Part shown: one piece after another, positions 1 to 64,000 of the stretch
How positions within the stretch are numbered: the stretch's first letter is position 1
Layout: the number at the start of each line of letters is the position of its first letter
Source of the DNA: Diprion similis
Taxonomy: Eukaryota > Arthropoda > Insecta > Hymenoptera > Diprionidae
Direction of reading: 5' to 3'
Length of the DNA stretch: 64,000 nt
Assembly: GCF_021155765.1 (NCBI RefSeq)
Contig: NC_060106.1
Coordinates: 9,307,501 to 9,371,500 of the forward strand
Position numbers and translations under genes: made by a program
The notes under the pieces: generated by a model
Database searches by the model: none
Told to the model about the DNA's origin: nothing
The model's input: only the letters and a program-made list of their open reading frames with translations

Positions 1-842
1 TGAGTGAGCTATACGCGTGTATACCTAGTAGTCGAGTTGTTCAAACCAACAGCAGATATCGTTCACACATTGGAACACACGCGGCCGCGGCCGCGACGAG
101 CTCTCATCTCGCGTCTCCGTCAGCAGCACCGGGTCCGAAGGGTAATTGGTGAGAGACAGAGCTAGGCGACTTGTTGCGCCCGTCCGTCCTCCATCCTCCG
201 ACACAGTCGGCTAAATGGGCTTGATTGTGGTCGTGAGTAACCAACCATCCACCACAAGAGAGGCCGTGTATAACCGAGTCCATGACTGAGTTGAGCGGGA
301 AGAACGTCAGTGCCCAGTGGGGCAGTTCAGCGTGAGCAGTCGTCGAAAGAACTCGAGAGGACAGAACGGCTTCTATCCGCTCCGATCGCGGTAGCAGCTA
401 GAATAATACAGCTGGCAGACATCAGATGTCGGAGAGACTGTCAAGTTCATCCGCATCACGTGCGTACGCCGGTGGCGTAAATTGGCCAGTGAAATAATTA
501 TAAGCGAGGAGCAGCTGATCGGCTCTTTGTTGCCATTTAAGACTGTGAGTGTCTGCGTAGAAGTGGGACTCGAGAACTTTCATGGCAGCGGTGATTCGCG
601 TCCTCATATTCGCGCACTCGACACTGTACCATGTAGTGGTCTAGAACCGTAGAGAGTGCGTCGACGTCCCGACGACGAGGAGGCGGTTGCGAAACTTTCC
701 AGTTTCGCAGAGCGAACGATACGATATAATATAATATATGTACGTGTAAACCGAGGCTGGGAACTGGCACATTTTTACGGCGAATGTACCGCGCGAAGTG
801 AAACCTTGATGAGTATAATCGAGTGACGGATAAGCGGTCATT
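1..842 (+). other. Upstream region and probable 5' UTR of the ABCD gene
   Basis: No coding region is supported here. The first 200 bases are GC-rich and hold a doubled GCGGCCGC-type stretch near 80-95, which fits a promoter or first non-coding exon of the ABCD gene starting at 843. Open frames on the minus strand have no splice context or recognisable protein and look like shadows. Confidence 0.5.
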
Positions 843-3800
843 ATGTCGTCCGTATTTTCTAAATTGATCGACAAGACTTCGGAACGATATGGAATACGGC
901 AGGAGAAGCTTACCAAAGGGGTCGTGGGCCTCGTGACAACCCTTTATCTCCTGAAACTCGGATACCCTTACCTGAATCAGGTGGCAGCAGAGGCGAAAAA
1001 GAAGGCGACCAGCCTCTGTAGGGATATTTCGGACCAGCGACACACCGCCAGTAATAATAACAATAACAACGTAAAGGATGACGGTAAGGCGAAGAATAAT
1101 GGTGCAACATCGCCCGGTGACGAGGCGAGCTCGTCACCACCTGCGGGGAACAAAGGCATTGGAGCTGGCTTGGACCGTGAATTTTTGGCGCGGTTAATGA
1201 CACTGCTAAAAATTATGATACCGGGCTGGCGAACCAAGGAGGCAGCATTGCTGACGAGCGTTACGCTGGCTCTTTTGGCGAGGACGTTTCTTTCGGTTTA
1301 CGTTGCGACCCTGGAAGGAAGCATAGTAAAACGAATCGTACTCCGGGACGGTTGGGGTTTCTTTTCGATGCTGATACGTTGGTTCGGCATTGCTCTGCCT
1401 GCGACTTTCGTCAACTCGGCCATCCGCTACTTCGAGGGGCGTCTGGCCCTGAGTTTCAGGTAAACAGCTTGAAAGGAGATTTCTTTTCTAACGATAAAAA
1501 GTGGTCGGACAACGATAACATCGAACCGATCTTTGAACTTTGAAACTTGGTCGCGGACGCGAGGATAATGCGATCATTTTCGCAGTCGCTTATGATAAAT
1601 CGAACACAAAGCGGCCAGTTATCATTCCATCTCCGTAAATATGACAGCTCATCGGTTATCGTACCAGCTAATATCGAACGCCGTTTATCAACCGTACTGC
1701 GAACGCTTAAAATCTCTGAGAGGATAGCGTGGGCGGTTGTTCGTGCGCAATCGACACTCGCGCCTCTCCGATCTCTGACTAAACCTACTTATTGTTGTTC
1801 ACACGTTGCTTCTTTCACAGGGGACGGCTAGTCAAACATGCGTACAATATGTACCTCAGTCAGCAGACCTACTACAGAGTCTCGGCCCTGGACTCGCGGC
1901 TTGGCGGAGCCGAGCAACGGCTCACCGACGACTTGTCCGAGTTGGCCAGCTCCGTAGCTCACCTCTATACTAGTCTTACGAAACCTTTGCTGGACTGTGC
2001 ACTTGTGGGCATCGCTTTGGCCTCCTTCTCGGCTCGTATGGGTTCCAGAGCAGTTCCAGGTACCCGGTTTTTTTCCTGTGCCCTTTCCTTTTCCGCTTCC
2101 GGCGAATTCGTTTCAGTTATACTGAGACGGAAATTTCTTAACCACAGGTCCGCTACTGGCAACGGCGGTGATAGGCCTGACTGGTCAGGTTCTGCGGCTG
2201 GCGTCACCAAAGTTTGGTCAACTGGTCGCCGAGGAGGCGTCGCGACGCGGGCGTCTGCGACAGGCACATGCCAGAGTCAGCGCTCATGCCGAAGAAATCG
2301 CTTTCTACGGTGGCCAGGATGCTGAACTTCGGCATCTCAACTCCGCCTACGACTCTCTGGTCGTTCATGTTAAACGAGTTCTCAGGTTGAAACTCTGGTA
2401 CGTTATGCTGGAGCAGTTCCTCATGAAGTACGTCTGGTCCGGAACGGGGCTCTTCGTCATCGCTCTGCCAGTCTTATTCCCCGTGATATCTGCTTCACGT
2501 GCATCCAATGACGACAGTGAGTTACATAATTTTTATTTTTAATCACTTGAGGTTTTCTTTATTAATAGATTTTCCTTGTTACGACAAGTTGCTTAGTTCC
2601 GGCTCCATGCGTACGTTTTACGTTCAAAAAAACCATACGAGCTACAAGTCGTTTGACGCACAGAGGTCACAAGGCGGCTTATTCGCCTCCGCCTCTTTCT
2701 CTTCACGCGCGGATTGCAAAAAAAAACAACAAAAAACACCGTTTTATTAGCCGTCTTGCGTCAAGACGTTAATCGACATCTTTGTTAGCTCTCGACGTGG
2801 CGATGTAGCGTACCGATATACAAGCGGTATCAAAAATTAATTAAACGCAGTTACACACACGTGTATACGGAAACCGGAGCAGCAATTAAAATGAAACCGT
2901 GAGCGAGCAAGTCGAAATGTAATCTAGCGAAGCAGGCAACACCAAGGACCGTATGTGCAATTTATTCTGTCGTTGAAAGCGAAAAACCTTCCAACTGACA
3001 TTTCACTGATTTAGAGATAACTGCGCGTCCCGATCTTGTCCATTCTCCGACCACCATTGCAAGGGAGTAGAATGGCAAATGTAAACCACGAGTCACCTAT
3101 GACGCAAATTAAGAATAAAAACTGCTCTTGACTTATTCCGAGTTAAATTTTTCTATATCGCTGGTAGCGAATGCATTTCACAATTAACCGTAGAAAGGCA
3201 CTAGTAACAGTTAAGAAATACTTCGCAGCTGGCGTGAGTGAGAGGACGCAGTACCTGACCACCTCAAAGTATCTTCTAAGCTCCGGTGCCGATGCTGTAG
3301 AGAGGCTCATGTCGTCTTATAAGGTTGTATTGCACACCTCGATCCACTCTGAAATTCCCACGATTAAACACGGTCGGTCGATTATAGCAAGAGATTAAAT
3401 TTCAGGAAGCCGTGGCCCTGGCTGGTTACACGGCTCGAGTTGGCGAGATGTTGGACGTCTTCAAGGACACGGCACTTTGTAAGTATCAAAAGGGAATAGT
3501 CGTCGGACAACACAGACCGATCACAGGAAACGACGGTATAGAAGTAACGCGACCAACCGAAAACATCCTGCACTTTGAGGACGGAGTACCGCAAATAAGA
3601 GGTGAGTCTGGCAAACGACAACTGGAAGCGTGATTGACGGTTGCGTCATTGGCAACACAATCGTCTCATCCTTTCGTAGTCGTAATTGTAGTACAATCAG
3701 ATAATTAACGCAGCGAACAACGCCACGATGTTTTCTTATAACCATGACGCTCATTGCTGTACACCTGATGCTAAATAACAACGTTCTCGACTTTGTTCAC

Positions 3801-5975
3801 AGGTATTGTTCGCGAAAGCACAGACGGAAGTATCGGACTGACGAATGTCCCCATCGTCACGCCCAACTGCGAAGTCATCGTGCCAAGTCTGACATTGCGG
3901 GTGAGTTCCACGTGACGTGAAACGTACATACAACCCGTATGTCAACCTACAATTTCTATCCCTAATTATAGAACCACAGTATCTTCGAGTCAGCCTGGCA
4001 TTGGCCGCCGAGGAACTCGTCGATCCTTAGATTAGCCTAGCAGTTGACTCGAGACTGACAATTATTCCAATATAAAAGACAAGATCAGACGCAATAAATC
4101 TGCACGTGTTAGCCTTGTCCATGTTCTATTTGTTTAATTTTTTTCTTGATTTCTATTTTACGTATTTTTTATTTACGCAGATTCAGCCAGGCGATCATCT
4201 ACTGATCACTGGACCAAACGGATGCGGCAAGAGTTCGCTGTTCAGGATTGTTTCCGGTCTCTGGCCCGTTTACGGTGGGGAATTGACCCGCCCTAAGGAG
4301 ACCGGAGAGTTCACTTATGCCGGGGTGAGACCGACGCTTTTCTACATCCCTCAGCGGCCCTACATGACCGTCGGGACCTTGAGGGACCAAATAATATACC
4401 CGTCCGATTCAACGAAGGGCAAATACACCGACGAAGAGCTTCTCCACCTCCTGGATCTCGTCGATCTGCGAAGTCTCGCCGATCGAGAGGCCGACGGGCT
4501 CAGTTCCAGGAACGACTGGGACTCGACGCTTTCTGGCGGAGAGAAACAGCGGCTTGCCATGGCCAGATTGTTCTTCCACGCACCGAGGTACGCCCTCCTG
4601 GACGAATGCACTAGCGCCGTTAGCCTAGAGGCTGAGGGCACCATCTACGAGGCCGCGAAACGCATGGGGATCACCCTGCTGACGGTCACCCACCGAGTCG
4701 CCTCTCTCTCCAAATTCCACAAGCTTATACTCCGCTTCGACGGCGAGGGTGGCTGGGATCTTGGTCCTTTGAACCAGAACGACGTTCAGGTCAAGGTAGC
4801 GAATCACGAGCAAGATAAGGACAAGGAAGAACCTCACCATCATCACAGACTGCAGGTTATTTACAAGAATTAACTTAATCGCGATTTTATTCGTCGTAAA
4901 ATAAAAGAGAGGATAGAAATCGATTTGTTGCTAATAGATGCTAATGGCAAGTTGAACTACAACTTGTTTACTTTCGTTGACACTTGTGAAACTGCTTTTA
5001 TTTTGTACTATTAATAGTGAAAATACTTGTCGGATTATGCCCCACCATTCGTTCTTGAAACAAGTATCATAGCTCGCGATGTTTATAATTATGACGATAA
5101 CAACATTCGATATTAGGCTCAAGTGGGGCGAGGAAGCGGTATTTTTATACGCAGTATTTTTTATGAACAAATAAGTAGGACACTACCATTATCAATGGTT
5201 TATAACACAGCAAAAGTTGAATATGATATAGTAAGGGGCCATTTTTATTTTTTGTTATCAAACTGAACGATGAATAAGTCTATTTTTTTTTAAAACAAGT
5301 TAAAATGAACAGAATGTAAAATGCGAATTAGCATGAATTAGTACATTTTACTAACATACTTATAGATCACTTGCAACATTGCTATGACTACACATAAATT
5401 TTATTCTAATCTATATTATATTCTGTTATTATTTCGTGGAATCAGGATACTCAATTAGACAAAATTACCATTTGCAGACGTATTGAGCACCGCTTTTTGT
5501 TGATGCTGTGACATTCGGGAGATAAATTCCATATTCAACTTTCGTCGATGTTTTATTTATAATTATGCAGGCAAACAGTTTTTTCTCTCTTTGCATATGC
5601 GGAGCTAGCGGGAGTTTAAACTTTTTTCGGTGTGCTAGATGTTTAGAGGCAGTTGCACGTACTTATTATGCGCACACTAGTCCTCATTTTTTCACAGCCA
5701 TATATCGGCGTGACCCCTTGGCCGAAATTATACAACAAATTAGATTCAAAACGTAGAAAAAATAGCAGTTCTGTTTTGAAATGCCTGTATAATTTTAGAG
5801 TATCTTTAAGTACTAATATTACCTTGTTGCCGTTTCGCGCAATAACGTATATATGGTAAAAATGCGTCTGCGAAAAATTGATCTCGCGTCATGTCTATAA
5901 CCAAATTATAGCCAATTGTTTATTTTTTAGGAACTACATGACATGCTTGCCAAGGACCCAGTGGGCATCAGCTAG
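843..5975 (+). CDS. Abcd1: Peroxisomal ABC half-transporter, ABCD1/2 (ALDP) type
   Basis: This gene encodes a half-size ABC transporter that dimerises in the peroxisome membrane and imports very-long-chain fatty acyl-CoA. I place eight exons at 843-1459, 1821-2059, 2148-2516, 3229-3323, 3406-3601, 3803-3900, 4181-4855 and 5931-5975, all in phase, giving about 777 residues. The membrane part holds family signatures such as [21 protein letters not shown] and the EEIAFYGG loop. The nucleotide-binding domain shows Walker [10 protein letters not shown] (about 549-557), signature LSGGEKQR (about 656-663), Walker B YALLDE and the following THR. The DGEGGW block after it points to ABCD1/2 rather than ABCD3. 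The short last exon is supported because RLQ joined to ELHDML matches the helix at the end of human ABCD1. If the last intron is kept, the frame stops at 4873 instead. An asparagine-rich insert lies near residue 75. A poly(A) signal AATAAA is near 6012. Confidence 0.95.
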
Positions 5976-8257
5976 AACTGCGTTTGACCCAAAACAGATA
6001 TTTACACAGTAAATAAAACAACTAGCAACTGTACGAAGAAACGAATAATTTTCTTTGAACCGGAATGCAGTGCAAGCCCGTCGTAAACACTGCAAAAATG
6101 AAAGTGAATCGTGTGAACAGTCAAAACCAGTCGAACGAAGGTTACGTTGCTCTTGGACCCAAAATCAGTGCTTTAGTTTCATTGGGTTCTTTTTGTTTCG
6201 TTCGTTAAATCCTTTTTTGTGAATAAAGTAGAAAAGGATATTTGTGTTGAACGTGGTTGGAATAAGCAAAAGTGTGACTCATTGTGACGTGGTGATGAGT
6301 ATTATAAGATTAATTATATTCATCATTATTCTTCCACATTGCAACGTGAATTTTTTCTTTCCTGTACAAATGATGGATATGACTGAATACCGGTTTTGAA
6401 GAATCCGAGAAATACCTATACTGTCGAGTTTTTATCACTAGGCGACGCATAGCGATCAAGCTTGGGCTTGAATGGATTGAATGAATCAGGGTATGATTTT
6501 TCTCTATTCGGCTAATTCTAGGTAGATATTTTTGCACTATTAAAAATTCTCATACGCGACGGATGAATTAGATACTCGGCGCAGATTCTATTATTCTATC
6601 CTATATAGTAGCTGCGAAGTTTATACTAGAAAGTAATTCACGCGTCCAGATTTCAACGTTACCATACTATGGACGGTGGTTAATCCGCGTGTTATACTTA
6701 TTCAAGGTGTGTAAAAAGCGGCAAAGAAGACGTTAATAATCACTCTTTAGCTTTACGTACGTACTACGATAAGTGTAATTTTAATATACAAATATATTAA
6801 TCGTAACAGAGAATTGAGGGGCGAGCGCCGCTGTATAACCGGATATGATTTCTTGTCTTTCAGTGAATTTTCGGGAGTACTATAGTATATATATATATAT
6901 ACACATAGGTGTTCAGAAGCATAAATTGTAGATCGTAGTGTTAATCGTAGGATCAAGGCAATGGCGTAGACCACATCACATCAAACGACACATAAGCACG
7001 CATGTTTATGACCAATTTGCGTTGCTGAGATAGCCAGTGTCTCGTGGAATCTACGAGTGTAATTAAGAATAATTTTATACCCGAGCAATAAATATAAGGT
7101 AGTAATGCAGAAAGTCCTTATTATATACCTAAATGTGGCAGGGAAAAAATGGTGAATTGTAAATATACGTATATTAGATCATCGGAATGAATAGCTACGA
7201 CTGTAATTACGTTATAAACTTTTTCTTCTACTCTTTTACGATTAAATTTTCTCGCGTGTATACTACGAACATGTGATATAACTAGTTATGTACGATAATC
7301 ACGAACTTCAAAAAATATACTTTACTTAGTTTATATAAATATAAATAAAACTATTTTTACATAGTTTGTACACGCTGCGCTTTAATTTCGAGACACATTT
7401 TCAATATGAGGAATAAAGATGAATGCATATTACTATTTATATTAACGATCGTAATTGTCGGCATTATTTCCTAAATTTTCTTAATACATTTCAGCAAGCT
7501 GAGTGGAATATTTTAACTGGAGTTGAAGTTCAAAAATGAATAATTATAGATCAAATGATCAGTATTTATACTTGCTCTCAAACGGCTTGATAAAGTATAC
7601 GGAAGTCGTGAATACTACCTATACTCACGTTATTATTGAGAATCTGTGCTTATTCGATAAAAACTACGAAGGAGCGATGATTAAATACGTATTATTAGTC
7701 ATGATCAAAGATATGACTGAATTACTCTTCCTTGGATGAGGAAGCTCTAAAAGCAAATTTGATATAAACTTGCTCGAATGACTTATGCCTTGATAAAAAA
7801 GTAGCCATAGAAAAAACTTAACGAGAAAATATTTTGACGTGTAATTGAACATTGTTTGCAGTGTAAGTAGTTTGACAATATAGCTTGTACATTTTCATGT
7901 TCCATTGAAAATCTTACATTTAGTGTTCAGCGTATAATACTGTTTGAAAGTTTTTGTGTGAAATTAATTTCAAGGAAACTTTAATAAATTAATTGCATTA
8001 CATCTCGATCCGATTTCATCACGGAGAATAGTGCAACGCGAAATTGGTTAATGACTTCTAGAACTTGTTGGTATAATCGGATACGCGTATACAAGCAATG
8101 TTCTTCAGATTACTGTAATTATTATTAATTATACTTATTCACGTCATGTGAAGTAGTAATGCGGAATTTACTACACTTCTTTGACGTTTAGTTTACGAAT
8201 CAAAGTACATTGATCTATCGGTAAAGATTCGAGATTGCTTTTGAGCTGTTTTTACAG
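5976..8257. other. Gene-poor AT-rich stretch after ABCD
   Basis: The first 250 bases are the ABCD 3' UTR with AATAAA near 6012 and 6222. A short TA dinucleotide run lies near 6885-6904. I see no convincing gene. One open frame at 7536-7739 (67 codons) has fairly protein-like composition but no splice or start context that supports it. Confidence 0.5.
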
Positions 8258-8598
8258 GCCGAAGAGATAGACTTAACTTATCTCGAAATAGAATGTTTAT
8301 TAAATTATCGACGCAGTAAAGAAGTTCTCACGCCGGTGAAAGGCAGTCAAGTTAATTCAGTATGCCCAAGTGTGAGTACGTATAAGATTGTCGGTAAATA
8401 TTTCAATTAGGTACACTGACTTACAGCAACTATTTACTCAATCCTGACTGCTATCCAATCTCCATTACAGCCACATACCCGCACAGGTATGATAGTAACA
8501 TAATTACAGTCTTCCCATCGCTGCGGTCGAGTCAACAAACGAGAAGGAACGAAGTTAATATATTAACTTTATCTATGAGTTTCAACAAAATATCATGA
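8258..8598 (+). CDS. Candidate isolated coding exons, product unknown
   Basis: A pyrimidine-rich acceptor ending TTTTTACAG at 8257 is followed by 38 codons open in only one frame (begins AEEIDLTYLE, polar and acidic) and then by a strong donor GTGAGT at 8372. A second acceptor at 8426 leads into another 57-codon open stretch ending at 8598. Joining the two in one frame needs the weaker donor two bases upstream, at 8370; the strong donor gives a stop after a few codons. The intron would be only about 55 bases, short but possible in insects. No upstream start exon was found and the product is not recognised. It may be part of a small gene or a chance pairing of splice-like sites. Confidence 0.25.
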
Positions 8599-9008
8599 CT
8601 TGCGGCCAATCGCGGATTCGCTAAACTCAAAAATATGCAACGGTACACCATTGAGGCTATAATGATGTGAACCGTGCATCAACTTTGAAAGTACGCGCGT
8701 ATTGACTATCAAGCACGTGGCAAGATCGTGCTGTGATCGACCATATCATATAGGTATATGAAAACGTGTAATTCTGCATAAGTGATTCATACCACTTGCC
8801 GGTTGGGACATAAAGAAACTAAATTGCGTGTACAACTTAGCGGTGCGTGACGATATATGTATATACAGTATGTTGAAACGCATGTTTAATATACACTCGA
8901 AATAAAATAAGTTGATCAAAACGGGAAAAAAGCGCTGCACCAAACGCGAACATTCCTGTTTCTGGACCAACGACGGTTATTATTTTTCGTCTAATTTCGA
9001 AGTCCGAA
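8599..9008. other. Intergenic, probable 3' UTR of the minus-strand secreted protein gene
   Basis: No gene is visible. This stretch lies just past the stop codon of the minus-strand gene at 9009-9466 and probably carries its 3' UTR. Confidence 0.4.
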
Positions 9009-9466
9009 CTAGGCCATACGAGCGTTGATGGAACGCGGAGACATCTGATTGTTTCCTGGACGATAGTTTCCGGAACCAAGAAGCTGTACCAAACCTTCGC
9101 CACGCTGTCCAAAGTAGCGCTGATAGTCCGGTGCTTTGCGGACACCCGCATCAGGATCGAACTCAATTTGCCACACAGCTTCTTGGTGCCAAGGAGCAGG
9201 TACAGGACCCAGCACCAAGTTTCTCACCGTAGCGACTCCTTTCCTCCATAATTCGGTCACGTACGGTTTGCCCTCGGTCACCTTTGGCGAGCCGATAAAC
9301 ACCTGAGTTCACGCATGGGGTTAATCTTCGGCGAAACTTCACCAGAGTTAATAAAAGCGGAGAAAAAGGATTCTGACTAAGGTAGACTTGAACCGAGACC
9401 TCCTCCACTTTTATATAAATGAGTAATGCTCACCACGACGAGTAAGATTCCCGCTTGAAGTTTCAT
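9009..9466 (-). CDS. Small secreted protein A (108 aa), family unknown
   Basis: Two coding exons, 9466-9434 and 9302-9009, join at a phase-0 intron. The first exon encodes only 11 residues (MKLQAGILLVV), so the intron falls inside the signal peptide, which continues VFIGSPK. The mature part is about 90 residues with no cysteines, a WQIEFDPDAG block, a GQRGEGLVQLLG block and a basic, Gly/Asn/Ser-rich end. I do not recognise the family. The FDPD block, the small size and the split signal peptide are shared with the plus-strand genes at 9901 and 15146, and the glycine-rich block with 13182. Its start lies 435 bases from that of gene B, which is transcribed away from it, so the two may share a promoter region. 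Secretion is inferred from the hydrophobic N-terminus. Confidence 0.7.
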
Positions 9467-9900
9467 CGCTGATGTACCAAAGCCCTCGAAGACGGCGGAT
9501 GGCTGGGTGCTCGTCGAGTGTAAAACGAAGAGTGCGAAGAATGCGAGCGATCGCTCTTTATCGCTTTCAATCCGATCGGAAGAGGTCGGAATTTCGTAAT
9601 CTGGTTCATTGTTGATCAATATTCAATTGGCGAACGTCTGGACGCGTGTCGTCGGTGTTGTAATCGGGCTGATTGGATCCAGTCGCACTTGAGAAGGGTG
9701 AGGCACCGTTTTCAGCCGACCACTGCAGTATCCCAACACTGTTTTCCATCCTTTCTCTTTCACTGGTGGGCTAACATCGTCGGTATTACCGAAGACGGCA
9801 TGTTTTAGTCGTTTGATATTCGTCGGACAACTCGGAGTGCTTTCGTAACAACCGACACGGTGCTTTCTAGTTTCATTTGTACGTGCAGCCGATCGACGAT
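9467..9900. promoter_or_regulatory. Divergent intergenic region between secreted protein genes A and B
   Basis: The start codons of gene A (9466, minus) and gene B (9901, plus) face away from each other across this 434-base interval. It must hold the promoters and 5' UTRs of both. I cannot point to a clear TATA box. Open frames on the minus strand in this interval have no features of a real protein. Confidence 0.45.
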
Positions 9901-11326
9901 ATGGACGTGAAATTGTTCCTGGTAAGATAATGATGATATCTCGACTGCACTGTTCAACCTTAATTTCGCATCCGATGGAGGCCGCGAACTCCTTTCTTCC
10001 GGTCGTTCCACTCATGGAAGGCAATGGTCTCTCGTTTTTCGTGCGAAGGTCTCTGGCCCAGCAATGACTCTTCACCTCAAACCTCGATTCTCCTCGAGTT
10101 CATGATTAGGTCGTTTGATTCGTTCAATTCTTTTATGCAGCGTAACGCGATGGCATGCTAATTGTTTACAGATGTTGGTGATGTTAGTCGGCGGATATTC
10201 GGTTCAAGGATCTTCGGTTCTGGGCCTTCTTCGCGAGCTCCTGCAGGACAATCTGGCTGGAAGACCAGTTATCCACGAGGTAAGTCGATATTATTTGATA
10301 ATATATATTGCGTCGATAAGCTTTGTCATGAACTTTCAGAAAGGTGAAGGATCCACTTTACCTTTCCAATGTGACGACGTTTCCTTTCTTAGCGGAACGT
10401 TCAATGAATTCTTGGACGTTGAAAATGGTAAACGATAAAATATTACTGAAAAGATTCTGAAGATTCCGGACGTTCCGAATAATCGAAGTACGGTTTATGG
10501 TTTTTTGAAATTCATTACTTAACGGGAATTTCTAGGTTTATCGTACGCTTGATACTATTTCCGGGATCAAAGTTCATGATTATGTACTTCATAATTCTCC
10601 CGTCGACGGTGAATTTGTCAATAAAAATACTCGTACTTGTAGTCCCGGTGAAAAAAATGTAAATTCATATTCTCGAAATTAGTTATTCAAGACCGTATTA
10701 TGAACGCCTCCGTGTCACGATTTTCCGTCACTGATTGCAACACGCAGATATACCTAGTGACACAAAAAAGAAACGAGTTTTCCTTATTTTATTTTAATTT
10801 TGCTCATGTTTTTACTTAGATTGCGGAGCTACTTCTACGTAATTACACTACAGCGATTAAAGCTTGTTTTTTGTCACTTAATGTCGTATATCGTGAAAGA
10901 AAATAACCCGAGATGTATGCTTTGCAATTGTAAGACAAAAAGTTGGCAGGCAGTAGAAGTAATTTTCCCCCCCGCTGCCCCAAGGCCATGGATCAATCTC
11001 ACAGCTATAACCGCTGGGGAGAATTTCTCTTTACTTATGCTCCCGCCGCAGGTTATGCAGTGATTAGAATAAACAGGACAATGTATGCCTCGTGATAAAA
11101 ATCCTCGAAATTATTCACGCAGAAAAGCGATTGGGACTTTGACCCGGACGTTGGGAAATTCAGGAGAGCCCAATTCGAGGCTATCAATGGACGGCAAGGC
11201 CGTGACCTGATCGACAGACTGGGATACGGGATCGGTGCACATGGAGTAACACCTAAAACCACCGGCGTTAAGCAGCCCGCAGTGATTCTAGCCAATTGGG
11301 ATGCGCCCACGCCCGGGAGCTACTAG
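9901..11326 (+). CDS. Small secreted protein B (110 aa), same group as A, C and D
   Basis: Three phase-0 exons fit: 9901-9921, 10172-10279 and 11123-11326. The first encodes seven residues (MDVKLFL) and stops at a good donor GTAAGA. The second completes the signal peptide (MLVMLVGGYSVQG) and continues through a helix-like LLRELLQDN. The last encodes WDFDPDVGKFRR, the block GRQGRDLIDRLGYG and a tail ending PTPGSY. The FDPD and Gly-Arg blocks line up with protein A (EFDPDAG, GQRGEGLVQLLG). The ten-kilobase cluster of such genes argues for local duplication. The function is unknown; secretion is inferred from the N-terminus. The first exon was found by analogy with the neighbouring genes, so it is the least certain part, although its frame and donor fit. 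Confidence 0.6.
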
Positions 11327-13181
11327 ACACGACCCTGACGTCGGTGCTTATTGCTAAAACCCACGTGATGGACACTTTGCGAAAGCTGTAGTAGTTGGTT
11401 CATATGAGCAGTGCTATCAAATCGTCAAAAAGACGTAGGTATACGTACAGTGTATCTCAAGATTCGATTTCAAGTCACGTGTACTGGATGAGGAACAATT
11501 TCAGCGTGGAGCTGATGTGATATTTTTTTTTGTCATTATAGCTATCTTTTTGATGCATGAAAACCTTCATGATCTTTATAATTGCATGAATATAAAAAAA
11601 ATTGTAGTTTATAAATTGAAATCACATCGTTATTTTGTTCATCAATCCAATATTTTGAATTCATAATAAATTAGTATACAACGATTACATTTTAACTATA
11701 AGTTTTGTATAAAGTATGTATATCATTTAGGGCGAATAAATCCATTGTACAATAACGTGTGTAGCTATCCAGTTTTTAAAAATAATTTTTAGTGTGATTC
11801 GTTAGAGAACGGATCGTCGTTTGATCGCACATAATTGAAGAAAACTAGTCTGTGGTGGGTCTCGGGTTTTGTTGTGAAAGTTATAAGTTTATGTAAATCA
11901 CGACGAGCCGTAACATATTAGCCGAAAAGAAAGGGTTTAATTAAAAAACACGCGATCGCTGAACTCTTGAAGACTTGAGGTTTTTCTACCTACTACGTTT
12001 TATCCTTGTACTGTCGTACAGGCATAAAATAGCCAGTGAGACGTCCCAATTAGTATTCACAGTTGCGACAAAAATTACTTTCAGCACAACTGCGATCATC
12101 TTGGATAGCGAATAAAGAGTGCCCGAAACGTGTAGATCGAACACTCCATCGTTCACTGTGAATCACCTATTATAGTTGCGAATTCGCATCGTACAATGGC
12201 TCGATCGCCGCGGCGTGTGCCTGATCACGTATTCCTAGGAGTACGTATATAGCTGTCGATGATCACATGTCGCATATGCGTTTATGCGTTTTTTCAATTC
12301 CAAAGTCAAATTCATCGGGGTAGTTTATTCAATCACGATTCGGTCAATTAGTTCAAGATTATAATGATTCGAAGACCTTTTTTTCTGCGTCTGCAAAGTC
12401 TGCACTTATTGTTAACCGTGGAATCAAAGTGCAAAAATGACGAGTAAACTTGAACTTGTAATAGTTTAATGCCACTAGTCGCGCAAAAGGGAGAAAAGAA
12501 AAAACTTTGGAATTACCATAATGAAGATTGCGGTACCAAAAAATGACCTCACGTTCCACGGCTGACTTCATGAATAACCAACGAATAAAAAAATTACAGA
12601 CATGGGTCTGAAGCATATAGTCTGAAGGCTAAAACTATAACGAATACGGAAGTGTCGCTGCGAAACTGTCAATTATCCATAAATTCCTAGAGCTTACGAT
12701 TAGCATGTGGATTGTGAGTGAGTGAGAAAAATGAAAAAAAAGACTCGATTAATCGCGTCGTTCCCGCAACTGATAATAATCACGATCGAGTGGTTTTTGG
12801 ATGAAAAGCGGATTCAAAAGTCGCTTAGACGGTAGATCATCGCTAATTATGCGATAAATAATAGCCTTGGAATTTACGACCGTCAAATACTCGAAATTTT
12901 GGCCCAACAGGGAATCGTGCAATTTGGCACGAAACTTGCTTATACGTAGTAAGGTTGGGAGCTACTCTCACCATCCCCACCGACATCCTTTCGAACCCTA
13001 CCAAGCCGGCCATTCAAGATTGAAGAAACTTTCACTCTTAACCAGTAAGAGCGTCGTTCAGCCTGTCCTAAGGCATTTCTCACAATTGTATGTTAGTTGT
13101 CGATAAGCTAGGCTTGAGCGAAGTTTCCGTGAATAACTTTAACATAGTTTCGTTGCAGTCGGACCACGCTGGGTGTACGAA
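11327..13181. other. AT-rich intergenic DNA between secreted protein genes B and C
   Basis: I see no supported coding exon. The interval holds the 3' UTR of gene B and upstream sequence of gene C. Short open frames here (for example at 12359-12616 and 12867-13106) lack splice sites or protein-like features. Confidence 0.5.
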
Positions 13182-13651
13182 ATGGCGAGATTTCTTTCCG
13201 TAAGTGCTGCATCAATGTGACATCCGATACAGTCGTTACATAAAAAATCGTGCCTAATTTCCGTTGAAGTTAATTGTAAATAAATAAAACCGTTCATGTT
13301 TCCTCTGCAGTGGATCGTGGGGCTCTTTGCGCTGATTTCCGCTTGCGGAATTGGTGAAATTTTAGCGACTATACCGCAGCCGAAGGCACCAAATTTCCAA
13401 TACTTCGAAAGGTGAGTACCCCCTCCCATAACATTGTCGTCCACTTGGTTGTTTCCGTAATAAGCGTAAATTATTATCAGCGTTTAGTCATTTTAACAAT
13501 CGGAAAGTCAAGTATACCTGTTTTAATTATCAGGCCGAAGTACCGTTATCCGTATTACGACGAAAACGGCCGAGGAAGACTTCTGTACGGGTATGGCGGA
13601 CCAGAACTTTACCAATACAAAACTTACAGCGCTCTCGAAGGGATACACTAG
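13182..13651 (+). CDS. Small secreted protein C (78 aa), tyrosine- and glycine-rich
   Basis: Exons 13182-13199, 13311-13411 and 13534-13651 join in frame. The first encodes only MARFLS before a GTAAGT donor, so the intron splits the signal peptide, which continues WIVGLFALISACGIG. The mature peptide of about 55 residues is rich in Tyr, Pro and Gly, with a central block YPYYDENGRGRLLYGYGGPE and no paired cysteines apart from one in the leader. The GRGRLLYGYG block resembles GRQGRDLIDRLGYG in protein B, and the gene structure matches genes A, B and D, but it lacks the FDPD block, so membership of the same family is an inference. Tyr/Gly-rich secreted peptides are common in cuticle and gland products; I cannot choose between these. 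Confidence 0.75.
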
Positions 13652-15145
13652 CACAGCTAACCACATGTAGCTGGAAAAGATCTACTGACTGACCAACTGA
13701 GCGAATACCTCGGTAAAACAGCACCGATCTAACGATAGTATTTATTTTTTTCATCTTCCAACTCCAAATGGTGGGAGGATTTTCGAAATTATCGTGTACC
13801 AAACAATCTAATGTATCATAGGTGAGAAATAAATTTAGTTTCATTAACTCTGGTAATAGATATTTCTATTAAATACTCGTTTCATGATCTCCGTTTTCGT
13901 CTGTCAAAAGATGCAACAGATTTATTTATTTATTTTTCATTAAATCAACACGTTCAATTTGAGCTAAGGTTTTTTTTGCAGCGACGAAGCTTTGAAATTT
14001 CAGAAATGCTAGTTTCATTGTATGTATATAATACATGCCCATACATGTACATAGATGGCCGCGCGTTACGTGATCCATACGCACTATGTTGGGTTTCCAT
14101 TCTTTGATAGGGCGTGATGAATCAAGGATCGCATTTGACATTTGTGTCACGAACGTATTGGCGGAAGTATCGGTTAAAGAATTGGCTTCCTGTTTATGGA
14201 ACACAGAGTAATTGCGTTTTACTTACGTAAACAGCGCTGCGTTGCCACAGTGACTTTGATTCTACCCTGCATTAACGTGCAGGTTCGTTTCAAATGTGAG
14301 GGAAACATTTTTTTTCCGATGATGCGACTGCGATGGAAAAAGTTCACCTTGTTCAAGCCTTGCAATGCCAGCTTTATCGGATTTGAAATATCCAAATAAT
14401 TACAACGAACACTCGCCTTTCCCCTTTCATCGACTCTTCAAAATTCGTAAATCACTCAAGGCTGTCTCTGCAGTACAACGAAAGCAAATCTGAAATCTAT
14501 CCGAGCTATCACTTGAATTTCATCAAATATGCTAAGTAGAACTACGCAACTATTTGTAAAACCAAAATGAAAACAACTTTCACTTAAAGAAGATGGCGCC
14601 GAAGAATATTGCGATTAAGCTGTATAGTAAATGAAGCATTCGCTATTTCTTTGAGTCAAAATACCATGCCTGTAACAAATAGCACACTTTTCCCCCATAC
14701 TACAAGACCTAAAAATCTATGGTATCAGTCCTGCATGTGAAAATGTCGTTGTATGAGTTTCACGTGACTGCATCTCATCACCGAAGATAGAAGGCAAAGA
14801 CCTTCAATGTCCTCGAATCGGAAGCGAGTATAACGTGCGATTAGAGGTCGCCAAATGAATCGGTGGGGGTAAAACAAAGTCTTCCACTTCCAATTCTATC
14901 CGTGAGAAACCGTCGTCATAAGTTACAGAGGCGTAAGCTGAGTGAAGAAGATCGAAGAAGCGTAAGAGATTCCTGAAGCTGCTGAAGCAGAGTGTTCAAG
15001 AACCATGTTACGTTGCCTTTGACTTTCTCTTAAACTTACTTTCTTTTTGTACACCGATCCTATCGCAGCGACTGTGGAACCTGTAGGTTACTGTCATAAC
15101 GCAACACCCGTCACATCTTCCGAGATCTTCGTAGTGCTTGGCATC
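13652..15145. other. Intergenic DNA between secreted protein genes C and D
   Basis: The 3' UTR of gene C (AATAAA-like sequence near 13828) and the upstream region of gene D. Open frames at 13926-14204 and 14196-14399 are not convincing. No repeats of note were seen. Confidence 0.5.
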
Positions 15146-16296
15146 ATGCGGTCGTCAATAATTTCCGTACGTAAGTTGGCGTTATATTTTGATCGTAAGC
15201 TTTTTAAGACGGTGTTGTTACACCTTGAACTTAGTGTCCTCGGTGAACTGTAGCCTCTTACTATGAGTTTGTATAGCGCAACTCAATTCCAGAAATCGAT
15301 TGACGGTTTTGAGTGTAATCAATATCACATAAATATTGTCATTTGTAAGATGTCAATTCTCGCAGTCAGATATAGGCAGAGCAAATACGACGGTCAAGGA
15401 AAAATCGTACAAATATACAATGAGTATCTAAAGGAGTGTTGAAGATGAGTAACTTGGTCTAGCTGATAATTTCTTTTTCACTTGTTAAAACGTTTAATTC
15501 GTAATATAGAGCAGCAGCTGAATCTTATTTGCAGTGAAACAACCGATTTCACCAAGAGAGTTTCTGCCAATAAAAATCGTGCGTTTATTCGGTTTTTAGA
15601 TTATTCTCAATTCGGAAAAGGTGGTAAGCTACTGTAATAAAATTGATACCTAATCGTTTTACAAAAAGACTCGAACAACTAACCCGGTACATTTAAGCGT
15701 GCAGTCCATATCCATGTAGGTATGATGCGAATCAATTGTACAGAATCAAAATTATAAGCTATATCGAAACTAAAGCTTCCGTATAACTTTCAAATATGGT
15801 CAACCATGTGAAACAGGCTTGAAATGAAGAAAGAAAAATTATAATCAAGTCCAACTGGATAAAGCTATTACGGGCATGTGTGTCACCAGATAAAACCCAT
15901 GTGTAATAAAATAAATCCCACCCACGCACCATATATTCGGGCACATATTCGTGATTGGTATTGCATTTCATATCGTAGATCAGCCTGGTTTGCGCAATCG
16001 GCGCACTGGCAACCCCCGTCGCCTCCAGACCTCCGAAGGCGTTGCAGCAGCACGAGGATTCGCAGAACGCAAACTTCTTACTCGACAGCAACGCGATCCC
16101 TTCAACGATTAGCGAACACTTGATGGGTTTCTTTTCAACGTTAACACCCGGCATATTGAGAAGCATATTAAATAGCGGACGGTGGGCCGAGGAGACGCCG
16201 TACGAATTTCAGCCAGACCCTGATGTTAAAACCCAAACTCAGGGCTACCAAGGATTGTATAACGAATTCCTCGAATCGAGGAAGAGACGGCTATAA
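15146..16296 (+). CDS. Small secreted protein D (112 aa), same group as A and B
   Basis: Two exons, 15146-15166 and 15979-16296, join at a phase-0 intron. The first encodes MRSSIIS and ends at a GTACGT donor. The second completes a clear signal peptide (ISLVCAIGALATPVAS) with likely cleavage before RPPKAL. The mature part has a Gln/Asp/Asn-rich segment, a helix-like LMGFFSTLTPGILRSILN and the block YEFQPDPDVK, which matches the FDPD block of proteins A and B, then a basic C-terminus ESRKRRL that could be a processing or heparin-like binding tail. The first exon lies about 800 bases upstream and was chosen because it gives a normal signal peptide in frame. No function is known to me. Confidence 0.65.
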
Positions 16297-18323
16297 TTGC
16301 AGAGTTATTAATGCACACGGAGTGTGAGGAGGACTTGTTTGGTTTTGAAATATAGCTGTAAGACATTCCTTGCATACTGATCAGCTGTCTGCGGTTCAGT
16401 TTCAGGAAAAATAACATTACAAATAAAGAAAATCCCACCAGAGTTAATTGATAGTGTTATAGTAATACTGACTCGTTGCGGTGAATTAATTCTGAATGTT
16501 TTAGGCATATTTTTTATCTGATTAATACCTCAACCTGATTAATCCTGATGGAGTGGAATGACTGAAGCCGCCAATCTAATGCATATAATTACGTAAAAAG
16601 TAGTTAAAAAACCGTATCACACCAATTAAAATATGTGCTTGATTCACACATTCGTAATCGGGGCTCAGCAGTATTTCGTAAATATTATTATAACGCTGTA
16701 ATGATCAAGGTTTATAGATCGAGTTTGAATTTGAGATGAACGATTTGATGACTTAGACCCAACGCACAATTGGAGCCAAAATCCGGCCGCAATGAGCTAT
16801 TTCTGTACATTCTACTACCATTAAGTATCAAACGGTTCATTTGCATAGGAATGCAAACTTTCTATATTGATATTTCACAATTACTAACGATAAGTATTAG
16901 AGAGTAAGAAATAATATAAGCATGTATATATACACAATAACGAAAAGCTTGATTAATAAACCGCAATTTTATTTACATTAAGCCCAGAAAAACAGCGCCG
17001 TAAGAAATGAATAGTATAAATCTTTATCTGTAGTAACTACAAGCGTTCTGACACTGGTTAATATTAAAATGACAGAACCGGTTTAAACTAATTGTGTTTT
17101 TTCTTCCTCAATCGCCTTGAAGCAAAATAACTTGCTCGGAGATGCTCGGGGGCTACGTAGGAACGAATGACCCGAAAGTAAAACGGCAAATACAAGATAT
17201 AATTGTACAAAGCTCATCGCCATGTACGCGCACCTGTAATATGAGAATAAAATTAAACTAAACTAGCGATATAGTAGTATATATACGCAATGTATCGTAA
17301 TAGGAGAATAATGCTCAGCGGAAGAACGTTGTGAGTTCCGTCGCATGAATTATTTAAAAGCATCACGTTGCATGTGCAGTAGACGATCAATAAACGTCAG
17401 AAACAGGCTGCAGAATATTACGTAATGGTGTGCAGAGTAAATATCTACGCTCTGTGCAAAGCACCCCGGAGGTATAACAATAAATGCATACGATAAACGA
17501 AACACCAACTCGTTAGCATTAACTCAGCGATGAACTTGTGAAATAAAATAAATTTACCAAAGTCAAGTCTTGCTATTCGTACGTTTCATTTTCTTTTCTA
17601 TCAACAATACATTAAAATGAAATTGCGCAAGAATGTTACCAGGTGAAGTATTAGTGTAACCATTTTCCTAATTAACGTATATATTACAGTCACTACTAAT
17701 CGATGTTTCAACACTTAACAACACCTCTATATACGGATAATTTCCTCATAATAGGCTAATGTTCTTCCGTTATAGTAAGTACGTGATTTTGAAAAGACAA
17801 AAAACACTGACGATAAGTTATGGAGAATTCGAGTAAGCCAGCTGATAAATATTTGTCAAACCAAGAAGAGTTTGGCGACTAATTGAGCCTTTCAATAATA
17901 ACCGATTTTCCACAATTGTTGTATAAAAGTATTCTAATCCGGTGCGATGTTAGAGATAAACAAACGTATCATTGAAACGACGAGTCTATGTTTTCCAATG
18001 AAATACGAAGACATGCGTAATGTAATACCATGTATGATATGGGAAAAATATGTCATATAATGATCTGAGAATTGCGCAGGTATTGCACGTGAGGAAGTAC
18101 GCGACATGTCCAGGCCATTCGTTCAGGTTCATAAACATCACTCATCAGGGTTAGAGACCGAACAATGCAACCGATCCAAGGCTGCGTTCGTTTTATATTT
18201 CATTAACGTCGAGTAGCCAAAATAGACCGGACTCCGATTCACGGAGATACGGGTATACGGCAAGGTTGGTCCTCATCTCGTCACGACGGAATAACCGAGG
18301 ACGGGCTAACGGGGGGGCAGAGA
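16297..18323. other. AT-rich intergenic DNA
   Basis: No supported gene. On the minus strand, an open stretch at about 17370-17535 and another at about 17095-17235 behind an acceptor-like site have hydrophobic, membrane-like translations, but I could not join them in one frame with a good donor. They are noted as a weak lead only. Confidence 0.4.
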
Positions 18324-18357
18324 TTAAATACTCCCACGGAGCTGCCGAGCTCTCAGT
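18324..18357 (+). promoter_or_regulatory. Core promoter of the VWC-repeat gene (TATA-like box plus initiator)
   Basis: A TTAAATA box at about 18324-18330 lies 31 bases before the A of an arthropod-type initiator TCAGT at 18353-18357. This spacing is what a TATA/Inr core promoter should have. Transcription would start about 92 bases before the start codon at 18447. Confidence 0.55.
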
Positions 18358-18446
18358 ATCTACATACGCCGTCTCCTTTGCAGATTACTGCAGTTCCGAC
18401 TCGTCGACAACATCAAACTACAGGGCAATCCAATAAGAGCCGTGAT

Positions 18447-21400
18447 ATGCAGATACCACGTAAATTGTTCTCGCCAAATTTGGCAGTACTGGTGCTCATG
18501 TTGAGCGGTGGAATCGTTGCACTTCCGACCGAAGCAGGTAAGGTTTGAACCTCGCACGAAAACTCTTTACACATATCGATATCGTAGGTACTAATCCAAC
18601 AGTGCCGGTCTTTCATGGAATAATACGAAAAGTTTGACAGCTTTTTTTCAAACAAAAGGGATCGGTTAATGAAACCGTCAAGATTACCGCAGATACGATT
18701 GTAGTTGAGATAATTGCGTAGGGTTCCGTAACTTTGTAATGCAATCGTGTGGCGAACTCGCAGCAGAAGTTTTCCCAAAGTTTTTCAGAAAAGAATAGTA
18801 ATTTTTTCAACGAACATTCGATTCCGATCTGCTTAACGAATTCATTCTTTTGTACAAATATTTTTTAAAAGAAAAAAATAACACTTAATACCTTTTATAA
18901 TTGTAATTTGACAACTAAATCGGATTTCAAAATACTTTCAACGGTTAATTTCACACCGTGCAGTTGCTGATACTTAAAAATTTGATATCTGTAATTTGAC
19001 GTGGTATACGGAGAGAAGAGAAGGAACAGATTTTATCGAAAACTGCAGCAAAAGAGGGACAAATAAAAGTTTTTGGTAAAAAAAAAAAAAATTGTTATAA
19101 AAGTTGATTATATTTTTACTATAAATGTAGCACAGACTTTACTCTGCACACAACAGTCTTCACTGTTTCTAAAGTATAAAATCCTGCATTTTACGAAGTA
19201 TATTTTATCAAAAAACTTGGTGTGTACCATTTTTATGCAGTTTTGAGTAAACTCTGCTCTTTTATTCTCTCTGTGTAGTCTATATCATGTGGCATGCTAA
19301 ATAGTAGGATGCATGCCAATTTTTTCACGAAATTTTTTGATATTATCAATTTCACTGGCAACTGGCCTGCATCCTGGTAGAAATGGAAGATGTATAAACT
19401 ATTTTTACAGTAAAAAATAGCCATACGTTCCTGATCGCACCAGGCAATGAATATGTTAAGAAGTTAATCACTGGTGTGAAGAATAACTTAATATGAAACC
19501 GATACGAGCACAACTGTATGACTCATGTATTATGCATTATATCCGAGATTATATCACGGCCACAAGAATCGAGTGAGAAAGATTGCGCAGCGTATGTCGC
19601 GAAAAGAAGCAAACACGCAGAAACGTTGATTGAAATCCGCAGGCGACCCGCATTAGGACAGCGTCAATCAGCTTTCTCGGTTTTACCTGCACACCGACAA
19701 CGATCACGCTAACAATGTCAATGACAACTGCTCTTACGCCACGATTCATAATCCGCAAAAATTAGCATTTTAGAGTTCGTTTGAGGTGCTTCGCGCGGTC
19801 TCCTCAACCTCGGATTATCATAACTGTTTGTCTAACCGAAGAAAAGTATAAAATTGCAAAAGATTTCTTCGTACGCAAACAAGCGTTTGTATTTATATAT
19901 TTACTCATCTTTCTGGTTGAAGGCGATAACGAAACAATTTCTGTAAACGCGACTTCGATGGAAGCTCCTTGTCCCGGAATACCGAGGAGCTATTACGATC
20001 AACTGGGCTGCACACCAGTGTTCAAAAAACCCGAGGACAGATGCCCCGTTCGTTATACATGCGGTAAGCGTCCCAGGATCAGTTCATTGTTTTGTTTATT
20101 TTTATTTTTTTCAAATTTCGAGGTTATTCATTCATTGACTTTTCGCGTTCCATAGATGATTTCGAGCAAAGCGATGTGGAGAAGTGCTTCTTCCGCGGGA
20201 AATCCGTGGCACCTGGTACCAGCATCGATACCGGAAACCCCTGCGACATTGCCTGCTCTTGTCACCTGCAGGAACTTGCTCCTGAATACAATCTCACAAA
20301 GTTGGTAACACTTGTTGAACGACAGATTCTTTTCATAAGTCAGCTTGACTTGGTGAGGATTGATTCGCTAATCAAGGATCCTTCGATTTCAGAATGGCCG
20401 TCGTTAATTGCGCAATTGTCGATTGTCCGCTAGAGATGATGTCCAATTACGACGAAGACGGAAATCTAAGGCCATGCGTGCCGAAAAAAAGTCACGACGA
20501 ATGCTGCGCCAGCGAAACTGTCTGCTGTTGGTAACATTTTGTATTAGCGTAGTCATTTTTCTGTGATTTTTAATCTAATTGCAAGATCTATGATCATGAT
20601 TTTGATTAAAAAGTGGCAATGAATGGTGAAGTTTTTCACTCAGATCAAACGTAATTACTTGAAATCGGAGTGAAAAGTGCTCTACTTGCATGTATCATTT
20701 GATCACAGTAATTGGCATTAACGTTTCATTTTGAGCAACGAAAAAGTCAATGATTAGTCGTCGATATATATTGGAATTTAGGTATTTCATTCAAACACAA
20801 ATCGAAAATCTCAAATTCTGTAAATTAACTGTATTCAGTCGCTGACGCCGAAGACGAGGTTGATGACAATACAGCAAAAGAATCCGTGGCAGAAGGGAAA
20901 GAGATTAATGTAGTAAATACGACGGCGAAAGTGCCGACGAAGTTGGCAAAATGCGTAACTGCCGACAACAGAACTTACGTGGAAGGCCAAGAATTTTATT
21001 TAGATGACCTGCCGTGTAAAGTCTGCATCTGTCAGCCCGGGTACACAGGTTCGTTCAACCGTTTATAAATCGCTTGCAAATTTTTTCGCAACTACTTTAC
21101 AATTCGAACGCGATGACACTTTTTCGCAAGAATAATTGTCGACTATCCACTTGACTTTTTCGTTATCAGCCGGAGAGTCTGGAGAACCATGGTGCCAGGA
21201 TGTTCGTTGCAGAACCGTCTTAGAACATACGAGGGATATTCGACAAGGATGTGTTCCTCTCTACTACGGCAACACAGGCTGCTGCCCCTTCGGTTTCCAC
21301 TGCCGTAAGATTATATTCACTTTTTCATAGACATTGTGTGAACGACATTGATTATCAGTGTACTAACGATTTTTTAATCATCACCCATCCAGCGAATGAA

Positions 21401-21678
21401 AACGACACGGTGACATCGGATGTACTCGTGAAAATCGCGCTGAATCCAGGTATATTATTTTTTACACCTAAACACACGATTTAGAAATTGAATCAACAAT
21501 CAGCTTGATAATCTGGATTTTTTTTCTCCTTACAGACGAGACTTGTAAATTTGGAGAGTTGAACCTGAGGGTTGGTGACCGAGTCACGCCCAGGGAATCG
21601 GAAAAATGTATAGAATGCAAGTGCCAGGTTCCGCCCTACGTGACATGCCTTCGGAAAACGTACGAAGAGTGCAGCTAG
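18447..21678 (+). CDS. Secreted cysteine-rich protein with VWC-like repeats (351 aa)
   Basis: Eight exons join in phase: 18447-18537, 19923-20063, 20156-20300, 20393-20526, 20839-21048, 21170-21304, 21393-21449 and 21536-21678. The N-terminus is a signal peptide (hydrophobic LAVLVLMLSGGIVA). The rest holds three cysteine-rich blocks with von Willebrand C-like patterns: CxxxCxC near the ends of exons 3, 5 and 8 (CDIACSC, CKVCIC, CIECKC), WCQDVRC and paired CC in exons 4 and 6 (DECC, GCCPFGFHC). An acidic linker (about residues 175-200) separates blocks one and two. Such proteins act outside the cell, often binding growth factors or microbial surfaces; no function is assigned. Two consecutive donors (20301 and 20527) are the unusual GTTGGTAACA, where only the first GT keeps the frame. 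Neighbouring oskar is tail-to-tail with it. Confidence 0.85.
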
Positions 21679-23341
21679 ACTGGAAATATTTAAAAATATC
21701 AATTAACGTCCGAGGCTGACCAGCCAAATTAATCTGGCTAGTATGGAAAATGAGAAAATCTAATCTACGAACCACCGGTACATAGAAAAGGAACAAGTAT
21801 TACCATTGGAGGATAGCCAAAGAAATATTTCAGCCATCATTATTTTATCTGACGTCTTTCGTCATTTTTGCCTTTGGTACAAAAAAAAAAAAAAAAAAAA
21901 ATTGTGCAAAATAAGAATGATTTTTGATATGTAAGTGTTTTTACGTGTACAGTGTAAACTCATTTATAATATGACATACAAACGAGGACATTCATGGTAT
22001 TTGAGAATCTGTTACGAATGATTGTAATCCGTTGTGCATTAGGCGAATGAGAAAATATAAGAAATTAAGTAAAAGAAAAATAAAAGTGTTATTGATTAAT
22101 TTACACCGACTGCTTTAATAGCGATACTTACAAGCTATTTACACGAATGGATTTACAGATTCATATTAGACATAGTATACCTACGTGCTATAATTTCTTA
22201 ATTTCACGACCGCTGTATACAACCAATCGTTGGGTATGTAATCGTATTTTATATAATAGATTGATGCACAGCACCAACTAATCGCATCTATATCGATGCC
22301 GCGTACGCTGCAGAAATACTTATTTTATGTAGATGATAAATGATCAGATATCAATATTTGGATAAATAGCGTAAATAAATATTACACACTAACGCATATT
22401 TTTCAATTAAAATTAAAATTATTCTCGTTAATAAATTTGACTTCCCGTCTATCACAGCCGCAATGTTTCTTTGATTTTGCAGAATAAAAAATGAGTAAAA
22501 AATTTATGAGCATGTTTTGTTTTGTGCTGCGAAATGTCGGAAGTTACAGGCAAGCAAAGTTTTCTTTTCATAATCATAACGTTATTCCGAAATGGTTACG
22601 TCAGTTTTTTCACTGTTACACCCATGATTTATTGTGAGCTACTGATTTTCAAAGTTGGGTTCGGTTTACTATGAATTCACTATGAATGTTAGTAATGTCA
22701 CAGTTAACATTACCATGTAGATGGAATATTTACCACAAAACCGTGCTGCCTTCCACATGGAGATACATACATGATGCCTATGTACGGGGGAAAAACGTTT
22801 TCAATGAACTTGTATTATTTGGTACAGCTTATTGAAACTTCTGGATGAGAAAAGTATGAAACTGATTAGCAGCTTTCAACAAAGTTAATCAACTTCATAA
22901 ACTTGATATCCGGGGACGAACTTGTGCGGACGATAAAAATAAATTTTTATAACTTTTGGCTTAGTACTATCAGAATGTACAAAGACAAAAGAAATGTAAA
23001 GCAAATTTTTAATTTCTCCCTCCATGCATATGGACACAGCAGCTCCTCAGGTGAGAGGTAATAAGATTTTGCGGCAAAAAATTTGATCTTCCTGTTGGAG
23101 TAAATACTCCTTTACAATAACAAGCTTTAATCAAACCACTTGAAAATAACAATGATCATGATATAAAGCGGTCGAAAACTTTCTCTCCCTGTGACTCGCC
23201 AACACGTGATGAATGTATAAATACTTCTATGAGTATAAAAATGGATATTAAAATGTCGAAACTTCACTAAAGTCCAAGACGTCGGATGTAGAAACGACTC
23301 TGCAGCCCGGAAAGCCACACGTAGTATAAAGGCACATGAAC
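21679..23341. other. Tail-to-tail 3' regions of the VWC gene and oskar
   Basis: No coding region. A run of about 19-20 A bases lies near 21880-21900. AATAAA-like signals for the plus-strand gene occur near 22075. The right part (to 23341) should hold the oskar 3' UTR, which in other insects carries the RNA-localisation and translation-control elements; I cannot identify such elements by eye. Confidence 0.45.
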
Positions 23342-26300
23342 TCACTGCTTCTCAAGCATTGAGATCGCCAGGCGGCGTCCTTTTGTATTCCATAAAACAT
23401 GAGGATACCGACATCCGGATACCATTCTCGCGTCTCTGTGTTAGAGGAAAAAGCAGAAGAAAATGAAAATAAAAACTGAAATATTAGTTACAGAAAAAAA
23501 AAATCAAACTATAATCCATAAACGCAGCTTGCAGAAAGTATATAAAAAGTATAAAAAGCATGAAAATAGAAAAAGACAATACTGCCGACACTAACATTTG
23601 AAAGTAGTCGTAAAGGGTGCGGTAATTTCCGTCGGTAAATTTGGAGAAGACATCGATCACGTTATAATGACGAATGTACGAGTCATCGGGACTGTAATGG
23701 CTGTGCAATTTGATCCAGTTGTTGAATGAGTAGAGCACGGATAACTTGCTCAGGTTACATCTTACGGAATAATTGGCCAATGGTGGAATAGTGCAGAGCG
23801 TAACCTCAGTCAAATTAAACCTGTCCCTGCACAGATCTAATAGTCTCTTCATATTCAGAACCATTATTTCTAGGCTGTGGCCCTGCGTAATTTTTCGATA
23901 ATTCAGTCATGTATGTATGATATAATTCTGAAAAATGTCTTTTTTTAGGTCACGATAATAATAATGTCACAGATTTTAACAAAAAAAAGTCTGTCAGAGA
24001 TTCGAATCTACGAGTCGTGCATTCAACAACATATTTAAAGAAAAAGGGAAAAGAACGGGGACGTGTTCAACGCTTCGGAGATTTTACTATACGATATAAC
24101 GACCCTATTGCCCACGTAATTTCTACCCCGTAATAAAACCTAATAAACATTAGCAGAAAGAATTACTACGAATTACGACCCAGCCTACCGGTAGTCGACG
24201 CCCCATTGTACAGATATATATTCAATATAATAATCTTTTCTGTAAGATATTTGTGTGGGCCATCCTCTCTGGAAAAAATCCATTGTTTTTTATCTAACAC
24301 AATAAAAGGGGGAGAAGATTTCTCGCGTTTAATTTATGAACGGTCTCTGCGATGAACAGAAGAAGGTACAAACTGCACGTGTGTTACTGCGAAAAATAAA
24401 TAAATAGAAAATGGCATACTCGGAATACGTCCACAGCACCGAGCATAATCGTAATCTTGCTGGATAAGAACTGCGTTTTCTCGAGTCTCCGACGACAGTC
24501 GTTGATGGTTTGACCGGAAATACATAATCCGCACTCAATCCCGCCTCCGACTGTTAACAGATCGATGCCAAATACAATTGCAATTCTAAACGGTACAATT
24601 TTCATTGTTATATCATTTCATTATCGGTCTCGAATGGCGATTACCTTCTGGCTTCCATGGTGGTGCTCCGAAATTTTTTATTGCCAGTTGTAGAAAAAAA
24701 TCGTCACCAATCAATTGTTGACCATGAATAAGCGGTTCTAATAGAATTTCCTATGAAAATATCGGAGACACAACGTTAAAGGATATATGGTGAAAAAAAA
24801 AAACGTTTCATTACGTAACAAAAAAAATTAAACGATCCCTGAGTACAATCAGGCGACCGATGTGATCGGATTAATATTTATTCGCAAGAGCTCCGATAAG
24901 CGTCAAGTTTTTCAGGCAACTGAAATATAAGCAATGGTAATAACCATATCAAAAACTGTAGAATTTGAAAAGTAATGCAATATTTTAGAAACTCACCTTT
25001 GTCCAAAGTAACGGACCTCAATCCAAAGAGAATAGCAATTGAAAATTAGGCACGCTATTCAACCGGAAGATCAATTCAATCACAAAACCCATTGACAAGT
25101 CACGATTCTTACTTATTGTTATTTATTGTTAATCACCGGTACACCAACAATCAATAACATCTCTATTACATGATGTACTGACGCGTGGTTTATATATGGA
25201 AAATAAAGTACGTAGTATTATATAAAACATTGTAAACAGAATGATATACATAAAATCTCTATTTGTAGATTTTACAAAAGAATAGAAATCCCTTAAGATA
25301 CCAGTTTCTGGGATAACACGAGCTTTCCACAAATAAGCATATGATTGAAATCGACTACACCTGCAAATATTCTTAGTAATACAGATATAGAAGTGAACTG
25401 ATCTGCTCCAGTGCAGACAGATAACGATGCTTAGAAATTCAAAAACTAAAAGTAAAAACGTTCCGTGTTTCATCATGACCACGGCCATCGCGTATGATTG
25501 TTGTTCATCGTTTCTGATTCATGACTATCCTGTATATTCTTTACACTAATTCAAATTAGTTTGATATGAGCTGTCGAACATTTGACGATGCTAGACGCTC
25601 TGTGATGTGATGTGATGTTACAGTGTTTTTCAAATTTCAAAATTTACAATTTGCATTTTGTTTTACGCAGCACTGCATAATTGACCATGGAAACTTCATA
25701 TTTGCGGAACATATTAAAAGTAGTGTTACGAAGAGTAACGCAACTAATAGTTCAACAACCATAGTATGGAAATTGTTATTATAAATTGGAAGAAATCAAT
25801 TAACACCAGACAAGGCATAATTCATTAATATTCGCTGTGTTATTTTACTGTAACGAAGCACTTGCAACGATTTCCCGAGATGCTATCAACTCTTTGATTT
25901 ACGAGAAAGCTTACAAATTCAAAGTTACGATTTTTCAAAGACTGTGTGATTTGCCACTGAAGTGTGCCCAGCATCGTAACAGCTCGTTAAACTAACTTGA
26001 ATTAAAAAATTGATAAAAATTTGCATACTACATTTCTGATCAAAGCTTTCGAATTTCTAAGAATCACTTTTCCAAGATTTTTACCCAAATTTACTTATTT
26101 CACCGGCATATAGTGCATCAAGCGTTGTACGTCAAATTAATGCTTCTTGCATAGCATCGTCCGAATATTGAATTATCAAAAACAAATAAAAATACACAAT
26201 ATAACAAAATCAGTCATATCACCGAATATTCCTATGACACTTAAAATAATTAAAGATTATCAACCAAATTTCTATAAAAAATATGTAACTTAGTGATATA

Positions 26301-29300
26301 ACTATTTGCAAGGAATAGAAGAACCGTTAAAAAGGTAGGAAAGAAATTCTATTCTAGTACATGAAGGAATTCTGAGGATACGTATCTCTCCACCAAGGAT
26401 ACGCGGGATAATTATACCACGGATTGAAGCACGACCCTGGGACATTGGTGGACCCGAATTGCGGTCCCGCCGACCACCAGTACCCACTCTGATTATCTAG
26501 CAGGAACGACGACTGATACTGACACGAATCCCAGCCCCACCACCCATTGTTAGCATTGTTAATAGATCCAGCCATACCTGAACAAACAACAAGGTGTTTC
26601 GAAATTAAGCGCGACTTCACGTCTGTTCGAATAATCCCGTGTTCAAAATAAAAAACGCCGAAAGATATTTCCTCTATTCCCTTTTCTCCTATACGAAAAA
26701 CAAATTTCACGGTGAAAATGTGCTAAATAAACAATTTGCATTGTCAATTCAAATTCCGAGTTTCAGGGACGAGAGAAATTTATCGGTCGACTTTTTTTTT
26801 GCTCGTTACCGTACTTACCGCCGCGTTGATTAGCATAAGGCGTGTTACACGGTTGAAACTCCGATTGACTCGGTCGATTCTGGATTTCCCTGACAGGATG
26901 TTTACCCACCTCTGGTTCTTTCTTGTCGGCGACGCGAATGTTGAACTGCCAGTTTCGGTAGCCCTCTGCGTATCTTTTTTCATCTTCCGAGTTGAAGTTA
27001 TACATGTTTCCATCCGTGCTACTTAATGACGCCGGGGTTTTTGTGCTCCAAGAATAATCTAACCGTAAGTATTTATTATTTGTGGTATATTTAAATACTG
27101 ATAAAAATTGTCTGGCAGAAATTGGCTCGTTTACATGCGCGGAAGGATCCTTCAATAATACACGACAAAATAGCTCACAATCAACTGGTTTGATAGTCAC
27201 CCGACGGACTAGCAGAAGTACAGAAACGGCATGGATTCTGCGAAGTTGCAATAGTAAAATCGTACAATTTATGCCATTCCTTTATTTCTGCGTCAAATGA
27301 AAATGTTTTCAAGTGTTTTTGTCCAGAATTGCGTAAGGAATGGGGCTGTTAGGCCCGTTTTCGCGGTCAAGATACGCTGATTTTGATATTCGACCATGTT
27401 GACGTTAGTAACGTTATCGTAACGATTCATGCTGGGGAAAATTGTTAATTCGTGATTTTGGAATTCTTCGAAATTCGTTAAACCGTAGTAGAATAAAACA
27501 CTCGTATTTTGAAATCTTAGTTTTTTCATCGTCATTGTAAAAATAAAGAAATAGTGATTTTTACGATAACGTTACTAACTTCAATCTCATGATTTTTTGA
27601 AGATAAATACGTCAACGTCGAAGTCGACCAGGACACCCCCTCAAGCCGATTGTAAATTCTCCAATGTTTATTCATGCAAAAGGTACAGAATCGGCGATCG
27701 CAGTATCGCTGCCATGTATTCAGAATTAACCAATATTCATGTACCTATACGCGTATAATGAAGGAATAACGTAATAACACGAAAACATATACATGTTTGA
27801 TTGTATAGAGCATACCGTTGAAGGTGTGGTACTTTGGGCTAGTGCTACAATTTTGGATTCCTGGACGTCCTGCGTTATATTTATTAAATCGATCCATGTC
27901 TCTACGTTCGTTATTTTTTTGTGCCCAGTTGTTTTTTTTTGATTGAGTGGAGGAAGTGTACCATTTTGACTTAGTATACGCCATCTTTGTATTTCTGGTA
28001 AACCTTTCCGCCCGGGGAGTAGTTGGTACAGCTTTTTTCGATCTTCGATATCTCTAAAATACAACGGAGGAGAATTTGTCAACCTTATAAAATGAACGGA
28101 CACCGAGTCACAGGGTAACCGTCAGTAGAAGAAAATATCATAACTACCTTTCTTTGGTGAGATGGATTTTTCTGCTTTCTCACAAGACTGTCGATATGGG
28201 CAACTTTTGGATCAGACACGAAAAGCACCGAGTCACCGAAATGATTAGTTCTTACGTCAACGAATTGGATGCTTCTAACAAAACTGTGAAGGCTTGTGTA
28301 CCCCAGTTGGGCATAGGGTATACTTTCGCCTACTAAGTCTCTGTAATCACCTACAAATCAACGCGTCGTGAGGTTTTCGGGTGTAAACACAAACACAAAG
28401 ACGTAGAAAGTTTTTCTTCCACTAAATCGCTAACTCGGAACGTATGTCTAGATCACAATCGAACGTAAACATAAATGGCAGCAAAAACTTAGCGTATTAA
28501 CACCATCCTCACCACTTTTATTAATATTAATTGTACAATAATAATTGACGCGAGTATCAGATTTTCCTTGAAGAAACTATAAATATGATTGTTTTTGCAG
28601 AGTGATAAGAGTAATTCTCGGACACTTTTATAACCTAGCTCATGATAAATCAGCAGTTGCAGTAATGAACATAAATAATTTAGTAGTTATGCTTTTTATT
28701 TATTTGAGAAATTTTCCGCTCACAATCACTTACCGACTAAAGATTTCGTCATATATACATGAGTAAAGAGCAACATGCAATACCAATCAAAACTATCCGA
28801 AAACTTCTTGAATTAATGCGAAAATAAGTTCAAAAAATGTATTCCTACAATAAGTGGTAATTCAATAATAGAAATACATTTCTTGATCTTATTGTGATAC
28901 GAAACAAAACATTGTTTCAGATATTTGTAGTCGACAATGTATGCAGAATTTTATTTACTGCAGTATTTTCATATCAGTACTGCGTAGGCCTTGATAAAAA
29001 TCATTCAAAATCGATTACATTCAACGCGGTCAGTCGAGATTGTAAGTATAAAACACGAAATTGTACCCCTTATATTGCTAGACTCGTAAACAAGTTTGTA
29101 TTATTACAAGTTGGTAGACAACCGTGGTTGTGGGGATAAAATTTCTGAGAATAGTAGTATTGGGATCTGATCACTTTGGTCATAATATCTGATCTATTTT
29201 AGTATGCGACTCAATAAATTATTAAAGCGGGATATTCGTTCAAATAAAATAAAAAGGTAAATAATTTTTTTTGAAAGTACTATTGAAGTTAAACAAATGA

Positions 29301-29784
29301 GCACTGATTGGTAATAAACTGAGGAACTTTTCGTTGCCCACAATAGTTAGCCATGTTCTCTTAACCCCTCTTAGCCCCTCCATATCAGCTTCCAATGCAT
29401 ATGAAGCAAATTAATATAACCAACCCAAACAAAAGAAAATTGCGTATCCCGAAAGACGAGCTAAATTTGGTTTAGCGAAAAAATGTCTAAATCGACCGGA
29501 TGGTCCAGTTGATAAACAATCGTACGATCTCAGTGCATTCGAATAGTAACCTAACTGCAAAACAAAGACACATAAAGGACACGTCTTTCTGTGACTCGAG
29601 TACAACGCAGTCGGTGTATATCGCCTTCCGGATGAAACTTGACAGGGAAAAGCCACAAAATGCGAAGCTTAATATGCGTGAATTAAAAATGAAACTTACC
29701 CTCGATTTCACGAAAAGGTACGCCGCCCTTGCGTGAGACAATACAAGATTTGATCATTTTTTCTACCGCCTCCTGCGACGTCAT
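23342..29784 (-). CDS. osk: Oskar: germ-plasm organiser with LOTUS and OSK domains
   Basis: Oskar nucleates germ plasm at the oocyte posterior; LOTUS binds Vasa and OSK binds RNA. Exons 29784-29700 and 28350-28148 encode the LOTUS domain (SRKGGVPFREIEGDYRDLVG, then IPYAQLGYTSL). Exons 28053-27816, 27058-26819 and from 26577 encode a basic, Asn/Trp/Tyr-rich linker. Exons 24750-24645, 24550-24420, 23882-23596 and 23435-23342 encode an SGNH-hydrolase-like OSK domain of 205 residues: LIGDDFF at the first block, ISGQTIND, IMLGAVDVFRGHSL, TIPPLANY, and MVSGCRYPHVLWNTKGR at the end. GDD replaces the catalytic GDS and the Asp expected before the final His is absent, as in known non-enzymatic OSK domains. 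All these exons agree in phase. Only the join from linker to OSK is unresolved: the linker frame stays open to a stop at 26354, and a spliced product needs a phase-1 donor inside it (26488 or 26524) plus one short exon (25360-25302 or 25982-25915 are candidates). The family call does not depend on that join. Confidence 0.93.
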
Positions 29785-30333
29785 GACGTTAGCGTTGCGA
29801 GTGCTCACACGTGTTGCTGGGAACTCTTCTTTCCTCGCTGCCTCCACTTTGAACGAACGTTTATCACTCAAACACGAGAAAAAAAAGATTCTCAGCCGAC
29901 TCACTTATTGTCTGTTTGCCGAACCGCACGGACGTGAATCTGTTTAGAAATTTATTATCTTTGCCGGAACAGCTTCTTGTCGGCAGAACAGTCGAACGCC
30001 GATCTTCACGTGTCTACCAACTGCGAAGACGCGAAACTGAAGGGAAAGAGGGGCGATTGGTCGCGTGGTTCGCCCAGGAGTAAATGGACGCATTTCATTG
30101 GCCGATTCAGTGGCGCGAAGGTAGTCAATCATTGTGCCAATTTCGTTCGAATCTGGAACGCACTTGACGGAATATCTGTAATATCGAGGTTTCGATGGCA
30201 TATATTTGCTTTGTTTTAGTCGGTTTTACGCGTTAATCGTAAGCAGGTTCAGGTTATTTATTCAAACGTCAGACCTGTCACCTGCGATGAAAAGTTAATA
30301 GTAACCCCGGCGTTGAATAGAATTAAGATAGAC
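29785..30333. promoter_or_regulatory. Head-to-head promoter region of oskar and the GAPDH paralogue
   Basis: The start codons of oskar (29784, minus) and the GAPDH-like gene (30334, plus) face apart across 549 bases. The interval is less AT-rich than its surroundings and must contain both promoters and both 5' UTRs. I cannot name a TATA box. Short open frames on both strands here have no supporting features. Confidence 0.5.
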
Positions 30334-36088
<5,755 letters not shown>

Positions 36089-38011
36089 AAATCTTAATAT
36101 TTAATTGCTTTCAACCACTAACTTTTGTCTTCTCAATGTACTCTGCAACTCGTCGTATAATTTATATTTATAACCAGAAATACCATTGCAGTTAGTGGAT
36201 TTGTAACACTGTCAAACGATTGTGGAAAAGCATTTTATTGTGACAAGTCTTCTATGGTATCTGATTTTGATGTAGACGATGATATCCTAATGTTACAACT
36301 GCAGTCGTACATGGTGTACATCTTACTGGTTTTACGTGGGCATGTCAACGAGTTCAGTAACGATCAGTTTCCATGCTTTCTTTTTATTTTAGATCTAGTA
36401 TTCATTAAAGATAGTTGTAATAATATCGATAGTATACTCAATGTTGTTACAGTATCCAAGAAATGTAAATTACCCGATTCAAAGTACTGCATTAGTGAAT
36501 AATTTGACGAAATTTCATAACATCAGTATCGCTCTTATAATTATAATTAATAGCCTTATGTTCTTTTTCATTTAAAAACCAAAAATGAATAAAAATATGA
36601 AACTAGACACCTGATTTTTTTGTTATATATTATCATACCCCAATATCATATGTAGAACACAATTTCATGTTCGCAGGAGTAGGAAGCGAAAATGGTCACG
36701 GAGCAGAGTGGTGACATTCTGGGAATAAATTGTCTGTATTTTTTACACACTGTGTTTAATTTATACAATTACAAAAATGCATTTTCATGGCTAGTATCGA
36801 CAAATATATCGGTTACTGTTTCTTGATATACATCATATGCTATTGAACTTTTTTTTCTAACTTTCACGAAACCATTGCTCTCGTATCTGTAATACGATAA
36901 GGAACCAGTAATTTAAACAATAAAAACAATGTCAACAAAAGATCACGCTATGGCACAAACTCTTATTCAATAACGATAATTCTTGGATACCGTGCTTGAA
37001 GAATTTTATGATACATAATGGAACAAGTGAACTTACTGACACTTGTAAACCAGAAATCCTTTTATATTATTGCATATAAAAACTTAATGAAACACAATTT
37101 AGTCTCTCTGGTTTTCTCTGTTAAAACTCTAATTTCGAAACGTCAGGTACCATTGTCAATTACTGTTAGGCGCTATAAACTATAATTTCACAAAGTCGAA
37201 CTCGAAATTTAAATATGCTGGTCAAAAATGTGATCTTAAATGACTGTTTTAGCTGTGAAATATCGAAGATGCGGCTGCAATTAAATGAGCCTAATTTTTT
37301 TCTTCCTCGAAACTATACACAAAACACAAAGTATATCAATATGTACAATTTGATAAAATAAGATTGATCTTATGTGGTATGACTCTCAAGCATAACTTTA
37401 AATTAGTAGGACATTATTAACATAATACAGCAATAAAAAATAGAAATAGTACATACTAGACTAAATATGTCGTTTGGTTTAATTTTTAGACACCTTTTCT
37501 TTAAATATTACAGTTCCATAATTTTACACAGTCGATCATTACGATGCACGAATCAAGTGTCATCATCAGTATTTTGCAACCTAAATTAATTATTACAAAT
37601 AAATCTCAGATTTTTGTTCAAGACTTTGATACATGATTAAATAATAACAAAGCTTTCTTTCATAATAAATCACATATAGTTTTATCATGACTTGACATAC
37701 CGGATAATAAATTCAGCATAAATACAGAGACATCATGGCTATCCACATCTTTTCCAATAAACAACAATACACGGTTCACTGGGTGACTGATGTTCGAGAT
37801 TACTAAAAAAATAATCCCTCCAATATTTGGTAAAATACAATTATTTCTTCATAAATATAGTAACAAAACAGAAATGATAATGAACTGTGTGGCGTGATAC
37901 ATTAAATACAGGCAGGATAGAAATAAAAATAAATCGCAACAGTAGGAGATAATGACGATTGGCTAGAATAATCAATGAATAAGAACACCTAGGGACAGAA
38001 CGATGAAAAGA
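36089..38011. other. Converging 3' UTRs of GAPDH and Reps
   Basis: GAPDH runs in from the left (AATAAA about 36588) and Reps from the right. The rest is AT-rich and without supported coding sequence. Confidence 0.5.
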
Positions 38012-41000
38012 TCAGGTCTGTAGCAGCTTTGCACGTAAATTAATTTTCTCTTGAAGAACAGCAGCTAATTCAACTGTCAACTCTTCGCAAACAAGTTTCA
38101 ATTCTGCATTCTTTTCCCGTAGCTCTTGAAGTGTTAACCTTGTTTCTTCGCTCCCATCTTCCCTTGTTCCATCTGCTTCAACACCTTCTCGCTCTACGAC
38201 AATCGACGCATTGCTAACGGACTGAATATTATGTACAGATCTCAAAAATAGAATAAATCATGCCACAAGTGACCATTTTATCACTGCAGACTCAACCAAG
38301 GAGTGAGAATCGATACTGGAAATTATTTGATTTATTAAAAATAAATATGCTCACGTCACCAAGTCAATTTAGATCTGTGTATTGACTTCATTTGTATATT
38401 TGTTCTCAACAAATGTTTCTACAAATATGGCGTAATACTGTTAAAATATTGAATAAAAAGTTCTTACTTGGACTTGGCTTTCGATAGATTTGAAATGCTC
38501 CACAGATTCCAGTAAATTTTTGTGCCTGACACTTGTCCTTGTTGTGATTACTATCACTCCTTGATGAAAAATGGGAGAAGTCAGCAACAAAGCCTTTTTT
38601 GTGATTGTCAGTTTTCTGGTTCTCAACCTCGCTTTTTTGTCCCACAAGTTTTTTTGGTGAAGTCTATTTTCAATAATTTGGATTAGAATTCAATAACGTT
38701 GTCAAATTCAAGTAAATATGCAGAAAATATTAAGTCTAAAAACTTACAATTCCAGGTGATACTCTCGGCGGTACAAGCGGTGGTGCTCCCAAAAAATTCT
38801 GTCCGTTTTTTCCTGAAACAATTTTAAATCACAAGGTGAGTCAATTTAAAGGGTTTATTCATCAAATAGTATTATCTATTTATAGTAATATGGTACTTTC
38901 AAGTGATAAACGCATATGTAAATAGAACAAGAATACTCCCAAAATTGTGACACATTTTGAAATCGTGTATGCATGTTATTATTAGACTACCACATATTTT
39001 ATGCACTCAATATCAGCTTCATGACTGTAGAGATATCAGCAAACAATACGCTGTGGCCTCATTATATCATATGAACGAAGTGATAATCATAATTAGCTCA
39101 TCTTACAACGGCTATTTCTGTCTGTCCATACTTGCGTATCCACTTGATCTCGAAAAATTTCGTATAAAATATTTGTAGTAACGTAGGTTTGAAAATTAGT
39201 TTGATGATTCTTTCATGAATTTATATAGGAATTCAGATATTCTCCAACTGTAGGTACGTATACCACAAATAGTAAGGCTATATAGGCAAATGCCCTCTCT
39301 TTCTAGTGCAGAAAAAAGTCATGACAAAGAATTTTCCACTCAAGTTGTGTAACAAAGCCATTCCCTTATCTTGGTTCGAAGTAGCTGCACTTATTTTAAA
39401 CCTAATAATGTTGTTAATTAGCTTCACCTCAGGGAAAAATAGTTATAAAACTCTGGATCGGAATTGAAACAATTTACATACCTAATTTGTTGAGATCCAG
39501 ACTAGAACTTCTAGCGTGTGTTCTATACGGTCTTGGTGGAGGTGGAGGAGGTGGTTCTTTTTTAGGAGTGCTTATGATGGTTTCTTCAGGAGCTGAAATA
39601 GGTTTTTTAGCTTGAGGCCTTTGGACAAGCGTAATGGATGAAGCTTGGTTTTCGTCATCACCTAGCGTGCTTCCATTACTATTGCTGCTCCCTCCACCGG
39701 ATGCGAGAATAGAAGCTTCGGGTGTAAGTCGCAAAGGAACAGGATGTAAAATTTGAGGATCTCTTTCAACTGCAATCTTTTGAAAATCAAAATTAACTAA
39801 CTTTGGATCTGGACTAGCAAGAGAACCACTGGTCCCAGTGGGAGAGTCGACAAATTTCGTCCATGCCTTGCTTATTTCTTTTGTATTATTTGGTGGACTG
39901 GGCTGGGGTGGTTTTGGAACAGCTGGTACTGGAGCTGGAGCTACAACTTGAACTGGGAGTGGAAGCGGAGCAGGAACTGGAGCTGGAACTGGGGCTGAGG
40001 CTGGCATGGGAGGTGCGAGAGAAGGAGGTAACACATCTGGTAAAGGAACATGATGTCTTCGTAACACAACCAGATGCATAGCTGCATAAAATTCTTGAAG
40101 ACTCAAAGCTCCATCTCTAGTGACGTCAGCTAGTTGCCAAATGCGTCTCAACTCAGCTACTGGCAATTTCGATTTCTCGAAAAAAGTACGAGCTACAGAT
40201 CCGGCTACTAAGCCCTCAGGGTCTGGCTGCAGTTGGGCAAATTGCGCACTATAGTATTCTCGCTGCTCCTTATTGATGATCCAAACTCTTTTAGGGGGAA
40301 AACTCGATCCATCGCCATCGCCATCTCCATCGTCGCTACTGTGTCGTTCGGAACTTTCTTCTTCAGTTCCGAGTAGCTGTCTTTGTTCTTCTGAAACAAG
40401 GAGGCCTTGCCATCCGCTTCCAGAAGAATCAAGTATAGTTTCACCTCCCATAGCTAATTCACCACGCTCTTGGATCACGCTATTCGTTGGGGTAGGTGAA
40501 TCTGTACTGCACCCTTGTTCCCTCGGAGACTCAGCCTCGCTCTCACTCTCACTAGTACTAGAAAGTACGTCTTCATTTTTACCGGCAGCTAAGACTGCTC
40601 CGTAGGGCCAATAGAATGAAGGTAGGTCTAATTTTAAAGAATTTGATAGCAAGTCAGGTGTGATTTCCAGTCCGTGTTGATAAGCTGCTATCAGTTTCAG
40701 AATCGAATAGAATTGCTTTCTATTTACATGATTGGTACCTCGTGTTGCTCCACATATTTCCATGACCTATCATCAATGGAATTAATTTTATAAGTAAGAA
40801 TCTTATCAGGGTACTAATATCGGTAGTTACACATACAATGTTTGGGTCAAACATCAACCCTATTTCAAAAATATTTATTATTAGAGGCTAAAAAAACTTT
40901 GCAGTTGAAAATTACATATCGTATACTTTAAAAATCAATTCCGGGAACAGTATTTGGTAATTCCAAACATTCTAGCACAGTTTCACAATTCCTAGTAGAG

Positions 41001-41534
41001 TTTTTAGATGAGTGACAAAAATAAATTTATATGTAACAGTTCTTAAAATAAATTCAAACTCTAGTGAATGTAATTATCTCTATGAAAGTAGCATAGAATT
41101 GAAGTATGCAGTTTCAATTGGGAACATTGCGAGATTAACTATATGCTCAGTTTTGTTGAATTACATGTTGAACAGCAGCGAAAGGTATACGCCCCCTTGG
41201 ACGATATGTGATTGCGTATAAACACTTGCTCTGATTGAGCTGGGAAGGAACTCAAAAAGAAACATCCTAATCACGATTCATTGACCGGAATAACATTAGT
41301 CCGAATTACTGAGAATTGATAGTGCACAGTAACGGTTCCAAATTGGGAATATGACAATTAAATGGATGCTAAATTTTATACCTTTTTGGCAATGCGGCGC
41401 GGTATGTGAGTGGTGCGTACAAGTTGAGCGACTTTGGCGATTGGGACTTCATCAACGTCAGGGTCTTTGCGAAAACAGTTGAAAGTCTCTCCATAAAGCT
41501 CGTGTTCCGCTTCGGTCAGCTGTGTATCCTCCAT
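38012..41534 (-). CDS. Reps: RalBP1-associated EH-domain protein (Reps)
   Basis: REPS proteins link Ral/RalBP1 signalling to receptor endocytosis through an EH domain that binds NPF motifs. Exons are 41534-41382, 40766-39482, 38812-38748, a fourth about 38651-38463 and a last exon ending at 38012. The N-terminus (MEDTQLTEAE..., then EICGATRG) is a first, degenerate EH-like region. The main EH domain runs from VWIINKEQREYY through SGSV-like GSVARTFFEKSKL to DGALSLQEFYAAMHL, with the calcium-loop residues DVTRDGALS. Long Ser/Glu- and Pro-rich segments follow, then RSSSLDLNKL, a signature of REPS1/2. The C-terminus is a coiled coil (ELREKNAELKLVCEELTVEL) that in mammals binds RalBP1. In the fourth exon two frames are open for over 60 codons and the splice into the last exon is ambiguous, so residues between the serine motif and the coiled coil are uncertain. 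Confidence 0.9.
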
Positions 41535-41669
41535 CTTGTCAAATTGAAGTTGGTTTAGTTATCCGCGGAATATTAATCCACATAAACATGATACGGTTAC
41601 GATGACATTATTCTAATACGGTATATTCGAGCAAGGTAAATGATATTGATCAGTGCATTTTAGAATTTA

Positions 41670-41861
41670 CTAGCTACACCCCACGTAAGCGGGCATACGA
41701 GCACGTTCGCCATATTCGTCAGTTTGACGTACGCTCGAACATTGACTAACTGGATCAAGGATAGTCCTCCATTGTTGAATACGCGCACGCGTGAATTTTT
41801 CCTCAGTTTCTTCTTTACCGGCATTACAATACATCTCACTTTTTAGCTCAAGCAACGGCAC
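41670..41861 (-). CDS. Candidate small ORF upstream of Reps
   Basis: An open frame of 63 codons lies in what should be the Reps 5' region. The first ATG within it leaves 54 codons (starts MYCNAGKEETEE, ends AYVGCS). The charged, helix-like composition (KEETEEKFTRARIQQW) is more protein-like than chance frames nearby. It could be an upstream ORF regulating Reps translation or an independent small protein. No homologue is known to me. Confidence 0.25.
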   Translation of the reverse strand: MPLLELKSEMYCNAGKEETEEKFTRARIQQWRTILDPVSQCSSVRQTDEYGERARMPAYVGCS

Positions 41862-43074
41862 TGCTGTTCGTCAATGAAAGTCTAACGTGTAATACCTTTG
41901 ATTGGAGAGCATAGTTATTTTTATCGCTCGGTGAAAAAGGGAATTATGTCAGTGTCTATTGTTGTCGTGCCGTAACAATACGCTAATGTCTCATTTGTAA
42001 TTATACGTAACTACTGCGATAGTAGCGCCTGTGCGTATGTACGAGGTTGTCTTTTTAATTTCTCTGCATCCGAATTCAAAAGCAGTTGATGTTCTACGAT
42101 CATAAATCATGCAAAATGCACCATCGAGAACGTTGAATATCGAATCCATAGGTTGACTTGGCGCGGGTGTCAAACGAGGAGATAAGACCAATTCGTAAGA
42201 TGAAAACGTAGCTTTTCAGGATATTCCAGTTGGGATAAAATTGTTTGCTTGATGCCTATTAGTTTGAGACACGCCTCGAAAAGTTGGAAGGTTACTGTTC
42301 TACTACAATAGTTACTATCTTCCGCGTAATTGACGTTTGCTAGCAGAATTCTTCGCGTATACTATAGCGAATCACGGGGTTCGCACAACAGTTATTCGAT
42401 ATTAAATTTCTGTACTCTTATCAGCAATTCCTTGAATTCTATTCGACTGCGGATAAGTCTTAACAATGTCATATTGATTGATTGATTTTGCCACAAAATT
42501 ACAATTGTAACATCCTGCACTGCTTCAAAGTGTTGAAGTGGTTATACGTGTTGGTCGAACGTAGGCAGTGATGGGCAGTGCTGTCTCGCTTCGTACATAT
42601 CATGTACCTTCAACTGACAGGCGTGATTTAGACCCCTTTTAGAATTCGTCGCGAAGTAGCTGTTGATCGTGGTTAATGACTCACTAAAGTCGTGGACGAG
42701 TGGATGTCAACGTCAACTCTTTGAACAGTCGTCCGTTGGTGTGTGCATAATTCATAAATCTTGTTCATCGAAAATAGGTTATGTATGTACGAACAAAAAA
42801 AAAGACAATGCTCATCGAACCGGATGCAAGAAAATGTCATCAAGCGTCACTCTCGCTTCCTGTTGAGATACCTTCGTGGGTGGTGTTGCTTTGAGTATAC
42901 GGTAAAGGCTTACTCAGGGCGGTTGTAAGCGGCGAAAAATGCAAAATCCGCAATCAATTGTACGGTGATTTACGTGCCAGTGCCCTGGGCTGTCTGGGAA
43001 TCGAATGGAACTTCTGGAGCCGTGGATATCGCTTACGTCCATAACCTAAACGTGTATAATATTTTTTGTCGAAA
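41862..43074. other. Divergent upstream regions of Reps and WASP
   Basis: No supported coding sequence apart from the small ORF listed separately. The two genes are transcribed away from each other, so their promoters and 5' UTRs lie here. Confidence 0.45.
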
Positions 43075-46000
43075 ATGAAGTCTGGACGCTTGAACGAGCA
43101 CAGAGGGTCCATCCTTCTGTCGAAGGAAGAAAACCAGGAAGTCTTCAAGCTCATTGGAAACCGATGTCAGGTGTGAACTTGTCAAATTTGTCATCACTAC
43201 CTTTGTCAATGTCCTTTCATTGCAACCTGATACTGACCTATATTTAAAGCTACAGGCAATCGTTGTCTACCTACGTGTTTAGAGGCAAAGATTGCCTAAT
43301 TTAGAAGCTGCTGTGGAATACGTGAAAATTTTTTTAAATACTTTATTACTTATTGAATACACTATATTCTCAGATCTCTAACATTTTGTATTCTAAGATT
43401 ATTAACAGACTCCACCTTCCTGACGATACAAATTTATTATTTTTCAAGCAGTAAATAGTGCATATAGAATTTAGATGTAAACTAACATCTGTTACTTAAA
43501 CTTTCGATTTTATGTTTTAGTTATTCTTAACTCTAGTTGCCATTCATTGGATTGTCGTTATAACTGGCGTGCATGTTGGGTATATTTTAAATGGTTGAAG
43601 TCATATATAATCAATGGATGATCATTATTCTACACATAATCTTTGATTTTGCAAGATCTGTCTGCTTATCACAATCTTCCAAACATATACTGCTATGACA
43701 GGCATGTTATCAATTTCTGGCTTAAGATTATAAAGCATTATCATATTTCATTTGATAACAGAATATTTTATAACAATTTTCATGTAACTCACTCATTAGA
43801 ACATTTAGGCAATACGAAACCTTCATAAGTTTTTTTTATATTTAAGCGATATACTATGCAATTAGATCATAATTATAATATAAATGTACATCCCTATTCT
43901 CACATTTCAATTCGGCAGGCAAGAATTGCGTCTAATTTTAGTTGGAACGAGACAAGCACGCTATCAATTGTTTGAAAGAAATGGTTATTATTTGTATTCA
44001 GACTAATATTTAGTCATGTTGTTTTGCTTATGACTCATTCGTCGCATTTTTGTCACAACATGTGAGGCAATTGTATAGCTAACATTATGTTTTACTATTT
44101 CAGTGCCTTGCAGCTGGTGTAATACAACTATATGTAACTGAGCCTCCATCGCATAGGGATTGGATAAAAAGAGATACTGGTGTAATAACGCTTATTAAAG
44201 ATAATCCAAGACGCAGTTACTTTTTTAGACTGTATTGTCTGCGAAGAAATGCAATGCTGTGGGAACATGAAGTTTATAATTCAATGGATTACAAAGCTCC
44301 CATGTCCCATTTTCACACATTTGAGGGCGAAGATTCTATGACTGCTTTTAACTTTGCCAGTGAAACAGATGCAATCATATTGAGGTATTAATCGCTTTTT
44401 TCTCCAGAGCTGCAATAAGAAGTTGTAAAGATTATGGCACAACATGTTTTGCTGTGAAATAACGTACCCTCTAATTTTATACATGTTACAATCGCTCATT
44501 ATTTTGAAACAATAGTTGATGGTTTAATAATGATTTTCTTCCCCCAAATCAAAGGTCGATAATTCTTGAAAAGCTTAATGCTAAGAGGCAAAGGAGACAA
44601 GAAAGAAAGTCACGAATTAGTGCCGACTCTCATCATTCGCTAACTTTGCCAAAAAAGAGCCACAGCAATACCTCAGCAGTAGGTTTCAGCACTGGAAGTT
44701 CGACAGACATATCAAATGGATCTTCATCATCCGCTACTGTTAATAGAAGCGTGTCTAGCAGTTCGATGTACAAAGCTAAAAATCATAAACAGGACAAGGA
44801 TCCAAAGAGGAGATTGACAAAGGCGGACATAGGTTCCCCCTCAAACTTTAGGTAAGATCATAATTTATTGAAAGTATCGTGCACTAAACATTGACAGTAC
44901 AAAGAAATTTGAGCAGCACAATTTTTTCCTCGAGAAATATATTAATTCATAATATTATCTGTTACAGACATGTGGCGCACATGGGTTGGAATGTAAACAG
45001 TAAAGGTTTAGAATTGGAATCCGTTGACCCGCAATTAAAGCAGTTTTTCGATACAGCAGGTGTTTCGGATGATCAGTTGAGAGATCGAAAGACGCGAGAG
45101 TTCATCTATGACTTCATCGAATGCCATGGGGGTATAAATGCAGTTAAAGCAGCTATAGTACCATCTTCGGGTATACAAGGCAATCAACCACCACCGCTGC
45201 CAGCACCAACAGGACTAGGACCTCCACCTCCAGTTCCAGCTCGTACTGTTCCAGTTAGTCCTGGACTTCCAATAAGTAGTGTGCGTTGCCATAATGTTTG
45301 GAAAGACTGTACTTATATCTGAGTTATCTTATAAGTTCGTCATGTTCTAATTTATTATGATGATTTCAGAATCAACCACGAAACGCTCCACCTTTACCAC
45401 CTTCAAGAACTCCTGCACCACCTCCACCACCTAATGCCCCTCCTGCTCATCGGCCTTTGCCGGCTCGTCCTGTTGCATCCTCTGTGACATCACCACCATG
45501 TCCTCCACCACCACCTCCACCTCCAATGTCCACAAATATACCTCCTCCTCCTGCACCTCCGGTGCCGCAATTAACGGAGATGGATAATGAGACAATAAAC
45601 AGTAATGCCACTAATAATAATGGTGGATTACCTGATACCAGGAATGCTTTGCTCGATGCAATCAGAAGTGGTACAACGCTCAAGGTACGTTAACTGTTTC
45701 AAATTTGTATTTTAAGTCTACTGATATATGTTATTTGAGTGATATTTCTTTCGTAAATCTGAAATAGCGTAATGCACATAAATTTTATGTGGCCAAATTC
45801 TTTATTTCTTTGTAATCTCCATGAATCTTCAGCGTAACTGCGATTTCGGGATAATCCGTGTTTAGATGAATTCTGTTTTTGGATTTCAATTAAAACGTTC
45901 TCATTCATATATTTTTGTAACTCAGATTTACTTTTATATTGTAGAAGGTGGACAAAGTTGAACCCAAGCCAAATTTGGCTGACGATACTAGAGGTAATCT

Positions 46001-46196
46001 GTTGAGCCAGATACGCCAGGGGATCGAGTTGAAATCGGTTGCAAATCAGCCAAAATCTGCTCCATCTCCAATCGTACAGAATAGTTTAGCTGGAGCTCTA
46101 ACTAGGGCCCTAGCAGAAAGATCGCGTGTAATACACAGTGATAGTGACAGTGACGACTCAACAAGTGAGACCAGCGGTGATGACTGGGATGATTGA
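43075..46196 (+). CDS. WASp: Wiskott-Aldrich syndrome protein homologue (WASP, 517 aa)
   Basis: WASP activates the Arp2/3 complex to build branched actin when released by Cdc42 and PIP2. Six exons join in phase: 43075-43170, 44104-44384, 44555-44851, 44968-45280, 45370-45684 and 45945-46196. The WH1 domain (about residues 15-130) includes QLYVTEPP, DWIKRDTGVITLIKDN and YFFRLYCL. A basic, serine-rich stretch follows, then the GTPase-binding (CRIB) domain with FRHVAHMGWN and the autoinhibitory helix region to about residue 300. Exons four and five hold proline runs that bind profilin and SH3 domains. Two WH2 motifs are present (RNALLDAIRSGTTLK and GNLLSQIRQGIELK), and the acidic tail ends in GDDWDD, with the conserved Trp that contacts Arp2/3. 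The length is normal for the family. AATAAA occurs near 46632. Confidence 0.97.
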
Positions 46197-48911
46197 ATAG
46201 TTACTTTGGTCTGTAAGACTAAAAAGGTATTTGTAAAGATCGATGATTTTACGTGCAGGTCCTACGAGTACCTGGCTTATTGTTTATTAGATAAAAAAAA
46301 ATTGAATAGTCTCTTTTTTTTTGAAGTGATTATATTAGATATTTGAGAGCAATGTAAGAAATTTTTTTCTGGAAGGGTGCTGAGTGCTTGAAAATTTAAG
46401 TATGTTAGAGAGGTGCTTCTTTTTGATACTGATATTCTTCGTATCGATTACAGTATTTTTAATATAAAAATAAATTAATTCTTGTGTTTCATAGAGTAAA
46501 CATGTAAGTGAGTCCCTAAGTTTTAGAGATGCTAAAAACGAGATGTGAGTATTAATGGTCAATTATTTTAATTACTTGGTGTAATCTGGCACACAGCACC
46601 CTTTTTCAGCTGGAGTATGGTTCAGGAATGGAATAAAGTAAAACTACTGCGCACCAATGGTTTGCAGTCTCATGCATAGGAATTAATTTATTGTATTTTT
46701 AAGCTAGAATATAACAGGTTCGTTATATTTAAAATTGACTATTTGAATTGAAATACGAAACGTTGTGCATGCTTAAATACATTTTGAATATTTCCTAAAG
46801 TCTGACTATAGTGATAAGATATTCAATATGGCGTGGTTATAAAAATACTTCCTTTCCTGTACTTTCAATACATGATGTATGGAATACTGTAAGATCGCGA
46901 TGAAAAATATTTCTGTTACGCATCAATTAAACAGTTTCTTCTGTTATGGACATTTACGAAGTCCAATAAATAGACAATTATCAATATCTGCATTCAATAT
47001 TAATTTTTAATAAATTTTTTAATTATTTTGTTTTCTTTGAGATTCACTTGCAAAAAAATGTCGGATAGATGAATACATGCCCTTATAATGCCGTACAGGT
47101 AACCATGCAAGAAGTGAGTATGGTTCGACGTAACGTAAATGTATAAATTATAATATTTATAGATTCGGGACTGTGCAAAATGCGTGTGGATTTTGTTGTT
47201 CATAAATTTCAATACTCGTATGCTTCAATATGGTTTCAGTTGGTAGTACGTAGATTTATAATTTTTTATACATTTTTTTAAAAATTCGGTTGGGAAGTTT
47301 AAAAGTCCCATAATGTATTTAATTTCTGCTAACAGCTCATAAGTCTGATGATTTAAATCGTATTGAATCATACATGAATATGTACTAAAATTCCTAAAGC
47401 GTCGAAATCCATTCGTATCCCGAATTCAGTGTGATACGTCTCGAGTGAAAAAAGTGTGTCCGAGAAATGGAACACAGAAAAAAATGGATAAAGTGTCTAT
47501 TGGCCTTCTATTTCCTTCTTCTAAGTTTCTTGGATATTGTATACGATCTAATTTTCTCGGGAGTTCCAACCTCATACAACTGTACTCATTTGCATTACGG
47601 CTATAAGTCATAGGCACCAGTAATTTCTTTGCAAGGATCTTGGTTACACACAAGACAAGATATTTTAATAACAACTTCATTATCTTCTTTACTAAACGAC
47701 AATTGTTTATTAAAATTTTCGTTACAATTTTACAGTAATGAGCAATTATTTATGTCTGGCGTTGAGAAAATATCAGTCGATCACTTACAAGATACTTTTC
47801 TAGGAAGTGAAGTCTCCACGTCTTGCCTGATTCCTCCTTCCTAAGTGTCACTGTACATACCCTGTGCCAGAAAAATTCTATTATGGATTTATAATCCTGA
47901 AAATGTTGTCAATCATAACTCTTTGATAAAAATTATTTAGCCAAATATATTACATCAGTGTTTAGAAGGGAGAGGTTTCTCAGAAATCATAACACTGCTG
48001 TGTTCATATTATACATTTTGAAACAGTCATTGATGTATTGTATCTGATGTTGCTCGATAGTAAATCAAACTAATATCTGAAAGATCAAAAATGAATTAGA
48101 CATAATGTATGATACACTTACTGATCATAAGAAATTTCCGAGCTCGTGATTATGGTTCTGAAAAATATCTTTAACATAGAATATACTTGTTAACAGTAAT
48201 GAAACGTAGTTATTAAATTACACAGTTAAAGGCAATTAAAATGAAAACTCATTCCATTGGATAGTTTTACGATTTGTAAAAATCTATAGCGGCACTCTTG
48301 CACTAGTGAAACATTTAAAATATTTCGGACCTATATACATATACAAAGAAATAACAAACTGACATTGTTGCATAATATCGTAGAAGTATTTACAGCGTTA
48401 GAAAGTCTAGTGTAAAATTCACATTATTTATTTAGCATTGAATTTGAAAATAAAACCTGTATGTTAGGGCAATGACGGCGACTGTGTACAAAGGATGTAC
48501 AGATCCGATTGGAAATATTTTTGCTACAAATGTGGAAGAATTCAAGTCACAAGACAGAGATCGCACATTTTTTCGAGTACGATGTTTACGTTTATTGATT
48601 ATTGTATTTTTGTTGTCAAATTATGATTGATAATGAGGAAAAAAGATTAAATATATATAATTTAAATAAAAACTGACGATAATAATAATAATAATAGTAA
48701 TATGAAAATGGTAACGTAAAATGATCCAATAATTTTTTTGTTTCTATATTGAAAAAAACTGATGGATATTGCGGTGATAATACTACTTCTATTACACCCA
48801 ACATTATTAATATTATTAATTATTGCATGTTATCCATTTTTAGTTTAACATTGTCATTGAAAATGGATTATACAGCCGTGGACAAAAGTTGATATACATT
48901 GTCATATTCGT
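46197..48911. other. AT-rich stretch after WASP with unproven open frames
   Basis: The WASP 3' UTR occupies the first several hundred bases. At 47426-47844 both strands show protein-like open frames (63 and 72 codons on plus, 84 on minus) next to acceptor-like sites, without a complete gene model. A 52-codon ATG frame lies at 48472-48630 (+). A short AAT trinucleotide repeat is at about 48678-48700. None of these is established as a gene. Confidence 0.4.
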
Positions 48912-49669
48912 TTACTGCCGCTCTGACGTGCTGAAACTGTTAGTCTTTCTCCATGAGAAGTATATTAAATGCATTTGGAAATTTTCTTCCAATGTGTGTA
49001 GGCATGAGTGATAAATTTGCCACTGATTGTGAGTTCCAGGTATTGACACGCACTCCAAGCAGCAATAATTATACAATGTCTATGAAGTATTGTAATCGGC
49101 AGTATATAAACGAAAGTATACATATAGTATGAAGTATGTAATTAATATTGTTATTTGTTATACTATAGCATAATAAAAAATCTTAACGGTTATTAAAAAC
49201 AGAAATCAGTTACATCGTTGTATGCGCATATATGTATTGTACATACATCTAAACCTTCGAAACAAGCTTTATTTGAAATTGCATTATCGGATGTCGCACT
49301 TGTCGATAGTACATTATTATGGGAAAGATCAAAGTAATCGTCTAGTTCCGCTGAATTGCAATAACTTGTCAACGATGCAGGGCTATTATTTGACATTCGT
49401 TTAACTTGCGCACTGTTCTGTTTGCGTGCAGCGTTCTACATTTTTGTGGCAGAATCGCTATGGTAGTAAAGGTGAATATAATTTCTTTGATTATGATATC
49501 AGGGATTCAAATACGCTAATTTATTATTTATAAATCAACCAATCAATTATATTTGTTATATTGTTATATTTAGATCGCAACTCAGATTTTCGATTCGAAC
49601 TTAGGCGCCAAGACGATTGGACGTGGATTGGACATACACATCTTTCGTTGAGTGAGTGAAAACTGGCAT
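48912..49669 (-). CDS. Candidate three-exon small gene (128 aa), product unknown
   Basis: Three exons agree at phase 0: 49669-49640 (MPVFTHSTKD), 49435-49247 and 49079-48912. The middle exon has an acceptor TAG, a donor GTATGT and a Ser/Asn/Asp-rich translation (begins NAARKQNSAQ, includes ELDDYFDLSHNN) of ordinary protein composition. The last exon is open to its stop and encodes an aromatic, cysteine-containing segment (YNYCCLECVSIPG, then HSCLHTLEENFQ). An alternative acceptor near 48934 gives a different ending (FQHVRAAVNEYDNV) that also looks protein-like. No family is recognised. It would be transcribed away from the zinc-finger gene, sharing the GC-richer promoter area near 49650-49870. 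The first exon, with donor GTGTAT, is the weakest part. Confidence 0.4.
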
Positions 49670-51040
49670 TGGGTATCTTCCAAATAAGTACTTCCAAGTG
49701 TCGCCGAGGCGGCAGGAGTGTCGCCTACAACTAGTTGCGATAGCGAGGGAAAATAGCGGACAGAAGTGCTCGGATTGTCGCCTCGCGAGGATTAAGGACG
49801 GTTTACAATGTCCGTAACCGTAACCCCTTCGTTGCGCGTTTGTTTTTCCGGTGTTCGAAAAGTTGACGTTGTGGTGAGTGCGGATCTCCGAACCTTTTGA
49901 CTATGAAAAATACTACGATTAACCGAATCAGAGTTCACAGCATTGATGGTAAGCGGTTTTGCGTATCCCATGAGAAACCAGCTTCATAATATTCCCATTT
50001 TCATATCGTTAACTGCATGGAAAACGTAGATTTTACGAGTGTCAATCGAAGCTTCGTCAGCAGGCGCGATAAAGCATCTCTTGATCCACTCGGTACAATG
50101 ATATATCATACGTGGTAAATGAGAGTTTTAAGAAAATCGAATGGAATCTCGCATACTCGAACGCAGCGGAGTGAAATGGACTTGTACATATCCTACGGCT
50201 TTGTGTATCAGCTGGTGATATAAGGTGACCTTCACAAGGAACCTCTTCCTTCAACGCTCTGCCATGCAATTGAACAATTCAACCCTTTGACTCGTAGTGG
50301 TAAGTATTCTTTACCTCAAGTATTCTCACCATCGATTTTGTATCTATTTTCTCAACAACATTTACAAAACTTTTCAACGTACTTCTGTGCGTCTTTTTGC
50401 TGTTTCTGACTGTGTACTAATATGTCTCTAAAACCCAAGAGCAATTATTGCGATATATGGTATATTATTTTTGTTTCAAACAAATTGATTGAACAAAAAT
50501 GTGAAAATTGACGGAATAATTTATTCGTGATATAACTACGACTGCAAGCATATTTTGGTATGTCAAGAAAATCTACTTCCGTAGCGTAGCGCCAAGACTA
50601 GAATTAAACTAGCTTATTACTAGTTTTTTTTTTTTATTTTTAAACGGCCAATAATTTTTATTCGAAAACTGTTCAAATACCGCTGCGTTTTTAACGCGCG
50701 AACTCCTTTTCAAATTCGATACCTCGCTTTGAGAATCAGGTCGCATTTTGCGCTCTGGATTGATTATCCATCATTCGATCCCTCGACAGGCATCGAGGAC
50801 CATTTTACTTCGACTATCGACGCTGCGGCGGTCGTTGCGTTTCATCAGATTGCAAATGGCCGCTGATGCATTTCGCGGTGCACAAATCCGAATGACAACA
50901 AATGTTGTGTTTCATGAGTAAAATTTGGCAATTAATCATGATCGTGGTGTAATAATAAGTGCGTTGAGGGGGGCCAATTGTCGGGGAGAGCCTCGAGTGT
51001 TTGTTTAAAAATTATCAAGGACGTGTGACATCTTATTAAA
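49670..51040. promoter_or_regulatory. Promoter and 5' non-coding region of the zinc-finger gene
   Basis: A locally GC-rich segment at about 49690-49870 ends in a strong donor GTGAGT at 49874, which suggests a non-coding first exon of the zinc-finger gene whose start codon is at 51041. The region between is mostly intron-like and AT-rich; no further gene is supported. Confidence 0.45.
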
Positions 51041-52205
51041 ATGTCCGGGTATCGGAGAGTGAATTATTACGAGTTATGCAGGCTTTGCACAAGTAGCGAG
51101 GGAAATAAAATGAACATTTTTCGTGACGAAGGACGGAGGAGACAGTTGCAGAATAAAATTCAGATATGTCTGCCTGTACAGGTAAGTTAATTTTCTTCAT
51201 TCTCTTTTGCTTCACCCTTATCAAACGTCTTCCTTATACATACGTTGTTACTTGCTTAATCAATTAGCTACTATAGGCACATGTTTCTCATTCATAAACT
51301 ACGCCAGTATATATTACTTTATAAACAACATTGATTTCAACGCTATCAAGTTGGCCCAAATCGTTTCCCAGCTTAAGAACTAAAAGTTTTTTTTAAGAAA
51401 ACTAAAACTCATAATATCAATCTAGTTTGAAGCAAGCTTTGGAAGATTTGTCAAAATCCATGCTAATTAACGGTTGAGTATTTAATACTTATTTAATTTT
51501 GTAAATATAAATTTGGGCTACTTTTTTTCTGTGGTAATGAATATTATTTGCTTGAAAATTTTAAGGTACTGGAGGAAGATTCTCTGCCCAAAATAGTTTG
51601 TCACGAATGCGTGAAAAAGCTGGAGAATTTCTTTGAATTCCGAGAAACTGTGGTCAGTGCGGAAGGAATGTTAGAATCTTACTTTACATCTCTACGATTT
51701 TCCGAGGACTTTATGAAGGAAGGAAAAGTTTATGTGAAAACTGAAGAAAAGAAACAATCATCTCCAGCTCCAGACAACGAACAGATAAAACCTGAAAAAA
51801 CTGCGTCTCCACTCAACGCCCAGATTGCAGTAACGGAACAGCAGGTCCAACATCAGCAGCCTGTCGTTGTTAGCAACGTCAATGCATCTAACATCCACAT
51901 AATCAGTGGAGTACAAGCCCGTGTTCAACAATATAAATGTGCCATGCAGGTTTGTGGTACTAAAAGTTAAATGAATTTATGAATCACTTAGTACAAGTCT
52001 TCGATCAATTGAATGACCATCTTTATAAAACCATCGTAGATGGAGCATCTTTATTTCATTTCTGTGTTTATCACAGATGCAACCTGGTGGTGTCGCAGCT
52101 GCGGTAGTCGAAGCAACGGCTGAGACCCACTATAGTTATCAACAACAAACTTCTCAGCAAGTGTCTCAACAGCAGCAACAGCAACAACAACAGCAACAGC
52201 AACAA

Positions 52206-52237
<32 letters not shown>

Positions 52238-53849
52238 ACAGCAGCAACAGCAGCAGCAGCAACAACAACAACAGCAACAGCAACAACAACAACAATCAAA
52301 CCAAGCCAATCAAGGACAGCAGATAAGTCAGCAATCAAATCAAGTCCATCAATCGCAGAATCAGATTCAACAGGCGCAAAATCAAATGCAAAATCAAAAT
52401 GAAATAAATCACCAGTCACAGGCTCAAATAAATCAGCAAACTCAGAGACAGATATGTCAGCAAAATCAAGCTCAAATAGCACAACCAAATCAGACCCAAA
52501 TTTTTCAGCAACAAAAACAAACTCAGATTGCACAGCAGTCACAGTTAACTCAGCAGATACAACAGCTCCAGAGACAGCAAAGGGAATTTGAAAAGCTGCA
52601 GCAAAGAAATTTACAACAAATTGAAAAGCAGCAAGTTCAGATTGTTCAGCAACAAGAACAGCAACAGCAGACACAAATTGTACAAACTCAGCATCAAAAT
52701 AATAATATTATTTTAAAAAGTGAGCCATCCACTGAGCAAAATCAACAAGTTATTCAGAAGGTACAACCCGAATCACAGGATAACGATACTCCAAATCAAA
52801 ATGTTCAAACCTATGCTACTGTAGCTGCAACTCCGGAAATTTTATTAAGTTTAGGATTCAAGGAAGCGAGTATGGGCACGCAAGCCGCACGTGACGATCC
52901 GAAAGACTTTAAAGACTTTATCAAGGTAACACCAGATGACGCGATATCCAGAAATTCCATTGGTCAAATATCGGAGTTCCTGAGAATACGAACAGTTCCG
53001 GAACCCACGTCACTGATAGCTGTGAATCCTCAGTCTGTATCGCAGGCTTCGCGAATACCGAGCTGTCGAGATTGTGGTAAAACATTTACTACTTTAAACC
53101 AATTAAACAACCACAATTGTAGTAGTCCGAATTTGTTGAACGACGTTGCGGACTTGAAAGAAGAAAATACCCCGGCGAATGGTAGCCCTTTCAGTTGTGA
53201 CGTTTGTGCAAAACCGTTCAAACGGAAAGAACATTTGTTCCAGCACAGAAAACTACATACCGGTGAACGGCCGTTCGCCTGTACAGCGTGTGGAAAAGCT
53301 TTTAGTCGTAAAGAACATTTGGTTAGGCATTCCGTCTCCCACACCGGCCAAAAAATGCACGAATGTGAAATGTGCGGTAAGAGCTTCTCGCGTAAAGATA
53401 ATTTGCACAAGCATAGAAAAACTCACGGTGTTTCTGGACCATATATTTGTGACGCATGTGGGAAGTCTTTTGTCGTTAAACATTATTACCTACTCCACTT
53501 GTCAAATCACGCACCTACAATTGATGGAATAGGCTGCCAAGATCCATTGCCTTATAAGTGTGATCAGTGCCATAAAGCGTTTTCAGTTAAGCAGTATTTA
53601 ACCACCCACAAACTGAGACATAGATCTAAAAATAATGTTGACGCAAATAATTCATCAAACACTAGCGTTCAACAGCAGCAGTCTAGCGCAACGACAAACA
53701 ATGTCTCTAGCTCGCCAAGTCTCAGTAATGCAAATGGTCAGACTGCAAATGCGTCGGTTGTGGAAATACAAAGTGTCATAGAGGGAAATGAACAAAATGG
53801 TCCATTTAATGGAAATCAGTATCATGGAAACTTGCAGCACTTCCAATGA
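51041..53849 (+). CDS. ZAD and C2H2 zinc-finger protein with long glutamine tract (765 aa)
   Basis: Three exons, 51041-51181, 51566-51949 and 52077-53849, all at phase 0. The N-terminus is a ZAD domain, the insect zinc-finger-associated dimerisation module, with its four zinc ligands visible as C13xxC16 (ELCRLC) and C59xxC62 (VCHEC). A Gln-rich region follows, with an unbroken run of 43 Gln at 52167-52295 and a further Gln/Asn-rich segment of about 170 residues. From about residue 504 there is one atypical C2HC finger (CRDCGKTF) and then five C2H2 fingers, several joined by HTGERPF- or HTGQK-type linkers, the last ending near residue 695. This is a DNA-binding transcription factor of the nucleus. 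The ZAD class is large and fast-evolving, so I cannot name an orthologue or target. Confidence 0.93.
52167..52295 (+). repeat. CAG/CAA repeat encoding 43 glutamines
   Basis: The run is a mixed CAG/CAA tract inside exon three of the zinc-finger gene. Because the codons are interrupted, it is less prone to slippage than pure CAG, yet length variation between individuals is likely. The same bases give long Leu or Val/Ala frames on the minus strand, which are artefacts. Confidence 0.95.
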
Positions 53850-54420
53850 GATAAGGGGAAACGTGTCTATTATGTACTTTTGCCAAATGGAAACAATCAT
53901 AAAATTGTAGTCGTTTAGGTGAAAGAAACATCCAGGCGCGTCTCTTGTCTTTCACTACCAACACATTTTAAAGAAATCTGTATTTATATATTTATTTACA
54001 TCTCTGATGAATTTACGCATGGCTTTTACAGGAATTTCCACCGGCTATCGATTTGTGATATTGTATTTCATAAAATGGATTTTTCTCGCATCGTGACAAT
54101 TTTTTGCATTACCAATATCCGTTTATTAAAGTCCATTCGCATTTAGAACGCGATTTTAGGTATACTTTAATTTCATACTTGACATGGGCAATTCATCAGC
54201 CGTAAGAATACGTGCGTAAGGTATAGCTTCATACTATTTTTGCTAGTGATAGTAGCATAGAACTCATATAATAATTTCTAAAGATTCTACGTGCGTATAT
54301 TTTCATGGATGGCAGTTTATGGCTCAACACTTTTTTTGCTTCATACTATATTTTTTTCTAAAAATTTTGCATTGTACAAGAAATCATGAAGGATAGTTTG
54401 AGTAGCAATTCATCAAGGCA
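53850..54420. other. 3' UTR of the zinc-finger gene
   Basis: AT-rich, no coding region. The transcript may extend well past this point; AATAAA-like sequence occurs near 55325. Confidence 0.4.
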
Positions 54421-54701
54421 TGTTTCACCGGAGGAAAAGTTGACACTATGATCATGTATTTCGTGATTACTTACATTTTATAGAGGTATTACAAAAGATT
54501 ACTTGACAGATAAAACTTACGTGATTTCTAAGATTCCATATGATTTCTTAAGATTACAGAAAGATTTCTGTAGACTACCAATGATTACCTTGATGACTAC
54601 AAATGCGGAATTTTATTTTAACATAACCAATTTCAGTGTGATTTCTAAGATTACGAAATGATTTCGAATGATATCGACACCTCAATTGCTTCGGTGAAAC
54701 A
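54421..54701. mobile_element. Possible small inverted-repeat element (MITE-like)
   Basis: The segment starts with TGTTTCACCGGAGGAA and ends with TTGCTTCGGTGAAACA, whose reverse complement matches the start at 14 of 16 positions. Inside there are repeated copies of a GATTTCTAAGATTAC-like unit (for example near 54522, 54541 and 54638). It has no coding capacity. No clear target-site duplication is visible, so origin as a transposon is only a suggestion. Confidence 0.35.
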
Positions 54702-57050
54702 CCTCAAATTTCATATTCCACGCAACCAAACATACGAAAGACTTAATTCTTTATAATTTTTCATCAACTGGTATAGGGTAGATCGATTTTGCATATAAAA
54801 TTATGTAACATATTAAAAATATTGTGTAGAAAGATATGTATATATATTTTATCAGAAAAGTATTATCTGTTGTAGATTAAATTTGAATGTTAGAAAAGTA
54901 TCTACAGGGAATTAAAATGATACGGATAAAAAGCGAAAACAAACATGTAGTTTAGTACAACTATTTAACATTAATAGAATTTTTACATAAATTTGGCTTC
55001 CAAAAATTTCCGTGTTATGCTGAAAGTGCATTGCGAAAATATGACGGGATTTTACTTTCAGAAAGGATATGGTATCTTTTTGGTACATTTTGAGAAATTT
55101 TCATGTGAGCTACATACACACTCTGCAAGTTTGCGATGTAAACTGAAATTATCTGCTTTTCTCCTTTTTTTTTTTTTGCGAATGCTGATTTGACGAAAAA
55201 GAACTGTTCAGTTTTAGACCTAGATATTATACTTGGTATAAATTTTCGGACAGCTTGTACTTTGAGAGTTCATAATACCTGAGACAAAGTGCGTATATTT
55301 AGTAAATAAGTAAATTAGACTTAAGAAATAAAAAATACGAAACAACCGCGAAAGAATAATCTTACGGTTGACAGGTGTAGATCTATTATTATTCACACTA
55401 TTACCTATTTTTAGGTATAAACATTAACGCGTACATATTTTAAGACCAAAGATATTATATTGAATATTATGTATAAAATTATACATAAGCTTAGTGATAA
55501 ATGTTAGTGTAATGATTATATTTTTTTTCCGTGGCTCAGTATACATACATATACATATAATTAGCTCGCCAATGACCAAACGATATAAGTCTACTATTCA
55601 AAAAATATATACATGTATTATAATGCAAAGAATTAGTTTTCATTTGTCGAAATTAAATAAGAAATGTTTTTATTACCAATTTACCGCAATGTAGGCTTAC
55701 TTAACAGTCACGAGATGAAACTGAGCCAAAAATGTTTATGGTGAAATTACTCATATGCTTAAAATTTCGGCGCTCGATCATGGCATATTTGCCGCTCTGA
55801 AATATTTGTTAGGAACTGATAGATTTTTATCCCCAGTTTGAATTGTCAACTGTATTTAAAAGCTGTGTAAATTTTGCATTGATTTTGCGCGAAAGTTACA
55901 GGAGTGCAATCATGAAAAAAAATATTGTACAAACTTGTGACTGAGGGGCTGTGATGTGTTGCATTGAATTCAACTAAGTGCGGTGGCTAATTCTTGACGG
56001 ACGTTGGTCTTATCTGAAATTACACATTATCAAAACACATTCGTTTCACGAGGTCAAACCTTTAATCATTCCGTATAATCTTACGTTTTTCACTCATTTG
56101 TCTAGGGTAAACAAATGATATTTTGCACCGGAATTGTATATGTTCGTGTTCAATATTCCACCATCAAGAGTTCCATTAGTATTGGATACAATAAACTCGT
56201 ATCATACTTCGGCTACAGCTTACTTACTTTGCTAAAAAGTTCCTCCGAAGCTTGTGTGCATTTTCACGCAATTGCGTAACCGATCACGATTGGTATTTTA
56301 TTACTCGTATATGGGCAGATATGAATTATAAATGGACGAACATTCCAAAGACTAATCTTGTCTGACGGGAAAACAAGCATATCCGTGTTAACTGTTCAGT
56401 AAATGAAAAACAAGTAAAACATAATAATTGAGCAACTGTAGTTTTTAACACTGGTTGCGATAAGCGCGTGATATTTTCGTAGTGAAGTATGGTATGTAAC
56501 AAGGGATACACAGATTAATCGCTTGTTTAATACTTTGAGTAGTTTTGCATTTTTTATTGATAAAAATACATGCATTTATTTGTCTCTACGTACTACATGA
56601 ACATGAGTCAAAAATAATTATTTTTCTTTATATAAATCTGTACATCTCTTGGCATATAGTAGATTTACATACACGATAGGGGAATAACAATAACTTAAAA
56701 TTAAACGATAATTGTAAATGATGAAGAATAAATTCTAAATAATTAGGTATCTTCGTTGTGTAAAATAGAAAATACATTTTTTTTTACACTCCAAAGTCGG
56801 TGGTTTATAAAATAATGTTCCGAGTAACCACTCAAGAATCCTATTTTAATAATTGTAAACTTAATAAACGAAATATGTATTCGAAAATCCACAGATTTTG
56901 ATCCAATGTTAATACATTTTTGTTAAGTATTTGCGATATGTATGAGTGATCTGTTATATGAGTAAATGATTTTCAACTTTCACGAAGCCACAGTTTTCGT
57001 ATTTCAGTTAGCAGTGGAAAATTTAAACGGCAACATGCTGCGCGACATGT
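54702..57050. other. AT-rich stretch between the zinc-finger and channel genes
   Basis: The genes converge here. I see only 3' UTR-like sequence, T- and A-rich runs and short chance open frames (for example 54993-55193 and 56966-57163). Confidence 0.45.
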
Positions 57051-60000
57051 TCAATTTTGTCCGATATATAATCGTAATGTATTATCGTTTTCAATTTCGT
57101 ATAGATCTGTCGGTATGCTGCTGGAAAGTAAACAAGCATGTCCTTCCAATCGTCGTATCGTAGCGTGAGAACCTCGACAATCGTGGCGGCACGATAAGTG
57201 TGAGTGTGACTTATCTATATTCAACAAAAAGTGCAACTTTATCACTTTAAAGTACGAATATCTCGCTGTCGTAATTCTTACATCCGGAATGAATCCTTGA
57301 TGTAAACCAAAGTACTCCTTTGCCTGGAGAGTTGCGCAGACGGTATACATCCTCGCTCCTAAATTCGCCAAGACTTCTACGGCTCCGCGTTGAATGAAGT
57401 ACATTGTTGAGTTGCAGTCTCCTTCTTGTACAATAAAATGAGTTGGAAAGAAAAGCCGTCTTCTCATCTTGCCACAAAGTTGTCGCAGTAGATCTTCGTG
57501 GCATCCTCTTAAGATGTTGTTCTGGAATAATTTATTGACGTTACACCGTGACCGATATTTCACAATTATTCAATAACGCCTTCTTTAAGTCTGTACCCAC
57601 CTCAAAAAGATGTTTTCCATATGCAGCGACCATTATCTCTTCACTTATCGATGCTGGTGCTTCGGCCAAAAGTGCTGGCTGACTGCACCCTCTCTCGAGG
57701 ATCCACAAATTTTTAGCATATCCCAAAGCTTTCTCGACAAGGGGATACGATATTTGACCGTCCTTTAAGTAATCTTTCATTATCGACATTGCGGTGTCAT
57801 ACTTAGTCAGCGTGTAAGAGTAATTTTGTACAACGTTAGAAACGTCTCCCATAAACATAGCGACGACGGGTACCATAGACACAGACATAATCGAGCAGAA
57901 GATTATTTCTTTTACAGTTCCCGGTCGTATGTCGCCAAATCCTGTGGTTGTTACCACGGCAACAATGAAATAGATCGAACAGATGTAGGGATATTGACAG
58001 TTTGACTTGACGATCCATGATTCTGGAGAACACTGCGTTGGACAACCAATCAAGTACCAAACGCATGCCAGTATGTGTAAAAGTAACGTGAAACTACATA
58101 TCATACTAGCAAGCTTTGTCGCCAACATGTTTACGTTTAGCTTTTCATACTTCTTTGTGAAAAAAAGATACAAATGTCTAGCGCGCAACAGTCGTCTCAT
58201 GCAAAGGAATTTGTACCAAAATATTCTAGAACTGGTCGCGGAAAGGCAGAGTACTTCGATAGGGACTATGCTCAATGCATCCAAATAGAATTGCATCTCT
58301 TGCAGTGTCCGAGCACGTATTAAAGTAATATTGTCGACAATGTCGCCACTGTCATCGTGATATTCGGTATTGTAGGCCAGAAACAGGATGACCAAAGTCA
58401 GTACGTCTAGGGCGAGTCCGGCGAAAAAAAGTAGAGGAACGAAAGTTTGAGTGAATGAAAATTGATAAGATGTCAGTAGGCTGGTCAGATATGCGATTGG
58501 CACTTTCAACACTGAGACTCTCTGATACGTGACTGGAAACCAAGCTTTTTTGTAAGAGTCGTTTTTCTTTTTTTTCGTGTCTTCCTCGTCGGAAAATCTT
58601 GGTACATAGCCCATATTTTGCAAGACGTAAATTTTAAACTGCTTCTTCACTGAGGGATAACCTCTGGCCAAATCGTAGAAGTTTGTCGTTGATATTATCA
58701 GAGTGTCCACGTGTTTTGCAGCTACGATGGTCATCATGTACCTAAATTACGATAAACAAGAACCTTGCAATACACGTTTATGATCGTCATTACGCTATTG
58801 TTTCTAATCCTTTTATGGGTATTGCTGATAAAAACTTTTACACTAATGATGAAGATCTTGTGAAAATGTACGTAGAATTCACGCCTGTCAAAAGGTTGGT
58901 GGGACGTGTTCGTATCTCACCTGGTTGATGGGCTGTTGTCAATATTTCCGAATATGCTACCTCTTCGTAATTTACAAAATAGAGTACCGTCGGGACCGAT
59001 AACGTCAACTTCTCCGCGATGTACTATGTACATGTGGGATACAATGTCATTTTTTTTAACGATTTCGCTACCCTTCAAAAAATAAAGCATTTCCAAACTG
59101 GTTGCAAGCTGTCGCGTGAAACCCTTTTCAACGCCGGTGAAAGCAGGTACGACGGAAATAGTTTGTTCGTACAATTGAAGCATCACATCTTGTCTCAGCG
59201 CGTGATGAAATTTGTTGAAAATCGCATGAGTCTCTATGCCATGTGTTCGCCACCACATATTCTCGAAGTGCTTTATTGCCTTGTCTTGAATCACCTTCGG
59301 TATGCGTTCCATCTTCATGAATGTCACCAAGTGTCGCATGCGCTCTTGATATAACATCAAGTTTCGATTTACATTCGCTTTGCCACTCGATACGACGACG
59401 ATTATATACGTGAAAATCAAATAACCGACGATTATGACCAACGCCGTGTACAACATTTCGTCCTCATCCTAAACCAGGTGAACTCAGTTCAAAAAAATTT
59501 AACCGTTAATTTACTGCTGACAGAATATTTCACGAAATTGTCTTACATGCGCAGTTATGTCACCAAATCCGATACAGTAGGATGTGGATACCATCCAATA
59601 TACCGCTGTCAGGTAGAGATTGATTGAGTTCTGCATTGAGAAATAGAAAGAATTTTCACTGTGACCGATCCAAGATTCCTTGCTGTATTCCACGTAAATT
59701 GTACCATCCGGTCGTTCCCAATAGGTACAAGTAAATGCGATTGACAAAGCAGCTAAGACGTTGATAAAAATGTAAGCTACCGGTAAGAATTTAAAGAAAT
59801 TTAAGGTGAGTGTCGATCGAGCCAAGTTTGACTCGTGCAGCAGCAACGGTGATGGCAGTCTGTTGGACAACAGGAATTACGTGACTCGTGTGTTTTATTT
59901 TTAGTATATTTTGGCTATTCGTCGAGCATCGTTGAAAGATAATTTTTTTTACAAATTTACCTATAGAGTTGCATGATCTTGTTGAGAACCGATATTTCGT

Positions 60001-63000
60001 TTATGGAAAAACTGATCTGTTTCGCTCCATCGGCATGTATTGTTGGTTGATGTTGTACCATATAAAGTGGTAGAGCCCCCAAGAAATCTACAGCGAAGCT
60101 GTGAGTCAAGTAGTGTTTCGCCGTTGCCAGAGGATGGCTGATTAATAGACCTTCATCGTTGTAGTAACAGACGTGCAAACGTATGTATATATCTAGAAAG
60201 GCTAGTATGTCCAAGACGAATGCTATCCAAACAATCCCTCTGAATTGCAGAGAGCTGTATGTTAAAGATGGGAAAATAAATCCGCTCAGTAAAGCAGACG
60301 TCACACGGCATGTCTGTAATATTATTAATTCACGAATGTCGGTAAATAATGAATGTCGCGGTGAAATATGTGGAAAAATTATGTCACCGACTAATCTAGT
60401 CTCACCTCCCAAAATTGAATGAAAGGACCGTTCGGTGTGATGGTCCTTGACATTAGCATGTATTGTATAAATTGCAACACTCCTAAGTCTTGGAAGGGTC
60501 GAGTGTAATCCATATTCACGTCGTGCTTTCGTCGCTTTGTGAATTTGATCCAGCTTATGTCAAGGTGGTCGGTGTAATCTTGAGACTCGATAGCTGATCG
60601 GCTAAAATTCAGTTTTCGAACCAAGTTGGAGTTTCTGACTACCTGGATTAATGCTGCGGAATAAAGCAGGAATATGACCATCGTTGGGTGAATGAGAGTT
60701 TCTAGATTTTATGTACTCACCAGAAAAATGTTCGTAGCTTTTTTTGTCACTTGAAAAGATTTTCTGCAAACTCGAATGCGATATTCTAATCAGCTTCAGG
60801 TGCGTCACACTTCTGATATCTTGCATCGAAGGTTTTCCCAACAGCATTTCAATAACCCCAAAAAATTCCTTAGGACCCAATGTTTTCTTGTCTCGATTAG
60901 TCAGCACTGATGTAGCTTCGCAGTAACCTTCTTGTATGATATAAAATTCTCGATACATCTCGCCGGCGTACGACACTATCTCTCCTGCATTTCATAACGG
61001 TCAAGTTTTATGTTATAAAATAACAAGTAGCGCAAGCTGAAAGATAAGAAAAGTTTTCACCTGGCGGTAGAACGTAGATCTCAACACAATCTGCAAGGTC
61101 GGTTATCGTCTCGTCGTTTAGTTCTTGTAAAATGGGGACTGACCTCAGCATCTCACCGTGCATGGCAATGAGCAATCTTCTATTCATATTGGGCGACAAA
61201 TCCGCGAATAAAGGAATATCGTTCATTATCTTGTATCCTTGATCAGTTTGCCATTGGAGGTCCAAATAGCTGTATACTCGTTTTTGAATAACCTCCGGTA
61301 TGTCATTTTCCTCCATAAATTTTTTCATCACAAAGACGATCTCCTTGTACGCAACTTTGTCGAGAGTAGAGAGCATCAGCGTTGCCGAACAATCGGATAC
61401 CAAAGCGTTGAATAGAAGAGCTCCGATTACCTGAATATTCTCAATGTTAAACGACATAGCGGAGACATTGAAACTACAATTTACGACATTGAACGTACCA
61501 AGAAAAAAAACATGGTAATCATCTCTTGCAAAGTACTGGCGTTAATGTCTCCATAACCGGTCTGCGAAAGCACTTGCAAAGCATAGTAAAAGCTTAGTAG
61601 ATAAACAGGGCTGTTTATCATGTTGGCTTCAGAATTTTGAGTTAGGATCTGATCGTACCAGCTGCCCGTTACGCAATTTTCGTAAAAACATGCTTGCGTA
61701 TAAAAAATCGCTCCGATCCAATACGACCCAAACACCAAACACAACAAGTATTTTGCCATTCTGATGATCTTTATATTGACATTCAGACTTTTCTCCAAGT
61801 CACTGATAGCTCGAAACACGACGTGCACTTTCAATACACGATTCAATAGAAAAATAGTCCCAACACGTCCACTGGTGTAGAAGCTCATATAAAACGCAAC
61901 CTCTTTAGCCGGAAAAACGGCTAATATGTCGAGTAGAAATCGGAACTGCCTTATTTTCATCGCAGTTATCTTTTTCACCTGAAACACGTTTTTATTTTCA
62001 AGTCGTTCTGACGAATATTTAATGAATACTGGAGAAATACACACCTCTACAAGTACGTCACGAGTCAAGTCGATAGCCGTTGAAATTTGCACGTAAATAT
62101 CCAAAATGTATAAAACATCTATAATGACTCTGATAGTTAGCAGATCATCAGTCATGTAACGCTTGAAGCATGCGAAGTATGGATAGAGAATTGCAGCGAT
62201 CAGAACAGCGAACACAATCACGCTTTGCCAGAGTGTTAGAAATAACGTGTTGGGGGTTAAAATCCAGGGCCATTCGGTTTTTATGCAAATATCGTATCGG
62301 GCGACGGCTGCTTCGGTCGCCATTATGTACATGTCAACTGTAACAGTACAATTTCGAGTCATTCCATAAGTTTGACATCTCTCAGTTTTATCACATATTT
62401 CGATTGTAATCCACGCACCAGTGTCCTGCGGATTGAATTCTGGGCTTAATGGATACGTATTTATCTGACATACGGTATTGTCAGTTTTTTGCTTCTTGCG
62501 AAGTTGATTTTTGAAGATTTTCAACGGCTTTCTTGGCGAGGAATAGCCAAGATTGATATCGTGCAAAGCTCTTTCTACCGCATTTTCTTGCGCTCTGAAT
62601 GTTACGATTCGTTTTTTCGTGTAATCCAAGCGATCTGACACTCTGTAAAGAGATAATTTTCCTGATCATACACGATTTTTGACAACAGAAAGCTTGCGTC
62701 TATCTCCTCGTTTCATCTTCACTCGTGTATAATGTTAAACTCGATAATCTTAGAACTAAAATTACGTATACAAACCTGCGATTCATTTCCACGTAAATAT
62801 CGTGAAACAAATTATTGTGTGCAAATAAAGTGGCTTTGTGGACAACTTGAAGTTCGCAGGACGTCGCGGCGACAACTTGACTTTTGCATTCAATATTTAG
62901 TAGCAACGCTGCATCACCGAGTATCGTACCAGCCGTCAAATTTAGTATCGAACTCTCGTTGTCATCCGACGATAAAATCTGTTCATTACGTATTCATAGA

Positions 63001-64000
63001 GTTTTAGTCAAAGCGTGTATGTACTATGTATGTACCTCATAAATAAACATCGATAAGCTTCCCAACTTTCAACTTTTCAACGATGCGGTTCCATAGATGA
63101 TATGGAAACAATATAGGTATACGGTAAATCGTGTGATAAAACGGTACAATTTTGCTCAGCGTCGAAATTTTCTTACGTGAATTCTATAAAAATTCACTAT
63201 TCTTGTTGTCACGTCTATGTTACGTAAACTTTCTTTTCTACCTACTGTCTTACTGCATTATTGTATTAAATACTCACACTGATATTTCCTCGAACCACAT
63301 ATATCATACGATCAATGGGGCTTCCTTTCGTGTATATAATATCACCGCAGTTGTAGTATTCATTGCGTGTTCTCATTGAGAGATCTCGCAAGTATGCCGA
63401 AGGCAGGCCACGTAGCATTACAGACTGGCGAAATAAACAGTGCAGTGCTGTTACACATGGTTTCTCGATTGGAGTCTATCAATGTCGCTCTTTTATGGTC
63501 AGTATGTAATTAGCTCATGTCGAATTTAGCACGACGTGTGATAATCAGAACGCGTTTCTTACGTCTTGCTAATCCTTGGGAAAATTATACAACGTAATAA
63601 AGTAGGAGAAAAATGAGTTTTTTTTTATAAAAATTACTCTTATGAATGCCAAATAGTAGCGGTCCAAGTAAATTTCCTTTTGCAGCGTCAACGGTAAGTC
63701 CGCAAACATTTCAGATGCACTGATTGCTTTTTTGTACTTCCAGAAAGATTTGTGAAACTCGATTACACCCTCCCGCATGTCCTTCGATACTTTAGCTTGC
63801 ACCTGAAATATAATAACTTGCTGTCGTTTACGAAACAAAACACTTTTCGTTTTCTAGTATTTTTTTCACATGAAATTATAGACTCCGACATGCGTTAAAA
63901 ATCAGGCATTTATCGGTGTGCAGTTTAAGTTAAAAAGACGAACGGTTATTACATATTACCAAAGTTTCTGTGATAAGGTGGAGCTTGTTCCGGAATTCCG
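57051..64000 (-). CDS. Multi-unit CNG/HCN-like potassium channel in one chain, tetraKCNG-like (5' end outside window)
   Basis: Fourteen in-phase coding segments run from the right edge to a stop at 57051: 64000-63960 (partial), 63802-63638, 63424-63278, 62978-62776, 62642-62045, 61978-61499, 61430-61061, 60984-60721, 60653-60406, 60313-59961, 59859-59547, 59468-58921, 58741-57601 and 57521-57051, about 1780 residues. They encode the C-linker and cyclic-nucleotide-binding-like domain (CNBD) of one unit, then three complete units of six membrane helices, pore, C-linker and CNBD. The selectivity filters are SQTGYGD (near 61550), YCIGFGD (near 59565) and TTTGFGD (near 57935), all potassium-channel type. 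Each CNBD is spliced straight into the next unit with no start or stop, for instance across the 67-base intron at 60720-60654. A fourth pore upstream of the window would complete a tetramer in one polypeptide. The CNBDs have weakly conserved ligand-binding cassettes. S4 charge is strong only in the last unit (RIFWYKFLCMRRLLRAR). Confidence 0.88.

Follow-up and report, generated by a model that had tools for sequence, protein, structure and literature searches.

In Oskar an animal LOTUS domain is fused to a domain that probably came from bacteria. The protein nucleates the germ plasm of flies and wasps and has been lost repeatedly. The published definition of an oskar gene is a LOTUS domain, an interdomain region and an OSK domain, and 379 oskar sequences from 350 species had been catalogued by 2021, with Cephus cinctus named as a loss (PMC8662646). 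A cluster of oskar in 181 insects was reported in 2026 (PMC13389597). LOTUS domains are divided into an extended, Vasa-binding class found in Oskar, TDRD5 and TDRD7, and a minimal class (PMC5458760). In flies, deletion of either LOTUS or OSK weakens pole-cell induction (PMC12247748), and the wasp oosome requires oskar (PMC13120685). According to work on crickets cited in PMC13389597, oskar can have other roles outside flies and wasps, so that a role in germ plasm depends on the species.

Identification of an oskar gene

The sequence analysed is a stretch of 64 kb, referred to here as the window. Positions 23342-29784 on the minus strand are an oskar gene. Its predicted product has a LOTUS domain and, after a linker of low complexity, an OSK domain that is almost complete, and the name is given because these three parts stand in the published order. 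An intact single insect oskar gene with a short-form product (about 548 residues in the preferred model) is very probably the correct reading. The bounds in a preliminary description of this DNA mark where the stop codon finishes (23342) and where the ATG begins (29784), and the distance of 3.4 kb that it gave between LOTUS and OSK on the same strand agrees with the coding exons (28148 to 24737). The motifs that it quoted are present on the minus strand, but GGVPFREIEGDYRDLVG and GAVDVFRGHSL exist solely across a splice junction. Their positions, with that of the former nucleophile site, are as follows.

29698-29727, minus strand: GGVPFREIEG
28289-28345, minus strand: YRDLVGESIPYAQLGYTSL
24691-24711, minus strand: IGDDFFL
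24498-24521, minus strand: ISGQTIND
24420-24440, minus strand: GAVDVFR
23871-23882, minus strand: GHSL
23769-23792, minus strand: TIPPLANY
23375-23404, minus strand: PHVLWNTKGR

Both domains that had been proposed are borne out by the spliced protein, which matches Pfam OST-HTH (LOTUS, exons 1 and 2) at 2e-10, above the family cut-off, and Pfam OSK at 1.8e-55 (187.8 bits, profile positions 13-198 of 202, without the short exon X described below). The LOTUS criterion of the published Oskar pipeline is an E value below 0.05, and Pfam OST-HTH was used here instead of the published HMMs. When 8 exon-sized frames were compared singly with Pfam, OSK was found in three (1.1e-12, 6.3e-07 and 1.8e-16), OST-HTH in one (5.7e-06) and no match in three. 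An R3H-assoc match in one frame (0.0085, under the cut-off) was judged to be due to chance, and its frame is not the coding one. The domain matches at 23342-29784 are beyond chance. Among PDB chains, two from fly Oskar are the best matches to the OSK part (3.9e-17 and 4.5e-17), and the non-Oskar chains are a GDSL esterase (0.29), Plexin-C1 (0.51) and a GDSL-like lipase (0.71).

No second copy of LOTUS or OSK was detected in the 64-kb window, and Rfam and tRNA searches of the window gave no matches. CpG observed/expected is 1.22 across the window, and high values of this ratio are typical of Hymenoptera. Together with the Tdrd7-like LOTUS domain and the lack of a long-Oskar start in exon 1, this tends towards an insect outside the Diptera, perhaps a hymenopteran. 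In searches for relatives of OSK, none is encoded by the 7 pattern-matching stretches in viral contigs or the 32 in genome contigs, plasmids gave 1 record only, at E 2, and NCBIfam gave no families.

Genes flanking oskar

Further genes or parts of genes were recognised elsewhere in the window.

834-4873, plus strand: ABC transporter pieces of the ABC_membrane_2 type (probably peroxisomal ABCD)
19766-21678, plus strand: cysteine-rich exons, by eye resembling a von Willebrand C-type secreted protein; the one frame tested has no Pfam match
30334-32509 and 34698-36085, plus strand: two tandem GAPDH-like genes
39474-40766, minus strand: reading frame with an EH domain
44083-45322, plus strand: reading frame with WH1 and PBD domains (WASp-like)
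52029-53849, plus strand: C2H2 zinc fingers downstream of a long polyglutamine stretch
57051-62993, minus strand: at least two adjoining ion-channel genes, with Ion_trans in two tested frames, cyclic-nucleotide-channel-like by eye

The GAPDH-like gene adjacent to oskar is arranged head to head with it, with about 550 bases between its start and the oskar ATG. This copy has diverged, sharing 63.5% identity with the other copy over an 85-residue stretch in the middle.

Exon structure

Splicing from the ATG at 29784 to the stop codon ending at 23342 can give an open frame of 548 codons with no internal stop. Splice sites were scored with matrices set from general knowledge.

29700-29784, minus strand: exon 1, ATG followed by the beginning of LOTUS, in frame to the donor G/GTAAGT
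28148-28350, minus strand: exon 2, remainder of LOTUS with the C-terminal extension (helix alpha5 region, VAHIDSLVRKQK); Pfam OST-HTH 5.7e-06 alone and 2e-10 when spliced
27816-28053, minus strand: exon 3, Lys/Asn-rich linker; open frame, phases consistent
26819-27097, minus strand: exon 4, linker; donor GTAAGT, weak acceptor (-0.4)
26361-26577, minus strand: exon 5, linker with many Trp, Tyr, Asn and Pro residues; 3' end uncertain
24997-25016, minus strand: exon X, putative, 20 bases (SVTLDK), bridging exons 5 and 6
24645-24737, minus strand: exon 6, start of OSK, LIGDDFFL; Pfam OSK 6.3e-07 alone
24420-24550, minus strand: exon 7, OSK, GLCISGQTIND to LGAVDVFR; Pfam OSK 1.1e-12 alone, weak donor (-1.2)
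23596-23882, minus strand: exon 8, OSK, GHSLEIMV through TIPPLANY to YDYFQ; Pfam OSK 1.8e-16 alone, weak acceptor (-3.0)
23342-23435, minus strand: exon 9, last part of OSK (VSGCRYPHVLWNTKGRRLAISMLEKQ), then the TGA stop codon

Phases are consistent within exons 1 to 5 and within exons 6 to 9. An alternative acceptor for exon 4 at 27058 keeps the frame and removes 13 residues, and exon 9 aligns with the fly Oskar C-terminus up to residue 203 of 208 (chain 5a4a). Upstream of 29784 the frame of exon 1 is closed by a stop at 29907, and the interval holds no in-frame ATG that could begin a long-Oskar N-terminal extension. The long-Oskar form, found in a subset of Diptera, was rejected for exon 1 on this basis, though an extension might be encoded by an exon further upstream. 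The two Bruno-type motifs after the stop codon are no signal, as this number was reached by 284 of 1000 shuffles. If exon 7 is started at 24585 (IAIVFGIDLL) the frame fails and the stretch is intron, and a start at 24550 restores the frame.

The LOTUS and OSK coding frames lie on the same strand with LOTUS first, and can be connected by in-frame models of 480, 510, 529 or 548 codons, of which the weak part is how exon 5 connects with exon 6. The acceptor of exon 5 is good (4.8), but the exon runs into an in-frame TAG at 26352-26354. Its best internal donor scores 0.6 and the donor in the model -2.3. For exon 6, the acceptor at 24737 scores -4.2 and that at 24750 scores 2.5, but the latter requires a different upstream frame. 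The sole donor scoring at least 8.1 among 3769 minus-strand GT dinucleotides is AAAG/GTGAGT at 24996, which was taken as the end of exon X. The acceptor of exon X (GAG) is poor and is outside the 15 best of the region, and the bridge from exon 5 through X to exon 6 depends on three weak sites.

Inclusion of exon X raises the OSK match from 186.8 to 192.9 bits and extends it to profile positions 3-198, and six shuffles of the six X residues gave 188.6-189.4 bits. The gain of 3.5 bits over the best shuffle lends moderate support to the exon. Three uses of X are phase-consistent, namely exon 4-X-6 (480 codons), a shortened exon 5-X-6 (510 codons) and exon 5-X-6 from 24737 (548 codons, or 529 if exon 5 ends at 26418), and of these the last alone gives a longer and higher-scoring match to OSK. 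Skipping exon 5 (model A) is in frame yet brings no gain for OSK (185.4 bits for the full-length protein versus 187.8 without X), and cutting exon 5 at 26488 (model B) is likewise in frame with no gain (187.7 bits for a 243-residue piece versus 187.8). On the strength of these matches and phases, exon 5 would be joined to exon 6 through X.

Other connections were rejected. Intermediate exons at 25307-25137 and 25445-25137 have strong sites but their phases are incompatible with exon 5 or 6, and with relaxed limits 5 phase-compatible candidates were obtained, none of them convincing (best score -1.3). If exons 5 and 6 are joined directly, the lone phase-compatible donor scores -7.3.

LOTUS domain

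The LOTUS domain is identical to that of fly Oskar at 17 of 89 aligned residues. Its best match among PDB chains is TDRD7 (9.8e-11), and none of the 7 matches at E up to 1 is an Oskar chain. The N-terminus of wasp Oskar has been described as strongly similar to Tdrd7 (PMC3084197), and the LOTUS domains of non-dipteran Oskars, for which a comparable closeness to TDRD7 has been described, group apart from those of flies (PMC7250577).

H227 and Q235 are the most conserved residues of the Vasa helix across 379 Oskars (PMC8662646). When the predicted protein is aligned with fly Oskar, H227, L228 and Q235 correspond to H80, I81 and Q88, and A162 corresponds to S13. Mutation of A162 or L228 in the fly abolishes Vasa binding, and position 162 is Ser in TDRD5 and position 228 is Ile in TDRD5 and TDRD7 (PMC5458760). 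The Vasa-contact positions are preserved in that, judged from the alignment, each is kept or conservatively replaced, and the S13 and I81 replacements are ones that occur in the Vasa-binding TDRD5 and TDRD7. The fly dimer contacts D197, L200 and R215 correspond to S51, R54 and S69 and are not kept, which suggests that this LOTUS domain would be a monomer. Measured LOTUS domains are monomers in an ant, a mosquito and a cricket, but not in a fly, a tephritid and a pteromalid (PMC8662646).

OSK domain

The OSK domain shares 63 of 187 aligned residues with fly Oskar, and this alignment shows none of the three catalytic residues of SGNH enzymes (Ser, Asn and Asp). The former nucleophile site is GDD both here and in the fly. 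The block that we take to be GxND reads GAVD here and GSVD in the fly, and what is presumably the last block reads CRYPH here and KEPY in the fly, the His being kept here where the fly has Tyr. The preliminary description had singled out the changed SGNH positions of this gene, and it was right that GDD is present and that there is no Asp before the last His. However, these changes are not special, as fly Oskar has them too (GDDF and KEPYLFWN), and they are therefore traits of the family.

Of the residues with known functions in the fly, S457 and R576 are kept (as S390 and R521) and S452 is replaced by Cys. S457 is conserved across insects and altered in osk[6B10], and several functional residues of the fly are reported to be unconserved across insects (PMC8662646). 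P425, from the same source, was left out of the comparison as it falls on Leu in the fly sequence used. R436 corresponds to I367 and R442 to Pro in a part of the alignment that is gapped and uncertain, and the basic fly stretch KCRFRRHER aligns with the non-basic NFGAPPWKPEVGGG. A change of R436 in the fly lowers RNA binding. Replacement of the basic stretch around R436 speaks against the same RNA surface as in the fly, and RNA binding, if any, may occur through another surface.

Proposed function

By analogy with work on flies and wasps, the extended N-terminal LOTUS domain would bind and stimulate the helicase Vasa via helices alpha2 and alpha5. The OSK domain at the C-terminus, a predicted dead SGNH hydrolase fold, would bind mRNAs such as nanos. 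Assuming that the low-complexity linker joins the two domains in one protein, Vasa and mRNA could be gathered into germ plasm, or into an oosome if the species is hymenopteran.

Alternative explanations

The arrangement could be taken for two adjoining genes, one for OSK and the other for a Tdrd5/Tdrd7-like LOTUS protein that finishes at the exon 5 stop. In favour of this, exon 5 has no good donor and terminates in TAG, TDRD7 is the closest solved chain to the LOTUS domain, and positions 162 and 228 carry the TDRD-type Ser and Ile. However, OSK exon 6 has no ATG of its own, and its acceptor is immediately preceded by an in-frame stop, so that the exon requires splicing from upstream, and three in-frame joins are available. 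No Tudor domain was detected in the 8 exon frames and spliced proteins searched, and a Tdrd7-like N-terminus is also found in wasp Oskar (PMC3084197), the non-dipteran Oskar LOTUS domains forming a group separate from the fly ones (PMC7250577). Two genes are highly improbable. That an ordinary SGNH/GDSL hydrolase gene lies beside a LOTUS gene is barely credible. The Lipase_GDSL_2 match that would point to it is weak (22.0 bits, E 2.5e-04) and below the cut-off of 32.9 bits, against 187.8 bits for the OSK model, and the catalytic residues, Ser included, are absent. With the PDB results (3.9e-17 for Oskar, 0.29 for the best other chain), this disposes of the concern raised with the preliminary description that SGNH lipases or esterases might match the OSK exons better.

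The remaining alternatives accept a single oskar gene. The frame of exon 5 is open over the entire exon up to the TAG, and in model A the exon is skipped in frame, so that it could be an alternative end and the gene could yield, besides full-length Oskar, a protein of ~342 residues with LOTUS only. This is unlikely, as no minus-strand AATAAA or ATTAAA occurs from exon 5 to 25127 (>1.2 kb downstream) and a literature search gave no paper describing such an isoform in Hymenoptera. A more elaborate version, in which the cryptic 20-base exon is combined with this alternative end to give full-length Oskar and a LOTUS-only Vasa regulator, is quite unlikely. As surveys rest on predicted gene models, an oskar of this kind may be missed and counted as a loss, possibly in a sawfly or other hymenopteran lineage, and if the species belongs to a lineage so scored, splicing rather than loss would explain the absence. 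Decay of oskar, with the absent exon 5 donor as a recent lesion, is very unlikely. Several sites are weak (the exon 5 donor, the exon 6 acceptor at 24737 and the exon 8 acceptor, -3.0), but a low score is not in itself the sign of a lesion, since accepted junctions such as the exon 7 donor and the exon 8 and exon 4 acceptors are also weak. Furthermore, the remaining exons are all open and agree in phase, and OSK is almost complete, with neither a stop nor a frameshift. The preferred reading is an intact single oskar gene.

Comparison with known Oskar and TDRD proteins

The gene is an ordinary member of the well-studied oskar family, and one more copy adds little alone. Given the number of sequences in print by 2021, the earlier statement that a well-preserved copy is informative was overstated. 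The predicted monomeric LOTUS and the non-basic OSK loop bear on how far the fly mechanism is shared.

TDRD7 and TDRD5 (PDB 2lh9, 3rco and 3s93) have the same LOTUS fold and Vasa-binding extension and are the best solved relatives of exons 1 and 2. They differ in that LOTUS is followed there by Tudor domains, whereas OSK follows here and no Tudor domain is present in the frames searched. Drosophila melanogaster Oskar (PDB 5a4a and 5cd9 for OSK, 5a48 and 5nt7 for LOTUS) has the same domain order, and shares GDDF at the former nucleophile site and the motifs GLC.SG.TIN, PL.NY and WN..GR. However, the long-Oskar N-terminal extension of the fly protein is absent from exon 1, and OSK has a loop here that is longer by about 9 residues (HSHYSPDDS). 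Among non-dipteran Oskars, Nasonia vitripennis Nv-Osk is described in PMC3084197 as likewise having no long-Oskar extension, a Tdrd7-like LOTUS domain and a hydrolase-like C-terminus.
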